Below are positions 1 through 64,000 of a stretch of DNA of 64,000 nt, one piece after another (the first letter of the stretch is position 1; the number at the start of each line of letters is the position of its first letter). A program made the translations under genes and the position numbers. The stretch is from Aquitalea aquatica (GTDB taxonomy: Bacteria; Pseudomonadota; Gammaproteobacteria; Burkholderiales; Chromobacteriaceae): the NCBI RefSeq assembly GCF_013911085.1, contig NZ_JACERN010000033.1:1-64000 (forward strand), read 5' to 3'. The notes under the pieces are model-generated. The model saw only the letters and a program-made list of their open reading frames with translations, had not been told where the DNA came from and ran no database searches.

Positions 1-258
1 CCCCTGCCCACCCGCCGCCTGGGCCACCAGCCCGGTGGTGGTAAAGCGCAGAAAGCTGAAGCACCAGTACACCACATTAAAAATACTGCCACCCACCGCT
101 ACCGCCGCCAGCGCCACCGGATTACCCAGCCGGGCCAGCACGGCGGTATCCACCAGTCCCATCAAGGGCGTGGCCAGTGCCGCCAGCATCACCGGCACGG
201 CAAAGGCAATCAATTGCCGCGAAGAAGGTGCAACAAGGGAAGCAGTAGCATCAGACAT
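1..258 (-). CDS. MATE family efflux transporter, N-terminal part (cut by window edge)
   Basis: Reading leftwards from an ATG at 258, the frame stays open to the window edge (about 86 residues). It begins MSDATASLVAPSSRQLIAFA and continues with hydrophobic segments containing PLMGLVDTAVLARLG. That segment is the classic first-helix signature of MATE (DinF/NorM-like) sodium- or proton-driven multidrug exporters of the inner membrane. The rest of the gene lies outside the window, so substrate and subgroup cannot be judged. DinF-type is my best guess from the VDTAVLARLG wording. Confidence 0.8.
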   Translation of the reverse strand, partial: MSDATASLVAPSSRQLIAFAVPVMLAALATPLMGLVDTAVLARLGNPVALAAVAVGGSIFNVVYWCFSFLRFTTTGLVAQAAGGQG

Positions 259-341
259 GAGAAAAGCGGACAGGCGGGAAAACAGCATGGTAACAGAGCG
301 CTACCCACACCGCAGAGGACTACAGCACCAGAGTAGAAATG

Positions 342-368
342 AAAAAGCACCCGCGCGGGGTGCTTTTT
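342..368. terminator. Bidirectional rho-independent terminator
   Basis: An 11-bp perfect stem (AAAAAGCACCC / GGGTGCTTTTT) encloses a 5-nt loop, with T-runs on both strands. It lies just past the stop codon of the phnA-like gene on the minus strand. Confidence 0.85.
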
Positions 369-392
369 CATCAACGGAGTGCTGCGGCAGAC

Positions 393-734
393 TCAGGCCT
401 TTTTCACGAACTCCGACTTCAAGCTCATAGCACCGATGCCGTCGATCTTGCAATCGATATCATGGTCACCGTCCACCAGCCGGATATTTTTAACCTTGGT
501 CCCCACCTTAACCACCAGCGACGAGCCCTTGACCTTGAGATCCTTGATCACCGTCACCGTGTCGCCATCCTGTAGCAGATTGCCATTGGAATCACGCACT
601 TCGCGCCCTTGCTCCTCACCAGTAGCAGCGGTCTGGGCCGACCACTCGTGGGCACATTCCGGGCAAACCAGCATGGCACCGTCTTCGTAGGTGAATTGGG
701 AACCGCACTGGGGACAATTGGGCAAACCGCTCAT
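393..734 (-). CDS. yjdM: PhnA/YjdM family zinc-ribbon protein
   Basis: This 113-residue protein has an N-terminal zinc ribbon (CPQCGS and CPECAHEW, residues about 7-30). A PhnA-type beta domain follows, with [23 protein letters not shown] and a [22 protein letters not shown] core that is highly conserved in the family. Length and both domains match full-length YjdM (formerly PhnA) proteins. The old phosphonate-utilisation assignment is not supported by biochemistry for most members, and no phn genes lie nearby. AAGG precedes the ATG by 6 nt. The gene appears monocistronic and ends at a strong hairpin. Confidence 0.92.
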
Positions 735-858
735 GCTATACCTTGCTCGCTAACAAAAGAATCAAATCCATCGGCAACCGCCAATGGCGCAAAGCCGGTA
801 TTGTACGCCACCACGCCGGCAAGATCACCCACTGCGCTCATGGTCTAGCTGCAGCCAG

Positions 859-1878
859 CTAGCGCGGCTTCTGCCGACTGAACGCCCACCAACCGGCCAG
901 AAAGGTAAAACTGGCAACCAGTAGCACCAGCACCCAAAAGCCATGCGGATGATTGGCCAGCGGCACACCGCCCACATTCATGCCGAAAAAACCGGCCACG
1001 ATATTGATGGGCAGTGCCAGCACCGTCACCATCGTCAGGGTGAACAAGGTACGGTTGGTCTGCTCGTTCAGCTTGGCCGCCAGCTCTTCCTGCAGCAGCT
1101 TGATGCGCTCAACCAGCGTGGCCAGGTCGTTCAGCACCAGTGAAAACTCCTCGGTCGATTCGCGCAGCGCCTGCACATCATGCTCGACCAGCCAGGCAGG
1201 GGGGCGATTGAGCAGGCGAAACAGTGCGCCTGGCTCCGGCGCCAGCAGGCGCTGCATCCGCACCAGGGTACGACGCATGCCGGACAGCTCGGCGCGGTGA
1301 TCCTGCAAATGCTCGGCCAGGAAACGATCCTCGATATGATCCACCTTGCGCGCAGACTCGCGCACGATGCCGGCCATGACATCTGCCTGATCCTGCATCA
1401 GATGAAACAGCAAGGAGCGGGCCGAGGGAAATACTTCTCCGCTTTTCACCGCGGCCCTCAGCCTATCCACCGAGCGCAAGGGGCGTACGCGTGCAGTCAC
1501 CAGCAAGCGTGAACCGGCCGCCACCCACAAGGTGGCCACATCCGACGTCACCACGCCGAAACCCAGCGCCACATCATTGATTACCGCCAGCAACATGCCG
1601 CCCGAGGGTTCGATACGGGTAGAGCTACTGCTGGCGTGCAGCATTTCAAAAAAATCATCACTCAAGGGCAGCTGCGCCCTGAGCCAACGTTCGCAAGCCA
1701 CATGCGCCAGATTGAAATGCAGCCAGACAAAGCCGTCATCCTGTGCCGGCTGCTGCAAAAAGCGTACTGCCTCTTCCGACGCAATGGGCTGACCGGCCTG
1801 TCCAGGCAGAAAACGGAAACCACTGATCAGTCCGACCTGATCCGCACCATACATTCCCTCGGCAATCGATACGCTCAT
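859..1878 (-). CDS. zntB: ZntB/CorA family zinc or divalent-cation transporter
   Basis: This is a CorA-superfamily inner-membrane channel: a large cytoplasmic helical domain and two C-terminal transmembrane helices. The signature GMN motif occurs in FFGMNVGGVPLA between the two helices. The NVGGVP continuation is typical of ZntB rather than CorA. I chose the ATG at 1878 because GGAAGG lies 7-8 nt upstream; an in-frame ATG at 1935 has no such site. From 1878 the protein is about 339 residues, close to the usual ZntB length. ZntB members move Zn2+ with a proton gradient; the cation here is inferred from family only. Confidence 0.9.
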   Translation of the reverse strand: MSVSIAEGMYGADQVGLISGFRFLPGQAGQPIASEEAVRFLQQPAQDDGFVWLHFNLAHVACERWLRAQLPLSDDFFEMLHASSSSTRIEPSGGMLLAVINDVALGFGVVTSDVATLWVAAGSRLLVTARVRPLRSVDRLRAAVKSGEVFPSARSLLFHLMQDQADVMAGIVRESARKVDHIEDRFLAEHLQDHRAELSGMRRTLVRMQRLLAPEPGALFRLLNRPPAWLVEHDVQALRESTEEFSLVLNDLATLVERIKLLQEELAAKLNEQTNRTLFTLTMVTVLALPINIVAGFFGMNVGGVPLANHPHGFWVLVLLVASFTFLAGWWAFSRQKPR

Positions 1879-2216
1879 GCAATACACCTTCCCGTCATAC
1901 TGCCAACCCAACACTGGCCGGCCATCAGCAAACACGTTAAGTAGCGCAGGATAACACTCCGCCTGGCCTCACTTTACCCGAGGCAGATGACAATTTTGAC
2001 CTGACGCGGGCAGGAAAATACCAGCGTACTAAACCACTGAGTGGATGGCTGATACACCCATCGGTGCTCAAGAAAATTCCCCACAAACAAGAAGAAACAA
2101 GAGCAATTTCATTAGGAAGATATCCCTTATTTGCCGCGATGGGAGTTCATAGACTGGCTCGTGTTCTCTTGTGGACACCACTAAACCACCCAAGTCTTTT
2201 ACTCAGGAAAACCATC

Positions 2217-2447
2217 ATGAAACTGATTGCATGGACTGTAGCTGGAGTACTGCTGGCCGGCCCCGCCCTCGCCAACAAACTGCACCAGCAATCCCCGACT
2301 GCCAGTGAAGTAAAAGCCTGGAAAGAAGATCAGAACAAGATCAAAAAGCAAGACGCACACAAAAAACAGCAGCACCAGAAAAAGTCGGCATCCGGCGCCA
2401 AGCATCAGGTGAAGGAAACCGTAGGCGGACACGGACATAACAAGTAA
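2217..2447 (+). CDS. Small secreted lysine-rich protein, unknown function
   Basis: This 76-residue protein has a clear signal peptide (MKLIAWTVAGVLLAGPALA, cleavage after ALA). The mature part is very basic, rich in Lys, Gln and His, and ends in GGHGHNK. The start at 2217 has AGGAAA about 8 nt upstream; a longer frame from 2064 lacks the exported N-terminus at its start and is less likely. I do not recognise a family. The charged low-complexity chain suggests a periplasmic protein, possibly metal- or polyanion-binding, but that is speculation. A hairpin follows the stop codon immediately. Confidence 0.75.
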   Translation: MKLIAWTVAGVLLAGPALANKLHQQSPTASEVKAWKEDQNKIKKQDAHKKQQHQKKSASGAKHQVKETVGGHGHNK

Positions 2448-2453
2448 GCCCCT

Positions 2454-2480
2454 GTCAGCATCCACCTGGCGGGTGCTGAC
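2454..2480 (+). terminator. Probable terminator hairpin
   Basis: GTCAGCATCC pairs with GGGTGCTGAC (one G-T wobble), directly after the small secreted gene. The following sequence is pyrimidine-rich but not a pure T-run. Confidence 0.55.
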
Positions 2481-2520
2481 TCTCCTCTACCTCCCGTCAC
2501 CACCCACATCCTCGCCATCA

Positions 2521-2566
2521 TATTTGATCAAATAATTTGGCAAGCGCGGCTTGCCTGCGCTAGAAT
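2521..2566 (+). promoter_or_regulatory. Putative puuB promoter with two dyad operator candidates
   Basis: A perfect 14-bp palindrome, TATTTGATCAAATA, sits at 2521-2534. A sigma70-like -35 (TTGGCA, 2537-2542) and -10 (TAGAAT, 2561-2566) follow with 18-bp spacing. A second dyad, GGCAAGC-GCG-GCTTGCC (2539-2555), lies between the two boxes. This looks like a repressible promoter for the amine oxidase gene. No regulator gene is adjacent, so the binding protein is unknown. Confidence 0.5.
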
Positions 2567-2607
2567 CAACTGGCATGTGCAAAATATTAAACGAAAAGTT
2601 TAACGAA

Positions 2608-3891
2608 ATGCCACAAACCAGCTACCCAGAATCCTACTACGCCGCCTCTGCCAATCCGGTGCCTGCGCGCCCGGCCCTGCAAGGCGAAATCGAAACTGAT
2701 GTCTGCATTATCGGTGCCGGCTATACCGGCCTGTCCACTGCACTTTTCCTGCTGGAAAACGGTTTCAAGGTCACCGTGCTCGAGGCCGCCAGGGTTGGCT
2801 TTGGCGCATCCGGCCGCAATGGCGGCCAGATCGTCAACAGCTACAGCCGCGACATCGATGTCATCGAACGCACGGTAGGCAGCAAGCAAGCCAAACTGCT
2901 GGGTGACATGGCCTTTGAAGGCGGCCGCATCATCCGCGAGCGGGTAGCCCGCTACGGCATCGACTGCGCCCTGAAAGACGGCGGCGTGTTTGCCGCACTA
3001 AGCGAAAAGCAGATGGGCCATCTGCGATCACAAAAAGCCTTGTGGGAGCGTTATGGTCACCGCCAGCTACAAATGCTGGGCAAGGATGACATGCGCGGCA
3101 TCGTGGCGACCGACAGCTATGTTGGCGGCATGCTGGACATGAGCGGCGGCCATATTCACCCGCTGAACCTGGCACTGGGCGAAGCCGCCGCAGTGGAGTC
3201 GCTGGGCGGGGTGATTTACGAACAATCGCCTGCGCTGAGCATCACCCGTGGCCAGCAACCGCTGGTGACCACGCCGCAAGGCCGGGTCAAGGCGAAATTC
3301 CTGGTGGTGGCCGGCAATGCCTATCTGGGCAACCTGCTGCCGGAGCTGGCCGCCAAATCCATGCCTTGCGGTACCCAGGTAATCACCACCGAGCCGCTGG
3401 GTGACGAACTGGCTGCCAGCCTGCTGCCACAAGACTACTGCGTGGAAGACTGTAACTACCTGCTCGATTACTACCGCCTGAGCCAGGACAAGCGGCTGAT
3501 TTTCGGCGGCGGCGTGGTGTACGGCGCACGTGACCCGGCCAATATCGAGGCCATCATCCGCCCAAAAATGCTGAAGGTCTTCCCGCAACTGGCCAAGGTA
3601 AAGATCGACTACGCCTGGACCGGCAACTTCCTGCTGACGCTATCGCGCCTGCCGCAGGTGGGCCGCATTGGCGACAACATCTATTACTCGCAAGGCTGCA
3701 GCGGCCATGGCGTCACCTACACCCATCTGGCGGGCAAGATCATGGCCGAGGCACTGCGCGGCCAGGCCGAGCGTTTCGACGCCTTTGCCACCTTGCCGCA
3801 CTACCCCTTCCCGGGTGGCGAGCTGATGCGCGTGCCCTTCACCGCCATGGGTGCCTGGTATTATTCGCTGCGTGACAAACTGGGCATCTGA
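2608..3891 (+). CDS. puuB: Gamma-glutamylputrescine oxidase (FAD-dependent)
   Basis: PuuB oxidises gamma-glutamylputrescine to gamma-glutamyl-gamma-aminobutyraldehyde, the second step of the Puu putrescine catabolic route. The start at 2608 gives MPQTSYPESYYAASAN, which matches the conserved PuuB N-terminus, and a length of 427 residues, the family norm. A Rossmann dinucleotide site (IIGAGYTGLS) lies near residue 35, and the GFGASGRNGGQ motif with NSYSRDIDVIE follows, both diagnostic of PuuB. The gene stands alone here; the aldehyde dehydrogenase and aminotransferase genes of the pathway are about 14 kb away. In-frame starts at 2551 and 2575 would add non-conserved residues. Confidence 0.92.
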   Translation: MPQTSYPESYYAASANPVPARPALQGEIETDVCIIGAGYTGLSTALFLLENGFKVTVLEAARVGFGASGRNGGQIVNSYSRDIDVIERTVGSKQAKLLGDMAFEGGRIIRERVARYGIDCALKDGGVFAALSEKQMGHLRSQKALWERYGHRQLQMLGKDDMRGIVATDSYVGGMLDMSGGHIHPLNLALGEAAAVESLGGVIYEQSPALSITRGQQPLVTTPQGRVKAKFLVVAGNAYLGNLLPELAAKSMPCGTQVITTEPLGDELAASLLPQDYCVEDCNYLLDYYRLSQDKRLIFGGGVVYGARDPANIEAIIRPKMLKVFPQLAKVKIDYAWTGNFLLTLSRLPQVGRIGDNIYYSQGCSGHGVTYTHLAGKIMAEALRGQAERFDAFATLPHYPFPGGELMRVPFTAMGAWYYSLRDKLGI

Positions 3892-4167
3892 GTTAACGCG
3901 TGGTCAGCAGCCTGCCGACCGCGCCTAGCCTGACAGCAAGGGCTGGTTTTACCCCAGGCCCTTGCCCTTACTCTTTCCGCCATTCCTCCCCTACGCCAGG
4001 CCTGGCAAGGCCGATCCGGCCGTCGTCCTTACGTCTTTTTACCTTGTTTGCAAAAACCATCATTTTTTGACTTTTCCTGCCCATCCCGTCCTAGTCGCTG
4101 TCGGGGATAATCGTGAGAACAATCACGAGTCCGTCATACCGTCACCCACAAGGCAAGCATAGACAAG

Positions 4168-5577
4168 ATGAGCAGCGCATCCATCACCACGTCCGCCGGC
4201 CCGCTGGATGTACAGAACATCGTCAGCCAGCTGATGACTGTTGAGAAACAGCCACTATCCACCAGCCAAAGCAAGATCAGTTCCTTCAAGAGCAAGCTCA
4301 GCGATATCGGCCAGGTTGGCTCGGCCTTGTCAGGTTTGCAAACTGCGGTCAGCGGCCTGTCGTCAGGTGCATTCCTGCACACGCTCAAGGCCAGCAGCTC
4401 CGACCCCACGGTAGCCACCGTCAATGCCAGCGGCAATGGCGCAGCCGGCAATTATCAGCTGGACATCAGCGAACTGGCCAAACCGCGACAACTGGTGTTC
4501 GACCAGACCACCGCCGGACAAAGCATCAGTAGCGCCAGCAGCCCGCTGGACAATGTCCCGGACGCACTGACCTTCGATGTGGCCGGCAGCAGCACTACCG
4601 TACAACTGCGCGATGCCGTCAGCACTACAACGCCGGCCACCACGCCGGCCAGTGTCAGCCTGCAAAACATCGCCGACAAAATCAACAGTGCCAATGCCAG
4701 CGTCAATGCCTCCATCGTGCAGTACAAGGGGAGCTATTCGCTGGTGATTACCGCGGCTGAATCCGGCTCCGACCACGCTTTCAGCATCACGACTGGTGGT
4801 AGCGACAGTAGCGTGGATGAAACCACTGCCAATACCCTGGCTGGCCTGACCCAGAGCGACACCGCCCTCAGCGAATCAAACGATGCCAGTGATGCGACGC
4901 TAACGGTTAATGGCATCAATGTTTCCTCCAGCAGCAACACCCTGGACGATGTCATTGGCGGCGCCGCGGTTGTGCTGCAAAAAGCCGGCCAGACCAGCAT
5001 AACGATGAGCCAGGACAACAGCAGCATCAGCAACAGCCTACAAGGCTTTGTTGATGCTTATAACAAGGTACAAAGCGCTATTGGCAGCGCCGCCACAGGC
5101 ACATTGAAAGGCGAGGCTGCGCTCACTTCTATCCGCAGCCAGCTCAGCGCCGTACTGCAAACGCCGGTCAGCGGTGTCGATCCGCTCAGCTCCTATGCTT
5201 ATCTGTCGCAGGTAGGCATTTCGATTCAGAAGGACGGCACCCTGGCGCTGGACCAAAGCAGTTTCAACAAGGCCCTGGCCAGCAAACCTGCGGCAGTGGC
5301 CAATCTATTCGGCAATAGCAGCAATACCGGCTTTGCCGACCGTTTCAACAGCACCATCAATAATTTGCTGGGACCTGCGGGAATCATCGTGACCAAACAA
5401 CATGACCTGAGCCAGAACGTCAGCGACGAAACCGATCATCAGAGCCAGTTGCAAACCAAAGTCAGCAGCAAACAGGCCGACTATCTGCACCAGTACACCA
5501 GCCTGAACGCCACGCTGGCCAAGATGCAGCAATCCACCAGCAATCTGTCCGGTCTACTGGCCACACCCAGCAAGTAG
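4168..5577 (+). CDS. fliD: Flagellar hook-associated protein 2 (filament cap), copy 1
   Basis: This 469-residue FliD protein forms the cap at the tip of the flagellar filament, where it guides flagellin assembly. The N-terminal FliD_N domain contains GPLDVQNIVSQLMTVEKQPL, the family signature. The centre is Ser/Thr/Ala-rich and variable, and the FliD_C domain (LSQVGISIQKDGTLALD, then GFADRF) leads to a coiled-coil tail ending LAKMQQSTSNLSGLL. A paralogue follows 173 bp downstream, and the usual fliS/fliT partners are absent. No strong ribosome-binding site is visible. Confidence 0.93.
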   Translation: MSSASITTSAGPLDVQNIVSQLMTVEKQPLSTSQSKISSFKSKLSDIGQVGSALSGLQTAVSGLSSGAFLHTLKASSSDPTVATVNASGNGAAGNYQLDISELAKPRQLVFDQTTAGQSISSASSPLDNVPDALTFDVAGSSTTVQLRDAVSTTTPATTPASVSLQNIADKINSANASVNASIVQYKGSYSLVITAAESGSDHAFSITTGGSDSSVDETTANTLAGLTQSDTALSESNDASDATLTVNGINVSSSSNTLDDVIGGAAVVLQKAGQTSITMSQDNSSISNSLQGFVDAYNKVQSAIGSAATGTLKGEAALTSIRSQLSAVLQTPVSGVDPLSSYAYLSQVGISIQKDGTLALDQSSFNKALASKPAAVANLFGNSSNTGFADRFNSTINNLLGPAGIIVTKQHDLSQNVSDETDHQSQLQTKVSSKQADYLHQYTSLNATLAKMQQSTSNLSGLLATPSK

Positions 5578-5661
5578 CAGAGCGCGCAGGCTGTCGCAGG
5601 CGATCATGACGCTTTGTGACAGCCTTAACATTCGGCAACATTGTTTAACCCTGTTTTGCCA

Positions 5662-5689
5662 TCAAGCCGCAGGCCATTCCCGTCGATAA
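5662..5689 (+). promoter_or_regulatory. Possible sigma28 (FliA) promoter before fliD copy 2
   Basis: TCAA at 5662-5665 and GTCGATAA at 5682-5689 are separated by 16 nt. This is close to the enterobacterial sigma28 pattern TAAA-N15-GCCGATAA. It lies 62 bp upstream of the second fliD start. The match is imperfect. Confidence 0.35.
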
Positions 5690-5750
5690 TGCAAGGAAAT
5701 AAAGCATATCAGGCAGGCCTGATTCAGCCGCAGGCCACAGGGAGAACAGC

Positions 5751-7118
5751 ATGAGCGCAGCATCCATCACCACCACCGCGGGCCCGCTAGACGTGCAATC
5801 CATCGTCAGCCAACTGATGAGTGTGGAACAGCAGCCGCTGACCGAAAGCCAGAACAAGGTTTCCACCTACAAAACCGATCTGAGCGATATGGGCCAGATC
5901 AGCTCGGCCCTGTCGGCCTTGCAAACCTCGGTCAGCAGCCTGTCATCCGGTGCCTTTCTGCAGACGTACAAAGCCACCACCTCTGACAGTACGATTGCCA
6001 ACGTGACCACCAGCACTGGCGGCATTGCCGGCAACTACCAACTGGATGTCAGCAAGCTGGCCCAATCACGCCAGCTGGTGTTCGACCAGAACAGTTCAGG
6101 CCAGGTCATCAGCAGCGCGACCACTGCACTAAGCGGCGTCCCCTCCTCGCTCACCTTCAGCGTGGCCGGCACCAACACTACGGTGAATCTGAACAACGGC
6201 GGCAGCGGGGGCGAAAGCCTGCAAAACATTTCCGATGCCATCAACAGTGCCAATGCCGGCGTCAATGCCTCCATCGTGCAATACAACGGCAATTACTCGC
6301 TGGTGATCGCCTCGGCCAACTCCGGTTCGGCCAATGCGTTCAGCGTGACTGCAGGCGGCACGGACAGTGGCAACACCAGCGGCAATACGCTGGCAGGTTT
6401 GCAGCAAAGCAGCACAGCGGCTACAGAATCGTTTTCCGCCAGCGATGCCTTGATGACAGTGAACGGTGTCAATGTGTCATCCAGCAGCAACGCGGTGACC
6501 GGGGTGATCAATGGTGCCACGGTGAATCTGGAAAAAACCGGCCAGGTCACCATCGGCATGGCTCAGGACACTTCTGGCATAACCAGTACCCTGCAAAGCT
6601 TTGTCGATGCGTATAACAAAGTACATAGCACCACCAACACCGCCTTCAATGGCGACATGAAGGGCGACGATTCGCTGCTGTCCATTCAGGACCAGCTCTC
6701 TTCAGTACTGCAAACGCAGGTAGCCGGTGTAGACGCCAGCACGTCCTATGCCTATCTGTCGCAAGTTGGCATTTCCCTGCAAAAAGATGGCACCCTGGCC
6801 CTGGACCAGACCGCCTTCAACAAGGCACTGACCAGCAATCCGACTGCCGTCGGCAATCTGTTCGGCAATAGCAGCAGTACCGGCTTTGCCGACCGTTTCA
6901 ACACCACCATCAACAGTTTGCTGGGGCCAACCGGTATTGTGGTGACCAAACAGAATGACCTGAACCAAAGCATTACCGACGAGACCAACCACCAGACGGA
7001 AATCCAGACCAACCTCACGGCCTTGCAATCTTCCTATCTGCAGCAATACACCACGCTGAATGCCACGCTGGCGCAAATGCAGCAATCCACCAGCAACCTG
7101 GCCAGCCTGCTGGCCTGA
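5751..7118 (+). CDS. fliD2: Flagellar hook-associated protein 2 (FliD), tandem paralogue
   Basis: This 455-residue FliD paralogue lies directly behind the first copy. The N-terminal signature (TAGPLDVQSIVSQLMSVEQQ), the C-terminal block (YAYLSQVGISLQKDGTLALD) and the MQQSTSNLASLLA tail are nearly the same in both proteins. The central exposed domain differs, being richer in Gly/Asn here. A good ribosome-binding site (GGGAGA) and a sigma28-like element upstream suggest it can be expressed on its own. A duplicated cap gene with a diverged outer domain fits cap variation or a second filament or adhesin type, but this is inference. Confidence 0.92.
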   Translation: MSAASITTTAGPLDVQSIVSQLMSVEQQPLTESQNKVSTYKTDLSDMGQISSALSALQTSVSSLSSGAFLQTYKATTSDSTIANVTTSTGGIAGNYQLDVSKLAQSRQLVFDQNSSGQVISSATTALSGVPSSLTFSVAGTNTTVNLNNGGSGGESLQNISDAINSANAGVNASIVQYNGNYSLVIASANSGSANAFSVTAGGTDSGNTSGNTLAGLQQSSTAATESFSASDALMTVNGVNVSSSSNAVTGVINGATVNLEKTGQVTIGMAQDTSGITSTLQSFVDAYNKVHSTTNTAFNGDMKGDDSLLSIQDQLSSVLQTQVAGVDASTSYAYLSQVGISLQKDGTLALDQTAFNKALTSNPTAVGNLFGNSSSTGFADRFNTTINSLLGPTGIVVTKQNDLNQSITDETNHQTEIQTNLTALQSSYLQQYTTLNATLAQMQQSTSNLASLLA

Positions 7119-7138
7119 TACCACGCGGCCGACCATCA

Positions 7139-7173
7139 AAAAACGCCGCCCGGCGCAAGCCGTGGCGGCGTTT
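7139..7173. terminator. Terminator between convergent genes
   Basis: AAACGCCGCC pairs with GGCGGCGTTT (10 bp) around a 13-nt loop. A-runs lie on the left and Ts on the right, so it can serve both the fliD paralogue and the convergent transporter gene. Confidence 0.75.
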
Positions 7174-7194
7174 GTTATGCGTGACCAGGATTGA

Positions 7195-7782
7195 TCAGCC
7201 CAGCAGCGCAGTACCATTGATGGCATTGGCCAGCGCCAGGCCACCCAACACCAGGAAAATGATGGATGCAATAATGTGTACGGCCTTGGTAGGCAGGCGG
7301 TCGGCAAAGCGGCTACCCAGGTAGATGACCGGTACGTTGGCCAGCATCATGCCCAGCGTGGTACCGGCCACCACCGGCAAAAAGTCATGGAAGCGGGCCG
7401 CCAGCGCAATGGTGACCACTTGGGTCTTGTCGCCCATCTCTGCCAGGAAGAAGGCGAATACCGTGGTGGCGAACACGCCCATCTGCCGCTTGGGCATGAC
7501 GATTTCACCTTCGTCCAGCTTGTCGGGAATCAGGATCCAGCCGGCCATCAGCGCAAACGACGCTACGACCGTCCAGTTGAGAATATTGGGACTGAGCGCG
7601 GTGGACAGCCAGGCACCAATACCGCCAGCACCAGCATGATTGACCAGCGTGGCCAGCAAGATACCGAGAATGATGGGAACAGGCTTGCGATAGCGGGCAG
7701 CCAGAATCAGGGAAAGCAGTTGGGTTTTATCGCCGATTTCGGCCAGGGCCACCACGCCGGTGGATACCAGAAAGGACTGCAT
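7195..7782 (-). CDS. TMEM165/GDT1 (UPF0016) family manganese exporter
   Basis: This 195-residue membrane protein contains two copies of the family motif E-x-G-D-(K/R)-(T/S): AEIGDKTQLLSLILAAR near the N-terminus and AEMGDKTQVVTIALAAR in the second half. It therefore consists of two inverted three-helix repeats. Bacterial members export Mn2+, and the Mn2+ riboswitch just upstream strongly supports that role here. GGAGAA precedes the ATG at 7782; longer frames upstream read through the riboswitch and are not real. The gene is monocistronic. Confidence 0.93.
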   Translation of the reverse strand: MQSFLVSTGVVALAEIGDKTQLLSLILAARYRKPVPIILGILLATLVNHAGAGGIGAWLSTALSPNILNWTVVASFALMAGWILIPDKLDEGEIVMPKRQMGVFATTVFAFFLAEMGDKTQVVTIALAARFHDFLPVVAGTTLGMMLANVPVIYLGSRFADRLPTKAVHIIASIIFLVLGGLALANAINGTALLG

Positions 7783-7793
7783 CGAGAATTCTC

Positions 7794-7840
7794 CATGGCC
7801 GGGACGCGAAAACGAGTGACCGCAATGCGTCCCGGCCATG
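7794..7840 (-). promoter_or_regulatory. Expression-platform hairpin of the Mn2+ riboswitch
   Basis: A perfect 14-bp inverted repeat (arms 7794-7807 and 7827-7840, core GGCCGGGACGC) encloses a 19-nt loop. It sits between the aptamer and the Shine-Dalgarno GGAGAA, which it just touches. No T-run follows, so control of translation start is more likely than transcription termination. Confidence 0.6.
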
Positions 7841-7847
7841 CAGAGCA

Positions 7848-7955
7848 TTACGGTCAAAAGTCTCGCCAAGTCTCGGACCACGTGTGCCATGCCGGAACCG
7901 GCAAGTCTGTTGACACACGTCCCTCTCGCGCTCGGAGGGCGGCTACTCCCTAATG
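7848..7955 (-). promoter_or_regulatory. yybP-ykoY manganese riboswitch aptamer
   Basis: Read on the minus strand, the leader starts with GGGAGTAGCC and ends with GGCGAGACTTTTGACC. These correspond to the two conserved internal loops of the yybP-ykoY aptamer (GGGGAGUAG near the 5' end and GC-AGACCUUUG-C near the 3' end), with a variable GC-rich stem between. This class senses Mn2+ and commonly precedes mntP and UPF0016-type Mn2+ exporters, as here. The exact ends are approximate. Confidence 0.82.
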
Positions 7956-8137
7956 ACGGATCGCATTGTAAAGCAGCCATGCCATTTGGCAAGCCCCATT
8001 TCCGGTTTTCTGCGCGGAAACCTGCTAACAAAACCCCTGCTCCTGCCTTGCACCTCCGCGCCTAGACCTTGCCCTGTCTGCGTCGGCGCACTTGGCCCGG
8101 CTATTCTCAAGGTTTTGCCAGCCGCTCTAGGCTACCG

Positions 8138-9181
8138 TCAGCGGGCGGCCCAGGCGTTAAAACGCTGCTCCAGGTTTTCGCCATGATCCACCCAGAAACT
8201 GCTGTCAATGGCCACGCCCTGCTTCAGGTTTTGCGGTGCGGTGGGCAGGTTGGCCAGAATACCTTTGTCGATCAGGCCGGCTGCCTTGCGATGGCTTACC
8301 CCATAACTGATGCCTTTCACATACTCGGCCTGGGCGGCAGGCTGGCTGACGAAAGCCAGAAACTTGTACGCGGCATCCAGATTGGCGCTGCCCTTGGGGA
8401 TGGTCCAGTAGTCGTAATCGTAGATATTGCCGTTCCACACCATTTGCAGCTGCTTGCCACCCTCTTTCTGTGCCGCGCTGATGCGTCCGTTATAGGCGGA
8501 GCTCATCACCACATCGCCGGCCGCCAGATACTGTGCCGGCTGAGCACCGGCTTCCCACCACTGGATGTAGGGCTTGAGCTGGTCCAGCTTGGCAAAGGCG
8601 CGGTTCAGCCCAGCCGGGGTATTGAGCAGCTTGTACACATCATGTGGTGCTACGCCGTCCGCCATCAACGCGATTTCCAGTGTGTACTTGGCCCCTTTGC
8701 GCAGCGCACGCTTGCCGGGATATTTCTTCACATCCCAGAAATCAGCCCAGGAACGCGGCGCGGTCTTCAGCTTGTCGGCGTTGTAGGCCAGCACCGTACT
8801 CCAGGCATAGGCCGCCATGCCACAGGGCTGGGCCGCACCGGGCAGCAGCTCGGCCGGCTTGATGATGCGCCGGTAATCCAGTTTCTCGAACATGCCTTCG
8901 TCGCAACCACGCATCAGGTCGGGCGACTCCACATCCAGTACATCCCAGCTCACCCGCTTGCTGTCGACCATGGCGCGCACCCGGGCCATTTCGCCGTTGT
9001 AGTCTCCGCTTACCACCTTGATGCCGCTGCTGGCAGCAAAGGGTTGGTAATAGGCTTTCTGCTGGGCTTCCTTATTGGCACCGCCAAACGACACTACGGT
9101 CAGCTCGGCCGCGGACAGCACCGGGGCAAACAACAGCCCGGCATACAGGAAAACACGTGGAAAACGCATGGATGAAGGCAT
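8138..9181 (-). CDS. Periplasmic polyamine-type ABC substrate-binding protein
   Basis: This 347-residue exported protein has a signal peptide ending VLSAAE. It then shows LTVVSFGGANKEAQQKAYYQPF, typical of PotD-like (SBP_bac_8/SBP_bac_6) binding proteins for spermidine/putrescine or related cations. Other family blocks are PRSWADFWDVKKYPGKRAL and a WTIPKGSANLDAAYKFLAF segment near the C-terminus. AGGGGAT precedes the ATG at 9181. No permease or ATPase genes lie next to it, so it must share a transporter encoded elsewhere. Polyamine specificity is inferred from family and from the window's polyamine theme. Confidence 0.85.
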   Translation of the reverse strand: MPSSMRFPRVFLYAGLLFAPVLSAAELTVVSFGGANKEAQQKAYYQPFAASSGIKVVSGDYNGEMARVRAMVDSKRVSWDVLDVESPDLMRGCDEGMFEKLDYRRIIKPAELLPGAAQPCGMAAYAWSTVLAYNADKLKTAPRSWADFWDVKKYPGKRALRKGAKYTLEIALMADGVAPHDVYKLLNTPAGLNRAFAKLDQLKPYIQWWEAGAQPAQYLAAGDVVMSSAYNGRISAAQKEGGKQLQMVWNGNIYDYDYWTIPKGSANLDAAYKFLAFVSQPAAQAEYVKGISYGVSHRKAAGLIDKGILANLPTAPQNLKQGVAIDSSFWVDHGENLEQRFNAWAAR

Positions 9182-9318
9182 GACTATCCCCTGGAAGTTG
9201 CACAGCCAGGTGGGCGACTGTGTGACTTACTCTAGGGACAAGTCTGGCAATAGGTAAAATAGCTTTACCTTGTCAACTGCATCGCTTTTTACGATGCAAG
9301 AAAACGGCATGGCTTGGC

Positions 9319-10221
9319 TCAGCCCAGTCGGCTGATGCTGCGTTCGCACAGGGTGACAAAGGCCTCGGCGCGACGGGTCAGGCGCAACTCCTGTGGCCAG
9401 GCCAGCACGATATTCAAGGCTGGCACCTCCTCCACGATGGGCAGGCACACCAGCTGGTCACCGGCATAGCTCTGTGGCGTCTGCGGCCGCAGGTTCAGCA
9501 AGGCATAGCCATTACCCGCAGCCACCAGCCCGCGTACCAGTTCGAAATTGACGGTTTTGTGGCGCACACGCGCCTCCAGCCCCTGCAGGCGAAACACCGA
9601 CAGGAAATACTCGCGGCTATGTGGCAGGTCGAGCAACACCATGGGCAAAGGGGCGAGATCCTGCAAGGAAACCGCAGCCTGCCCGGCCAGCGGATGGGCG
9701 GCCGGCAGCAGCACATAAGGCAGGACGGTTTGCAATGTCTGGCGATACAGGCTGGGCGCCAGATCCAGGTCGTACAGCAAGGCCAGCTCGGTCTGGCCGC
9801 TCAGCAAAGCCTGCTGCAACTGCTCGGTATCGCCTTCATGCAGCCGCACCGAGATGTCCGGATAATCTTCACGCATGGCCGCCAGCAGGCGCGGCAGGAA
9901 GATCGGCGCGATGGTGGTAAAACACCCCAGCTCCAGATTGCCCTGCAAGGACTGGCTGAGCGCACTGGCGTGCTGGCTCAGGTCCTCGGCATGCGCCAGC
10001 AGATTGCGCGCCGCCGCGACAAAGCTTTGCCCGGCCGGTGTCAGCGAAACGCCCTTGGCATGGTGCCGGATAAAAAACTGCAGGCCAAACTGCGCCTCCA
10101 GCTGGGCAATGGCGCTGGAAATGCCTGGCTGCGAGGTGTACAGCGCATTGGCCGCTGCCGTCACGCTGCCGTGGTCGGCCACCGCCACCAGATACGCCAA
10201 TTGCCGCAGGGTGTATTGCAT
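9319..10221 (-). CDS. LysR family transcriptional regulator
   Basis: This 300-residue regulator has an N-terminal winged helix (MQYTLRQLAYLVAVADHGSV, then AANALYTSQPGISSAIAQLE) and a LysR substrate-binding domain. The start at 10221 matches the usual first residues of the family; a longer frame to 10278 is not conserved. It is divergent from argE with a 180-bp gap, the usual layout for a LysR protein controlling its neighbour. The ligand is unknown. In CysB/Cbl-like LysR proteins the YLVAVADHGSVTAAA wording is common, but I cannot place it more finely. Confidence 0.9.
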   Translation of the reverse strand: MQYTLRQLAYLVAVADHGSVTAAANALYTSQPGISSAIAQLEAQFGLQFFIRHHAKGVSLTPAGQSFVAAARNLLAHAEDLSQHASALSQSLQGNLELGCFTTIAPIFLPRLLAAMREDYPDISVRLHEGDTEQLQQALLSGQTELALLYDLDLAPSLYRQTLQTVLPYVLLPAAHPLAGQAAVSLQDLAPLPMVLLDLPHSREYFLSVFRLQGLEARVRHKTVNFELVRGLVAAGNGYALLNLRPQTPQSYAGDQLVCLPIVEEVPALNIVLAWPQELRLTRRAEAFVTLCERSISRLG

Positions 10222-10401
10222 AATATTTATCGATCCAGTTGGAAAAATAATCATATTTTCAGTATTTACTGTGAGCACCTACACTCGCCTTGTCAACCAG
10301 ACTGCCAAACCCCGGCACCACAGCCAGATGCTAGACTGGCAGCCGGCAACAAGACACTGGCAGTCTCCGGCATCTCCCTGGCCGCTACGGAAAGAACTTC
10401 A

Positions 10402-11559
10402 ATGGAATCCCTCACCCTGCTGAACACCCTAGTCGGTTTCGATACCACCAGCCGGCTGAGCAATCTGCAGCTGATTCGCTTCGTCAAAAACTATCTGGCC
10501 GGCTTTGGCGTGAGCAGCCAGATCGTGGAAAACGAAGATGGCAGCAAGGCCAATCTCTACGCCACCATCGGCCCAACTGACCGCCCTGGCGTGATGCTGG
10601 CCGGTCATACCGATGTGGTGCCGGTAGATGGCCAACACTGGCACAGCAACCCCTTCCAGCTCGATGTGCGCGATGGCCGCGCCTATGGCCGTGGCAGCGC
10701 CGACATGAAAGGCTTTATCGCCAGCGTACTGGCGCAGGTGCCACAGCTGGCACGCAGTCAGCTGCACACACCGCTGCACCTGGCCTTTACCTATGACGAG
10801 GAAATCGGCTGCATCGGTGTGCGCCGCCTGCTGGAAGTACTGGGCGGCCTGCCGGTCTTGCCGGCCATGGGCATCATTGGCGAACCCACCCGCATGCAGC
10901 TGGTGGCCGAGCACAAGGGCAAGACGGCCTGGCGCGTTACCGCACACGGCCACGAGGGTCACTCCAGCAATCCGCAAGCCGGTGTCAATGCGGTGGAGTA
11001 CGCGGCCGAACTGGTCAGTTTCATCCGCAGCCTCGCCCGCCAGCGCCGCCAGCACGGGCCGTTCGACCCGCTGTACGAAGTGCCTTACAGCACCCTGCAC
11101 GTCGGCACCATGCAGGGCGGCACCGCGCTCAACATCATCCCTGCCAGCTGCCATTTCGACTTTGAAATCCGCCATCTGCCAGCCGATGCCCCACAGCCTT
11201 TACTGGATGCCATCCGCCAGCACGCCACCCAGGTATTGCAGCCGGAAATGCAGGCCGTGGATGCCGACTGTGGCTTCAGCTTCAGCGAAAAAACCAGCTA
11301 CCCCGGCCTGCTCACGCCGCCAGACGCCGAAGTGGTGCGCTTTGTGCAAGGCTTGCTGCAAGACAGCAATCCGCCACGCAAAATAGCCTTTGGCACGGAG
11401 GCTGGACTATTCAGCGAACGCTGTGGCATTCCTACCGTGGTGTGCGGCCCCGGCGACATTGCCCAGGCGCATCAGCCGGACGAATGGCTGGCACTGGACC
11501 AACTGGTCGCCTGCGATGCCTTCCTGGGCCGGCTGGTGGCGCAACTCAGCGCGCACTGA
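10402..11559 (+). CDS. argE: Acetylornithine deacetylase
   Basis: ArgE hydrolyses N-acetylornithine to ornithine and acetate in the linear arginine pathway, and ornithine also feeds putrescine synthesis. The 385-residue M20-family metallopeptidase shows the dimetal motifs AGHTDVVP (His69, Asp71), GRGSADMKGF, YDEEIGCIG, GEPTRMQ and a C-terminal AHQPDEW. The dimerisation lid domain lies around residues 180-290, with HGHEGHSS. The start at 10402 is preceded by GGAAAG. The frame is open far upstream, but that part is antisense to the LysR gene and is not conserved protein. The gene is divergent from a LysR regulator. Confidence 0.92.
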   Translation: MESLTLLNTLVGFDTTSRLSNLQLIRFVKNYLAGFGVSSQIVENEDGSKANLYATIGPTDRPGVMLAGHTDVVPVDGQHWHSNPFQLDVRDGRAYGRGSADMKGFIASVLAQVPQLARSQLHTPLHLAFTYDEEIGCIGVRRLLEVLGGLPVLPAMGIIGEPTRMQLVAEHKGKTAWRVTAHGHEGHSSNPQAGVNAVEYAAELVSFIRSLARQRRQHGPFDPLYEVPYSTLHVGTMQGGTALNIIPASCHFDFEIRHLPADAPQPLLDAIRQHATQVLQPEMQAVDADCGFSFSEKTSYPGLLTPPDAEVVRFVQGLLQDSNPPRKIAFGTEAGLFSERCGIPTVVCGPGDIAQAHQPDEWLALDQLVACDAFLGRLVAQLSAH

Positions 11560-11688
11560 GCGCACGACACAGTGCCGCAAGGCCCGGTGCGCGGTACGGT
11601 GCGAGAAAGCTGCGAGAAAGCAAGGAAGCCGGGCCGATTTTGCCAAGGAATGCTATCCTCCTGCTGCACAAGCAGACAGGAAGCCACC

Positions 11689-12027
11689 ATGGCCTATCAC
11701 AGCGCATTCACTCCGCAAGATCAGGAAGCCACTGCCGAACAGCTGGCCGGCCAGCGTGGCTGGCTATTGCTGGAGTTCGGTGCGCCCTGGTGTGCTCACT
11801 GCCAGGCGGCACAGCCTCTGCTGGCAACAGCCATGCAGACCCACCCGGACCTCGCTCATCTCAAGATTGAAGACGGCAAAGGCCGCCGGCTGGGCCGCTC
11901 CTTTGCCGTCAAACTGTGGCCAACACTCATCCTGCTGCACGACGGGCAGGAAGTCGGCCGGCTGGTACGGCCCGACAATACCGCCGCCATTAGCCAGTTG
12001 CTGGACCAGGCCGCAGCAAACAGCTAA
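11689..12027 (+). CDS. Thioredoxin-family protein
   Basis: This 112-residue cytoplasmic thioredoxin fold has the redox site WCAHC (Cys35 and Cys38) and a cis-proline at LWPTL (Pro78). The WCAHC dipeptide differs from thioredoxin WCGPC, so the redox potential probably differs. There is no signal peptide. AGGAAG lies about 6 nt upstream of the ATG at 11689. It sits 90 bp before the radical SAM gene on the same strand and could be co-transcribed with it, but no functional link is known. Confidence 0.87.
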   Translation: MAYHSAFTPQDQEATAEQLAGQRGWLLLEFGAPWCAHCQAAQPLLATAMQTHPDLAHLKIEDGKGRRLGRSFAVKLWPTLILLHDGQEVGRLVRPDNTAAISQLLDQAAANS

Positions 12028-12117
12028 AGCACTATATTGATGATTTCGCCCCTGCCGCGCTTGCGTGGCGGGCTGCACAAGGCAGCGGCCAACCCGCCGC
12101 TGCAGGAAATGGATGTC

Positions 12118-14043
12118 ATGCAGTTCACCCACGCCGAGTCGCCGCGCTCTCCTCGTATCCTGTCGCTCATCCCGCCGATGACGCAGCTGAATACGCCCTA
12201 CCCCTCCACCGCCTATATCACCGGCTTTTTGCGCTCGCGCGATGTCAGCGCCTTTCAGGAAGACCTGGCGCTAGAACTGGTATTACGGCTGTTTTCCGTG
12301 AGCGGCCTGCAAGCGGTGCGTCAGCAGATTGACGCCATTCCACCGAAAAAGCGCAGCGCTCAGCTGCACGGCTTTGTCGGCCAGTTTGAACGCTACCTGG
12401 CCACCATCGGCCCGGCCATCGCCTTTTTACAGGGGCGCGACTCCACCGTAGCCCATCGCATTTGCGGCCGTAATTTTCTGCCGGAGGGTGAGCGCTTTGC
12501 CTCGCTGGAAGTGTATGTCGATCCGGACGACCCCTATGGTGGCGACCCACTGGCCTGGGCCTTTGGTGCGCTGGGCCAGCAGGACCGCGCCCGCCACCTG
12601 GCCACGCTTTATCTGAACGATATTGCCGATGTACTGCGCGAAGCGGTGGACGAGCGCTTTGAATTCGTGCGCTATGCCGAATCGCTGGCCATGAGTCAGC
12701 CCACTTTCGACCCGCTGGCCCGCGCCCTGGCCGGCAGGCCCACGCTGGTGGACGACACCTTGCAGCAACTGGTGGAAGAAGCCATTGCCCGCCATCAGCC
12801 GGACATCGTGCTGCTGTCAGTGCCCTTCCCCGGTTCGGTATATGCCGCCTTCCGCATCGCCCAGACCATCAAGGCGCGCTGGCCGACCATCCGCACCGTA
12901 CTGGGTGGTGGCTTCGTCAATACTGAACTGCGCGAACTGACCGAGCCGCGCGTATTTGATTACTTCGATTTCATCACGCTGGACGATGGCGAAAAACCGC
13001 TGCTGGCCCTGCTGGAACATCTGGCGGGCAAACGCTCGGTGTCGCGACTGGTGCGCACCTTCGTGCGCGAGGATGGCCGGGTGCGCTACATCAACATGAT
13101 GGAAGCCGATATCCCGTTTGAAGAGGTGGGCACCCCCACCTGGGATGGCCTGCCCATCGACCGTTATCTGTCGCTGCTGGACATGCTCAACCCCATGCAC
13201 CGGCTGTGGAGTGACGGGCGCTGGAACAAGCTGACCGTGGCGCATGGCTGCTACTGGAAAAAATGCAGCTTCTGCGATGTGACGCTGGACTATATCTCGC
13301 GCTATGAAACCGCTTCCGCCAGCACGCTGGTGGACCGCATCGAGGCCATCATTGCCGAAACCGGCCAGACCGGCTTCCATTTCGTCGATGAAGCCGCCCC
13401 GCCCAAGATGCTGCGCGCACTGGCCGAAGAACTGCTGCGCCGCAATGTGGCCATTTCCTGGTGGGGCAATATCCGCTTCGAAAAATCCTTCACCCCGGAG
13501 CTATGCCAGTTGCTGGCGGAAAGCGGCTGCATCGCCATTTCCGGCGGTCTGGAAGTGGCCTCGGACCGCCTGCTCAAGCTGATGAAAAAAGGCGTGTCGG
13601 TAGAGCAAGTGGCGCGGGTCACCCAGGGTTTTACCGAAGCCGGGGTGCTGGTACATGCCTATCTGATGTACGGCTTTCCCACCCAGACCGTGCAGGACAC
13701 AGTGGACGCCCTGGAATACGTGCGCCAGCTGTTTGACACCGGCTGCATCCAGTCCGGATTTTTCCACCGTTTTGCCTGTACCGTGCATTCGCCGGTGGGC
13801 CAGAATCCGGAAGAGTACGGCGTCAGCCTGCGCCCCCTACCGCCAGTCAGCTTTGCCAAGAACGACGTCGGCTTCATCGACCCCACCGGCACCGACCACG
13901 ACGCCATGGGCAAGGCGCTCAACAAGGCGCTGTACAACTACATGCATGGCATCGGGCTGGAGGAAGACGTACGCAGCTGGTTTGCCGGACGGGTACCGAA
14001 AACCCGCGTGCCGCGCAATTTCATCGCCCGCGCCCTGGGTTGA
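12118..14043 (+). CDS. B12-binding domain radical SAM protein
   Basis: This 641-residue protein has an N-terminal segment of unknown role, then a cobalamin-binding-like Rossmann domain (about residues 225-320, DIVLLSVPFPG and VLGGGFVNTEL). A radical SAM barrel follows, with the cluster motif GCYWKKCSFCD: Cys378, Cys383 and Cys386, a CX4CX2C spacing instead of the canonical CX3CX2C. A SAM-binding GGLEVASDRLL and YLMYGFPTQT follow. I chose the ATG at 12118 because AGGAA lies 9 nt upstream. The substrate is unknown. There are no RiPP precursor, hopanoid or phosphonate genes beside it. Confidence 0.88.
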   Translation: MQFTHAESPRSPRILSLIPPMTQLNTPYPSTAYITGFLRSRDVSAFQEDLALELVLRLFSVSGLQAVRQQIDAIPPKKRSAQLHGFVGQFERYLATIGPAIAFLQGRDSTVAHRICGRNFLPEGERFASLEVYVDPDDPYGGDPLAWAFGALGQQDRARHLATLYLNDIADVLREAVDERFEFVRYAESLAMSQPTFDPLARALAGRPTLVDDTLQQLVEEAIARHQPDIVLLSVPFPGSVYAAFRIAQTIKARWPTIRTVLGGGFVNTELRELTEPRVFDYFDFITLDDGEKPLLALLEHLAGKRSVSRLVRTFVREDGRVRYINMMEADIPFEEVGTPTWDGLPIDRYLSLLDMLNPMHRLWSDGRWNKLTVAHGCYWKKCSFCDVTLDYISRYETASASTLVDRIEAIIAETGQTGFHFVDEAAPPKMLRALAEELLRRNVAISWWGNIRFEKSFTPELCQLLAESGCIAISGGLEVASDRLLKLMKKGVSVEQVARVTQGFTEAGVLVHAYLMYGFPTQTVQDTVDALEYVRQLFDTGCIQSGFFHRFACTVHSPVGQNPEEYGVSLRPLPPVSFAKNDVGFIDPTGTDHDAMGKALNKALYNYMHGIGLEEDVRSWFAGRVPKTRVPRNFIARALG

Positions 14044-14246
14044 AGGCTGGCTGCAACACCATTCCAAAGGCCGGTTTCCCATTTGCATGGCCGCTCTCTG
14101 CCGGGCTCGCTGCCCCGGCAGCGGCCTGCGACCTTGGCCCGCACTGAACGTTTACCCTCTCCCGTGCATCAAACCGGATGCAGCCATGGCACTGAGAGTC
14201 ATCTCCTTGATTTTCCAGGCCGCTGCACCAGCCCAGGAGAATGCCC

Positions 14247-14645
14247 ATGTCATCCAACCCGAAGAATGCCCGCTTCCCGCAGCCGCCCAGCCTCGACATC
14301 ACTCTGAAGTTTCTGCAGGTGTCGATGAATAATGTCGAACAACTGATGAATTTCCAGATCAGTACCAGCCGTACCCAGCTGGATAACTATGCAAAGTCGC
14401 TGCAAGCGCTGAGCCAGGCTGGCTCACCGCAAGAGGCGCTCAACCAGATCAGCACCATCGCCAAGGAAAACGCCAATCAGGCCATGGAATGTTCCGGTGA
14501 ATTCTGCGGCATCCTGACCAAGGCACAAGAAGATTTGCAGGGCCTGGCGCTGGAGCATCTGGGCAGCATGCAGGACTCGCTGCAGGGCATGGCCGCTTAT
14601 CTGCAACCAACCGAACAGCCGGCCGCCGCCAGCGAGAAGAAATAA
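14247..14645 (+). CDS. Phasin family protein (PHA granule-associated)
   Basis: This 132-residue all-helical protein contains the phasin pattern NNVEQLMNFQISTSRTQLDN and a helix-rich remainder (ENANQAMECSGEFCGILTKA). It matches small Phasin_2 proteins that coat polyhydroxyalkanoate granules. AGGAG is 7 nt from the ATG at 14247; the ATG at 14241 is too close to it. No PHA synthase genes are in the window. A terminator follows. Confidence 0.85.
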   Translation: MSSNPKNARFPQPPSLDITLKFLQVSMNNVEQLMNFQISTSRTQLDNYAKSLQALSQAGSPQEALNQISTIAKENANQAMECSGEFCGILTKAQEDLQGLALEHLGSMQDSLQGMAAYLQPTEQPAAASEKK

Positions 14646-14676
14646 GCCTGGCCACGGCAGTGTGCCATGGCCAAAC

Positions 14677-14713
14677 AAACAGCCCGCCATCGGTAACGAT
14701 GTGCGGGCTGTTT
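14677..14713. terminator. Terminator between phasin and CDGSH genes
   Basis: AAACAGCCCGC pairs with GCGGGCTGTTT (11 bp) across a 15-nt loop. It is symmetric enough to end both convergent genes. Confidence 0.8.
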
Positions 14714-14734
14714 CGATCTGGATCGCGAAGACGC

Positions 14735-14902
14735 TCAGTCGTCGCCGAAATCGGCTTGCTCGGCCAATTGCTGTGCCTGTTGTTGCTCTTCGGCCAGCTT
14801 GGCCTGCCATTGCTCTTCACTCAGACCATGGCTGCCATCGCAATAATCACGTCGCCCACAACCACAACGACCGATATCGGCCGGATTCGCCTGTACTCGC
14901 AT
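14735..14902 (-). CDS. Short CDGSH-type iron-sulfur protein (55 residues)
   Basis: The minus strand encodes a 55-residue protein from an ATG at 14902, with AGGAG 6 nt upstream. Residues 13-25 read CGCGRRDYCDGSH. This is the C-x-C ... C-D-G-S-H set of ligands (three Cys, one His) used by CDGSH/mitoNEET-type proteins to hold a redox-active [2Fe-2S] cluster. The remainder is a Glu/Gln/Ala-rich helix (EEQWQAKLAEEQQQAQQLAE) and an acidic tail. It is shorter than typical CDGSH proteins and has CGC directly at the ligand site with only six residues before CDGSH. Small bacterial homologues annotated as CDGSH proteins exist. Its function is unknown. Confidence 0.75.
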   Translation of the reverse strand: MRVQANPADIGRCGCGRRDYCDGSHGLSEEQWQAKLAEEQQQAQQLAEQADFGDD

Positions 14903-14996
14903 GCATCTCTCCTGTTAAACCAGTTACGCGCCAAGAAGCCGACACAGACAGCCCCAAGCAACGCGGGGCAGAGACTACCCTGAGTACAGCAACATT

Positions 14997-15716
14997 TCAA
15001 CGATAGCGGCTGAGAATCCGCTCTCCCTCACCACTGACACGCACCCTGGCCACACCATCGGCAATATCGCGCGTGGCGGCATCATTAAAGCCTGGCGACG
15101 AAGCCAAAAACACATGCATGACATCACCCAGCCTCAGGCCATAGCGCAACTGTGCCGGGTCGCCACCGGCCTGGCGATAGATGGATTTGGCTGCCAAATC
15201 CGCCGCCACCCACAAATCAATGCGCCGCGCCGCCAGCTTGCGCGCATTGATCTCCTCGGAAAATGCCGACTCAACCTGGGTAAAACCCAGATCATGCAAG
15301 ATCTTTTCCGCCGGATTACCGCGCAGCACGGCAATACGCATACCCTTGGCCTCCTCCAGCGTATGCGGCAACGGCGCACCCGCGCTAATCAAGACAAACT
15401 GGTACTGGAACAGCTCGGCAATCCAGTTGTACTGGGTTTCGCGCTCCGGGGTACGGGTCAGCGGAATGATGATGCGGTCACTACTGCTACGGGTTTCGCT
15501 CTGAGCGCGCAACCATGGCAGAAAGCGGTAATGGAAGCTGATTCCGTATAGTTTTCCTGCGGCATCCAGCAAATCCACGGCAATACCAGCTGGCCGCCCC
15601 TGCTCTTCATAGCTGAAAGGAGGGATAGGGCCGGCATCTACGGTTATCTCACGCGCGGAACACTCCCGCGCCAGGCACAGCACAACAAGCAGGCAGCAAA
15701 ACAGCCTTGTTTTCAT
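14997..15716 (-). CDS. Periplasmic family 3 solute-binding protein (PAAT type)
   Basis: This 239-residue exported protein has a signal peptide ending ARECSA and a mature N-terminus with VDAGPIPPFSYEEQGRPAG followed by VDLLDAAGKLYG. That is the SBP_bac_3 pattern of polar amino-acid binding proteins. IIIPLTRTPERETQYNW is a block also seen in the paralogue at 32.8 kb (YFARTPEREPLFHW). Many stand-alone proteins of this subtype lack a transporter and may act as sensors. No permease genes are adjacent. Confidence 0.85.
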   Translation of the reverse strand: MKTRLFCCLLVVLCLARECSAREITVDAGPIPPFSYEEQGRPAGIAVDLLDAAGKLYGISFHYRFLPWLRAQSETRSSSDRIIIPLTRTPERETQYNWIAELFQYQFVLISAGAPLPHTLEEAKGMRIAVLRGNPAEKILHDLGFTQVESAFSEEINARKLAARRIDLWVAADLAAKSIYRQAGGDPAQLRYGLRLGDVMHVFLASSPGFNDAATRDIADGVARVRVSGEGERILSRYR

Positions 15717-15812
15717 AAGAAGTAATTGACAATTGCATTATGACATTCGTCTTATTTATCCATTAAAACAGGCTGTTTTGCCAGTTGTTTCTCCTGATTA
15801 TTTCTCAGCTGC

Positions 15813-16907
15813 TTAACGCCCCGTCTTTAACTGGGTCCATAAGCGGTTTTGCAAGCGCAGGATTTCCGTCGGCAAGGGTTGCAACAAAAACAGCGTCTGC
15901 ATCACCGCCGGGGATGGGTAGATGCCCGCATCGCTGGCAATGGCTGCTTGCACCAGCTTGCGTGCTGGCAGATTGGGCGTGGGGTAGAACACCTTGTTGG
16001 TAATGCCGGCAGCGACATCCGGCTGCAGGATGTGGTTGATCCACTGATGGGCCGCCTGCGAGTTTGGTGCATCTTTGGGAATGGCCATCATGTCGACGGA
16101 AAACGGCGCCCCGCTTTTGGGAATGACATAGCTGATCTGATAATGCTTGCCGGCATCGGCCGCACGACGGCGGGCAATGCCGATATCGCCGGACCAGCCC
16201 ACGGCAAAGCAGATATCGCCATTGGCCAGATCATTGATATAGCCGGAAGAGTTGAACTGGGTGATATAGGGGCGGATCTTCTTCAGGGCTTCGAATGCTG
16301 CCTGATAATCGGCCGGATTCTTGCTGTTGGGGTCTTTGTGCAAGTAATGCAGGGTGATGGCAAACACATCGCTGGCCTGGTCCAGCATGGATACGCCACA
16401 GCCTTTCAGCTTGCTCAGCTTGGCCGGCTCAAACAGCACATCCCAACTATCCAGCGCCACCTCATTGCCCAATGCCGCCTTCACCTTGTTCAGGTTCAGG
16501 CCCAGGCCGTCGGTAAACCAGGCATAGGGCACACCGTATTTGTTACCAGGATCGGCACTGGCCACCATCTTCATCAATTGCGGGTCCAGATTGGCCAGAT
16601 TGGGTAGCAACGCCTTGTTCAGCGGCAGGTAGATGCCTGCAGCGGCCTGCCGGGCCATGTAGTTGGAGGTGGGCACGACGATATCGTAGCCCGCCTTGCC
16701 AGTCAGCAGCTTGGCTTGCAAGGTGTCGTCACTGTCGTAGACATCGTATTTCACCTTGATGCCGGTCTGTTTCTCGAAGCTGCTGATGGTCTGTTCACCG
16801 ATGTAATCAGACCAGTTGTACACGTGCAGCTCGGCAGCCTGCGCGGTCAGGCCGAGACAGAGTGCCGCGCCGGACAATAGCAGGCGTATGGTGGGTTTAC
16901 GGCTCAT
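15813..16907 (-). CDS. potF: Putrescine-binding periplasmic protein (PotF/SpuD family)
   Basis: This 364-residue periplasmic protein has a signal peptide ending TAQAAE, followed by LHVYNWSDYIGEQTISSFEK, a hallmark of PotF/SpuD. Further PotF features are YDVVVPT-like VVPTSNYMARQ, PYAWFTDGLGLN and AVGWSGDIGIARRRA. It delivers putrescine (or spermidine) to a PotGHI-type ABC importer, which is not encoded here. GGGAG lies 7 nt upstream of the ATG. It is the third gene of a puuC-spuC-potF transcription unit, so uptake and catabolism of putrescine are encoded together. Confidence 0.92.
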   Translation of the reverse strand: MSRKPTIRLLLSGAALCLGLTAQAAELHVYNWSDYIGEQTISSFEKQTGIKVKYDVYDSDDTLQAKLLTGKAGYDIVVPTSNYMARQAAAGIYLPLNKALLPNLANLDPQLMKMVASADPGNKYGVPYAWFTDGLGLNLNKVKAALGNEVALDSWDVLFEPAKLSKLKGCGVSMLDQASDVFAITLHYLHKDPNSKNPADYQAAFEALKKIRPYITQFNSSGYINDLANGDICFAVGWSGDIGIARRRAADAGKHYQISYVIPKSGAPFSVDMMAIPKDAPNSQAAHQWINHILQPDVAAGITNKVFYPTPNLPARKLVQAAIASDAGIYPSPAVMQTLFLLQPLPTEILRLQNRLWTQLKTGR

Positions 16908-16938
16908 GATGGGACTCCCGATATTCCTGTGACGAAAT

Positions 16939-16967
16939 CCGCAGGCCGGCGCATGGCTGGCCTGCGG
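16939..16967 (-). promoter_or_regulatory. Intercistronic hairpin between spuC and potF-like genes
   Basis: CCGCAGGCC pairs with GGCCTGCGG (9 bp, 11-nt loop) in the 147-bp gap. It may be an attenuator or an mRNA-stability element setting potF expression. No T-run follows. Confidence 0.35.
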
Positions 16968-17054
16968 GGTAAATGGCGCAACTGGGAATGAGTCTTGCCG
17001 GCTCTGAATGGCCGTTCATCAGTATCTGGCAGGGCGGCGGCCGCCGCCCGGGGT

Positions 17055-18437
17055 TTACAACAGGCCCAGCTCCTGTGCGGTGCGATCCACCGCGCGGCGG
17101 GTCTTGTCCAGCAACTCGTCGATTTCACTGCGGGTAATGGCCAGCGCCGGTGCCATGATCATGCGGCCATGGGTGGAGCGGATGATCAGCCCCTCGTCAA
17201 AGCCATGAGTACGGCAACGCCAGCCGATGTCATCTTCATTGGCAAACAGCTGGCGGCTGGCCTTGTCTTCGCACAGCTGCAGGGCCGCCACCATGCCCGT
17301 CCCCTGGATGTCGCCCACCAGCGGGTGCTCGGCGAATATCTGACGCAGGCAGGCTTGCAGATAGGGGCCGGTATCCTGCTTCACCGCCTCCACCATGCCT
17401 TCACCTTGCAATACATCCAGATTGGCCAGCGCCACCGCGGCGGCCACCGGGTGTCCGGAATACGTCAAACCATGAGCAAACACCCCGCCCTTGGCGACCA
17501 GCGCCTCGGCCATGCGCCGCGACAATACCAGCCCGCCCATGGGGATGTAGCCGGAGGTCAGCCCCTTGGCAATGCTCAGCGTGTCGGGCTGGAAATCGAA
17601 ATGCTGGTGGGCAAACCATTCGCCAGTACGGCCAAAGCCGCCAATCACCTCGTCGGCGCACAGCAGCACATCGTATTTCTTGCAGATACGCTGGATTTCC
17701 GGCCAGTAGCTTTCCGGCGGGAAAATCATCCCGCCCGCACCCTGGAAGGGTTCGGCGACAAAGGCAGCTACCTTGTCTGCGCCCAGCTGCAGGATTTTCG
17801 CCTCCAGCTCCTGCGCGCATTTCAGGCCAAACTCGGCCGGGCTCAGCTTGCCGCCATGGGCGTACCAGTAGGGCTCGGCAATATGCTCGACACCGGGAAT
17901 GGGCAGATTGCCCATCTCGTGCATGAAGGCCATGCCACCCAGCGAAGCACTGCCCACGGTGGAGCCGTGATAGCCATTGTGGCGACCAATGAAGATTTTC
18001 TTGTCCGGCTGGCCCATCACATCCCAGAAGCGACGCACGGTGCGGATCAGCACCTCGTTGGCCTCCGAGCCGGAGTTGGTATAGATCACATGGCTGTACT
18101 GCCCCGGTAGCAGGGAAAACAGCCGCTCGGACAATTCCACCACCGCCGGATGGGTGGTGTGGAAAAACATATTGTAGTAACTCAGCTGCTGCAGCTGGCG
18201 GGTGGCGGCTTCGATCAGCTCCGGCCGGCCATAACCGACATTGGTACACCACAGGCCGGACATGCCGTCCAGATACTGCTTGCCCTCGTTGTCCCACACA
18301 TACAGTCCTTCACCACGGGTAATGACGCGTGCGCCCTCCTCGTTCAAGGCTTTCTGATCGAGAAAAGCATGAATATGATGGGCCGCATCCATCGCCTGGT
18401 ATTCGGCGGTACTGCGTTTGCTCTGATTGCTGTGCAT
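17055..18437 (-). CDS. spuC: Putrescine-pyruvate aminotransferase (class III)
   Basis: This 460-residue PLP-dependent omega-aminotransferase matches SpuC-type enzymes, which move the amino group of putrescine to pyruvate. Motifs are VWDNEGKQYLDGMSGLWCTN at the N-terminal side, TNSGSEANE for phosphate binding, LLCADEVIGGFGRTGEWF with the cofactor Asp, and SIAKGLTSGYIPMGG with the Schiff-base Lys. The GLWCTNVGYGR wording is typical of putrescine/GABA-pyruvate aminotransferases. GGAG lies 6 nt upstream of the ATG at 18437, which I prefer to 18449. It lies 27 bp after puuC on the same strand. A GABA-pyruvate role cannot be excluded. Confidence 0.9.
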   Translation of the reverse strand: MHSNQSKRSTAEYQAMDAAHHIHAFLDQKALNEEGARVITRGEGLYVWDNEGKQYLDGMSGLWCTNVGYGRPELIEAATRQLQQLSYYNMFFHTTHPAVVELSERLFSLLPGQYSHVIYTNSGSEANEVLIRTVRRFWDVMGQPDKKIFIGRHNGYHGSTVGSASLGGMAFMHEMGNLPIPGVEHIAEPYWYAHGGKLSPAEFGLKCAQELEAKILQLGADKVAAFVAEPFQGAGGMIFPPESYWPEIQRICKKYDVLLCADEVIGGFGRTGEWFAHQHFDFQPDTLSIAKGLTSGYIPMGGLVLSRRMAEALVAKGGVFAHGLTYSGHPVAAAVALANLDVLQGEGMVEAVKQDTGPYLQACLRQIFAEHPLVGDIQGTGMVAALQLCEDKASRQLFANEDDIGWRCRTHGFDEGLIIRSTHGRMIMAPALAITRSEIDELLDKTRRAVDRTAQELGLL

Positions 18438-18464
18438 TGAGGTCTCCATGCCGGGCGCACCGGC

Positions 18465-19958
18465 TTACAGGCTGATCCAGGTAGTCTTGAGCTGGCTGAA
18501 CTTGTCCAGCGCGTGCAGCGACAGGTCGCGGCCAAAGCCGGACTGCTTGCAGCCGCCAAACGGCACGCCGGGGTCCAGCGCATCCACGGTATTCACCGAC
18601 ACGGTGCCGGCACGCAGGGCGCGGGCAACACGGTGGGCACGGCGCAGCTGGTCGGTCCATACAGCTGCTGCCAGGCCATAGATGCTGTCATTGGCCAGGG
18701 CGATGGCCTCGGCTTCGCTGTCGAAACGCAGCACTGACAGCACCGGGCCAAAGATTTCCTCACGGGCAATGCGCATGTCGGGGGTAACGCCGCTAAACAG
18801 CGTGGGTTGCAGATAGCAATCGCTATGACCTATGCGCAGGCGCTCGCCGCCGGCCAGCAGGCTGGCACCTTGTTGCAGGCCGCTGGCAATAAAACCCTGG
18901 ACCCGCGCGGTATGGCCGGCATCCACCAGCGTCCCCTGCCGGGTGGCCGGGTCCAGTGGATTGCCCGGCAGGAAGGCGGCCATTTCAGCCAACAGTTTTT
19001 CGACGAACCGGTCGTGAATGCTGGATTCGACCAGCAAGCGCGAACTGGCAGAACACACCTGGCCCTGATTGAAATAGATGCCAAAGGCCGCCTTGCGCGC
19101 TGCCGCGTCCAGATCAGCACAGTCGGCAAACACCAGATTCGGGCTTTTGCCACCGCACTCCAGCCACACCATCTTCATATTGGAAGCAGCGGAATACGCC
19201 AGAAAGCGCTTGCCGATTTCGGTGCTGCCGGTAAACGACAGGCAATCGATATCCGGATGCAGGCCCAGCGCCTGACCAGCTTCCTCGCCATAGCCGGGCA
19301 GCACATTGAGTACGCCATCCGGCAGGCCAGCCTCGCTGGCCAGTTGTGCCAGCCGAATGGCCGACAAGGGCGACTGCTCGGCCGGCTTCAACAACACACT
19401 ATTGCCGGCAGCCAGTGCCGGGGCCACCTTCCACGCCGCCATATCCAGCGGGAAATTCCACGGAATCACCGCTGCCACCACGCCCACCGGCTCACGCGTG
19501 ACCAGGGCCAGCGCATCCGGCCCGGTGGGGGCCACTTCGTCGTACAGCTTGTCGCAGGCTTCGGCATACCAGTCGAACAAGGCTGCGGTGGCTGGCACAT
19601 CGATATTCAGCGCGTCGGTGATGGGCTTGCCCATGTCCAGGCAATCCAGCAAGGCCAGCTCATCGGCATTGTCGCGCAACAGTTGCGCCAGCTTTTGCAA
19701 CACAACCTTGCGCTCACGCGGATGGCAGCGCGACCAGTGACCGGCATCGAAGCTGCGGCGTGCTGCGGTCACCGCAGCATCGACATCCGCCCGGTCGCAG
19801 CGCGCCACCATGGCCAGCGTCTGGCCGGTGTGCGGACAGTTGCTGGCAAACTGGCGGCCATCCCGCGCATCCTGCAGCCGGCCATCGATATAAGCCTGGG
19901 CGGCGGGGCGCAATGCGGCAGCGCGGGCTGTCCAGAAAGCGGTATCTCGTGCATGCAT
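18465..19958 (-). CDS. puuC: Gamma-glutamyl-gamma-aminobutyraldehyde dehydrogenase
   Basis: This 497-residue NAD(P)-dependent aldehyde dehydrogenase has the catalytic Cys302 in NQGQVCSASSR, the general base Glu267 in WLECGGKSP, and the nucleotide-binding FTGSTEIGK. Its length and the GKSPNLVFADCADLD block match PuuC/AldH, which oxidises gamma-glutamyl-gamma-aminobutyraldehyde or 4-aminobutyraldehyde. AGGAGAG precedes the ATG at 19958; the open frame further upstream is not conserved and crosses the promoter. It is the first gene of the puuC-spuC-potF unit, divergent from a LuxR regulator. Confidence 0.91.
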   Translation of the reverse strand: MHARDTAFWTARAAALRPAAQAYIDGRLQDARDGRQFASNCPHTGQTLAMVARCDRADVDAAVTAARRSFDAGHWSRCHPRERKVVLQKLAQLLRDNADELALLDCLDMGKPITDALNIDVPATAALFDWYAEACDKLYDEVAPTGPDALALVTREPVGVVAAVIPWNFPLDMAAWKVAPALAAGNSVLLKPAEQSPLSAIRLAQLASEAGLPDGVLNVLPGYGEEAGQALGLHPDIDCLSFTGSTEIGKRFLAYSAASNMKMVWLECGGKSPNLVFADCADLDAAARKAAFGIYFNQGQVCSASSRLLVESSIHDRFVEKLLAEMAAFLPGNPLDPATRQGTLVDAGHTARVQGFIASGLQQGASLLAGGERLRIGHSDCYLQPTLFSGVTPDMRIAREEIFGPVLSVLRFDSEAEAIALANDSIYGLAAAVWTDQLRRAHRVARALRAGTVSVNTVDALDPGVPFGGCKQSGFGRDLSLHALDKFSQLKTTWISL

Positions 19959-20080
19959 CGTGCTACTCTCCTGTCGGGATGCAAGACCTGCGCCGGGAAC
20001 TGGCCGATGGCCGTTGGCAGGCTTGCTACTCATTGCCGGCCAGTCTAGGCAGGGGCCTGCCCAAGCAACATAGCCTTGAT

Positions 20081-20107
20081 GGGTTAGCCAACTAACCCCG
20101 GCGGGGT
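20081..20107. promoter_or_regulatory. Dyad operator candidate between puuC and luxR-type gene
   Basis: GGGTTAG-CCAA-CTAACCC is a perfect 7-bp-arm dyad (20081-20098). ACCCC-GGC-GGGGT (20095-20107) overlaps its right side. It lies midway in the 224-bp divergent gap and is the likely binding site of the adjacent LuxR-type regulator. Confidence 0.5.
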
Positions 20108-20182
20108 AGCGAGCGACAGCCCTGCTTGCGGCATCATGGCGGGCAATCCGGGCCCATGGACGGCCCCAACAAAGGAATGAAC

Positions 20183-20983
20183 ATGCAGCTTGCAGTGGCA
20201 GACCTGGCCTTTCACCAGAGGCTGGGCCGATTGATGGAAAAACTGGGCGAACCTGGTTTCTGGCCGGCACTGGCACGCTTGCTGGCCGATGTCATCACCT
20301 TCGATACCTGGGTGGTACTGCTGTTTCAGCCGGAACAGGCACCGCACATCCTGGCCGATCATGCTGCCAATCTGGCGGCTGCCGACCTGTTTGCCGACTA
20401 CCGCGCCCAGCTCTACCGCATCGACCCTTTCTACGTCTTCAGCCAGCAACAGCCAGCCGGCGGCCTGTACCGGCTGGATGATGTAGCCCCCGACTCATTC
20501 CGTGACACCGCGTATTTCCACCAATACTTCAGCCGCAATGTCGGGGCCGACGAGCTGCAATTCCTGCTGCCTATACCCGGCCAGGGTGTATTGTCCTTGT
20601 CGCTAGGCAGCCGCCGGCGCTTTACCGATGTCGAAATCGGTGCCTGCCAGCTATTCAGCCCCTGGCTGTTGCCGCTGATGGGCAAGGCCATCCGGCTGGA
20701 TGCCTATCTGACCGAGCAACTGCGCCACAATCCGGCCGAACGCCAGCTGCGGCTGGAAGATGCACTGCGCCAGCGTGGCGAGCCGCACCTCACCGAGCGC
20801 GAAGTGCAAGTCGCCCTGCTGGTGCTGGCCGGCCACTCCACCAAGGCCGTCGCGCGCGAGCTGGGCATCTCGCTGGATACCGCCAAAGTGCACCGGCGCA
20901 ATCTTTACGCCAAACTGGGCGTCAGCAATCAGGCTGGCCTGTTTCTGCTGTTTTCCGCCCCCAGCGCCGCCTCAGCTGACTGA
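20183..20983 (+). CDS. LuxR family transcriptional regulator
   Basis: This 266-residue protein has an N-terminal sensory region of no clear family (about residues 1-190) and a C-terminal LuxR helix-turn-helix: LTEREVQVALLVLAGHSTKA, RELGISLDTAKVHRRNLYAK. Start 20183 has AAGGA 6 nt upstream. It is divergent from the putrescine operon and probably controls it. It shares architecture with the LuxR-type protein at 36.2 kb, which also sits beside a polyamine-linked cluster. It lacks the recognisable pattern of acyl-homoserine-lactone binding domains. Confidence 0.85.
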   Translation: MQLAVADLAFHQRLGRLMEKLGEPGFWPALARLLADVITFDTWVVLLFQPEQAPHILADHAANLAAADLFADYRAQLYRIDPFYVFSQQQPAGGLYRLDDVAPDSFRDTAYFHQYFSRNVGADELQFLLPIPGQGVLSLSLGSRRRFTDVEIGACQLFSPWLLPLMGKAIRLDAYLTEQLRHNPAERQLRLEDALRQRGEPHLTEREVQVALLVLAGHSTKAVARELGISLDTAKVHRRNLYAKLGVSNQAGLFLLFSAPSAASAD

Positions 20984-21175
20984 TGCAAGCAACAGTGCCC
21001 ACCCGCAAACCATAAAAAATCATTACCTTCAACAGCTTACACAAAAAGTCAAAATAAGCTGCGACAGGAATGACACAGTAAACAGCGGTAAAACAAGACA
21101 TTTTTCCAATGCAGGTTGCCAAGCAATTTGAATTTGTACACAATCAACATCACAGCAACAGCAAAGGAAGCCGGC

Positions 21176-21754
21176 ATGGCTCAAGGTGGTAAACGCGATG
21201 GCGCAGGGCGCAAATCCGCATTCGGTGGCGACAAGACCGTGGCCATGCGGGTGCCGGAACCACTGCGCCCCCTGCTGGAAGGCTGGCTGGCTGAATACCG
21301 CCAGCTACGCTCGGTAAAAACGGCGGACACGCAGGATATCCGTACCCTGTCCGACACCCTCAGTCAGCTGTCGCTGCCCCTGTTCGCCAGCCGGGTACCC
21401 GCCGGTTCGCCAGTGGCGGCAGATGACCTGAAGGAAGCCGACATCGACCTGAACGCCCATCTGGTCAGCCACCCGGCCAGCACCTTCATGGTGACGGTGA
21501 AGGGTGACTCTATGATCAATGCGGGCATCCACGATGGCGACCTGCTGATTGTCGACCACTCCTTGCAAGCCCGTAGCGGCAAGGTGGTGGTGGCCGTCAT
21601 CAATGGTGAGCTGACTGTAAAGCGGCTGGAGAAAACGGCGAGCGGGCTGTTTCTGATGCCGGAAAACCCGGCCTACGCGCCGATTGAGGTGCCTGAAGAA
21701 GCGGCGCTGTTTATCTGGGGTGTGGTGACCAATGTCATCCATCCGGTCTCGTAA
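21176..21754 (+). CDS. umuD: UmuD-like S24 self-cleaving protein with N-terminal extension
   Basis: The C-terminal part (about residues 65-192) is an S24/LexA-type serine-lysine protease. Ser112 is in VKGDSMINAGIHDGDLLIVD, Lys149 is in LTVKRLEK, and Ala76-Gly77 (VPAGSP) is a predicted self-cleavage site. This matches UmuD, the subunit that converts UmuC into active DNA polymerase V after SOS induction. UmuD is usually about 140 residues; this protein has 192, with an extra basic N-terminus (GGKRDGAGRKSAFGG) and a helix (VPEPLRPLLEGWLAEYRQLR) that may bind DNA. No umuC follows. I found no clean LexA box in the 190-bp leader. Confidence 0.85.
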   Translation: MAQGGKRDGAGRKSAFGGDKTVAMRVPEPLRPLLEGWLAEYRQLRSVKTADTQDIRTLSDTLSQLSLPLFASRVPAGSPVAADDLKEADIDLNAHLVSHPASTFMVTVKGDSMINAGIHDGDLLIVDHSLQARSGKVVVAVINGELTVKRLEKTASGLFLMPENPAYAPIEVPEEAALFIWGVVTNVIHPVS

Positions 21755-21765
21755 AGGAGAACAAG

Positions 21766-21918
21766 ATGCAAATGCAAATCGATGAAAGCCTGATCAAAAT
21801 GAAGTTCATGGACTGGCGCCGCCTGCCGCGTGCCTTTCGCGAAGTACGCGCCGGTCAGCCACAAGTGCTGGTGTCCCGCACAGGCCGTAGCTACTTTGTT
21901 CCAGTGCAATTTGTCTGA
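21766..21918 (+). CDS. 50-residue protein coupled to the UmuD-like gene
   Basis: AAGGAG lies at 21754-21759 and ATG at 21766 (a second in-frame ATG is at 21772), so this frame is set 11 bp behind the UmuD-like stop and is probably translated. The 50-residue product is basic: MKFMDWRRLPRAFREVRAG then PQVLVSRTGRSYFVPVQFV. The second half loosely recalls the beta-strand end of Phd/YefM-type antitoxins, but the similarity is too short to claim. Conservation next to umuD-like genes in related genomes would decide whether it is real. Confidence 0.55.
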   Translation: MQMQIDESLIKMKFMDWRRLPRAFREVRAGQPQVLVSRTGRSYFVPVQFV

Positions 21919-21950
21919 AGCCACAACGCGTAGCCATCGCAACTCACCCA

Positions 21951-21976
21951 GCAGGCCGGCGTCATGCCGGCCTTGC
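21951..21976 (+). terminator. Probable terminator of the umuD-like operon
   Basis: GCAGGCCGGC pairs with GCCGGCCTTGC around a 5-nt loop, with one bulge. Only a short T-containing tail follows. It lies 33 bp behind the 50-residue frame. Confidence 0.45.
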
Positions 21977-22373
21977 TACACACAAGCCCAACTGCCAGAT
22001 ACCCATGGCAAGTGTGATCACCCGCGATCAAGCCGAGCGACAGCAAGGCCAGATCTGAGCGCCACTGCGCGCAGCCCAACGGCCATGCTGCAGCCGGTCA
22101 ATAATCCATCCCCCCACTGCGCCAGACACAAGACCTCTGACAAGCACGCCATGCACCGGCCACACCGGCCAAGCCGTATTGCTTGGCACAGCTGAGCAGC
22201 AGTCTTCCGTATATTGCATTCGCCGATAAGCTAGCCGGCCAGGCGAGGCATGAACAGCGTGCGCTGAGGTGCAGCCGAAATGAGAGCCAGATCAAGACTG
22301 GTGCCCAGGTTAACAACCAGCACACCATGGCAGCCTATGCCGCAAGGCAAGGGAGGTGAAATGTGAACAACCA
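21977..22373. other. Gene-poor intergenic stretch
   Basis: About 400 bp between the umuD-like operon and the dusC terminator. I see no convincing coding frame, tRNA or repeat here. Frames on both strands lack ribosome-binding sites and family motifs. Confidence 0.5.
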
Positions 22374-22401
22374 TAAAAAAGCCCTCCCACAAGGGGAGGG
22401 T
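22374..22401 (-). terminator. Rho-independent terminator of dusC
   Basis: On the minus strand CCCTCCC pairs with GGGAGGG and is followed by GCTTTTTT. It lies about 130 bp beyond the dusC stop. Confidence 0.8.
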
Positions 22402-22532
22402 CTAACAGGGTATCGGGGAAGTGTAACGACCAGAAGCTGAGGGCATCCGGTCATACAGCGCCTGGATCCATACCAAGAACCAAGCACAAGAACATCCTAT
22501 CGCTTTGCCCATGGCATTGACTATGGGTGAAT

Positions 22533-23480
22533 TTACTTAGCAGACATATCGCGCATTATCTTGAGAATATTCTCAGCAGAAGTCTCGCGGCGGATCACTT
22601 CAAAAAAACTGGCGGCCTCCGGATAGGTCTTCTTCAACTGCCCCAGCCACTGCTTGAGCCGGGCGGGCGGATAGCGCGACTCACCCGCCTCTGCCACGCA
22701 TTGCTGATAGAAGTCGAGCAACCATTCCATCAACACGGGCCAGGCCATGGGCGTGGCCGACTGGTCGGTGGCGATACGGCGCGCCAGATCGGGAGCCGCA
22801 ATCAGGCCGCGCCCGATCATGACACGGTCACAGCCGCTTTGTGCCCGGATAGCGTGGTAATCCGCCACGGTCCACACCTCGCCATTGGCGATGACTGGTA
22901 CGGTGACGTGTTCGCGGATACGGGCAATCCAGTCCCAGTGCGCGGGTGGCTTGTAGCCTTCCAGCTTGGTTCTGGCATGCACCACCAGCTCGGCTGCCCC
23001 TGCACTGGCCAGCGCCTGAGCACATTCCAGCGCCAGACTCTTGTCTTCGTAGCCCAGCCGCATCTTGGCGGTGACCGGGATGGCCTCCGGCACAGCTGCC
23101 CTTACCTGGCTGACGATGTGGTACAGCAGTTCCGGCTCGGTCAGCAATACTGCACCGCCGCGATGGCGGTTGACCGTCGGTGCCGGGCAGCCAAAGTTCA
23201 GGTCGACACCCGGCGCGCCAAGGCTGGCCACCTTGGCGGCGTTTTCTGCCAGGCATGCCGGGTCAGACCCCAATAGCTGCACCCGCACCGTGGTACCGGC
23301 CCGCGTCTTGCCGCCATGCAGCAATTCGGGCGCCAGCCGGTGAAAAGTACGCGTCGGCAGCAATACATTGGTGACACGGACAAACTCGGTTACGCACAAG
23401 TCGATACCGCCCAGACGGGTCAGTACATCCCGCATGATGGGGTCGACCAGACCCTCCATCGGCGCCAGCATCAGATTCAT
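22533..23480 (-). CDS. dusC: tRNA-dihydrouridine(16) synthase
   Basis: This 315-residue flavoenzyme reduces uridine to dihydrouridine in tRNA. The N-terminal [17 protein letters not shown] is the DusC form of the barrel start. The catalytic Cys98 is in [18 protein letters not shown], and FMN contacts are in KMRLGYEDK and [15 protein letters not shown]. The [16 protein letters not shown] tail is DusC-like. Length fits DusC; assignment to U16 is from family. It is monocistronic and ends at a strong terminator. Confidence 0.93.
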
Positions 23481-23540
23481 GGCTTAACCTGCTGAAAAAA
23501 GGGCGCTATTGTAACGGAATCACTGCACCGGAGCGAATGC

Positions 23541-23996
23541 ATGACCTTGAAAATCTCCCCCCTGGCACCGCACCAGGCCGCCAGCTGCCTGCCGCTATTC
23601 CAAGCCTACCTGGCCTTTTATCATGTAGAGCAGGCTGCTGCCGATTGCCAGGCCTTTCTCGAAGCCCGGCTGAGTCATCACGAAGCGCGGCTGTGGCTGG
23701 CCGAGGATGCCGGTGTTGCGGTGGGTTTTGCCTTGATGTACCCGGGATTCAATTCACTGACGCTCAAGCCAAACTGGCTGCTGCACGACCTCTATGTTGC
23801 CCCGGAATACCGTGGCAGCGGTGTCAGCAAGCAATTGCTGCAAGTGTGTCAGGCTCATGTTCTGGCGCTGGGTGGCGGCGATATCATGCTGCAAACTGCC
23901 CATGACAACAGCAAGGCGCAAAGGCTGTATGAACGCAACGGTTTCGTACTCGACACCGACTTCCGGGTTTACTACTGGGATGGTAAGGGGAGTTGA
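23541..23996 (+). CDS. GNAT family N-acetyltransferase
   Basis: This 151-residue GNAT fold has the acetyl-CoA-binding loop in DLYVAPEYRGSGVSKQLL (R/Q-x-x-G-x-G/A pattern) and the C-terminal AHDNSKAQRLYERNGFVLDT motif. Closest in style to YjaB/RimI-like small acetyltransferases; the substrate is unknown. It is the first of four same-strand genes (GNAT, DUF1653, HDAC-fold, MsrA) with short gaps, which may form one transcript. Confidence 0.88.
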   Translation: MTLKISPLAPHQAASCLPLFQAYLAFYHVEQAAADCQAFLEARLSHHEARLWLAEDAGVAVGFALMYPGFNSLTLKPNWLLHDLYVAPEYRGSGVSKQLLQVCQAHVLALGGGDIMLQTAHDNSKAQRLYERNGFVLDTDFRVYYWDGKGS

Positions 23997-24051
23997 CCAG
24001 GTGGCCGCGCCCGGCCATGCTGGCGAGCGTTTTGACTGCTAGGAGCACGCA

Positions 24052-24267
24052 ATGGACATCCCACGCGGCATCTATCGCCACTATCGTGGCAATCTGTACG
24101 AGGTACTGGGTCTGGGTCTGCATTCGGAAACGCATGAGCCGATGGTGGCCTACCGCGCCCTGTATGGCGAGTATCAACTGTGGACACGCCCGGCCGGCAT
24201 GTTTCTGGAAACCGTGATCCACGAAGGCGAAAGCCGGCCACGCTTCGCCCCGGTCAAGCTGTTCTAG
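24052..24267 (+). CDS. DUF1653 domain protein
   Basis: This 71-residue protein spans a complete DUF1653 domain. It begins with IPRGIYRHYRGNLYEVLGLG, then METHEP-like SETHEPMVAYRALYG, and ends WTRPAGMFLETV. These short single-domain proteins are widespread and uncharacterised. AGGAG precedes the ATG. It lies 55 bp after the GNAT gene and 11 bp before the HDAC-fold gene, so joint expression is likely. Confidence 0.88.
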   Translation: MDIPRGIYRHYRGNLYEVLGLGLHSETHEPMVAYRALYGEYQLWTRPAGMFLETVIHEGESRPRFAPVKLF

Positions 24268-24278
24268 ACTACTGGCCC

Positions 24279-25184
24279 ATGCACATTTACCGTACCGACC
24301 AGTTTCCCCTGCCCTTGCCTGCCGGCCATCGTTTTCCCGCGCAAAAGTACCGGATGCTGACCGAGGCCGTGGCCAGCTTCGCCGCCGACTGCCTGGACAC
24401 GGCAGCTGCAGCCACACCCTGGGAGCTGCAGCAAGCGCACAGCCCGGAATACATCGCCCAGGTACTGGATGGCAGCCTGCCGGCGCGCGCCTGGCGTGAA
24501 ATCGGCCTGCCGTGGTCGCCACAGCTGGTGGAGCGCTCCTGTCGCTCGGTAGGTGCCACCATTGCTGCCGCCCGCTCGGCCTTGCTGCATGGCTGCGGCA
24601 TCAGCCTGGCTGGCGGCACCCACCACGCCTACCGTGACAAGGGCAGTGGGTTCTGCGTATTCAACGACGTGGCGGTCGCCGCGAATCTGCTGCTGCAAGA
24701 AGGGCTGGTCCGGCGCATCCTGATGGTCGATCTGGACGTCCATCAAGGCAATGGCACGGCTGCCATCTTTCGCGATGATGCCCGGGTATTCACCTTTTCC
24801 ATGCACGGGGAAAAGAACTTTCCCTTTCGCAAGGAGGCCAGCTCGCTCGACATCGACCTGCCCGATGCCACCGGCGATGATGTCTATCTCAACTTGCTGC
24901 AACAGCAGCTGCCGCTATTGCTACAGCAACATCAACCGGAACTGGTGTTTTATCTGGCCGGGGCAGACAGCTATGCTGGCGACCGGCTGGGCAAGCTGGC
25001 GCTCAGCATGACCGGACTGCAACAGCGCGACCGACTGGTGCTGGAACAGGTCGCCAGCCATGGCGCGGCACTGGCCATTACCATGGCCGGCGGTTACGCC
25101 AACGATATTGCCGACACGGTGGCCATTCAGCGCAATACCGTGCACCTTGCCTGGCACTACCACAGCCAAGCCGGTGCACTGTAA
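24279..25184 (+). CDS. Histone-deacetylase-superfamily hydrolase
   Basis: This 301-residue arginase/deacetylase-fold enzyme has the zinc and active-site motifs SLAGGTHHAYRDKG (tandem His), LMVDLDVHQGNGTAAIF (metal Asp and His) and AGADSYAGDRLG. It starts with IYRTDQFPLPLPAGHRFP, typical of the short bacterial class related to HDAC11 and AcuC. Such enzymes remove acyl groups from lysine or small amines; the substrate here is unknown. The open frame upstream of 24279 overlaps the DUF1653 gene and is not conserved. A second, different HDAC-fold gene is at 39.4 kb. Confidence 0.88.
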   Translation: MHIYRTDQFPLPLPAGHRFPAQKYRMLTEAVASFAADCLDTAAAATPWELQQAHSPEYIAQVLDGSLPARAWREIGLPWSPQLVERSCRSVGATIAAARSALLHGCGISLAGGTHHAYRDKGSGFCVFNDVAVAANLLLQEGLVRRILMVDLDVHQGNGTAAIFRDDARVFTFSMHGEKNFPFRKEASSLDIDLPDATGDDVYLNLLQQQLPLLLQQHQPELVFYLAGADSYAGDRLGKLALSMTGLQQRDRLVLEQVASHGAALAITMAGGYANDIADTVAIQRNTVHLAWHYHSQAGAL

Positions 25185-25239
25185 GCACGGCCCAGCCAGA
25201 CCGACCAACCATGACCACCCACTATCGCAGGAGCAAAAC

Positions 25240-25773
25240 ATGAGCAAAGCCACACTGGCCGCCGGCTGTTTCTGGTGCACCGAGAGCATTTTCCTGGCCT
25301 TGCAAGGCGTACGGCAGGTGCAGTCCGGCTATATCGGCGGCCATACCAGCAATCCGGACTACCGCAGCGTGTGCAGCGGCCAGACCGGCCACGCCGAGGC
25401 GGTGGAGATTGATTTTGACGAGCAGCTCATCAGCTTCAGCCAGCTGCTGCAGGTGTTCTTCGCCACCCACGACCCCACCACACTCAATCGCCAGGGGCAT
25501 GATGTCGGCAGCCAGTACCGTTCAGCCATTTTCTATCACGATGCAGAGCAGCAAGGCATGGCCAGCGACTACATGGCTGCCCTCGATCAGCAGCAGATCT
25601 TCCCCGCCCCCATCGTCACCACCCTGGAAGCCGCCAGCCACTTTTATCCGGCCGAAGACTACCACCAGCGCTATTTCGAACTGCACGGTCACGAAGCCTA
25701 TTGCCAGGCGGTGATCCTGCCCAAGCAAATGAAAATGCGCCGGCAGTTTGCCCAATGGCTGAAAAGTAACTGA
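25240..25773 (+). CDS. msrA: Peptide methionine-S-sulfoxide reductase
   Basis: MsrA repairs methionine-S-sulfoxide in oxidised proteins. The 177-residue protein has the active site GCFWCTE with catalytic Cys10. It also carries YIGGHTSNPDYRSVCSGQTG, HDPTTLNRQGHDVGSQYRSA and PAEDYHQRYF, all diagnostic. CAGGAG precedes the ATG at 25240. It has no signal peptide and no fused MsrB, so it acts in the cytoplasm. Resolving cysteines near the C-terminus reduce to one (HEAYCQAV), a simpler arrangement than in long MsrA proteins. Confidence 0.94.
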   Translation: MSKATLAAGCFWCTESIFLALQGVRQVQSGYIGGHTSNPDYRSVCSGQTGHAEAVEIDFDEQLISFSQLLQVFFATHDPTTLNRQGHDVGSQYRSAIFYHDAEQQGMASDYMAALDQQQIFPAPIVTTLEAASHFYPAEDYHQRYFELHGHEAYCQAVILPKQMKMRRQFAQWLKSN

Positions 25774-25926
25774 AACAAGCCATGGCCGGCGTGAAACCGG
25801 CCACAGGCAGCCCGGCCGCCACAGGCTGCCGCAGCAGGCCGGGCCGCTATCAAATTAGCGTTACGCGGCCCTTGCTGCTACAGTCGACAGCTGCATTGCC
25901 ATGACTGGCCAATACACCACAACATC

Positions 25927-28200
25927 ATGCCAGCCCAGCCCACTTTCACTTCACAACCATCCAGCCTGCTGCACAAACACCTGAAGCTGCTGCGGGAAGC
26001 CAACCGCCGCCACAAATGGCTGCTGGCCGGCCTGTATCTATTGTTGTGCGCCCTGCTGGGCCTGCTGCTGGTGCACGAAGCCATGCAACGTCAGCAACAG
26101 GCGCTGGATAGCCTGGCCAGCCAATTACAGGCCGATATCAACACGCACATACAGCTGGCGCTGGCCACGCTCGACCATGCCAGCACCCTACTACAGCAGC
26201 AAGCAGCCGACCCAACACCAAGCCTGCGCGATTTTGCTGGCCTCGCCACCGCACGCCAGCCGTTTATCGACTACCTGGGCTGGCAGCCGCGCATCCGCGC
26301 CGAGCAGCGCGCCCGCTTCGAACAACAGCAAAGCCAGCAGCGCGGGCAGGTCTTTGCCATCCGCGACTACTGGCTTACCCGCAACACCGCGGGCCAGGAC
26401 ACCGGCAACTATGTGCCGGCACCGCCACGCAATGACTATCTGCCACTGCTGATGCAAGAACCTTCGCCGCCGGCAACGCTGCGTGCCATGCAAGGACTGG
26501 ATCTGCTGCACGATCCGATATTGGGCCCGGTATTGCAGCAGGCAGTCAGCCAGGGCTCGGTGCAGCTCAGCCCACCCTGCCGCATCGGTCAGCACTGGCA
26601 TCTGCTGTTGCTGCAAGCCAGCTACAGCGCCAGCCCGCCCTCGCCCAACCCGCTGGTGCGCAGCGAGCAGTTGCAAGGCGTGTTACTGATGAGCTTGCAA
26701 CTGGACAGGCTGCTGGCGACATCCGCACCCCAATACGACGGAGTGCAAGTCACACTGCTGGCAGCTGACGGCAGCCGTAACCCCTTGTCCGGCAGCCATC
26801 CGGCGGCAGACGACAATAGTCTGCTACCGATGCAAAGCGCCCGCCTGCATCCAGCGCTGTCCACCACTGGTTATCGCCTGCAACTCGACCAGACACTGAC
26901 CTGGCAACAGCTGTCCGCCCCTTTGCTGGCCCTGGGCCTGGCCGCCAATACCTTGCTGTGCTACCTGTTATGGCTGCTGGCGGCCCAGCAGCAGCGCCAG
27001 CGCAATATCCGTCGCCGTGCCATGGATCACCTGCACCGCGAACGCGAACATGCCAGCGTCACCCTGCAGGCCATTGCCGATGCAGTAGTTACCTTCGACA
27101 CCGCCTTTCGCATCCAGTACCTCAATCCATCGGCAGGCATGCTGCTGGGGCCAGGCCATCGCAGCGTCATTGGCCAGAATGTGCGCCAGCTACTGCGTCT
27201 GGGCCATGAATTCGCCCGCCCCGGCAGCACCGACCCCTTCACCCAGGCCATGCAGACGCGTGACAGCGTCTACCTGCCGGATAGCAGCTACCTGACTCGC
27301 AACTCGGGTGAAAAGCTACTGGTGGAAGGCTGTGTATCGCCGGTATTCGACCAACAAGGCCGGCTGCTCGGTGCCGTACTCACCCTGCGCGACACCGCCC
27401 CGCGCCGTCAGCACATGCTGGCCGCACTGGAAGCCAGCGAACGCCGCCTGCGCCAGCACGAACAGGAGCTGGCGCGCGTGGCGCGCATCAATACCATGGG
27501 GGAAATGGCCTCCGGCATCGCTCATGAAATCAACCAGCCGCTGTCAGCCATTGTCAGCTACTGCCAGGCCAGCCTCAGCCTGCTGCAGGAAGAAGACCCC
27601 GACCTGCCGCTGGTGTGCCGCGCCATGCAGAACGCCGCCAACCAGGCACAGCGCGCCGGCCAGGTCATCCAGCGCCTGCGCGAATTCGTCAGCAAGCGCA
27701 ATCAGCACCAGAGCCTGCTGGACCCGAACCAGACCGTCAGCAATGCGCTCGCTTTGCTGGAATACGAGCTGCAAAGTCACGATATTCATCTGGAACAGTA
27801 TTTTTCCGACAAGCTCTCTGCCGTTTATGCTGATAACATTCAGCTGGAGCAGGTGATTTTGAACATATTGCGCAACGCCATCGACGCCATGGAAAGCGTT
27901 CACCCCTGGGGCCGGCTGATCATCAGCACCGAGCAGGATGCGACGCGAGTGCGTATCATGATCGCCGATAACGGCCCCGGCATTGCCGCAGCCCTGCAAG
28001 ACAAGATATTCGACCCCTTCTTCAGCACCAAACCCAACGGAATGGGGCTGGGACTGGCCATCTGCCAGACGGCCATCGACAATATGGGAGGTCAGATCCT
28101 GGCCAGCAACCGCCCATCCGGCGGCGCGCAATTCGTGATCGACCTCCCGGCACTTACCACATTGACAGCACCGGCTGTAGCAGGAGAACAAGTTTCATGA
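25927..28200 (+). CDS. Membrane sensor histidine kinase (CHASE-like, PAS, HisKA, HATPase)
   Basis: This 757-residue sensor has a transmembrane helix at about residues 33-52. A periplasmic CHASE-like domain (FIDYLGWQPRIRAEQR, then PILGPVLQQAVSQGS) follows, with a second transmembrane helix near 330-350. Then come a PAS domain (VTLQAIADAVVTFD), HisKA (GEMASGIAHEINQPLSAIV, His533) and HATPase (NILRNAIDAMES, IADNGPGI, GMGLGLAICQ). The HisKA wording is that of FixL/TtrS/DctB-type kinases paired with FixJ-type regulators. The regulator gene overlaps its stop by 4 bp. The stimulus is unknown; known CHASE-type sensors bind small extracellular ligands. Confidence 0.9.
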   Translation: MPAQPTFTSQPSSLLHKHLKLLREANRRHKWLLAGLYLLLCALLGLLLVHEAMQRQQQALDSLASQLQADINTHIQLALATLDHASTLLQQQAADPTPSLRDFAGLATARQPFIDYLGWQPRIRAEQRARFEQQQSQQRGQVFAIRDYWLTRNTAGQDTGNYVPAPPRNDYLPLLMQEPSPPATLRAMQGLDLLHDPILGPVLQQAVSQGSVQLSPPCRIGQHWHLLLLQASYSASPPSPNPLVRSEQLQGVLLMSLQLDRLLATSAPQYDGVQVTLLAADGSRNPLSGSHPAADDNSLLPMQSARLHPALSTTGYRLQLDQTLTWQQLSAPLLALGLAANTLLCYLLWLLAAQQQRQRNIRRRAMDHLHREREHASVTLQAIADAVVTFDTAFRIQYLNPSAGMLLGPGHRSVIGQNVRQLLRLGHEFARPGSTDPFTQAMQTRDSVYLPDSSYLTRNSGEKLLVEGCVSPVFDQQGRLLGAVLTLRDTAPRRQHMLAALEASERRLRQHEQELARVARINTMGEMASGIAHEINQPLSAIVSYCQASLSLLQEEDPDLPLVCRAMQNAANQAQRAGQVIQRLREFVSKRNQHQSLLDPNQTVSNALALLEYELQSHDIHLEQYFSDKLSAVYADNIQLEQVILNILRNAIDAMESVHPWGRLIISTEQDATRVRIMIADNGPGIAAALQDKIFDPFFSTKPNGMGLGLAICQTAIDNMGGQILASNRPSGGAQFVIDLPALTTLTAPAVAGEQVS

Positions 28201-28865
28201 AGTACATGATGCCAACCGTTTTCATCGTGGATGACGACCCGGCCGTGCGTGATTCGCTAGCCTTGCTGATCATGGCCCAGGGCATGCGCACAGTGACTTT
28301 CGCCAATGCGCTGGAGTTTCTCGAAAACTATACCGAAGGCGAAATCGGCTGCATGGTGCTGGACATCCGCATGCCACAGATTACCGGCCTGGCCCTGCAG
28401 GAAAAACTGGTGGAACGCGGCATCACAATTCCTATCGTGTTCATTACCGGCCATGGCGACATCGAACAGTGCCGCCGCGCCTTTCAGTCCGGTGCCATCG
28501 ACTTCCTGACCAAGCCCATCGACCAGAACCGCCTGATCGACAGCCTGCGCAAGGGCATCCGGATGAGCATTCACCAGCAGCAGCAGGAAGAAGAAACCCA
28601 GGAAGTCATGCAATTGCTGGATCGCATCAGCGGCCGCGAGCGCGAGGTGCTGGAACTGGTGGCCGATGGTATGTCCAGCAAGGAAATCGCCCGTCAGCTG
28701 GACCTGTCGCCGCGCACCATCGAGGTACATCGCGCCAACCTGTTCAGCAAGTTGGGGGTAGATTCGCTGGCCGACCTGATCCGTTTTTACCTGAAGGCGC
28801 TGGAAGCCACCGGCAAAAAACGCAGTGATGAGTCTTTTTTGAACGAAACCAGCGCAAGGCAGTAG
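28197..28865 (+). CDS. FixJ-type two-component response regulator
   Basis: This 222-residue regulator has a receiver domain with phospho-acceptor Asp56 (GCMVLDIRMPQITG), acidic pocket VDDDP, and Lys106 in DFLTKPIDQ. A C-terminal LuxR-type helix-turn-helix reads SGREREVLELVADGMSSKEI, DLSPRTIEVHRANLFSKL. The ATG at 28197 overlaps the kinase stop (ATGA), a sign of translational coupling. The linker is Gln/Glu-rich. Target genes are unknown; nearby genes on the same strand (nadK, recN) are housekeeping. Confidence 0.93.
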   Translation: MKYMMPTVFIVDDDPAVRDSLALLIMAQGMRTVTFANALEFLENYTEGEIGCMVLDIRMPQITGLALQEKLVERGITIPIVFITGHGDIEQCRRAFQSGAIDFLTKPIDQNRLIDSLRKGIRMSIHQQQQEEETQEVMQLLDRISGREREVLELVADGMSSKEIARQLDLSPRTIEVHRANLFSKLGVDSLADLIRFYLKALEATGKKRSDESFLNETSARQ

Positions 28866-28875
28866 AATCGCCCAC

Positions 28876-29751
28876 ATGGAACGACTGTTCAAACATGTCT
28901 GCCTGGTGGCACGACATAGCAAACCTCAAGTGGTGGAGTCGCTGCGCACGCTGGCCGACCACCTGGCCGCCGCCGGCATCACCGTGTTCGTCGACAAGGA
29001 AAGCGCCACGCCGGCCGAAGCCGGCCCGCACCTGCTGATCGAACGCAGTGACATGGGCAAGCTGGCCGATCTGGTCATCGTACTGGGTGGCGATGGCACC
29101 ATGCTGTCCATTGCCCGCGTACTGGCCCCCTACCGCGTACCGCTGGTGGGCATCAACCAGGGCCGGCTGGGTTTCATGACCGACATCCCGCGCCATGAAA
29201 TGCTGGAAGCCATCGACGCCATCCTCGCCGGCAACTTCATTCCGGAAAACCGCATCCTGCTGCAGGCCTCGCTCATCCGCGAAGATGCCGAGATAGCCAA
29301 TGCGCTGGCCTTCAACGACATCGTGTTCAGCCGTGGTGCCGTGGGTTCGATGATCGAATTCGAAGTCTTCATCGACAACCAGTTCGTCTACAGCCAGCGC
29401 TCGGACGGGCTGATCGTCGCCACACCTACCGGCTCCACCGCCTATTCGCTGGCTGCCGGCGGCCCTATCCTGCACCCCACGCTGCAGGCCATTGCCCTAG
29501 TGCCGATCTGCCCGCAATCGCTGAACAACCGCCCCATCGCCGTCAACGACTCTTGCGAAGTGGAATTCATGCTGACCCGCGGGCTGGACGCGCGCGTGCA
29601 CTTCGATGGCCAATCGCATTGCGACCTGATGGAAATGGACCGCGTGCTGATCCGCCGCTACCGCAACCCGCTGCGCATCCTGCATCCGGTGGGTTACAAC
29701 TACTACGACATGCTGCGCCACAAGCTTCACTGGGGCGAGCGACTGCTCTGA
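28876..29751 (+). CDS. nadK: NAD kinase
   Basis: NadK phosphorylates NAD+ to NADP+. The 291-residue protein has the GGDGT motif (VIVLGGDGTMLS, Asp73), LVGINQGRLGFMTDI, FNDIVFSRGAVGSMIEFEV and the TPTGSTAYSLAAGGPI block, all conserved. It starts 10 bp after the response regulator and is followed 12 bp later by recN. The nadK-recN pairing is common in beta- and gammaproteobacteria. Confidence 0.96.
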   Translation: MERLFKHVCLVARHSKPQVVESLRTLADHLAAAGITVFVDKESATPAEAGPHLLIERSDMGKLADLVIVLGGDGTMLSIARVLAPYRVPLVGINQGRLGFMTDIPRHEMLEAIDAILAGNFIPENRILLQASLIREDAEIANALAFNDIVFSRGAVGSMIEFEVFIDNQFVYSQRSDGLIVATPTGSTAYSLAAGGPILHPTLQAIALVPICPQSLNNRPIAVNDSCEVEFMLTRGLDARVHFDGQSHCDLMEMDRVLIRRYRNPLRILHPVGYNYYDMLRHKLHWGERLL

Positions 29752-29763
29752 CACGCACACACC

Positions 29764-31434
29764 ATGCTGCTATCCCTACTGGTCAAAGATTTTGTCATCG
29801 TTGACAGCATTGCGCTGGACTTCGCCCCCGGCTTCACCGTACTCACCGGCGAAACCGGTGCCGGCAAATCCATCCTGCTGGATGCCCTCGGCCTGTTGCT
29901 GGGCGACCGTGCCGAAGGCTCGCTGGTGCGCGAAGGAGCCGAAAAGGCAGAAATCAGCGCCGAGTTCGACAGCCGCCAGCGCCCGGAAATCAATGCTTGG
30001 CTGCAGGAAAATGCCCTGTCCGGCGACGACGACATCGTGCTGATTCGCCGCGTACTGGATAAATCCGGCCGTTCGCGCAGCTTTATCAACGGTCAACCGG
30101 CGACGCTATCCCAACTCAAACAGCTGGGCGAGTTTCTGGTCGACATCCACGGCCAGCATGCGCACCAGTCACTGGTAAAGAGCGAAGCCCAGCGTGAGCT
30201 GCTGGATGCCTATGCCGGCAGCAGCTCGCTGGCGCGCGAAGTGCACCAGGCCTGGCAGGAGTGGCAAGCCGCCCGCAAGGCACGTGCCGATGCCGACAAG
30301 CTGTCGCGCGAATCCGAAGTGGAGCGCGAACGGCTCAACTGGCAGATCAACGAACTGAGCGAACTTGGTCTGCAACAGGATGAATGGGCCAGCCTCAACC
30401 AGAGCCACTCGCGTCTGGCCAATGCTGCCGAGCTGGTACAGAGCGCCCAGTACGCCGTGGACACCCTGTCCGAGATGGAGGGCAACTGCCTGTCCGTGCT
30501 CACCCAGGTGCAAACCCGCCTGAGCAAGCTGGCCAACCTGGACCCACGGCTGGCCGACACCCTGTCGCTGCTGGATTCGGTCGACGCCGAACTGCGCGAA
30601 GTGGTGTACAGCCTGCGCGACTACGCCAGCGACATCGATGAAGACCCGGGCCAACTGCAGCAAGTGGAAAGCCGCATCGACAGCCTGATGAGCATGGCCC
30701 GCAAATACCGTGTACAGCCGCAGGAACTGCCGCTCAAGCTGGAAGACTGGCAAACCCAGCTGGCCGCACTGGAAGCCTCCACCGACAGCGAAGCCCTAGC
30801 ACTGGCCGAAACCGCCAGCCTGTCACGCTACCGCACCCTGGCCGAAGCCCTGTCCGGAAAACGCCGCCAGGCCGCCAGCGAACTATCGGCCCGCATCAGC
30901 AAGGAAATGCAGCAGCTGGCCATGAGCAGCGCCCGCTTTGCCATCGAACTGGCCGCGCTGGCCGAACCCGGCGCCCACGGACTGGAATCCATCGAATACC
31001 TGGTGGCCGCCAACGCCGGCACCAGCCTGCGCCCACTGGCCAAGGTAGCCTCCGGCGGCGAACTGTCGCGCATCAGCCTAGCCATGCAAGTGGTGATCAG
31101 CCAGGTAGCCAGCGTGCCGACGCTGATATTCGACGAAGTGGACGTAGGGATTGGCGGCCGCGTGGCAGAAGTCATCGGCCACATGCTCAAGCAGCTGGGC
31201 CAGCGCTATCAGGTGCTGTGCATCACCCACCTGCCCCAGGTAGCCTCCTGCGGCGAGCAGCACTGGCAAGTCAGCAAGCGCGAAGAGAAAAAGCGCGTGG
31301 TCAGCCGCATCACCCCGCTGGAGCACGAACAGCGCGTGCTGGAAATCGCCCGCATGCTAGGCGGTGCCGAACTCACCCAGACCACCCGCCAGCACGCCGC
31401 AGAAATGCTGGAAATGAACCGTGCAACCCCCTAG
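29764..31434 (+). CDS. recN: DNA repair protein RecN
   Basis: RecN is an SMC-like ATPase acting in double-strand break repair. The 556-residue protein has Walker A GETGAGKSILLDALGLLLG, a long coiled-coil middle (about residues 150-370), the ABC signature VASGGELSRISLAMQ, and Walker B TLIFDEVDVGIGG. Its length equals the family norm. The gene usually carries an SOS box, but here it follows nadK by 12 bp and I see no separate promoter. Confidence 0.96.
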   Translation: MLLSLLVKDFVIVDSIALDFAPGFTVLTGETGAGKSILLDALGLLLGDRAEGSLVREGAEKAEISAEFDSRQRPEINAWLQENALSGDDDIVLIRRVLDKSGRSRSFINGQPATLSQLKQLGEFLVDIHGQHAHQSLVKSEAQRELLDAYAGSSSLAREVHQAWQEWQAARKARADADKLSRESEVERERLNWQINELSELGLQQDEWASLNQSHSRLANAAELVQSAQYAVDTLSEMEGNCLSVLTQVQTRLSKLANLDPRLADTLSLLDSVDAELREVVYSLRDYASDIDEDPGQLQQVESRIDSLMSMARKYRVQPQELPLKLEDWQTQLAALEASTDSEALALAETASLSRYRTLAEALSGKRRQAASELSARISKEMQQLAMSSARFAIELAALAEPGAHGLESIEYLVAANAGTSLRPLAKVASGGELSRISLAMQVVISQVASVPTLIFDEVDVGIGGRVAEVIGHMLKQLGQRYQVLCITHLPQVASCGEQHWQVSKREEKKRVVSRITPLEHEQRVLEIARMLGGAELTQTTRQHAAEMLEMNRATP

Positions 31435-31508
31435 CCAAATGGGCTGAGTACGGTTATGATTGCGTCCTCTTTGCCAACGGTGCCAAGCGCCGATGACATG
31501 GACACTGC

Positions 31509-31596
31509 GGAGGTTTGGGTGAGTGGTTTAAACCAGCAGTCTTGAAAACTGCCGACGGGAAACCGTCCGTGGGTTCGAATCCCACAGCCTCCGCCA
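31509..31596 (+). tRNA. tRNA-Ser (anticodon UGA)
   Basis: The acceptor stem GGAGGTT pairs with AGCCTCC, with discriminator G and an encoded CCA. The anticodon loop CTTGAAA gives UGA. The variable arm is long (GCCGACGGGAAACCGTCCG), as in serine tRNAs, and the T-loop reads TTCGAAT. Total length is 88 nt. Confidence 0.95.
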
Positions 31597-31604
31597 AAAC
31601 ACAA

Positions 31605-31656
31605 AAAAGCCCTGAATTTCCTTCCTAATCAATAGGTTGCGAACTTCAGGGCTTTT
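31605..31656 (+). terminator. Terminator of tRNA-Ser
   Basis: AAAAGCCCTGAA pairs perfectly with TTCAGGGCTTTT (12 bp) across a 28-nt loop, starting 9 nt beyond the CCA end. The T-run is in the second arm. Confidence 0.65.
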
Positions 31657-31867
31657 CAATTTATCACACGTATTTACCACACGCGCTATCTGGGTGGAAA
31701 TCGACCAAACAAGGGTTTCGCCATATCCCATTATGGAAAGGAGACCCTCCCCATTCTGTTGCTAAAACTTCACCGGTGGATACTCCCGCTCCTCTAGCTC
31801 CTGTCATGCCTTGTCCCCAGCAGTGAATCTTGTAGCTGAGATCATGGAGTCGGCGCATTCAACAGCA

Positions 31868-32329
31868 TCATTTCACGTCAATAGCCGCAGCCGACTTGAT
31901 AAGGGTTGTAGCCAGACTGGCCAGATTGGCATCGCTCATCCCGTTTGCCTGGTACTGGCAAAGGTAGAAACTTCCGACGAGCAGGAATGCCGTTCTTTCC
32001 GTCGATACGTTCAGCGCCTTCGCTGTTTTGATCAGCTCAGAGTTGACCTTTGCCACATCCTCCGGCGTTGAATTGCTTGGAATTTTCTCAAATACCTTTA
32101 GCACCGAGTCAGAGAGATTGGCCGTTACTTTCGAGTTCACATCATTCATTGTCAGGGCCATCTGCATGCACGCCTTTGGACCGGAGCTCGGATTGGCCGC
32201 AGGAACCACCAAGGCGGCTGACAAATCATTCCGCCACGCCATGATTCCCGCACCCGTGCTATTAAAGCGAGAATGCGTGGCACATCCGGTAAGCAAGGTT
32301 GCAAGAACTGCCAGACATAACATTTTCAT
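31868..32329 (-). CDS. Lipoprotein of unknown function
   Basis: This 153-residue protein has a lipoprotein signal peptide with lipobox LLTGCATHS (Cys16), so it is anchored in a membrane. The mature protein has two more Cys (PKACMQM and LCQYQ) that may form a disulfide, and is otherwise helical and polar (NSELIKTAKALNVSTERTAF). GGAAAACGATC precedes the ATG. I recognise no domain. The region between the tRNA and this gene is lower in GC than its surroundings, which hints at acquired DNA. Confidence 0.8.
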   Translation of the reverse strand: MKMLCLAVLATLLTGCATHSRFNSTGAGIMAWRNDLSAALVVPAANPSSGPKACMQMALTMNDVNSKVTANLSDSVLKVFEKIPSNSTPEDVAKVNSELIKTAKALNVSTERTAFLLVGSFYLCQYQANGMSDANLASLATTLIKSAAAIDVK

Positions 32330-32802
32330 GATCGTTTTCCTTTTCGCTGAGCAAGCCCCTTGAGCAAGATGAAAGGTCAGATACTGTTTTTAACGGCGTT
32401 ATGTCAATGTAGTTTGTAATGCCGAATAAATAAACGGTTTTTGTGTGATGGGTCAGCTCGGATAAGCCAGCCAGAAGAGCAAGGCAGCGACAATTACGAC
32501 GCCGACCATCCGCACCGTGTTGATGGCTTCGCGCGCGTTCCTCTGCTGTCCGCGTTGACCGTGCCCCTAGCGGCGTGGATCGCATAGACGCCAGTGATAC
32601 TAGCCTTATCCTGCCGACTCAGAATCATCAAGCAGGATACCTGGCCTCTTCTCAGAGATTTCTGCGTCTTGCCTGGCTTCACTTCCAGCCCCAGTACTGG
32701 CTGGACGATCTCAGGTGCACTGGTGTTGATACCCGTGCAAAGCCGCTGTTTAGTACATATAAATAATGCTAAGGACATTTATTTTGCAGAGGAGCCCTGC
32801 AT
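32330..32802. other. Intergenic stretch without recognisable gene
   Basis: About 470 bp between the divergent lipoprotein and solute-binding genes. Frames on both strands (one of 63 and one of 94 codons) have no ribosome-binding site or family motif. The promoters of both flanking genes must lie here. The sequence is patchy in composition, which fits degraded foreign DNA. Confidence 0.5.
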
Positions 32803-33537
32803 ATGCCCGGCTTACCAAGCATATTGGCACTCAGTTTGCTGCTCATGCCATGCATCGCCCTGGCCACCGAGCCCAGCAGAACCATCATTCTGGAATGCGA
32901 CTACCTACCCAGCATCTGCAACCAGCCAGATGAGCCCAGCCCAGGTTTGATGATAGAGATTGGCAGCGAGGCCATACGCCGGGCAGGCTACATGCCACAA
33001 ACCAAGATTCGTCCGTGGAACCGTGCCATGCGCGAGGTCATCGACAGCAACAACGCCATCATCATCTACTTTGCCCGCACACCGGAACGAGAACCGCTGT
33101 TTCACTGGATCACCGTCATCAACAGTACTGACTTCAGGCTCTTCACCAGAGACGGCGCCACACCCTACAACACGCTGCAGCAAGCCACAGCCGCAGGACT
33201 CATCGGCGTACGAACCGGCTCCAGCGTCCTCAACTGGCTAGCCCAGCAAGGTGTCAGCAAACAGCAGATAGAACAAAGCCAATTAACAGAAATGGCGAAA
33301 ATGCTCAAAGCAGGCCGTATTGGCAGCTTTCTGGGGGCATCGGCCACCTTCAAACCAAGCTACCAGCAACAAATCGGTGCCATGCCGGTAGAAGGCAATG
33401 TGCTATACAGCAGCGAGAACTGGATCGCATCCGGCCCTCGCTTTCCACCCGAAACAGCCGCAAAAATCGCCACCGCCCTCAGCCGGATGAAAGAAGATGG
33501 CTTTATCGAACAGCTCACCCGCAAGTATGGCAAGTAA
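32803..33537 (+). CDS. Periplasmic family 3 solute-binding protein
   Basis: This 244-residue exported protein has a signal peptide ending CIALATEP and a GAGGAG ribosome-binding site. The SBP_bac_3 features are PGLMIEIGSEAIRRAGY, IRPWNRAMREVI, IIYFARTPEREPLFHW and IGVRTGSSVLNWLAQQ. It shares its plan with the protein at 15.0 kb (both have ARTPERE or TRTPERE). Mature Cys residues (ILECDYLPSICNQ) could form a disulfide. There is no transporter beside it; the ligand is unknown. Confidence 0.85.
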   Translation: MPGLPSILALSLLLMPCIALATEPSRTIILECDYLPSICNQPDEPSPGLMIEIGSEAIRRAGYMPQTKIRPWNRAMREVIDSNNAIIIYFARTPEREPLFHWITVINSTDFRLFTRDGATPYNTLQQATAAGLIGVRTGSSVLNWLAQQGVSKQQIEQSQLTEMAKMLKAGRIGSFLGASATFKPSYQQQIGAMPVEGNVLYSSENWIASGPRFPPETAAKIATALSRMKEDGFIEQLTRKYGK

Positions 33538-33650
33538 GTAGCCAAACCACGCAGCCACAACCACACATCCAGGGACGACACCGCCGGCATTGTAGGTAGC
33601 AGTCGCTACTCTAATACGGTTGTCACGGGGCAGACCGTGACGTCATCCCA

Positions 33651-34919
33651 TCACACCGCCAGCGGCTCCAGCTTGCGCAGACGCAGTGCAATCAGCAGCA
33701 GCATGACCAGCCCCAGTGCGATCATTGCCGCCACGCCATTCCATTTGCCCATGCCCCACAGCAAGCCGGAGAAGGAGCCCACCACGCTGGAACCCAGATA
33801 ATAGGCAGTGAGGTAAAACGCAGAGGCCAACGCCTTGCCGCGTTGTGCCCGGCGGCCTATCCAGCTGCTGGCAACGGAATGGCCACCAAAGAAGCCGAAG
33901 GTAAACAGCGCAATGCCCGGCACCATCAGCCACAGCGAGTCGGCCAGCGTGCAAACCAGCCCGGCAGCCATCAGCAGCACCATCAGCCACAACATGTTAC
34001 GGCGGCCAAAGCGGTCAGCCATGCGCCCCACCCAGGCCGAGGCCCAGATGCCCACCATATAGAGCGAGAACACAAAGCCCAGCACGCTGTGGCTCAGATT
34101 GAAGGGTGCGGCCAGCAGGCGGAAACCCAGGTAGTTGTACAGGCTGACAAAGCAACCCATGAACAGGAAGGCCGACAGGAACAACCAGGGCAGGCCGCCA
34201 TCGGCAAAATGGCTGGACACATCGCGGCGCAGCTCGGCCAGATTCAATGGCAGCGGCTTGAAGTGGCGCGAATCCGGCAGGCTGCGCCAGAACTCGATGG
34301 CACCGGCCACGCCCAGCACACCCAGTGCCAGCACGGCAGCGCGCCAGCCAAAATGGTCGGCAATCACCGCTGCCAGAAAGCGCCCGCTCATGCCACCCAG
34401 CGCATTACCGGCGATATACAGGCCGATGGAATGGCCCAGCGACAGCGGTTCCACCTCTTCACTCAGATAGGCCATGGCCACCGCAGGCAGGCCGGCCAGC
34501 ACCACACCAAAAATGGCGCGCAGATAGAGAAACTGCTGAAAGCTGGGCGCAAAGGCTGCCAGCAGCATCAGCAACGCCGCCAGGCTCAGCGCGATATTCA
34601 TGACCGGCTTGCGCCCCACCTTGTCAGCCAGAAAACTGGCCGGAATTAGCGCCAGCGCCAGGCCGGTGGTGGGCACCGACAGCACGCTACTGGCCGCCGC
34701 CGGCGACAGGGCAAAGTCGTGGGCAAACATCGGCATCAGCGGCTGCATGCTGTACAGCATGGAAAAAGTGCAAAAGCCACCCACAAACATGGCACGCGCC
34801 GTGGCGCGAAATGCGGTGGAACCGGCATGCAGACGGGGGGCGGCGGAAATGGTGTTCTCCTGGGTAGCAGCGGCAGCTGAATTCAGCGTAGCAGCACAGG
34901 AGGCAGAGTCGGAAGGCAT
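33651..34919 (-). CDS. Major facilitator superfamily exporter (YnfM-like)
   Basis: This 422-residue, 12-helix MFS transporter has motif A LADKVGRKPVM in the loop between helices 2 and 3. The hydrophilic N-terminal extension of about 40 residues and the FCTFSMLYSMQPLMPMF first helix resemble E. coli YnfM, an arabinose/drug-exporter-type MFS. It is divergent from a LysR gene with a 101-bp gap, the same layout as ynfL-ynfM. The substrate is unknown. Confidence 0.88.
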   Translation of the reverse strand: MPSDSASCAATLNSAAAATQENTISAAPRLHAGSTAFRATARAMFVGGFCTFSMLYSMQPLMPMFAHDFALSPAAASSVLSVPTTGLALALIPASFLADKVGRKPVMNIALSLAALLMLLAAFAPSFQQFLYLRAIFGVVLAGLPAVAMAYLSEEVEPLSLGHSIGLYIAGNALGGMSGRFLAAVIADHFGWRAAVLALGVLGVAGAIEFWRSLPDSRHFKPLPLNLAELRRDVSSHFADGGLPWLFLSAFLFMGCFVSLYNYLGFRLLAAPFNLSHSVLGFVFSLYMVGIWASAWVGRMADRFGRRNMLWLMVLLMAAGLVCTLADSLWLMVPGIALFTFGFFGGHSVASSWIGRRAQRGKALASAFYLTAYYLGSSVVGSFSGLLWGMGKWNGVAAMIALGLVMLLLIALRLRKLEPLAV

Positions 34920-35020
34920 GATGAAACCGCTAGCAGTGATACAGGTTTTGAGCTTATTCCTTGACTAAACCTCAGTCCAATATATCTTTACTCAACCATC
35001 AATACTTTTAAAATATCAAT

Positions 35021-35917
35021 ATGGAACTGCGTCATCTGCGTTATTTCGTCACCGTGGCCGAAGAACTGCATTTCACCCGCGCCGCAGAACGCCTGCATAT
35101 AGCCCAGCCGCCGCTGTCCCAGCAGATACAGGCGCTGGAGGCCGAGCTGGGCACACCGCTGTTTCTACGGCAAAACCGCAAGGTGGAACTGACGGCAGCC
35201 GGCAAACAGTTTCTGCTGCGTGCCCGGCGCATTCTGGCGGATACCGAGGACGCCGCCGAACAGGCCCGCCGCGCCGCACGCGGGGAAATCGGCGAGCTGC
35301 GCATCGGCTTTACCTCTTCCCTGCCGCTTACCCCCATCCTGCCGGCCGCACTGCATGCTTATCGCCAGCACTTTCCGGCGGTGCGGCTGACACTGCGCGA
35401 AATGTTCACCACCGACCAGTTTGCCGCGCTACAACAACAGGAAATCGATGTGGGTTTCGTCCGTTTCAACGGGCTGTCACCGGCTGACAAGGTATTGGTA
35501 CAGGAATTACGACGCGATCCGCTGCTGGTGGTGATCAATAGTAGCCACCCGCTGGCTGGCGCGCCCAGCCTGTCGCTGGCCCAGCTACGCGACGAAGGCA
35601 TGATCAGCTACCCGCGCAGCGCCGGTACCGGGCTGCACAGTGTCATCCGTCAATTATGCGAGGCTTGCGGCTTTGAACCGCGCATCACTCAGGAAGCTGG
35701 CGAAGCCACCACCCAGGTGGGGCTGGTGGCAGCCGGCCTGGGCATTGCCATCCTGCCGTCCCCGCTGGAGTGTGTGCAGTTACCCGGAGTGCGCTATATC
35801 CCGCTGACTGACGACGGGGCTTATCTGGCCATGGGCATTGCCACGCGCGAGGGTGACAGCTCACCGCTGATGGCTGGATTCATCGCCCATTTGTGGGATG
35901 AAATCCCTGCGGTTTAG
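35021..35917 (+). CDS. LysR family regulator (YnfL-like)
   Basis: This 298-residue LysR protein starts MELRHLRYFVTVAEELHFTR and continues RAAERLHIAQPPLSQQIQAL, the standard winged helix of the BenM/CatM/YnfL group. The effector domain (LRIGFTSSLPLTPILPAAL) resembles aromatic-acid-responsive members. It is divergent from the MFS gene and probably controls it. No clear Shine-Dalgarno is visible; the AT-rich leader (34,960-35,020) should hold the shared operator. Confidence 0.9.
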   Translation: MELRHLRYFVTVAEELHFTRAAERLHIAQPPLSQQIQALEAELGTPLFLRQNRKVELTAAGKQFLLRARRILADTEDAAEQARRAARGEIGELRIGFTSSLPLTPILPAALHAYRQHFPAVRLTLREMFTTDQFAALQQQEIDVGFVRFNGLSPADKVLVQELRRDPLLVVINSSHPLAGAPSLSLAQLRDEGMISYPRSAGTGLHSVIRQLCEACGFEPRITQEAGEATTQVGLVAAGLGIAILPSPLECVQLPGVRYIPLTDDGAYLAMGIATREGDSSPLMAGFIAHLWDEIPAV

Positions 35918-36227
35918 CACCACTCACCCAATCCCAGCGGCAGCACGGTACTGTTTGCCCTGCCTGTATCAGCCCGCCTTGCCCAGGAGGCTACGCTCTT
36001 GTTAGCCGCTCTTAGCCTGATGACCGGCGACGTGTTGCATTTTGTCTATCCAAAATTGGCAAAAATAGCCGATTTTTCATGGTGACAAGCCAGATTCTTC
36101 GCCGATGGCGGCCCTATCCCTCATTTGCAGGATAGCCAGCGGCTGATGGCTGCATGACACTGGCCCCATAACAAAAGGACAGACGACCGGCCACGTAGCC
36201 GTCGCACGCCATACAGAGGAGAACATC
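35918..36227. other. 310-bp intergenic region upstream of LuxR-type gene
   Basis: No coding frame is convincing. The stretch ends with GAGGAG before the next ATG and should hold that gene's promoter. I could not pick a clear -35/-10 pair or terminator. Confidence 0.45.
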
Positions 36228-37205
36228 ATGCAGCAGCCATCAGAGCGGCAGCCGGATCTGGCCGTATTCAGCGCCATCCTGCTGGAAATCTATCGTCTGG
36301 CCCGCGAAGAATCACTGGAGCGCTTTCATCACACCGTACTGGAATGCCTCCGCCCGCAGCTAGCCTTCGACAAGGCCTGGTGGGGCCGCGCTGCCCAGGC
36401 TGCGGATGGCCCGCACGAGCACAGTTCTTTTCTGTTTGGCCTGCCGGATCACTACATCGACGACTGGAAATCCATCCGCCAGCACGATGTCACCGTGGCA
36501 CGGGTGCATGCCCACCCCGGCCAGGCCGTGGTGGTGGACATGCAGGCTGCCGATGCTCCGCCACAACTGCAATGGCTGGGCCAGCGTCATGAAATTGGTG
36601 AGCTGTTATGCGTGATCCACATCGACCCGGTCACCCAGCTTAGCGATCATCTGGCGCTATACCGCCGCCCCGGCGCGCCACGCTTCAATGCCGCCGATTG
36701 CCTGTTGCTGTCCTGTCTGATGCCGCATCTGGCCTCCACTGTGGCCATCAACCAGATCCGCACCCTGCAGGCACTGCGCGAAACCCTCAGCGGACCACGG
36801 CTGGCGATGGCAGTCTGCGACCAGCACGGCACCCTGCACTGCGCCGAACCCGGTTTTGTCGATCTGCTGCTCACCGAGTGGCCGCAATGGACCGGCCCCG
36901 CCCTACCCGCCGGCCTGTCGCCACAAGGCCATGATGGGCCCCGGCTCAATATCGAGGCACGGCGCATCAGCGACCTTTACCTGCTGACCGCACGTTACCG
37001 CTGCGCCATGGAGCAGCTGTCCAGCCGCGAAACCGATGTCGCCCGCCTGTTTGGCGAAGGGCTCACCTACAAGGACATCGCGCGCAAGCTGGGCCTGTCG
37101 CCACATACCGTGCGCCACCATATCCGGGCCATCTACGCCAAGCTGGGCATCAACGGCAAGGCCGGCATTGCGCATCTCTTGCACCAGCAAGCGCCATTCG
37201 GCTGA
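36228..37205 (+). CDS. LuxR family transcriptional regulator
   Basis: This 325-residue protein has an N-terminal region with no clear domain and a C-terminal LuxR helix-turn-helix. The latter reads LSSRETDVARLFGEGLTYKD, RKLGLSPHTVRHHIRAIYAK and LGINGKAGIAHLL. GGAG precedes the ATG. Downstream on the same strand lie an outer-membrane protein, an MFS transporter and an HDAC-fold enzyme, so it likely controls that cluster. It resembles the LuxR protein next to the putrescine operon in size and architecture. Confidence 0.87.
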   Translation: MQQPSERQPDLAVFSAILLEIYRLAREESLERFHHTVLECLRPQLAFDKAWWGRAAQAADGPHEHSSFLFGLPDHYIDDWKSIRQHDVTVARVHAHPGQAVVVDMQAADAPPQLQWLGQRHEIGELLCVIHIDPVTQLSDHLALYRRPGAPRFNAADCLLLSCLMPHLASTVAINQIRTLQALRETLSGPRLAMAVCDQHGTLHCAEPGFVDLLLTEWPQWTGPALPAGLSPQGHDGPRLNIEARRISDLYLLTARYRCAMEQLSSRETDVARLFGEGLTYKDIARKLGLSPHTVRHHIRAIYAKLGINGKAGIAHLLHQQAPFG

Positions 37206-37319
37206 TCACTCCAGCCTGCTGACTCCACCGCCAAGTCTCTGAAGCTGCCATGGTCCGCCATGGCTGGCAGGGACAGCTGCGTCCACGTTTTTTCGCCCCC
37301 CCACCCGAAGGAGCATGCC

Positions 37320-38195
37320 ATGTCACCGTTTCGCCCTGTTTTAACCACTCTGGCGGCCAGTCTGCTGCTCACCAGCCTGCCTGGCCATGCCGCGGACACC
37401 AATGCCCGCGACTTTTTCAGCGCCCCGGTCGGCACCTCGCTCAGCGTGCTCTACCTGCCAGTGACCTGGGCCGACAGTTTTCACTCCGCCAGCGGCAATG
37501 ACGACCATGCCCGGCTGAATGTGGAAGCACTGGCCTGGCGCCAGCTGTGGTTTTCCGATGTCTGCGGCACGCTGTGCACGCCACAGTTCATCATCCCCGC
37601 CGCCCAGATCAAGGCCACCCTGCCCGGCAGCCAGGCCAGCCAGCACGATAGCGGCATCGGCGACCCACAAGTCGGCGGCACGCTGTTCTTCATTAACCAG
37701 CCGGACAAGCGCGAGTACAGCGGCCTGCTGACCCTGATCACCCTGCCAGTTGGCAGCTACGATGCCCAACACCCGGACGTCTCCGCCGGGGCGCACCGCT
37801 GGGGTGCCACCTTTCTCTACAACTACACCCGGGGCGTAGGCAAGAACTGGGTGCTGGAAGCCTCGCTGGAAGCCCAGCTGTATGGCAACAACGACAACTA
37901 TTACGGCAGCAGCCTGAAACAGCAGCCACTGTACCGGCTGCAGGCTTTCGCTTCTTATGACTTCACCCCGGCTACCTACGGCGCTCTGCGGCTATATCAC
38001 ACCCGTGGCGGGGCCTTGCGCCTGAACGGACAGGACCTGCCCGACACCCGCCAGAACAGTACCCAGCTCGGCGTGGAGCTGGGCCACTGGGTGGGCAAGC
38101 AAGACCAGCTGATGCTGATGCTGGCGCGCAACGTCCACAGCAGCAACAGTTTTGACAGCAGCCAGGCCATGTTGCGTCTGGTACATGTTTTCTAA
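37320..38195 (+). CDS. Outer-membrane beta-barrel transport protein
   Basis: This 291-residue exported protein has a signal peptide ending LPGHAAD. It has alternating beta-strand character and a terminal Phe (LRLVHVF), typical of outer-membrane barrels. The pattern GDPQVGGTLFF then LITLPVGSYD with KNWVLEAS matches the transporter family known from the phenol/aromatic MetA-pathway clusters (COG4313). AAGGAG lies 6 nt from the ATG at 37320. It is followed 57 bp later by an MFS gene, so an outer- and inner-membrane pair for the same substrate is plausible. Confidence 0.8.
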   Translation: MSPFRPVLTTLAASLLLTSLPGHAADTNARDFFSAPVGTSLSVLYLPVTWADSFHSASGNDDHARLNVEALAWRQLWFSDVCGTLCTPQFIIPAAQIKATLPGSQASQHDSGIGDPQVGGTLFFINQPDKREYSGLLTLITLPVGSYDAQHPDVSAGAHRWGATFLYNYTRGVGKNWVLEASLEAQLYGNNDNYYGSSLKQQPLYRLQAFASYDFTPATYGALRLYHTRGGALRLNGQDLPDTRQNSTQLGVELGHWVGKQDQLMLMLARNVHSSNSFDSSQAMLRLVHVF

Positions 38196-38252
38196 GCTGC
38201 TTGCCCAACAAGAAAATCCGCCCGACGGATCACCCACTACAGAGGAAAAACC

Positions 38253-39422
38253 ATGAACACGCTCTCCCAGGCCAAGCCTGCCGAGGTCCCGCACAATGAG
38301 CGCTCGGCCATGGCTGCCATTGTCGGCTTTGCCGCCATCGTCCCCGCCGTGCTGATGATGGCCCCTGCGGTGGCCAGCCAGCTGCAACTGGGGCCTATCG
38401 ATATCGGCAACCTGTTCTCCGCCGAGCTGGGCGCCATGAGCCTGGCCACCCTGCCGGCATTTTTCTGGCTGCCCCGCGTCAACTGGCGCAGCGCCGCCTG
38501 GCTGGCGGTGGCAGTATTCATCGCGGCCAATCTGCTGTCCGCCACCACTGTCAGCTATCCGCTGCTGCTTGGCCTGCGCTTTGTCAGTGCGCTGGCTGGC
38601 GGTTCGCTGATGATTCTGTGCCTGTCCGCCGCCGCCACCATGCGCAACCCCGACCGTGTCTATGGCCTGTGGGTGATGGGCCAACTGGCCCTGGGGGCGG
38701 CTGGGCTGGTCGTCATGCCCGCGCTGTTCGGCCACTTCGGCATTGCCGCCTGCTATGTCGGCCTGGCCTTGCTGATGGCGCTGTGTACGCCGCTGGTGCG
38801 CTGCTTTCCCATGGGCCAGCAAGCAACAACTCAACAAGCTGCACAGTCTGCCGGCGACCGCCACTGGGGCCGCGCCGCCCTGGGTATCCTGGCCACGCTG
38901 GCGTTTTACATCAGCCTGAGCGGGGTGTGGACCTTTATCGGTCAGATCGCCCAACAGTCCAGCATCGATCCGCAGCAAAGCGGCAACATCTTCGCCATCG
39001 CCACCCTGCTGGGCGTGGCGGGTGCTGGTAGTGCCTCGCTGATTGGCCGCCGCCTGCCACGGTCACAGCTGCTGCTGGCCGGCTTTGGCATGATGATGGC
39101 TGCCATGCTGCTATTGCTGAATGCCCCGGCCCTGGCGCGCTTTGCCACGGCAGCATTGCTATTCAAATTCAGCTGGACCTTCATCCTGCCTTTCATCCTG
39201 GCCACGCTGGCCGACATCGATCACAGCGGCAAGCTGATGAATGCCACCAATCTGGTGATCGGCGGTGGCCTGGCGATTGGCCCTGCATTGGCCGGCCAAC
39301 TGATCGCCGCCAATCACGGCAGCCTGCACATCCTGTTATTGCTGGCCACCCTGATCGCCGCCATTGCAATGACCTTGCTGCTATCTCTGCAACAGCGTCG
39401 CGCTACCCCACCCCACGCCTGA
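38253..39422 (+). CDS. Major facilitator superfamily transporter
   Basis: This 389-residue membrane protein has about 12 hydrophobic helices. It shows FVSALAGGSLMILCLSAAAT (motif C-like region) and MRNPDRVYGLWVMGQLALG, seen in MFS carriers of aromatic or amine compounds. Motif A is weak. AGAGGAAA precedes the ATG. It is placed between the outer-membrane protein and the HDAC-fold enzyme and probably takes up their common substrate. Confidence 0.85.
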   Translation: MNTLSQAKPAEVPHNERSAMAAIVGFAAIVPAVLMMAPAVASQLQLGPIDIGNLFSAELGAMSLATLPAFFWLPRVNWRSAAWLAVAVFIAANLLSATTVSYPLLLGLRFVSALAGGSLMILCLSAAATMRNPDRVYGLWVMGQLALGAAGLVVMPALFGHFGIAACYVGLALLMALCTPLVRCFPMGQQATTQQAAQSAGDRHWGRAALGILATLAFYISLSGVWTFIGQIAQQSSIDPQQSGNIFAIATLLGVAGAGSASLIGRRLPRSQLLLAGFGMMMAAMLLLLNAPALARFATAALLFKFSWTFILPFILATLADIDHSGKLMNATNLVIGGGLAIGPALAGQLIAANHGSLHILLLLATLIAAIAMTLLLSLQQRRATPPHA

Positions 39423-39437
39423 ACACAAGGAGCAGCC

Positions 39438-40550
39438 ATGACTTCCCGTACCGCCTTTTATTTCGATGAACTATGCATGTGGCATAGCGCCGGCATGCAT
39501 GCACTGACGCTGCCGGTGGGAGGCTGGGTGCAGCCACCTGCCGCCGGTGGCCATGCCGAATCGCCGGAAACCAAGCGCCGGCTGAAAAACCTGCTGGATG
39601 TGGCCGGCATCAGCCGCCAGTTGCTGCAATGCACTGCCGAGCCGGCCAGCCGTGACGACCTGCTGCGGGTACATGGCGCAGCCTATCTGGATCATTTCAA
39701 GCTGGTCAGCGATGCCGGTGGCGGCGAACTCGGCCCGCAAGCCCCCATCGGCCCCGGCAGCTACGACATCGCCTGCCGCTCCGCCGGCCTGGCCATGGCT
39801 GCGGTGGATGCGGTATGGCGCGGCGAGGTAGCCAACGCCTATGTGATGACGCGCCCGCCAGGACACCACTGCCTGCCAGATGCCGCCATGGGCTTTTGCT
39901 TCCTGTCCAATATCGCCGTGGCCATCGAAGCGGCCAAAGCCCGCTACGGCATCGAACGCGTCGCCGTGCTGGACTGGGACGTACACCACGGCAACGGCAC
40001 CCAGGCCATCTACTACCAGCGTCCTGACGTACTGACCATTTCCATCCATCAGGATGGCTGCTTCCCACCGGGCTACAACGGCAGCGAGGACTGTGGTGAA
40101 GGGGCTGGACTGGGGGCCAATATCAATATCCCACTACTGCCCGGCAGCGGCCACGACGCCTATCTGTACGCCATGCAGCGCGTGGTATTGCCGGCGCTGG
40201 CGCGCTACCAGCCGCAGCTGATCATCGTCGCCTGCGGCTATGACGCCAATGCGGTAGATCCGCTGGCGCGCATGCAGGCGCACAGCGACACCTTCCGCGA
40301 GATGACCACCCTGCTGCGCAACTTTGCCGGGCAGTACTGTGCCGGCAAGCTGGTGCTGATGCACGAGGGCGGCTACTCCGAAGCCTATGTACCGTTCTGC
40401 GGCCTGGCCACCATCGAAGCCCTGTCCGGCCTGCGCAGCGAAGTGGTCGACCCGCTGCTGGACTTCATCAGCCAGCAACAACCCTGCGCAGCCATGCTGC
40501 AGTTGCAGCACCAGTTGCTGGATGACATGGCTGCGCTGCACGACCTGTAA
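39438..40550 (+). CDS. HDAC-fold hydrolase, acetylpolyamine amidohydrolase type
   Basis: This 370-residue class II HDAC-like enzyme has zinc and catalytic motifs TRPPGHHCLPDAAMGFCF, VLDWDVHHGNGTQAIYY, SIHQDGCFPPGYNG, ACGYDANAVDPLARM and MHEGGYSE. In bacteria this class deacetylates acetylpolyamines or other small acylated amines. With puuB, spuC, puuC and two polyamine-binding proteins in the same window, an acetylated amine substrate is reasonable. AAGGAG precedes the ATG, 16 bp after the MFS stop. It is the last gene before a strong terminator. Confidence 0.9.
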   Translation: MTSRTAFYFDELCMWHSAGMHALTLPVGGWVQPPAAGGHAESPETKRRLKNLLDVAGISRQLLQCTAEPASRDDLLRVHGAAYLDHFKLVSDAGGGELGPQAPIGPGSYDIACRSAGLAMAAVDAVWRGEVANAYVMTRPPGHHCLPDAAMGFCFLSNIAVAIEAAKARYGIERVAVLDWDVHHGNGTQAIYYQRPDVLTISIHQDGCFPPGYNGSEDCGEGAGLGANINIPLLPGSGHDAYLYAMQRVVLPALARYQPQLIIVACGYDANAVDPLARMQAHSDTFREMTTLLRNFAGQYCAGKLVLMHEGGYSEAYVPFCGLATIEALSGLRSEVVDPLLDFISQQQPCAAMLQLQHQLLDDMAALHDL

Positions 40551-40594
40551 GCACTGACTCGGCCCTGCCGCCATGCATAGGCATGGCGAACACG

Positions 40595-40623
40595 AACAAG
40601 GCCCGCCATCGGCGGGCCTTGTT
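40595..40623 (+). terminator. Rho-independent terminator after HDAC-fold gene
   Basis: AACAAGGCCCGCC pairs perfectly with GGCGGGCCTTGTT (13 bp) with a 3-nt loop. It lies 45 bp past the stop, and the flanking T-run is short. Confidence 0.8.
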
Positions 40624-40654
40624 GCATTACCAGCTTATTTCCGGAAAGCAGCGT

Positions 40655-40855
40655 TTACTGCTGCTGTTCCGCCGGCTGCGGCATACTGCTGCCCTGCTCC
40701 GGCGCAGCATCCGGCTGATTGCCTTGTGGTGCCGAAGCCTGCGGCTGGTCTGACTGTGTCTGCGGCGCGGGCGTGGCGGCAAAGGCCAGATTGATCAGTC
40801 CCAGGCTGGCCGGGGGCAGGGAAAGCATGGCAACAACAAGCAATTTCTTTTGCAT
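40655..40855 (-). CDS. Small exported Pro/Gln-rich protein
   Basis: This 66-residue protein has a signal peptide (MQKKLLVVAMLSLPPASLGL then AFAATP, cleavage after AFA). The mature part of about 40 residues is made of Pro, Gln, Ala, Ser and Asp. It is low-complexity and probably unstructured. No family is recognised. The ribosome-binding site (AAAGAAG) is weak. A longer overlapping frame (40,635-40,982) lacks the signal peptide and is not favoured. Confidence 0.6.
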   Translation of the reverse strand: MQKKLLVVAMLSLPPASLGLINLAFAATPAPQTQSDQPQASAPQGNQPDAAPEQGSSMPQPAEQQQ

Positions 40856-41116
40856 GAGCTTCTTTCAATGTGGTTGGAAGACAAGCCTGTTGTTGCAAAC
40901 ACCATGCCAGCCAAACATTATCCTTATAAAACAACACGTTGACCGAAGCGGCACCAGTAAAGGCCATGCCAGCTGTCGGCAATCAGCGACAGTCATTGCA
41001 ATAAGCGACCCAAGTTATTGAAATGGCAGCACTTTTGGGGTCGTTAATTGACGACACCCAAGCATCACCTGACCTAGCTTCCTGATTTGACAGCATTTTC
41101 CAGAACGACAGGCATG

Positions 41117-41138
41117 AAAAAACCCGCCGCAGCGGGTT
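41117..41138 (-). terminator. Terminator downstream of the VOC gene
   Basis: Read leftwards, AACCCGC pairs with GCGGGTT around a 4-nt loop and is followed by a run of Ts. It ends the VOC gene transcript. The remaining 260 bp to the small exported gene show no coding frame. Confidence 0.75.
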
Positions 41139-41207
41139 GGGATGGCAGACGATGCGGCCTGTTGACTCCAGGCACCCATGTTCATATGGGTATAGGAGTG
41201 AGCCTCG

Positions 41208-41651
41208 TCACGCCAGCTTGTTGCCCAGCTTGAGTTTGCCGGCGAGCCAGGTGTGGTCGTAGCTGACAATTTCAAACGGGTTACCAAAGGGATCGACAAA
41301 GCTGATGGAACAGAAGAACTGGTGATCCACTACCGAATCACGCGCCACGGTCTGGCCGGCACGGTCGATCACCCGCTCACCGGCAAGCTGGTCTATCCAC
41401 TCCAGGAAATCCTGCCCGCTCACCAGGAAGGCCACCGAGCCCGGTTCACACACCGGCTTGTCTTCCTGGGCCAGTGCCAGCCGTACCGAGCCATTGGCAT
41501 TCATCAGCATCACGACGCCATGCGGGCCGCTTTGCATGTGCTTGTAGCGGGCGTCCGGCGCCAGGTTCAGTACACGCTGATACCAGCCCTGGGCCTTTGC
41601 CAGATCTGTGACACGGATATGGATATGGTCAATCTTGCCAAGCGATAGCAT
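41208..41651 (-). CDS. VOC superfamily protein (glyoxalase/dioxygenase fold)
   Basis: This 147-residue protein has the paired beta-alpha-beta-beta-beta units of the vicinal-oxygen-chelate fold. It begins GKIDHIHIRVTDLAKAQGWY with the first metal His, and ends SFVDPFGNPFEIVSYD with the metal Glu of the second module. This matches members close to bleomycin-resistance and glyoxalase-I-type enzymes, but the substrate is unknown. It lies 60 bp downstream of uvrA on the other side of a GC-rich hairpin, so it probably has its own promoter or reads through from uvrA. Confidence 0.86.
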   Translation of the reverse strand: MLSLGKIDHIHIRVTDLAKAQGWYQRVLNLAPDARYKHMQSGPHGVVMLMNANGSVRLALAQEDKPVCEPGSVAFLVSGQDFLEWIDQLAGERVIDRAGQTVARDSVVDHQFFCSISFVDPFGNPFEIVSYDHTWLAGKLKLGNKLA

Positions 41652-41710
41652 TGCATCCTCAATTGGTAAGGGGTGGCGCGCACCATCTGGCGCGCGCCCA
41701 TTCTACGGTC

Positions 41711-44539
41711 TTAGTCTCGCGGCGTCAGCAGCGGCTTGAGATAACGGCCAGTATGGCTCACCGGGTTGTCCGCCACCTGCTCCGGCGTACCGGTGGCGAT
41801 GATCTGGCCACCACCCGCACCGCCTTCCGGGCCCAAGTCGATCAGCCAGTCGGCGGTCTTGATCACGTCCAGATTGTGCTCGATCACCACCACGGTATTG
41901 CCGTTTTCGCGCAGGCGATGCAGCACCTGCAGCAAGAGGTCGATATCGTGGAAATGCAGGCCGGTGGTCGGTTCGTCCAGAATATACAAAGTGCGGCCGG
42001 TGTCACGCTTGGACAGTTCCAGCCCCAGCTTGACCCGCTGCGCTTCGCCGCCGGACAGCGTGGTGGCACTCTGCCCCAGGCGGATATAGCCCAGGCCCAC
42101 GTCCATCAGGGTCTTGAGCTTGCGGGCCACCGCCGGCACCACGCTGAAAAATTCCAGCGCCTGCTCCACCGTCATGTCCAGCACTTCGTAAACATTCTTG
42201 CCCTTGTACTGCACTTCCAGCGTCTCGCGGTTGTAGCGCTTGCCGTGGCACACGTCGCAGGGCACGTAGATATCAGGCAGGAAGTGCATTTCCACCTTGA
42301 TCACGCCATCGCCCTGGCAGGCTTCGCAACGGCCGCCCTTGACGTTGAAGCTGAAACGACCCGGCCCATAGCCGCGTTCACGCGACAGCGGCACGCCGGC
42401 AAACAGTTCGCGGATCGGCGTGAACAAGCCGGTATAAGTCGCCGGATTGGAACGCGGGGTGCGGCCGATGGGGCTTTGATCGACATTGATCACCTTGTCG
42501 AGCAGGCCCAGTCCGTCGATATGCTCATAGTGCGCCGGCTCTTCGCTGGCACCGTTCAAATCGCGCGCGGCAATCTTGTACAGGGTGTCGTTGATCAGCG
42601 TGGATTTGCCGGAACCGGATACCCCGGTAATGCATACCAGCATGCCCAGCGGCAATTCCAGATTGACGTTTTTCAGGTTGTTGCCGGTGGCGCCTTCCAG
42701 CTTCAGCACCCGTTCCGGGTTGACTGCACGGCGTTCGCCCGGCCAGTTGATACGGCGGCGGCCAGACAGGAAGGCCCCGGTCACCGAGTTTTCACTGGCT
42801 TCAACATCGGCCGGCGTACCGGCTACCAGTACCTCACCACCGTGTTCGCCAGCCCCCGGCCCCATGTCCACCAGATAATCGGCGGCACGGATGGCGTCTT
42901 CGTCGTGTTCCACCACGATGACGCTATTGCCGATATCGCGCAGGCGCATCAGCGTGGCCAGCAGGCGGTCGTTATCGCGCTGATGCAGGCCGATGGATGG
43001 CTCGTCCAGCACATACATCACCCCGGTCAGGCCAGAGCCGATCTGGCTGGCTAGGCGGATACGTTGCGCCTCACCACCCGACAGGGTATCGGCGGAACGT
43101 GACAGGTTGAGGTAATCCAGCCCCACATTATTGAGGAAAGACACCCGCTCGCTGATTTCCTTGACGATTTTTTCCGCCACCGCATGCTTGTGGCCGCTGA
43201 TATTCAGCTGGGAGAAGAAAGCAGCCGCTTCCTTGAGCGGCAGCTGGTTCAATTCGTGCAGGGTACGCCCGCCGATGAATACGTGACGGGCTTCCAGCCG
43301 CAGCCGTGAACCCTGGCAGTGCGGGCAGGGCTGATTGTTCTGGTATTTGGCCAGTTCCTCGCGCACCGCACTGGAGTCGGTTTCGCGATAGCGCCGTTCC
43401 AGATTGGGAATGATGCCTTCGAAAGGATGAGCACGGGTAAAGCGGGTGCCCTTCTCCGACATATAGACAAACTCGATGCTGTCGCGCCCCGAACCATGCA
43501 ACACCACATGGCGCACTTTTTCCGGCAGATCCTCGAAGGCCAGTTCGGTGGGCGAGAAATCATAATGTTCGCCCAGTGCCAGCAGCATCTGGAAATAAAA
43601 CTGGTTGCGCTTGTCCCAGCCCTTGATGGCGCCGGCAGCCAGCGTCAGTTCCGGATGTGCCACCACGCGACGGGGGTCAAAAAAGGTGATTTCACCCAGG
43701 CCATCGCACTTGGGGCAGGCACCCATCGGGTTGTTAAAGGAGAACAGCCGCGGCTCCAGCTCCGGCAGGCTGTAGCTGCACACCGGGCAAGCGAATTTGG
43801 CGGAGAACCAGTGCTCCTGGCCGCTATCCATTTCCACCGCGATGGCGCGGCCTTCGGCGTGGCGCAAGGCGGTTTCAAAGCTTTCCGCCAGCCGCTGCTT
43901 CATGTCTTCGCGCACTTTCAGACGGTCGATCACCACCTCGACGGTGTGCTTCTTGTTCTTGTCCAGCTTGGGCAGGCTGTCGATTTCATACACTTCGCCA
44001 TCCACCCGCACCCGGATGAAGCCCTGGGCACGCAGATCATCAAACAGATCAAGGTTTTCGCCCTTACGGCCGACAATCACCGGGGCCAGGATCATCACCC
44101 TGGTTTCTTCCGGCAATGCCAGCACGTGGTCCACCATCTGGCTCACGGTTTGCGAGGATAGCGGTACGCCGTGTTCCGGGCAGTGCGGTTCGCCCACGCG
44201 GGCAAACAGCAGACGCAGGTAGTCGTGGATTTCCGTGACCGTGCCCACGGTGGAGCGCGGGTTGTGGCTGGTGGCTTTCTGTTCGATGGAAATGGCCGGC
44301 GACAGCCCTTCGATCAGATCGACATCAGGCTTTTCCATCAGCTGCAGAAACTGGCGGGCGTAGGCGGACAAGCTCTCCACATAGCGGCGCTGCCCTTCCG
44401 CATACAGGGTATCAAAGGCGAGCGAAGACTTGCCGGAGCCGGACAAGCCGGTGATGACGATCAGCTGGTTGCGCGGCAGATCCAGGTTGACGTTTTTCAG
44501 ATTGTGCGTCCGAGCGCCACGAATGCGGATGGTGTCCAT
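41711..44539 (-). CDS. uvrA: Excinuclease ABC subunit A
   Basis: UvrA recognises DNA lesions for nucleotide excision repair. The 942-residue protein has two ABC ATPase units: Walker [20 protein letters not shown] with signature [14 protein letters not shown], and [16 protein letters not shown] with [15 protein letters not shown]. Zinc fingers are CPVC...CPKC in the first unit and CEAC...CDVC in the second. Length matches the family. It is divergent from a YajR-like MFS gene, the uvrA-MFS-ssb order common in this group of bacteria. I found no clear SOS box in the 180-bp leader. Confidence 0.97.
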
Positions 44540-44720
44540 GTGAGAGAGCGTTACTCAGTCGGTCGGGGAACCTGATAATATACCCGACTTAGCGACTGCC
44601 GCTCCATCTAAGTATGCGCTGCAGCAAAAATCCGGCCCTGCCGGAAGCCGGTGCGGCGGTAAACCGCCAGCCATGGATAGCGTTAAAAGCCTTACTCCTG
44701 AATCGATAACGACAACACAC

Positions 44721-46082
44721 ATGAATTCGCTTGAATTGCGCGCCAGCCTGGGGCTGGCCGGTATTTACGCCCTGCGCATGCTGGGCATGTTCCTGATCCT
44801 GCCGGTATTTGCCATTTATGCGCAGACCCTGCACGGGGCCGACAATCACACGCTGATCGGCCTGGCGCTGGGTAGTTACGGCCTCACCCAGGCCCTGCTG
44901 CAATTGCCGCTGGGCATGCTGTCTGACCGCATCGGCCGCAAAAAGGTGATTTACGGCGGGCTGGTGCTGTTTGCCATCGGCAGCTTTGTCGCCGCCGGCG
45001 CGCACGACATCGTCACCCTTACCATCGGCCGCGTGATTCAGGGTTCTGGTGCCATCTCCGCCGCCATCACCGCGCTGCTGGCCGACCTTACCCGCGAAGA
45101 AAATCGCACCCGCGCCATGGCCATGATAGGCATGAGCATCGGCACCACTTTTGCCGTCAGCCTGGTTGCCGGCCCGCTGCTGGCGCAGTACATCGGCGTC
45201 AACGGCATCTTCGCCCTCACCGGCGTGCTGTCGCTGGCCGCGCTGGTAGGTGTATGGCTGATCATTCCCGATCCAGCCATTTCGCGCTTCCACTCCGACA
45301 CCGAAGCCAATACCAAGCGCCTGCCGGCGGTACTGAAAAACCCGCAGCTGCTGCGCCTCAATTACGGCATCTTCGCCCTGCATGCAGCGCAGATGGCCAT
45401 GTTCGTCACCATTCCCTTTGCCCTGATCAAGACCGCCGGCCTCGACAAAGCCCACCACTGGGAGGTCTACCTGCCCGTCACGGTCATCGGCTTTCTGCTG
45501 ATGGTGCCGGCCATTATCTACGGCGAGAAAAAATCCAAGCTGAAACAGGTATTTATCGCCGCCATCGCCATCATGACTGTCGCCCAGCTGGGCATGGCGC
45601 TGGCGCTGGACAGCTTCTGGCAGATCGTGGTGTGGCTGGGCCTGTATTTCATCGCCTTCAACATCCTGGAAGCCACCCTGCCCTCGCTGATTTCGAAAAT
45701 CGCACCAGCCGATGCCAAGGGCACCGCCATCGGTGTGTATAATACGGCGCAGTCCTTTGGCCTGTTCATGGGTGCCGCCGCAGGTGGCTGGCTGTACGGC
45801 CACTACGGCGCAGCCGGCGTATTCGGTTTTACCAGCGTACTGATGGCCAGCTGGCTGCTGGCTTCCTTCAGCATGCAGGCACCACAGGCCGTGCGTTCGG
45901 TCATGTTCCACATCGGTGAAGACTGGCGTGGCAGCCCGCAGCAGCTATCACAGCAGCTGTCGGCCCTGACTGGTGTCAGCGAAGCGGTGGTGGTACTGGA
46001 AGACCGTGTCGCCTACCTGAAGGTATCGCAGCAAACCTGGGACGAAGCCGCAGTCAAACAGCTGATCCAGGCTACTTATTAA
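44721..46082 (+). CDS. YajR-like MFS transporter with C-terminal YAM domain
   Basis: This 453-residue protein starts MNSLELRASLGLAGIYALRM; the following LGMFLILPVFAIYAQTLHG is typical of YajR. Motif A GMLSDRIGRKKV follows, with about 12 helices. After the last helix (near residue 390) a soluble segment (LSQQLSALTGVSEAVVVLED, then VAYLKVSQQTWDE) matches the ferredoxin-like YAM domain known in E. coli YajR. I use ATG 44721, since residues before it are not conserved. The role is as a proton-coupled exporter of unknown substrate. It precedes ssb. Confidence 0.9.
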   Translation: MNSLELRASLGLAGIYALRMLGMFLILPVFAIYAQTLHGADNHTLIGLALGSYGLTQALLQLPLGMLSDRIGRKKVIYGGLVLFAIGSFVAAGAHDIVTLTIGRVIQGSGAISAAITALLADLTREENRTRAMAMIGMSIGTTFAVSLVAGPLLAQYIGVNGIFALTGVLSLAALVGVWLIIPDPAISRFHSDTEANTKRLPAVLKNPQLLRLNYGIFALHAAQMAMFVTIPFALIKTAGLDKAHHWEVYLPVTVIGFLLMVPAIIYGEKKSKLKQVFIAAIAIMTVAQLGMALALDSFWQIVVWLGLYFIAFNILEATLPSLISKIAPADAKGTAIGVYNTAQSFGLFMGAAAGGWLYGHYGAAGVFGFTSVLMASWLLASFSMQAPQAVRSVMFHIGEDWRGSPQQLSQQLSALTGVSEAVVVLEDRVAYLKVSQQTWDEAAVKQLIQATY

Positions 46083-46176
46083 TGCCAGCGCGGCTATTGC
46101 CACAGCGTGTCTGGCCCTACAATCACGCGTCGGCCGTGTCCGGCGCAGCATCATTGAATCGAATCGGAGACCCCAC

Positions 46177-46632
46177 ATGAACAGCATCACTTTTGACGGA
46201 CGCCTGGCGGCAGACGCCGAACTGCGCTACACCCCCAGTGGCGAACCGGTGCTGAGCTTCCGCGTGGCCAGCGACATCGGCTTTGGCGAGCGCAAGACCA
46301 CCAACTGGTTTAGCTGCCAGGTATGGGGCAAGCGCGGCGAATCGCTGAAAAACTTCCTGAGCAAGGGTCAGCAAGTCACCGTGTACGGCCAGCTCACTCT
46401 GCGCGAATGGCAGAACAAGGAAGGCCAGAAACAGCTGTCGCCCGACGTGCGTGTGAATGAACTGAGCCTGCAAGGCGGCAAGCGCGAAGGCGGCTCGTCC
46501 ATGGACGACAACTACGCTTACGGCGAACCGGCAGCCCAGTCCCGCCCGGCCGCACCGCCGGCAGCACCGCGCCGCATGGAAGCCAAGGCAGCGCCCAAGC
46601 TGGACGACATGGACGACGACATCCCGTTCTAA
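46177..46632 (+). CDS. ssb: Single-stranded DNA-binding protein
   Basis: SSB coats single-stranded DNA in replication and repair. The 151-residue protein has an OB fold (NSITFDGRLAADAELRYT, TNWFSCQVWGKRGESLKNFL, VTVYGQLTLREW), a flexible Pro/Ala-rich linker, and the acidic tail DDMDDDIPF, which docks SSB partners. The last conserved core gene here, it is followed by a strong terminator and then by the mobile island. Confidence 0.96.
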   Translation: MNSITFDGRLAADAELRYTPSGEPVLSFRVASDIGFGERKTTNWFSCQVWGKRGESLKNFLSKGQQVTVYGQLTLREWQNKEGQKQLSPDVRVNELSLQGGKREGGSSMDDNYAYGEPAAQSRPAAPPAAPRRMEAKAAPKLDDMDDDIPF

Positions 46633-46670
46633 TTTATACCTACGATATCAAGTGTAAAGTTTCACCTTAG

Positions 46671-46697
46671 AGCCCTGCAACAGCAGGGCTTTTTTCA
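46671..46697 (+). terminator. ssb terminator and apparent island boundary
   Basis: AGCCCTGC pairs with GCAGGGCT around AACA and is followed by TTTTTT. Base composition changes sharply to AT-rich right after it. Confidence 0.88.
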
Positions 46698-46771
46698 TTT
46701 TAGGTACAAGTTTTCTGTAAATTATTTTTGATATGTAAAAAAGAAAAGCTATACCTTGAAATATGTAAGGT

Positions 46772-48052
46772 TTGCACTTAGTGCATGGGCTGCCAGTGAT
46801 GCAAAAAAACTACCAAATCAAGAGTTTTGTAATGCTGACCGGTGAACGGTATTGCCTACTGATAGATAGAGAAACAGGAATGCCCCTCTACTACCCGAAT
46901 CTGTATGTGACAACGCAAGTGCGCAATAGGTCTAACTCCGTTGCCTCGATGGAGTCTGCTCTGTCTGGCATCAACGTACTTCTGAGATTTTGCGAGGAGC
47001 ACCAGGTTGATCTGGAAGGCCGCTTCATGAAGTGTGAATATTTCGCGATACATGAGCTTGACGCTATACGCGATTATTGCCAACAAAGCTTTACCAGACG
47101 GGCGGAAGATCCCCGCCGAGAAGTTATTCCGATCAATAGCAAGGGCAAGCCGACCCGAAAAACAGGACTAGCGAGTGAATACGTGCGATTGACGCACATC
47201 GCCAAATACACGGCGTGGCTGGCGACGATTCTGCTCACTGGTGAAATCGAGAGAAAGACAACACTCGATATAGCCAAGATGAAAAAGGGATTTGAGTCCC
47301 GGAGACCATCCAGCAAGGGGCGTAACCAAGCGGGGCGGGAGCAAGGGCTATCCCGAGAGCAAGAGATGGCTCTGCTTGAGGTCATTCAGCCCGGCTACGA
47401 ACACAACCCTTTCGAAGATCAGCCCACACAGATTCGCAACCAGTTACTGATCTTGCTGCTACTTTACCTCGGAATTCGGGGTGGTGAATTGCTCAACATA
47501 CGGGTGTCCGATATTGACTGGTCCAAAAACCAGATTGTCATTGCCCGTCGAGCGGATGCAAAGATAGATCCTAGACGTCGGCAGCCCCTAGTAAAAACGC
47601 TAGATCGCCGCTTGCCCATGAAAGACACGCTAGTAAGAGCGATTCACCACTACATAGTCCAGATTCGTAGCAGAGTACCCGGAGCCAAGAAGCACGACTA
47701 CCTGTTTGTGACACACAAGTCTGGCCCAACACAGGGGCAGCCGATGTCTAGATCGGCATTTCTTAAAGTGATCAAGCTGATCTCGTCTGCCACGCCAAAA
47801 CTCTCAGGGCTTCATGGGCATGAGTTGCGTCACACTTGGAACAATCGTTTCTCTGAATTAATGGATGCGAGAGATGATCCACCCACGCCAGAAGAGCAGG
47901 AGATGCAACGCTCCTATCTCCAAGGCTGGAAGCCAGGGTCAGGCACGGCAGCAATCTATACAAAACGATTTACACGTGAAAAGGCCATCGAAGCCAGTTT
48001 AAAGCTTCAAGAAGGCATGACCCGCATCCCGGAGAACCTTGAGTATGATTGA
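46772..48052 (+). CDS. Tyrosine recombinase 1 of a three-recombinase cassette
   Basis: This protein of about 426 residues has a C-terminal tyrosine recombinase catalytic domain. The first Arg is in LLYLGIRGGELLNIRV, the His-x-x-Arg box in GHELRHTWNNRF, and the nucleophile Tyr in TAAIYTKRF. The N-terminal half is a poorly conserved core-binding region. Start choice is uncertain: the frame opens at a TTG (46772), a GTG at 46781 is 10 nt from TAAGG, and an ATG lies at 46799. It is the first of four overlapping genes just past the ssb terminator. The downstream gene begins within its last codons. Confidence 0.85.
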   Translation: MHLVHGLPVMQKNYQIKSFVMLTGERYCLLIDRETGMPLYYPNLYVTTQVRNRSNSVASMESALSGINVLLRFCEEHQVDLEGRFMKCEYFAIHELDAIRDYCQQSFTRRAEDPRREVIPINSKGKPTRKTGLASEYVRLTHIAKYTAWLATILLTGEIERKTTLDIAKMKKGFESRRPSSKGRNQAGREQGLSREQEMALLEVIQPGYEHNPFEDQPTQIRNQLLILLLLYLGIRGGELLNIRVSDIDWSKNQIVIARRADAKIDPRRRQPLVKTLDRRLPMKDTLVRAIHHYIVQIRSRVPGAKKHDYLFVTHKSGPTQGQPMSRSAFLKVIKLISSATPKLSGLHGHELRHTWNNRFSELMDARDDPPTPEEQEMQRSYLQGWKPGSGTAAIYTKRFTREKAIEASLKLQEGMTRIPENLEYD

Positions 48053-49652
48053 CGCGAGCCCTAAAAGTGCTGTCCATCAATCTCATACAGAGGGGAGTCA
48101 TACCTATCCAGTTGAAGGAGAAAGCAGCAACCAGTATCAGTCTCGTGCAGGATATTGGTTCGACATTGAAAAGCCGGTCTGGAGTCTGGACAAGAACTAC
48201 AATCTGTATATTTCCAATATATATCAATTTTTACCTGATGAATCACAATACGGCTTTGTGGCTACGCTGACTCATTACGCAACTACCATGTCCGGTGCAC
48301 ATACGAGGAATATTTTTGAGTGCTTCTATATATTTCTTAAGGAGACCAAGCCTGCGCATATCGATACAGATGCGCTCATAAATTGGCGTTCAACACTAAG
48401 CCGGAATGAAGAATGGAAGCTCGGCACGATACGGGGCTTCCTCTACAAATGGTACAACCTCGGCCACCCAGGTATTAACGATGATGTCATTGATCTATTG
48501 AAAAGCTGGACGTTGAAGGGCAACATCAAAGGGGATGCGGTCAAGCGACTTGATCCCAATGAAGGACCTCTGACTGACAACGAGCTCACAGCCTTCAACG
48601 AAGGAGCGGTCCGCGCCTTTGAGCAGAATCGGATTTCCGTGGATGAGCTGGCGATCTGCCTTTTAATCAGCCATACCGGCCGCCGTCCCAAACAGATTGC
48701 TCACACTAAAATCGGTGATCTCGACGGATCGAAAACGAACAAAAAGGGTGAACCGATATTCCTCATCCACATTCCCCGGGCAAAGCAACGTGGAGAAGTC
48801 TTCCGAGACAGCTTCAAGACGTTTGCGATGTCACTCGAATTATGGACGGTACTTTGTGCACAGCGAAAAAACAGTATCGCATCAGTTGAGCAAGTCCTGG
48901 GGTATGAACTTCAAGATACAGATCGCTCGGCATTGCCTTTGTTCCCTGATTTAGCTGCGTTTGAAAGAGGCAAGCCTGTTGTTCAACTGCGCTCGCTACT
49001 TGCCACGGACCACCTACATTTGCGCACAGCACAGGTGACGGCATTCCTGAGAAAGGTAGTCAACACTGCAAAGGTAATTTCCGAACGCACGGGTCAATTA
49101 CTCGATGTCGTGGCAACACGATTTCGCTATACCAAAGGAACAAGGGCAGCTCGAGAAGGTTTTGGATTAATGGTAATTGCCGAATTGCTGGATCACACGG
49201 ATATTCGATACGCAGATGTCTATACCAAAAATGTTCCCGAGCACGCCCAGGCACTAAACAAAGCGATGGCTTTGCAGCTGGCTCCCTATGCCCAGGCATT
49301 CCAAGGAGCTCTGGTTGATCGTGAGACTGACGCAATGCGTGGTGCTGACTTGTCCAGTCGAATCAAGTTCAAAGGACAAAATATGGCTACCTGCGGGCAG
49401 TACGGATACTGTGGAGCCAACGCGCCAATTCCATGTTACACCTGTAATCACTTTCAGCCATGGCTCGATGGCCCCCATGAAGAGGTTCTTGCCAATTTGC
49501 TTTCAGAACGAGACCGCGTGCAGGAAATTACTGGCGATATGGCAATGGCTGCGGTAAACGACTGGACTATCCTCGCAGTGATTAATGTCATCCAGCGATG
49601 TGAAGCACGTCGAGCTGAGTTGGCGATGGCGGCACCGAAAGCAGATCAATGA
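48045..49652 (+). CDS. Tyrosine recombinase 2 with C-terminal Cys cluster
   Basis: This 535-residue protein has a recombinase domain. SHTGRRPKQIAHTKIGDLD holds the first Arg, ATRFRYTKGTRAAREGF the second box, and ELLDHTDIRYADVYTKN carries His and Tyr. The C-terminal segment CGQYGYCGANAPIPCYTCNH has five Cys and may bind zinc. ATG 48045 overlaps the stop of recombinase 1 by 8 bp, and GGAG lies 10 nt upstream. Overlap at both ends means the three recombinases are made together. Normally one recombinase suffices, so joint action is implied. Confidence 0.85.
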   Translation: MIDASPKSAVHQSHTEGSHTYPVEGESSNQYQSRAGYWFDIEKPVWSLDKNYNLYISNIYQFLPDESQYGFVATLTHYATTMSGAHTRNIFECFYIFLKETKPAHIDTDALINWRSTLSRNEEWKLGTIRGFLYKWYNLGHPGINDDVIDLLKSWTLKGNIKGDAVKRLDPNEGPLTDNELTAFNEGAVRAFEQNRISVDELAICLLISHTGRRPKQIAHTKIGDLDGSKTNKKGEPIFLIHIPRAKQRGEVFRDSFKTFAMSLELWTVLCAQRKNSIASVEQVLGYELQDTDRSALPLFPDLAAFERGKPVVQLRSLLATDHLHLRTAQVTAFLRKVVNTAKVISERTGQLLDVVATRFRYTKGTRAAREGFGLMVIAELLDHTDIRYADVYTKNVPEHAQALNKAMALQLAPYAQAFQGALVDRETDAMRGADLSSRIKFKGQNMATCGQYGYCGANAPIPCYTCNHFQPWLDGPHEEVLANLLSERDRVQEITGDMAMAAVNDWTILAVINVIQRCEARRAELAMAAPKADQ

Positions 49653-51694
49653 TGGCTGATCTAAGGCATTTCTCGTCAAAGTCAGAGCTGTCCGCATCTG
49701 AAAATCTCGCTGAGTTCATCCGGATGTGCAGAGATGCTCTGACTGTTTTTGGTGTCGACCTATGTTGGAACGACACGAGTTGGCCAAAAGCGGCTAATTT
49801 CACCAAACTTGGCGTTCCTAGTGAAGGATTTCAAGCCTCTGACCGACTGGACGATGCGTTCATAGATTTTGCCAAAGCGTACTTTCGATACCAGCAAGGC
49901 CATCATCCAACAGTCACCAAGAATGAGTCTAAAGCACTGCGGGTGATTGAGGCTGCGTTGCTGAAAACAATGGGGGGAGCAAAGCTTGCAGGACTTGACT
50001 TCGCCATTCTTGATGAGGCCGTTGTTCTTGCAATGGGGCATTACTCCCCTATGGCAGCCTATCACTGCGGACGAGAACTGCAAAGGCTGGCCCTTTTCGT
50101 GTCTGAGAAGCACCTGATTCCGTCTGACTTGAGCACGTGGAAGAGCCCCATCAAGAAGCCCCCAGACATCACCATCCAAACAGGTGCAAAAGCAAAGGCA
50201 ATTCAGGAAAAAAAAATGCCAAGCCAGGAAGCTTTGAACGCTTTGGCAGAAATCTTTGCCAACGATCCTACTGGCCCGAAAGACATTTTCACTACAAGCA
50301 CATTTGCCATGACTATGTGCGCACCGATGCGAATCTCCGAAATACTGGATTTACCGGCCGACTGCGAGGTTGAAGAAAAGGACTCAAAAGGCGTGGTTCA
50401 ATACGGATGGCGCTTCTACTCGGCCAAAGGTTACGAGGGGGACATCAAGTGGATACCTGAGATCATGGTTCCTGTTGCCAAGAAGGCATTGAGTCGAATT
50501 CGTATGCTGACAGAAAGTTCGAGAAAGCTGGCCGAGTGGGTTGAGAACTGTCCGGGTAAACCTTATCGGCACACTGAATGCCCAGATGTCGCTGATGATG
50601 AGCTGCTCACAGTATTCCAAGCATGTGCATTTCTAGGGTTAGCACGAGATAGCCGGAGATTCTGCACTGGTAGCCTTAGAGGTGCAAAGCTTGAAGCAAA
50701 GGATGGTGTTCATACGCTCAATAGCCTATGGAAATACGTGCTAGCTCGTCAGCCCAAAGGGTTCCCTTGGCTGAATCAGGAGAAAAAGATCAAATACAGC
50801 AATGCGCTGTTTTGTATGTCCCGCAACCTAATTGGAGACCAACGCGGGACAAGCCCCGTGATTCTCTGGGCACCAACGAGTAATGTCTTCAACAACAACC
50901 TAAGTCCGCGTGAGTCATTACAAGGCAGCAATCATCAATCTATCTTTGACCGTCACGGATACAAAGCTAGCAATGGTAGTTCCCTAAAGCTGACCTCCCA
51001 CCAGTCACGCCATCTACTTAATACGCTAGCCAATCGTGGTGGTCTTACACAAGAGCAACTTGCCAAGTGGGCTGGGCGAGCCGACCCAAAGCAGAACCGC
51101 GTCTATAACCACATGAGTGAATGGGAAATGGTAGCCAAGGCCGAAGCGCTGGATACCTCTCTCACGCTCTTTGGCCCCAAAGGGGAAGTGAGCCTACACG
51201 TCCCTGTGTCTACGCAGGAAATCAATCTGATGGAGAGAGGCGCGGTACATGTCAGTTTATGGGGTGTGTGCAGCCACGACTTCATCATGTCGCCGTGTGA
51301 AAAGTTTCGCGATTGCCTCAACTGCGAAGAACACGTGTGCATCAAAGGACAGGGAAAGGATAATGTCGAGCGACTGGTGCGTATCAAGATGCGGCTGTCT
51401 CAAGTTGAAAAGGATTACACAGAGGCACAGGAAGCCGTAAACAATGGCTATTCAGGCGCTGACCGCTGGTATGAGTACCACCAGAAAACCGTTGAGCAAC
51501 TCAGGCAACTCATTGAAATACTGGAAAGCCCTCAGATTCCAGAAGGGGCGCAGATCAAGTTGCGCGATGGCAAAGATTTTAATCACCTGCGCAGGGTAAT
51601 CAGAGCCAAGGCCATGGAGGCAGTTGAAGGGAAAATGCCTGACGCCACGCTACTTTCCGAGATGTCCCGTTTGTTGGATGGCCGTCATGGCTAA
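49649..51694 (+). CDS. Tyrosine recombinase 3 (large) with C-terminal Cys cluster
   Basis: This 681-residue protein is the largest of the set. The recombinase boxes are TMCAPMRISEILDLPADC (first Arg), LTSHQSRHLLNTLAN (His-x-x-Arg), EQLAKWAGRADPKQNRVYNH (Trp in place of the second His, and Tyr). The C-terminal part contains WGVCSHDFIMSPCEKFRDC followed by LNCEEHVC, a likely zinc site, and a coiled coil. ATG 49649 overlaps the previous stop (ATGA). Size and position resemble TnpB of Tn554-like elements; the similarity is structural, not verified by alignment. Confidence 0.84.
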   Translation: MMADLRHFSSKSELSASENLAEFIRMCRDALTVFGVDLCWNDTSWPKAANFTKLGVPSEGFQASDRLDDAFIDFAKAYFRYQQGHHPTVTKNESKALRVIEAALLKTMGGAKLAGLDFAILDEAVVLAMGHYSPMAAYHCGRELQRLALFVSEKHLIPSDLSTWKSPIKKPPDITIQTGAKAKAIQEKKMPSQEALNALAEIFANDPTGPKDIFTTSTFAMTMCAPMRISEILDLPADCEVEEKDSKGVVQYGWRFYSAKGYEGDIKWIPEIMVPVAKKALSRIRMLTESSRKLAEWVENCPGKPYRHTECPDVADDELLTVFQACAFLGLARDSRRFCTGSLRGAKLEAKDGVHTLNSLWKYVLARQPKGFPWLNQEKKIKYSNALFCMSRNLIGDQRGTSPVILWAPTSNVFNNNLSPRESLQGSNHQSIFDRHGYKASNGSSLKLTSHQSRHLLNTLANRGGLTQEQLAKWAGRADPKQNRVYNHMSEWEMVAKAEALDTSLTLFGPKGEVSLHVPVSTQEINLMERGAVHVSLWGVCSHDFIMSPCEKFRDCLNCEEHVCIKGQGKDNVERLVRIKMRLSQVEKDYTEAQEAVNNGYSGADRWYEYHQKTVEQLRQLIEILESPQIPEGAQIKLRDGKDFNHLRRVIRAKAMEAVEGKMPDATLLSEMSRLLDGRHG

Positions 51695-52100
51695 ACATCT
51701 AAAGCAGATCGATATCGATGCCATCGTCGACATTATTCGCGGTTGGCCGAATGAGAAGATTTTTTGGGAAGAGATTTGCGAAGCCTGTGTGAAAGTCATT
51801 GGTAAAACGCCGACCCGCCAAACGCTCAATGCGCATGCAGCGATCAAGGATGCCTATAGCGCCAAGAAAAGCGGCTTGAAGGTATCCCCCCCCAGGACGG
51901 CGATGCCAAGCAGTCTTTCGGTAGCTGCACAGCGTATTGCTAGGCTACAAACTGAGAATGACGAGTTGAAGATGAAAAACGACGCACTACTGGAGCAGTT
52001 CGTGAAATGGCAGTACAACGCCTACAAGCACGGGCTAAAAGAACACCAACTAAATGCAGACCTTCCTCGAATTGACCGGGAACGGACAGAGAACGCCTAG
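51687..52100 (+). CDS. Small coiled-coil protein of the recombinase cassette
   Basis: This 137-residue protein overlaps the end of recombinase 3 by 8 bp. The N-terminal part (KQIDIDAIVDIIRGWPNEKI, ICEACVKVIGKTPTRQTL) looks like a small helical DNA-binding unit. Residues about 72-110 are a coiled coil (RIARLQTENDELKMKNDALL). A short coiled-coil protein at the end of recombinase genes recalls TnpC of Tn554, which helps transposition. An alternative start is ATG 51678. I do not recognise a named family; GmtX of gamma-mobile-trio elements is another candidate comparison. Confidence 0.75.
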   Translation: MAKHLKQIDIDAIVDIIRGWPNEKIFWEEICEACVKVIGKTPTRQTLNAHAAIKDAYSAKKSGLKVSPPRTAMPSSLSVAAQRIARLQTENDELKMKNDALLEQFVKWQYNAYKHGLKEHQLNADLPRIDRERTENA

Positions 52101-52196
52101 GACGTTATCATAGTTCAGGGATAAGCCAACCTTGAGATGATATCCTTGGGGTGCAGAAGCCGCTGCTGACACACCAACATACCGTTGTCTGACTGC

Positions 52197-52393
52197 CAGC
52201 AGCGACGCAACCAGCACATTGCAAAGGTGCGTGCGTGTGTCGAGCATGTGTTCGCCGTGATCGAGCAGATGGAGGCAAGTTGGTCCGCACGATGGGCCAA
52301 ACGCGTGCAAACATCGAACAGACAATGATGGCGACCTGCTACAACCTGAAGCGATTGGTATTTCTCTGCAAGGAGGGAATCCAAGTCTTCTGA
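52197..52393 (+). pseudogene. IS5-type transposase, C-terminal remnant with frameshift
   Basis: In one frame, from 52197, the codons give RVRACVEHVF-like KVRACVEHVFAVIEQM; one base shift then restores GKLVRTMGQTRANIEQT and YNLKRLVFLCKEG up to a TGA at 52393. This is the conserved C-terminus of IS5-family (DDE) transposases. The N-terminal part and catalytic residues are missing and the frame is broken, so it is a dead fragment. Confidence 0.7.
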
Positions 52394-52685
52394 TACTCGA
52401 ACTCGCCGGCATCGCCGGCTTGAGCGGAGAATCGAGCGAAAAAACGCGTGACGCGCCCCAAAAAACGGCAGTTCGTCTCGGAAGTTGTGCCAAATATGGT
52501 CGCGGCAATCATATTGTGGCCGGGTTCACTGAAAATATCGGGTTATTCGAGATACCCAAAATTATTGAAAGTGATGAATTTGGGATATGATAATGGCTGT
52601 CAAAATATCAATTATTATGCGGCCCCGATGTCCGTATAAACGCTGTTGAGGACAAGATATCCTGTCGCATATTCCTCTTCCATTT
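52394..52685. other. Short gene-poor stretch before the unknown module
   Basis: About 290 bp with the tail of the IS remnant and then AT-rich sequence. It contains small GC-rich inverted repeats (CGCCGGCATCGCCGGC near 52,405) and the likely promoter of the next gene. No coding frame is supported. Confidence 0.5.
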
Positions 52686-53411
52686 TTGAGCTTCGCTGCT
52701 GACATCCTAGCCGATACCAGTCGCGGGTTAAGCGGCAATGAAGTCGTAAAAGCGTTTAATGCCTACGCTGTCGAACACAACGTCAACATTCCTCACTCTA
52801 CATATCCGTTCGAGGCACAAAACAAAAGAACTGCACTGCTAGATAATCTAAAGTGCTTTCCCCCTTCCCTTCAATTCAAGATCATTAGAGAATTGTGTGA
52901 TCACCGGACGTTCATCAACAAGCAATACGATGAATTAAAATCGTTAAAGGTAAAGTTAGTTTCCCAATTCGCACACCTCGCACCCAAAGACGAGTTTTCT
53001 AAACTTAACGAAACACTCACTGAGGAAACTCGCCATTGGCTCGACGGATTCCCGAATGCGCTAGAACTATACTTACAAGCAATTCACAAATACAAGCATG
53101 GAGTTTTCAGCAGAAACCTCCTTGATGATCTCCGGCTCAGCTTGGAACTCCTCCTGAAGAGCATTTTCAAGAACGATAAGTCTCTTGAAAATCAGCTCAG
53201 CAATGTCGGTAGATTCGTCAGTGATGCCGGCAGTTCAAAAGAGTTTTCAAATATGCTCTCAAAACTAATCGACTACTACGCGAAGTACCAAAACACGTAC
53301 ATCAAACACGACGACGCTGTAGTAGAAGAAGAAATTGAGTTCGTATTCGAAATTTCATCATCTTTCATGCGTCATATAATTCGGCTCCATGCAAAATCGC
53401 CAAGCCTCTAA
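52686..53411 (+). CDS. Helical protein, HEPN/Abi_C-like C-terminus (unknown)
   Basis: This protein of about 241 residues starts at a TTG (52686), with in-frame open codons upstream to 52650; the real start is uncertain. It is all-helical. The last third (LRLSLELLLKSIF ... YQNTYIKHDDAV ... EIEFVFEISSSFMRHIIRL) resembles the abortive-infection C-terminal/HEPN pattern, in which a helix with K-H-G/D is followed by a long helix. Here KHDD replaces the usual KHG. The N-terminal part has no recognisable domain. The gene is AT-rich, island-type, and directly precedes a membrane protein gene by 56 bp. Confidence 0.7.
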   Translation: MSFAADILADTSRGLSGNEVVKAFNAYAVEHNVNIPHSTYPFEAQNKRTALLDNLKCFPPSLQFKIIRELCDHRTFINKQYDELKSLKVKLVSQFAHLAPKDEFSKLNETLTEETRHWLDGFPNALELYLQAIHKYKHGVFSRNLLDDLRLSLELLLKSIFKNDKSLENQLSNVGRFVSDAGSSKEFSNMLSKLIDYYAKYQNTYIKHDDAVVEEEIEFVFEISSSFMRHIIRLHAKSPSL

Positions 53412-53467
53412 CATGACGCTCATCGTAACAAAGACAGAATGCGGTGCCGCAACAGGTAAAATAGCCA

Positions 53468-54370
53468 ATGGAAAACATTTATAAAATATCGACTGGTATT
53501 ATCCTATTTATAATCACATCAATTGTGACTTATCTATTTCGGATGCGTCAGCTATACGTTGCATCACCAACTTTATTCAAACGAACAGAACTATCCACCA
53601 ATGGTTCCGTGAGTCAAATTTTTATTTACAACAAAGGAAACCACGTTGAAGAGGATATAACAGTTGCTCTTGATCCCTCGCTGAAAGCTGAGTTACTTGC
53701 TTCGGACACACCAGGACTTTCCATCGCAGGTAACAACATAATCGTTGATCGACTTCATAAGAATAGGTCAGCGTCCGCTTTGTTATTAATTGAAAATGGC
53801 ATTTTTGACTACACAAAGATAAACTCAATAACATCAAAAGCTACTGAAGGGAAAATTATTAAGCGAGTAGCTGATGTACCTCCGAACGCTGCAAAATTTT
53901 TCATTTTTGTTATTTTTATAATAGCCATATTTCTCGGGTTATTTGGAGCCGATCATGCTTACAGCTATGTAAAAAATAGATATCTGGAGTACCGCCTTAA
54001 ACCTATATACGAGCAAGGTTGGCATAACCTAAGTAACTACTATGATTCTGAACTTCGTAAAAGTTATGGGGATCAGGAGTTCCCTGTCCGCTACATGAGC
54101 ACAGACACGAATGGTCCTCGACCAACAGTCACGTTTGAGGTCTATAACAAAGCTGCAGTTCCATTGGAGGTCACTGCAGACAAGAATCATAAGTTAGAAA
54201 ACACTTTGACAAACTTTGCAAATGTGACAATTCCTGCGATGTCACATTCTACACTGATTGTCCCGATTCCCAATCCCGATCCAACCTCACATATGCCTGA
54301 GATCGCATTCACGTTCAAGTCTGGCGAAGAGTTCATCTATGAATTCTATTTAATCATCCCAAAGCAATAA
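53468..54370 (+). CDS. Two-TM membrane protein of unknown function
   Basis: This 300-residue protein has TM helices at about 8-25 (TGIILFIITSIVTYLF) and 142-160 (KFFIFVIFIIAIFLGLFG). Between them lies a soluble, beta-rich domain (GSVSQIFIYNKGNHVEEDIT). A second soluble domain follows TM2 (about 165-300, PTVTFEVYNKAAVPLEVT). Both soluble parts have an Ig-like beta look. No family is recognised. It lies 56 bp after the HEPN-like gene on the same strand and shares its AT-rich composition, so the two probably form one module. Confidence 0.7.
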   Translation: MENIYKISTGIILFIITSIVTYLFRMRQLYVASPTLFKRTELSTNGSVSQIFIYNKGNHVEEDITVALDPSLKAELLASDTPGLSIAGNNIIVDRLHKNRSASALLLIENGIFDYTKINSITSKATEGKIIKRVADVPPNAAKFFIFVIFIIAIFLGLFGADHAYSYVKNRYLEYRLKPIYEQGWHNLSNYYDSELRKSYGDQEFPVRYMSTDTNGPRPTVTFEVYNKAAVPLEVTADKNHKLENTLTNFANVTIPAMSHSTLIVPIPNPDPTSHMPEIAFTFKSGEEFIYEFYLIIPKQ

Positions 54371-54647
54371 CTCATGTCTTTTCTTTGTCTAAAAGGCAAT
54401 GATACAAATACAACAATATCAACACCAAGCATGAGCCATGCTTATTTTTTATATGAGCAAGTTCATACCTATGTTGAGTATGCGCGCGAACTTCTCCATT
54501 AATTCGCACTTCAAAACCGGCATACCTGCGCACCTAAATGCCATCACCATCATGCACTTCAAATCCGCAATGCATTCGCGTGCAATACCACCAAAGAGGT
54601 CAGTCAGCAATGAAAAAAGTAATGGCCGATTCGACGTCCCCCCACTT

Positions 54648-55511
54648 TCAGTAGCAGAGGGCTTTAGAGTCCGGGCTTAATTTACCTGATTTCTCAGCAA
54701 GTGATTCGGCATAGGCCGCCGGCGTCAAACCACCCAGTGCTTTCTTCGGCCTTTCATTGTTGTATTCCCTTCGCCAGGCTTCGATAACAACCTGGGCGTG
54801 GCGCAGGCTGGTGAACCAGTGTTCGTTCAGGCACTCATCCCGGAAACGTCCGTTAAAGGATTCGATATAAGCGTTCTGATTGGGCTTGCCCGGCTCAATC
54901 AGAAAGAGTTGAACCCCACGGGCGTGTGCCCAGCTCAACATCGCACGGCTGCAGAACTCCTTGCCGTTATCGGTCCGGATGGCTTTGGGCAAGCCACGGG
55001 TCTTCGCCAACTGGTCGAGGACGCGCGTCAGATGCAGGCCTCCCATCGCCCGCTCCGGAACAATGGCGACTGCTTCATGCGTGGCATCATCGACCACTGT
55101 CAGATTCTTGATGACACGCCCCTCTGCCGTCCGGTCGAACACAAAGTCCATCGACCAGACCTGATTGGCCGCCAAAGGACGAGCCAGTGGGTGACGGTCT
55201 GCCACGGGGATTTTCTTGCGCTTGCGCCGGCGAATTTGCAGACCTGCCTCGGCATAGAGTCGATCTACCCGCTTGTGATTGACCAGCATGCCGCTCTGTC
55301 GCAGCTTCAAATAGATCATGCCGGCCCCATAGCGTCGGTGCCGTTGCGCGAGCGCGATGATCTGCGCTTTCAAGGCGGCATTTCGGTCAGTGGCGGGCTG
55401 GTAGCGGTATGAGCTGGGGCTCATGTCGGCCAGACGTAGCGATCGACGCTCGCTGAGCCCTTTGCCCACCAAATGGCGCACCAGCTCCCGCCGTGACGGT
55501 GCGCTTACCAC
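54648..55511 (-). CDS. IS3-family transposase OrfB (DDE integrase domain)
   Basis: This 287-residue retrovirus-type integrase has a helix-turn-helix-like start ([20 protein letters not shown]), HTH_21 region ([16 protein letters not shown]), and rve catalytic core. DDE residues are seen in [13 protein letters not shown] (first Asp), [11 protein letters not shown] (second Asp) and [17 protein letters not shown] (Glu). In the intact element it is normally made as an OrfAB fusion by -1 frameshifting; its GTG start at 55511 lies at the slippery site. Confidence 0.93.
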
Positions 55512-55774
55512 TTTTTTCGCAGGGCCTCTTTGGCAATCTCGTTCTCGAGCATGGTCTCGGCCAGGAGCTTCTTCAGCCGTGCGTTCTCAGTTTCCAGCTC
55601 CTTGAGACGCTTGGCCTCGGAGACATTCATGCCGCCGAATTTGTTGCGCCAGAGGTAATAGCTGGCTTCCGAGAAGGCGTATTTGCGGCACAACTGTGCA
55701 ACGGGCATGCCGGCTTCTGCCTCGCGCAGGAAGCCGATGATCTGTTCTTCGGTGAATCGTTTCTTCATGTCCAA
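55505..55774 (-). CDS. IS3-family transposase OrfA
   Basis: This 89-residue protein has a helix-turn-helix ([40 protein letters not shown]) and a leucine-zipper tail ([20 protein letters not shown]). Near its end, codons AAA AAG form the heptamer A-AAA-AAG (complement of 55511-55517), the classic -1 slip site leading into OrfB. Confidence 0.92.
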
Positions 55775-55940
55775 TCTCCGTGTGGGGTTGATTGGACTCT
55801 AAAGTCAGGTGCTACTCAATACTGGGGGGACGTCGGATTTACACAGAAATCGCGACACCCTCTTTCTGGCTAAGTAACCTTGCATAGGTGACCAGCACCC
55901 GTCACACCATCAGCTAAAAAGACAGGCCAACGACAAAGGA

Positions 55941-55966
55941 AAATGACCTCTCCCGCAGGGGGAGAA
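55941..55966 (-). terminator. Probable terminator of the helicase operon
   Basis: On the minus strand TCTCCC pairs with GGGAGA with a short loop, followed by GGTCATTTTCC. It lies 30 bp beyond the stop of the 498-residue gene. Confidence 0.4.
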
Positions 55967-55995
55967 GCCATTGAATTGCATAGAAAAAAGACGAT

Positions 55996-57492
55996 TCAGA
56001 TTTCAAGGCCTAGTGCTTGCATCCATGATTTACCTAACAAGCTCGCCACATTGTCATTATTATCCTGCGACCAAAGTACCTCTGGATTGCCTCGATGTTG
56101 AAGCCTGTGATTCAGGAATGACTCAACCCTTTTCAACCGCTCGGGGTCATGGGTGAGGTAACCAATTGGTACGGTTACTGCACTTTCCTGGCTCGGCTGG
56201 AAGTGATATTGCACCACGGCCAGTTGACCGGGAATGAGAAATACCTCTACTTTGTCCTGCAGATCCTGCCCCTTAAAACCCAGACCATTTGGAATGCGAG
56301 AGTGGTAAGCCTTGCGTAGTCGATAAATATCATTCACATCATCGGCAGGTAGCAACGCTGTGATTTTTCCACGAGCCTTTCGCTCTTCACTCAATTGTTT
56401 AGCTACTTTCCCACAAAATTCGGTCAGTAGCGCGCTGTTTGCAGCCCACAGCGGGACAGAACTAGACAGCCACAAGGCATTGTGGCTCACCCCTTCCTCC
56501 CAGTTTTTTGCCAGTTCTTGAAGAGTTCTGGTGATGGTGATTCGGTTATTATCCGCGTAGATAGGGCCAATCATCGCTCTTGTATTCTGATTGTCATATC
56601 CAGTTTTGCGTAGGTGGTGATCCATCAGCCAACGGTTAATATCTAAACCATTCCCATCAACATAACGATTCAACACTATGTCGTAGAAGGCCCTGCAGAA
56701 TTCTGTCAGAGACAGGCCTCCGGTTGAGAGCTTAATCCCACTAAGATAATCGGAAATGCGCGATTCGAGCTCCATGCTCAACGGGCGCTGTCGAATATCG
56801 CCGACCTTCTCGGAAGCCCGCTTGATGACCTGAACATCTCCCGTCGATGACGGCAGTAGCCAGATATCGATATCCACAGGTATCTGCACCGGCCTGCCAA
56901 TTTCACAGGCCCCGACTTTGTAGAGGCGCTTGCGCTTAGAGTCCCGATCTTGCTGGCGAGCAGTATCGAGATACGCACGGTACTGGCTGCCAAATGTCTC
57001 CGCTACCTGGTTGGTGCTCAAGCTCTTGTGCTCATGCGGGATGGGTATTTCGTAGAGGCCAAATCGACTGCTGTTGTAGCGGGATTTGGGCATGACTGAA
57101 AGAGTAAGTAATTCGATTACCGGCTCTTCAATACACTCCTCGTACTTAGTCAGGCTGGCTGCCACATTAGGATTGCCCTTGGTACGATCAAGCAGCATTG
57201 GCGAAGGGGCCAGATGGCCATCGTTGCTGTAGACCGCGAGCTTGTTGTGAACCAGGGTCTCGACCAAGACTTCGACTTCGCGTTTGGACAAACCGAAGTA
57301 CTCTTGAATATCGCCTGGCAGCACTTCTTGTAGCGCCAGCAGCAAGCGGCAGGTGTACTCTTCAACGACCGGTAGGGAGACTTCTTTCGTCCAGCCGCAA
57401 TTCACGTGGTACGTCTGCGCAGGCACCAATAGAGAAATTGTATTGCACAACCGCAGACCTGAGGGATCAACTACTTCGAATTCTTCATGCAT
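55996..57492 (-). CDS. Partner of the NERD-kinase-helicase protein (MkoB-like candidate)
   Basis: This 498-residue protein is coded immediately after the helicase with an 8-bp overlap, so both are made together. Residues about 50-90 form a winged-helix-like unit (LPGDIQEYFGLSKREVEVLV, NKLAVYSNDGHLAPS). The rest is mixed helix and strand (VDIDIWLLPSSTGDVQVIKR) with no catalytic motif that I recognise. In Mokosh type I anti-phage systems a kinase-helicase protein is followed by a second protein of unknown fold; position and order suggest this is the equivalent. This identity is inferred from context, not sequence. Confidence 0.65.
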   Translation of the reverse strand: MHEEFEVVDPSGLRLCNTISLLVPAQTYHVNCGWTKEVSLPVVEEYTCRLLLALQEVLPGDIQEYFGLSKREVEVLVETLVHNKLAVYSNDGHLAPSPMLLDRTKGNPNVAASLTKYEECIEEPVIELLTLSVMPKSRYNSSRFGLYEIPIPHEHKSLSTNQVAETFGSQYRAYLDTARQQDRDSKRKRLYKVGACEIGRPVQIPVDIDIWLLPSSTGDVQVIKRASEKVGDIRQRPLSMELESRISDYLSGIKLSTGGLSLTEFCRAFYDIVLNRYVDGNGLDINRWLMDHHLRKTGYDNQNTRAMIGPIYADNNRITITRTLQELAKNWEEGVSHNALWLSSSVPLWAANSALLTEFCGKVAKQLSEERKARGKITALLPADDVNDIYRLRKAYHSRIPNGLGFKGQDLQDKVEVFLIPGQLAVVQYHFQPSQESAVTVPIGYLTHDPERLKRVESFLNHRLQHRGNPEVLWSQDNNDNVASLLGKSWMQALGLEI

Positions 57493-60400
57493 GGGATTTG
57501 CCCTCGATCACGCTGGTTCCATCAACGATTTCGTAGCTCTTAAATTTCGCCCGGTGTTTGTCATTTATGTAACTGAGCACATCCCCTAGGGCAGAGGAAT
57601 GATTTGCGGCGCGCCACATACGTTGGGCACCAATGATAACCAACCTCTCCTGAGCTCGTGACAAGGCAACATTAATCCGTGAGGGGCTGACCAGAAAACC
57701 TTGTAAGCCGTGGTCGTTGTTTCTGACCAAGCTCAAGATGATGATTTTGTTCTCCTGCCCCTGATAGGAATCCACGGTATCAATTTTGATGAGGTTTCGA
57801 ATCTGTGCAGCCCATTCTGCGCGGCTCAGTTCCTCTTCTAGAAGCCGCTTCTGAGCGCTGTACATTGTGATGATCCCTACTGGATAGGGATGTTTGTCAC
57901 TCTTCTCCGCCTTTAGCTTCTCAAGGTGCTCCGGACGTGCGAGTTGCTTAATGAGATGCAAACAAACTTGGAGCTCATGCTGGTTAAGCAGTACGCCCTT
58001 ACGCGGCTCATCTTCCATAACTGCACGCTCACCGCTGCCGCTATCGATCCAGGTGACCGGGGTGCACAGGGGATATGGCAAATCCGCATACCAGTCGGCA
58101 GCCTTCTTACGAGAGCTCTTAAGGGCACCTTGGTAGAAGCAATGGGAAACGACATCACCGATTGGTTCTATCATCCTGTACTGAGTGTCAAAGGTGATGC
58201 CATTATTGACCAAGAAGGCTCGCTCAAAATCGGTACGAGTGGCCTCGCGCTCATCAATAGAGAGTCTGCGGCACACGGCTCGCACATGCTTTGTGTCATA
58301 CAGTGGCGGGAGCTGTTTATGGTCACCCACCAGTAGGACTCGTCGAGCACATTGCAGTGCAATCATGAGCTCGGAGGCCTGGGCTCTTCCCGCCTCATCT
58401 ACGATTACCCAGTCAAATTCAAGCTCATCGATATGCAACCCGCCTGCACCAATACCAACAAGGGTGCCACAGACTAACTGTGAGGTCTTGACTAGGAATT
58501 TGTCGTAGTTAGCTCCGCCTGAGGCTAGTACATCAATCCAATCCTGGCTGATGTCGATCAGGTGGTTGAGCCGCTGCAACGCCAATTGGTTAGTGACCCC
58601 ATGGCTGCGCGCGACCAGGGTGGAAAGAGTATTCCAGAAGTCTGGATCCAAGGCACTTGGCAGGTTGAAGTCATAGCCTCGGGTTTCCAAGTTGCGCTCA
58701 AGGATTTCCAAACACTCCTTAATTTTCTCTGCAAAGGAGGCTGCAACTGTCTCCCGCTCGCTAGGGTCGTGATAGTGTTTGGTCGCGCTCTCATGCTGCT
58801 GATTGGCCAGAGCACGGATGCGCTGGAGCAGCGGGCCAATGCTGCGATGCAATTTGGCCAACTCTTCGACTAGGGGCTGACTGAGCATAAGACGCGAGGC
58901 AAGAGCATTGATGCGCTTTTCGTACTCGCGCTGAAACTTGTAGCGGATTTGGCGCTGGATCGAGCTAGAGTGGCACTGCAGTAGTTTTTCATCAATGGCT
59001 GACTCATGGCCAAGACGCACTACGCTTAGTGGCGTACTGAGGTGCATGCATAGCTCCCTAGTTTTGATGGCCACCGTGTCTACCGATGTGTGGGACTGAC
59101 CGACCAGCAAGATATTGTTAGCTAGGCCGTTTTCGAACAAATAATGAATAAATTTGCTCACAAAGGCTGTCTTGCCGGTGCCCGGAGGACCCTGTAGGAC
59201 ACTGATAGGGCCTTCTGAAATAGCTCGTTGGAACGCCTCTATCTGACGCGGATTGAGACGCTCGGACTCACTGTCATAACGATCGCGAATCTTGGCCTCA
59301 TCAGGTTTGGCCGCAACCGCCCGGAGCATTGGTTCACTACTGCAGTCGAAGTAGCCTGGAAGACTATTAATGCGTGATTCGCCTATTAGCACCCGGTTCA
59401 TGGCCCGTTCTCGGCGAGCGCGAGAGGCATGGCTACGCTTGGATTCGAAAATCAGCTCGGCACCCGGAATCAGCTTCTGACGGATTGATCGCATACCCGG
59501 AGCAACCACTCTGACAGCTAGCATGTCCGCATCGCTTTCTTCTGTCACCACATAGCCGAAGGAGCGACTTTCCCCTTCAAAATAGATCCCGACCTCATCC
59601 TCCTCACCGAGTAGTTCCAGCAGTTCTCCCTCTTCAACTTCACACGGAATCAGCAGATTACCGCCCTCGCTTTCCTGAATCTCACCCGACAGGATTTCAA
59701 CCCTTCGACGCTGCTCACCTTCTGTCTCCAGAAAAGCTTGCCAGATGGCACTGGGGCGAATTCTGCCCTTTATGTCATCGATGAATGAGGAGGGTGTCTT
59801 CTCGTCTTCAACCGGTGTTAGTAGAGAGACCACCGCGTCGATGCTGGTGATGAACTCGATCAAGTGGTCAGAACATTTGGTCGTCGGCAGGCCACGAACC
59901 ACTTTCACCGGTCGAATAAAGGTAAATTCAGCTTTGTTGCTGGCCGAGACATAATCAGTCATGGATGCATCACGCAAGCCAAGGTTCTCAATTGCGCGTG
60001 CGTTTGGATCAAAATCAAAGCTTAGCAGCCGATCACGACCGGTGATACGGCAGAACAGCATGCCTGGTTTTTTGCGAGAAGGCTCGACTTCAAAGTAATA
60101 AGGCAGTTCCTCAGGCTGAAGTAATTGCTCCTGCTGCGGAAATTGGAAGCTCTGGCAGGTGAATACCAGAGCTTCCTGCGTTTCTACTTCGGGTGAGCCA
60201 TAGGTTCCAAGCAAACTCTTTAGGCTATCTCGCAAAGGCTCTATGGCAACTGGAACACCATGCGGTTGTTGCTCGCCTCGGTTAAGTTCTTCGACAACCG
60301 AAGGTGGGGCTTCCTTTCCGAGAAGCTCCTTAACTATCTTATAAACAGCGAAGCGGTCACGGCCAAAGCTATCTGTCGAGGTGGGATTGACAGGGCCATA

Positions 60401-62437
60401 TTCGACATTGTACGGGTCGCTGGAGTCGCCAAAATCCAAGGCGTCGATAAGCATGAGTGCAAGTTCACACGGGTTCTCCGCACCAACAGAGGATTTCACC
60501 AAGATGTTTGCGGGGTGAAGGTCCCCGTGGGCGAATTGCTGGCCGTGCAGATTTTGCACAACATTACACAGCGCAATACAAGCATTGAGGCGAGACTTAG
60601 TATCGGTCAGCTTCTGGGTAAAATCAGACCAACCTTGCCCTTCTTCGAACTGGGTCACAACAAACAGCCCCCTCCCACCACTGAACATCCCATAGGTTAA
60701 TAGTGATGGAAGTGGTAGTTCACCCACCTGGGTCTGCTCGATTCGCTTACGCATCCGCAGAATTCGCCGGTTCATCCCTGGTGATTTTGGGTCCACCTCG
60801 GCCTTCTGCCAGAATTTGAATAGAGCCTCCTGCCCTTCAAACACACATCGATAGGCAATTTTCTCGCCAAACATGTTCGGTTGAGTACCAGACGCTGCAG
60901 GGAACAGTTGGGTCATGGCGAAGGGGCTCCAATCATTTTTGATGAAGTCACCCTTAGTAATCTCCTGTAAGACCTCTTGGGTGTCGTCGTAGTGTAGGGC
61001 CTGCCCCAGTGTGATCGTATTGAACTCAGCCAGCATGACTAAGGCATTTTCGAACCGCCCCTGCTGCTCAATATCCAAGGCTCGTTCAAAGAATCCATCA
61101 AGTTTGCTGTCAAATGGATCGTTTTCGACCTCCTGCCAAATGTATACCCCATCTTCACGTTGCAATCGCACGTCATGAAAGCAGATCTGGTGTGCGACTA
61201 AGGCCAGCAGATAGACGTCTCTCGCAAAAGGGCTGAGGACTTCACCCGAAGATCCATACACATCTTCTGGAAGCAAAGTGTCACTACTACGCAATTTTTC
61301 GCTTAGATCCTTGACTGTGCCTTTCTCTGGAATGAACGCGGCGTGGTAACCCGACGTTAAGATGATATTGTGGTCGGCTGAATACCAGAGGTTTTGTGTG
61401 TCAATGTCGCGATGGGCTATCCCCATAGTATGTAGTTCGGCAAAAGGAGAGAGGAGCGCTCGCACCAAATCAAGCCGTTGTTCTGTACTCCATTTAGCAC
61501 CATAGAGGTTAATATGCTCCTCTAGTCGGCGGGTATTCTTCCGCAGCTCATAGAGCTCGATACTGTCATTATTGATGTCCTCTTCGACAAGAGGTGCTAT
61601 AGGTCGCAGAAGGAATTGCTCAAGTGGACTATTGGTTGAAACGGCTGTCCGGTAAAGGTGCTCTTCACGCATGACCACCTTGCGCCAAGTTTCATCATCA
61701 CGGAATTTCAAGCCAAGAATGGCCAAGTCCCAGCGGCGCATCATCGCCAGTCGATTGGCTTGGTCCTTATGACTGGAAGGGTATTCTGAAAATAATTGCT
61801 GTCCATGAACCCGATCTGGATGCGATGAGGCTACATAGTCCATAAATTTGAAGTCTGCGGGTTGAACACGAACCCCACGAAAGAAATCGTCAAAAGCTTG
61901 TTTGCACCTAGGGGAAGTAGGGCGATCCCGACGCTTGTCTTTGAAGAAGTCGAATTTTTGACTTACTGTAATTCGAGAGTAAGCCTCTTGTTCGCGGATT
62001 GTCAGAAACTCTTGAAGGGTATGAACATACCGTCGCTCTGAGGTAGGTAGGTATTCAGGCGTTGCCGATCCACACAGCACAACATGCGCTTCAACGCTGG
62101 GATAGTAGCCCAATTTATGAGCTACCTCTGTCTTGAGAATATTCATCAACCGTAATGCTTGATTACGCTTTACGTCATAAGGGCTTTTGCTACGGTATTT
62201 GTCATTGATATACCAGTTACCATCGTAGCTGTTGAGTCTTCCGCTCCACTCCTTGAGTTCAACCACCAACACCCGGTCATGGGTGATGATGATAAGGTCG
62301 AATTCCATCGACCCTTGGGTATCTGTTAAGACCACAGATGCGTAGGCAAACCATACCCCACTGAAATGTTCCTGCATTAGGGAGAGAGCATTAGTTTCGC
62401 TCTTGTGAAGACCATTCCCTCTGACGACGATGTCCAT
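57485..62437 (-). CDS. NERD - kinase-like - kinase-like - SF1 helicase fusion (Mokosh type I-like)
   Basis: From ATG 62437 the protein has 1650 residues. An N-terminal NERD nuclease-like domain (about 10-100) shows MEFDLII...VVELKEW, with Asp47, Glu60 and Lys62 as catalytic-type residues. A first kinase-like domain (about 240-470) has HRD (AHRDIDTQNLWY) but no DFG. A second (about 500-715) has HGD (FAHGDLHPANILV) and LIDALDFG. A C-terminal superfamily 1 helicase (COG1112-like) has Walker A QGPPGTGKTAF near 1085, DEAGRAQASE, DHKQLPP, SYQGQENKII and INVALSRAQERL. Frames to 62503 start inside a mobile element, so I prefer 62437. It resembles MkoA of Mokosh; NERD is an addition. Confidence 0.8.
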   Translation of the reverse strand: MDIVVRGNGLHKSETNALSLMQEHFSGVWFAYASVVLTDTQGSMEFDLIIITHDRVLVVELKEWSGRLNSYDGNWYINDKYRSKSPYDVKRNQALRLMNILKTEVAHKLGYYPSVEAHVVLCGSATPEYLPTSERRYVHTLQEFLTIREQEAYSRITVSQKFDFFKDKRRDRPTSPRCKQAFDDFFRGVRVQPADFKFMDYVASSHPDRVHGQQLFSEYPSSHKDQANRLAMMRRWDLAILGLKFRDDETWRKVVMREEHLYRTAVSTNSPLEQFLLRPIAPLVEEDINNDSIELYELRKNTRRLEEHINLYGAKWSTEQRLDLVRALLSPFAELHTMGIAHRDIDTQNLWYSADHNIILTSGYHAAFIPEKGTVKDLSEKLRSSDTLLPEDVYGSSGEVLSPFARDVYLLALVAHQICFHDVRLQREDGVYIWQEVENDPFDSKLDGFFERALDIEQQGRFENALVMLAEFNTITLGQALHYDDTQEVLQEITKGDFIKNDWSPFAMTQLFPAASGTQPNMFGEKIAYRCVFEGQEALFKFWQKAEVDPKSPGMNRRILRMRKRIEQTQVGELPLPSLLTYGMFSGGRGLFVVTQFEEGQGWSDFTQKLTDTKSRLNACIALCNVVQNLHGQQFAHGDLHPANILVKSSVGAENPCELALMLIDALDFGDSSDPYNVEYGPVNPTSTDSFGRDRFAVYKIVKELLGKEAPPSVVEELNRGEQQPHGVPVAIEPLRDSLKSLLGTYGSPEVETQEALVFTCQSFQFPQQEQLLQPEELPYYFEVEPSRKKPGMLFCRITGRDRLLSFDFDPNARAIENLGLRDASMTDYVSASNKAEFTFIRPVKVVRGLPTTKCSDHLIEFITSIDAVVSLLTPVEDEKTPSSFIDDIKGRIRPSAIWQAFLETEGEQRRRVEILSGEIQESEGGNLLIPCEVEEGELLELLGEEDEVGIYFEGESRSFGYVVTEESDADMLAVRVVAPGMRSIRQKLIPGAELIFESKRSHASRARRERAMNRVLIGESRINSLPGYFDCSSEPMLRAVAAKPDEAKIRDRYDSESERLNPRQIEAFQRAISEGPISVLQGPPGTGKTAFVSKFIHYLFENGLANNILLVGQSHTSVDTVAIKTRELCMHLSTPLSVVRLGHESAIDEKLLQCHSSSIQRQIRYKFQREYEKRINALASRLMLSQPLVEELAKLHRSIGPLLQRIRALANQQHESATKHYHDPSERETVAASFAEKIKECLEILERNLETRGYDFNLPSALDPDFWNTLSTLVARSHGVTNQLALQRLNHLIDISQDWIDVLASGGANYDKFLVKTSQLVCGTLVGIGAGGLHIDELEFDWVIVDEAGRAQASELMIALQCARRVLLVGDHKQLPPLYDTKHVRAVCRRLSIDEREATRTDFERAFLVNNGITFDTQYRMIEPIGDVVSHCFYQGALKSSRKKAADWYADLPYPLCTPVTWIDSGSGERAVMEDEPRKGVLLNQHELQVCLHLIKQLARPEHLEKLKAEKSDKHPYPVGIITMYSAQKRLLEEELSRAEWAAQIRNLIKIDTVDSYQGQENKIIILSLVRNNDHGLQGFLVSPSRINVALSRAQERLVIIGAQRMWRAANHSSALGDVLSYINDKHRAKFKSYEIVDGTSVIEGKSHA

Positions 62438-62462
62438 GCGGCTTTCTTTCTGAATGAGTCTA

Positions 62463-62605
62463 AGAACCTGTTCACGATCTGTTGCACGGTGGCGATACAG
62501 CATTGAAAACCACTTCGAAAATGCTCATGTACCACGTGTACATTCCGCTTTCTCAGCCGTTTCCCTCTTGTCTCGCTCTTGCTCGCGTGATCGCGAACAG
62601 GCTCT
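62463..62605. mobile_element. MITE-like 143-bp element at the 5' end of the helicase gene
   Basis: Imperfect 18-bp inverted repeats (AGAACCTGTTCACGATC at 62463 and its partner ending AACAGGCTCT at 62605, 15 of 18 identical) flank about 105 bp. No transposase fits inside. Such CCTGTTC(A/G)CGATC ends are known to me from IS5-type elements. The left arm runs into the extended frame of the helicase gene. Confidence 0.55.
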
Positions 62606-63215
62606 AGGGTGTACAGGTGCGGCACCTGCGGTGGCAGCACTGCAACATGCCATGTGCAACTTATTCTATATTTTGTCATGAAAATTGCGGCGCAGTCAGT
62701 TGTATTGCTCAATCCAATCACTGGGGCCGTTGAAGGAATGTGGGGGGCGGCGGCGTAGTGCAGATCAGAGGGAGGCCGGTCTCGCCTTCTAGGGGGGGGG
62801 CAGCTAACACGCCGAGCTCGACGTGTGTGAGATGTTTGTGGTCTTGGGTTAGGTAGCGTCGGCATTGGTTATATGCATTTGCAACCTGCAGCTCTATATG
62901 TCATAAGCATTAGTGCCAATGATGGAGACTAGATGAAGATGAACGCGCTACTCAATACTGGGGGGACGTCGGTAACACCCAGATATCAATAACTACTTTA
63001 TTCACACAAGCTTCCGTAAAGTCTCTCCTAAGTTATCTGTCTACAATGAATCGATTTGAGCTGCTCATGGCAGTTCGTCTCATGGATCTCACCAAATGGA
63101 CGATCACTCACTATGAGGAAGAGGACTGCTACTAACTAGAAGTCGCGCCTTTCTTTTTGCCACTAATCATAGGATTTCAATAAACATTGAATATACTATA
63201 TTGCTGCATAAGTCA
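62606..63215. other. Gene-poor stretch with homopolymer and IS terminus copy
   Basis: About 610 bp without a supported gene. It contains a run of nine Gs (62792-62800), a copy of the IS terminus (62947-62972), and a 29-codon frame at 63046-63135 that I do not accept. Promoters of the helicase operon may lie at the left side. Confidence 0.5.
62947..62972 (+). repeat. Solitary 26-bp copy of the IS3-family element's right terminus
   Basis: The 26 bases at 62947-62972 are identical to those at 55811-55836, which form the orfA-proximal (right-hand) end of the intact element. The two copies are in the same orientation, 7.1 kb apart. No transposase sequence adjoins this copy. Confidence 0.85.
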
Positions 63216-64000
63216 TCATTTATTTAGGTCCTCATTAATATTCACCAAGGCATTCTTTGCCATTTCATCACGGAAACTCTTTACAGTTAGTGACAGTTTA
63301 TAAGATTCGGCTGCCTGCCTAAGAATTTTTTTGTCCTGCACAACCGCACCTAGAGTTGCAAGACTTTCCGCCAAAGCAAATTCAGTCTCTGACCAGGCAC
63401 CCGGAGAGCGATCTTTCGTACGCGCACTCAATGCCTCAATATATAAATCATTTGCCTCGTTTAGCTTTCCCACATCATGTTCAAGCATAGCTTGCTGGTA
63501 AGCAATAAGCCCAAGGTTGTGTTTTGCCATACCCCAATATAGAGGTGTATCACTCTTAGAATACACTTGCAATGCATCATTTAATTCATTTCTTGCATCA
63601 AAAAGATAATGTTTGTTTTTAGAAACATCAGCCAGACTCAAATACGTAGCAGCAAGATTATTTTTAACCATTGCCCAATAGTATGGATGATCTTTTTTGT
63701 TATTTACAATTAGAGATTTATTATATGCAAACAAAGCTTCCTGCAGGGATGGCTCACTTTTCTCAATACCTCCCAGTGTCGTTAATGAATTCCCTAAGCT
63801 CATTTGAATAAGAGCCCAATTTTCCGGATCGTTTTCACGGGAAAATACGGTAAGAGCAGCTTTGTGCGAAATAATAGATTGTCGTGAAATATCGCTATTT
63901 ATCTTTATTTTCGAGATGATATTTTGGATTATTCCAATATTGCTATTAAGAGAGCCCCAAGCTAGCGGAGTCTTGGATGCCGAAATATACTGCATGGCTT
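63216..64000 (-). CDS. TPR-repeat protein, C-terminal part (cut by window edge)
   Basis: The frame continues beyond 64000; the ATG at 63995 lies inside a repeat and is not the start. About 260 residues form TPR-like units of roughly 45-50 residues that share a W-x-x-x-x-x-x-x-LG core (NWALIQMSLGNSLTTLG, YWAMVKNNLAATYLSLA, YWGMAKHNLGLIAYQQ, AWSETEFALAESLATLG). This TPR subtype is often the C-terminal part of proteins with an N-terminal effector such as a CHAT, TIR or caspase-like domain. The effector here, if any, lies outside the window. It is in the island next to the helicase operon. Confidence 0.8.
   Translation of the reverse strand, partial: AMQYISASKTPLAWGSLNSNIGIIQNIISKIKINSDISRQSIISHKAALTVFSRENDPENWALIQMSLGNSLTTLGGIEKSEPSLQEALFAYNKSLIVNNKKDHPYYWAMVKNNLAATYLSLADVSKNKHYLFDARNELNDALQVYSKSDTPLYWGMAKHNLGLIAYQQAMLEHDVGKLNEANDLYIEALSARTKDRSPGAWSETEFALAESLATLGAVVQDKKILRQAAESYKLSLTVKSFRDEMAKNALVNINEDLNK

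What the first reader, a model, noticed from the sequence alone, without database searches (positions are those of the whole stretch)
55996..62437. Mokosh-like defence operon with a fused NERD nuclease-like domain
A 1650-residue protein (NERD, two kinase-like domains, SF1 helicase) overlaps by 8 bp a 498-residue partner, on AT-rich DNA in an integrase-bearing island. A kinase plus COG1112-type helicase with a partner gene is the plan of Mokosh type I anti-phage systems. As I recall that family, MkoA has kinase and helicase but not NERD. The NERD domain carries apparent catalytic residues, so the protein could combine sensing, signalling, unwinding and cutting of nucleic acid. It may be a distinct subtype.
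Basis: partly seen in the sequence, partly recalled or inferred. Interest (0 to 1): 0.82.

Follow-up and report, generated by a model that had tools for sequence, protein, structure and literature searches.

The report
Mokosh type I anti-phage operon
This is a copy of a known two-gene bacterial anti-phage system (Mokosh type I); the nuclease-like domain that looked new is a standard part of one version of that system.

Summary
The genes are real and at the stated coordinates. MkoA (57485-62437, minus) matches PADLOC model PDLC03921 along its length, NERD included (1317.7 bits); the partner (55996-57492) matches MkoB model PDLC03923 (258 bits). The premise for novelty, that MkoA lacks NERD, is wrong for this version: a 2023 review table lists NERD for Mokosh type I, and 19 of 19 loci compared, window included, carry NERD, 17 in one frame with MkoA. 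Asp47/Glu60/Lys62 are in all 18 NERDs aligned. Kinase 1 looks like a pseudokinase, kinase 2 intact, the helicase Upf1-like. By-product: of 15 NERD-less MkoA loci, the partner carries HKD (phospholipase D) motifs in 13, whereas 0 of 19 MkoB of the NERD type do. NERD and PLD look like alternative nucleases on a shared core; one locus (L117) shows neither, against a strict rule. Whether this is already in print I could not check (original Mokosh paper not held). The block is mobile: 97% identical DNA lies in Vogesella aquatica with different flanks. Known system, new member.

The parts
57485..62437 (-). mkoA: 1650-aa NERD / pseudokinase / kinase / SF1 helicase protein
   Evidence: ORF, translation; PADLOC PDLC03921 1317.7 bits, 1-1639 of protein vs 1-1599 of 1607
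62075..62404 (-). NERD nuclease domain, residues 12-121; Asp47, Glu60, Lys62
   Evidence: Pfam PF08378 E 2.2e-12; D47/E60/K62 invariant in 15 of 15 aligned, window included, and in 18 of 18 NERDs
60998..61741 (-). kinase 1, about residues 233-480; HRD kept, no DFG Asp: likely pseudokinase
   Evidence: residue 362, where I place the DFG Asp, is Ser in 18 and Thr in 1 of 19 MkoA
60218..60925 (-). kinase 2, about residues 505-740; HGD with Asp639, Asn644, Asp665 kept: likely active
   Evidence: Pfam Pkinase E 3.3e-7, 30.4 bits against cut-off 31.7; D639/N644 in 18 of 19, D665 in 19 of 19 MkoA
59288..60217 (-). fast-evolving middle region, residues 741-1050
   Evidence: in PADLOC only MkoA PDLC03921 matches this piece (80.5 bits); least conserved of six regions against 14 of 18 other loci (tie in L057; residues 122-232 lower in L053, L054, L056)
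57623..59257 (-). Upf1-like SF1 helicase, residues 1061-1605; Walker A GPPGTGKT
   Evidence: Pfam AAA_11/AAA_12; family profile matches Nam7/Upf1 chains in the PDB, best E 4.3e-60
55996..57492 (-). mkoB: 498-aa partner, 8-bp overlap with mkoA; no HKD motif
   Evidence: PADLOC PDLC03923 E 3.7e-77; MkoB directly follows MkoA in all 19 loci compared
54632..55835 (-). IS3-family insertion sequence just downstream of mkoB, 4-bp repeat GATT; not part of the system
   Evidence: absent from the otherwise 97% identical Vogesella block; rve and HTH_Tnp_1 genes

Best explanation
It is a Mokosh type I anti-phage operon of the NERD version. Shown by sequence: MkoA joins a NERD nuclease domain with intact PD-(D/E)XK-type residues, a pseudokinase, a kinase with intact catalytic residues, a fast-evolving middle region and a Upf1-like SF1 helicase; MkoB is its usual partner, and its first 120 or so residues are shared with the MkoB of the other version. 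Inferred: the helicase with MkoB recognises and translocates on foreign nucleic acid, the kinase pair gates the response, and the NERD is the nuclease effector that cuts DNA or RNA once licensed. In the sister version the nuclease seems to be a phospholipase D domain on MkoB instead.
For: Full-length MkoA and MkoB model matches. All 15 MkoA and all 17 MkoB scanned, window included, match PDLC03921 and PDLC03923. MkoB directly follows MkoA in 19 of 19 loci. NERD residues invariant. Kinase 1 without DFG Asp, kinase 2 with it. Upf1-like helicase. NERD in 19 of 19 loci of this version with HKD in 0 of 19 MkoB; NERD in 0 of 15 NERD-less loci with HKD in 13 of 15 partners. Same NERD, inactive kinase, active kinase order reported for PglW and some DndF (PMC12839542 and PMC10853773, passages). 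Found on plasmids, in a phage record and inside a BREX locus.
Against: No biochemical or phage data here. MkoB could not be modelled (mean pLDDT 29.9), so its role is inferred; helix-turn-helix matches in it are weak and seen in few members (2 of 17 each, none in the window's own MkoB). L068 has lost the kinase 2 catalytic residues, so the kinase may be dispensable. L117, a NERD-less locus, has no HKD motif either, so a visible nuclease is not always present in the wider family. PMC11291487 (passage) says Mokosh degrades viral transcripts, while a review table (PMC12926258, passage) lists the mechanism as unknown.
Confidence: 0.7

Rival explanations
1. A new Mokosh subtype made by a recent fusion of a NERD domain to MkoA.
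For: The other PADLOC MkoA model (PDLC03920) is not among the matches of the NERD fragment.
Against: PDLC03921 includes NERD; 19 of 19 loci, down to about 25% identity in MkoA, carry it; NERD is already listed for Mokosh type I.
Confidence: 0.03
2. A solo PglW- or MAD6-like kinase-nuclease of a BREX or MADS system rather than Mokosh.
For: Residues 7-479 match MAD6 (101 bits) and 13-352 match PglW (71 bits).
Against: Both far below the NCBIfam cut-offs (460 and 990); the MkoA match is full-length; no BREX or MADS gene among the 9 neighbouring ORFs scanned.
Confidence: 0.02
3. Mokosh, but the NERD is not the effector: it only binds nucleic acid, and the kinase arrests or kills the cell by phosphorylating proteins.
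For: Kinase 2 residues kept in 18 of 19 MkoA; the review table gives N/A for a tested NERD function; L117 shows a NERD-less locus without HKD motif.
Against: The three NERD residues do not vary in 18 sequences while kinase 2 is lost in one; the exchange with a PLD-type partner fits a cutting role.
Confidence: 0.25

Closest known systems
Mokosh type I, NERD version (PADLOC PDLC03921 MkoA + PDLC03923 MkoB)
   Same: Full-length match of both proteins, gene order and overlap
   Different: Nothing of note; 98.5% identical in MkoA to the Vogesella copy, 54-61% to the nearest Pseudomonas plasmid copies
Mokosh type I, PLD version (PDLC03920 MkoA + PDLC03922 MkoB)
   Same: Upf1-like helicase half; N-terminal part of MkoB (hhalign 90.1% with isolated halves, 61.0% with whole alignments)
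   Different: No NERD (0 of 15), no H[RG]D kinase motif in 13 of 13 MkoA scanned by a simple pattern, HKD motifs in the partner (13 of 15); MkoA 1163-1260 aa where in one frame
PglW of BREX type 2 and NERD-type DndF
   Same: NERD, then inactive kinase, then active kinase (PMC12839542, PMC10853773, passages)
   Different: Other C-terminal halves by those passages (wHTH and inactive STAND in PglW, P-loop kinase in DndF)
MAD6 of MADS
   Same: Match over NERD and kinase 1, residues 7-479 (101 bits)
   Different: Far below the family cut-off of 460; the rest of MkoA is not matched

Membership tests
Mokosh type I, NERD version | MkoA: full-length match to PDLC03921 | tested here: met
   1317.7 bits, 1-1639 vs 1-1599/1607
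Mokosh type I, NERD version | MkoB: match to PDLC03923 in the adjacent gene | tested here: met
   258.2 bits, 13-470 vs 8-443/454; 8-bp overlap
Mokosh type I, NERD version | NERD domain with catalytic Asp/Glu/Lys | tested here: met
Mokosh type I, NERD version | Kinase with catalytic residues and SF1 helicase with Walker A/B | tested here: met
   D639, N644, D665, K1089, D1347, E1348
Mokosh type I, NERD version | Protection against phage | not testable with these tools
   needs a plating assay
Mokosh type I, PLD version | HKD motif (PLD nuclease) in MkoB | tested here: not met
   no HxKxxxxD in the window's MkoB nor in the 18 other MkoB of the NERD type
BREX type 2 (PglW) | PglW above the family cut-off | tested here: not met
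   71.3 bits against cut-off 990, residues 13-352 only
MADS (MAD6) | MAD6 above the family cut-off | tested here: not met
   101.2 bits against cut-off 460

The most novel reading that the evidence does not exclude
Mokosh type I exists in two versions that use interchangeable nucleases on a shared helicase and MkoB-N-terminal core: NERD fused to MkoA, together with a pseudokinase/kinase pair, or PLD fused to MkoB. The window is the NERD version, in which MkoA itself carries nuclease, kinase and translocase, using the same NERD-pseudokinase-kinase cassette as PglW and DndF.
Probability: 0.5. Interest if true: 0.45.

Novelty: new member of a known kind. Interest (0 to 1): 0.28.

Why it matters
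The comparison also gives a simple test of what does the cutting in Mokosh, since NERD on MkoA and HKD motifs on MkoB never occurred together in the 34 loci compared (19 NERD-type, 15 NERD-less), and it ties Mokosh to BREX PglW and to DndF through one shared cassette.

Tried and rejected
MkoB fold: AlphaFold with two near-identical sequences gave mean pLDDT 29.9 and was discarded. A degenerate PLD in the C-terminal half of the window's MkoB, which I suspected by eye, was not supported by profile comparison (hhalign 0.2%). The idea that the three recombinase-like genes (46772-51694) are the same trio that flanks the Mokosh block on pSY153-MDR was dropped: similar gene order, no blastp match at 1e-3, only marginal ones up to E 10 (best 0.008). 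Relatives in IMG/VR: a scan with the MkoA alignment gave 24 loci, none matched before residue 990, not used; four scans with MkoB proteins of other loci found none. A scan of genome contigs with the window's MkoB found one relative.

Counting basis. 19 NERD-type loci: the window; Vogesella; all 5 other genomes with a strong MkoB match; and 12 plasmid loci that I picked for diversity from 324 records with a match to MkoA or 95 to MkoB. The phage record L070 matches the window's MkoA and MkoB exactly as L069 does and is not counted. The MkoA model scan used 15 of these 19 (L053, L057, L059, L061 left out), the MkoB scan 17 of 19 (L057, L059 left out). 15 NERD-less loci: 2 genomes found by PDLC03922, 1 genome (L117) that alone of the 11 other genomes hit matched PDLC03920 along its length, and 12 plasmids, that is 12 of the 13 records with at least 80% coverage (H118, a second record of the organism of H117, left out). 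L116 and L118-L123 were fetched and screened but not counted: a contig fragment, or helicase-only matches with other gene content. Loci were found with queries of one version or the other, so hybrids with both nucleases or neither could be under-counted, and loci are related, not independent.

Papers: Mokosh with NERD is held by one paper; NERD, kinase, helicase and MkoA together by none. The original Mokosh paper (Millman et al. 2022, recalled) is not held.
Full report
Observation. Two minus-strand genes overlap by 8 bases: 57485-62437 (1650 aa from the ATG at 62437; an upstream ATG would give 1672) and 55996-57492 (498 aa). Pfam finds NERD (residues 12-121), a kinase-like stretch (582-650) and AAA_11/AAA_12 helicase domains (1061-1605); the partner has no Pfam match up to E 1.

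Identity. PADLOC's MkoA model PDLC03921 matches residues 1-1639 against positions 1-1599 of 1607 with 1317.7 bits, and MkoB model PDLC03923 matches the partner with 258.2 bits. Cut into five pieces, each matches PDLC03921 in order: NERD 114.5 bits, kinase 1 195.8, kinase 2 111.8, middle region 80.5, helicase 706 (residues 122-221 were in no piece). The second MkoA model (PDLC03920, 1112 positions) matches both kinase pieces and the helicase piece, not the NERD piece. A review (PMC10952713; part 1 of 2 of section 7 read, with Table 1) lists PF08378 NERD for Mokosh type I and a PLD-like domain for Mokosh types I and II.

Relatives. tblastn finds 96 of 72,556 plasmid records where one place covers at least 80% of MkoA, and 88 for MkoB. 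In a sample of 398 genomes of the phylum, 6, the window's own included, hold a strong MkoB match (E below 1e-50; 13 at E 0.001 or better). I compared 19 loci including the window: MkoB directly follows MkoA in all. NERD is in one open frame with MkoA in 17 of 19; in L061 it is a separate gene directly upstream, and in L053 it lies in an upstream, slightly overlapping frame. Asp47, Glu60 and Lys62 are in all 18 NERDs aligned; the 19th (L053), read from its ORF translation, shows the same motif by eye.

Anatomy. Kinase 1 keeps HRD's His342 and Asp344 in 19 of 19, but the catalytic-loop Asn in only 6 of 19 (the window's among them), and the place where I expect the DFG Asp reads Ser (18) or Thr (1): a pseudokinase by these signs. 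Kinase 2 keeps Asp639 and Asn644 in 18 of 19 and Asp665 in 19 of 19; L068 has lost the first two. Walker A and B residues are invariant. The family profile is closest to Nam7/Upf1, Sen1, Dna2 and Smubp-2 chains in the PDB over the helicase. The order NERD, inactive kinase, active kinase is described for PglW of BREX type 2 and for some DndF (PMC12839542 and PMC10853773, passages).

Nuclease exchange. The other MkoB model, PDLC03922 (610 positions), matches 16 of 17 NERD-type MkoB at E 0.001 (the window's own is not listed for it), while its positions from about 260 on match many other proteins, also in the E. coli control, as a PLD domain would (my inference). I therefore compared NERD-less MkoA loci: 3 genomes and 12 plasmids. 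NERD was found in 0 of 15. The next gene has HKD-type motifs in 13 of 15: two in 11 (one of L128's has Asn in place of Asp), one in L114 and in L135, which is short. The two exceptions: L124's 356-aa partner resembles PLD-type MkoB over positions 6-313 and ends before the first HKD; L117's 581-aa partner resembles PLD-type MkoB (E 4.1e-18) but has no HKD motif, so that locus shows neither nuclease. Among the plasmid loci with annotation, leaving out L124, the partner is called phospholipase D-like or phosphatidylserine synthase in 9 of 10 and hypothetical in 1 (L134 has no annotation). By contrast 0 of 19 MkoB of the NERD type has HxKxxxxD. The N-terminal parts of the two MkoB kinds are related by profile comparison (hhalign 90.1%, E 1.6e-6 for isolated halves; 61.0%, E 8.1e-5 for whole alignments; crossed-half controls 0.1%), the C-terminal parts are not (0.2%). 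This supports a shared core with alternative nucleases, with L117 against a strict rule; the limits of the sample are under Tried and rejected.

Setting. The block 55836-62831 is 96.9% identical, and 54475-54631 90.5%, to one stretch of a contig of a genome of the same family and another genus. I take it to be Vogesella aquatica from a named contig of the same length whose MkoB is 99% identical to the window's. No further match was found in the 40 kb compared, and a TniQ/TnsD gene lies about 3 kb from the block there. The window's IS3-family element sits inside this block with a 4-bp repeat and is absent there. In Polaromonas the pair lies between pglX and pglZ of a BREX locus. These fit a mobile defence cargo.

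Mechanism. Shown: domains and conserved residues. Inferred: nucleic-acid recognition and translocation by helicase plus MkoB, kinase gating, NERD cutting. PMC10286901 (table passage) puts Mokosh in the row for functional phage proteins such as DNA polymerase, single-strand binding protein, helicase or terminase in its table of phage counter-strategies. I give this model 0.7.

Verdict. A new member of a known system. Interest is low for the find itself and moderate for the nuclease-exchange pattern, whose novelty I could not check against the original paper.

Noticed in passing
window 52686-53411 (+): 241-aa protein matching PADLOC candidate defence family PDC-S32 (254.7 bits), near the Mokosh block; a search for papers naming PDC-S32 returned none.
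   Followed up: partly
window 46772-51694 (+): Three overlapping genes with tyrosine-recombinase similarity (one clear, two below the Pfam cut-off), followed by a 158-aa ORF. A trio in the same relative orientation lies next to Mokosh on pSY153-MDR but is not similar at blastp 1e-3.
   Followed up: partly
window 54632-55835: IS3-family element inserted downstream of mkoB with GATT repeats; about 71-78% identical DNA in 15 Xanthomonas plasmid records, some annotated IS1389.
   Followed up: yes
window 62947-62972: 26 bases identical to 55811-55836 (25 of them the right end of that IS) lie upstream of mkoA; no longer match to the IS was reported there.
   Followed up: no
L097 about 2300-9500: In the Vogesella contig the Mokosh block is bracketed by 13-base inverted repeats, seen by eye in the printed ends, and lies near a TniQ/TnsD gene.
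   Followed up: no
L058 5259-5876: A Pseudomonas amygdali plasmid carries a separate NERD gene just upstream of a NERD-containing mkoA; it is 46% identical to the window's MkoA residues 1-191.
   Followed up: no
L070: A Mokosh pair lies in the record of Pseudomonas phage vB_PaeS-D14H beside integrase genes.
   Followed up: no
L068 (Acinetobacter pittii plasmid): MkoA relative whose kinase 2 has lost the HxD and Asn catalytic residues.
   Followed up: no
L117 (G688:C54): NERD-less MkoA (1260 aa) whose PLD-like partner (581 aa) has no HKD motif: neither nuclease visible.
   Followed up: partly
window 63216 to beyond the end: 575-aa protein with weak TPR matches running past the window end.
   Followed up: no
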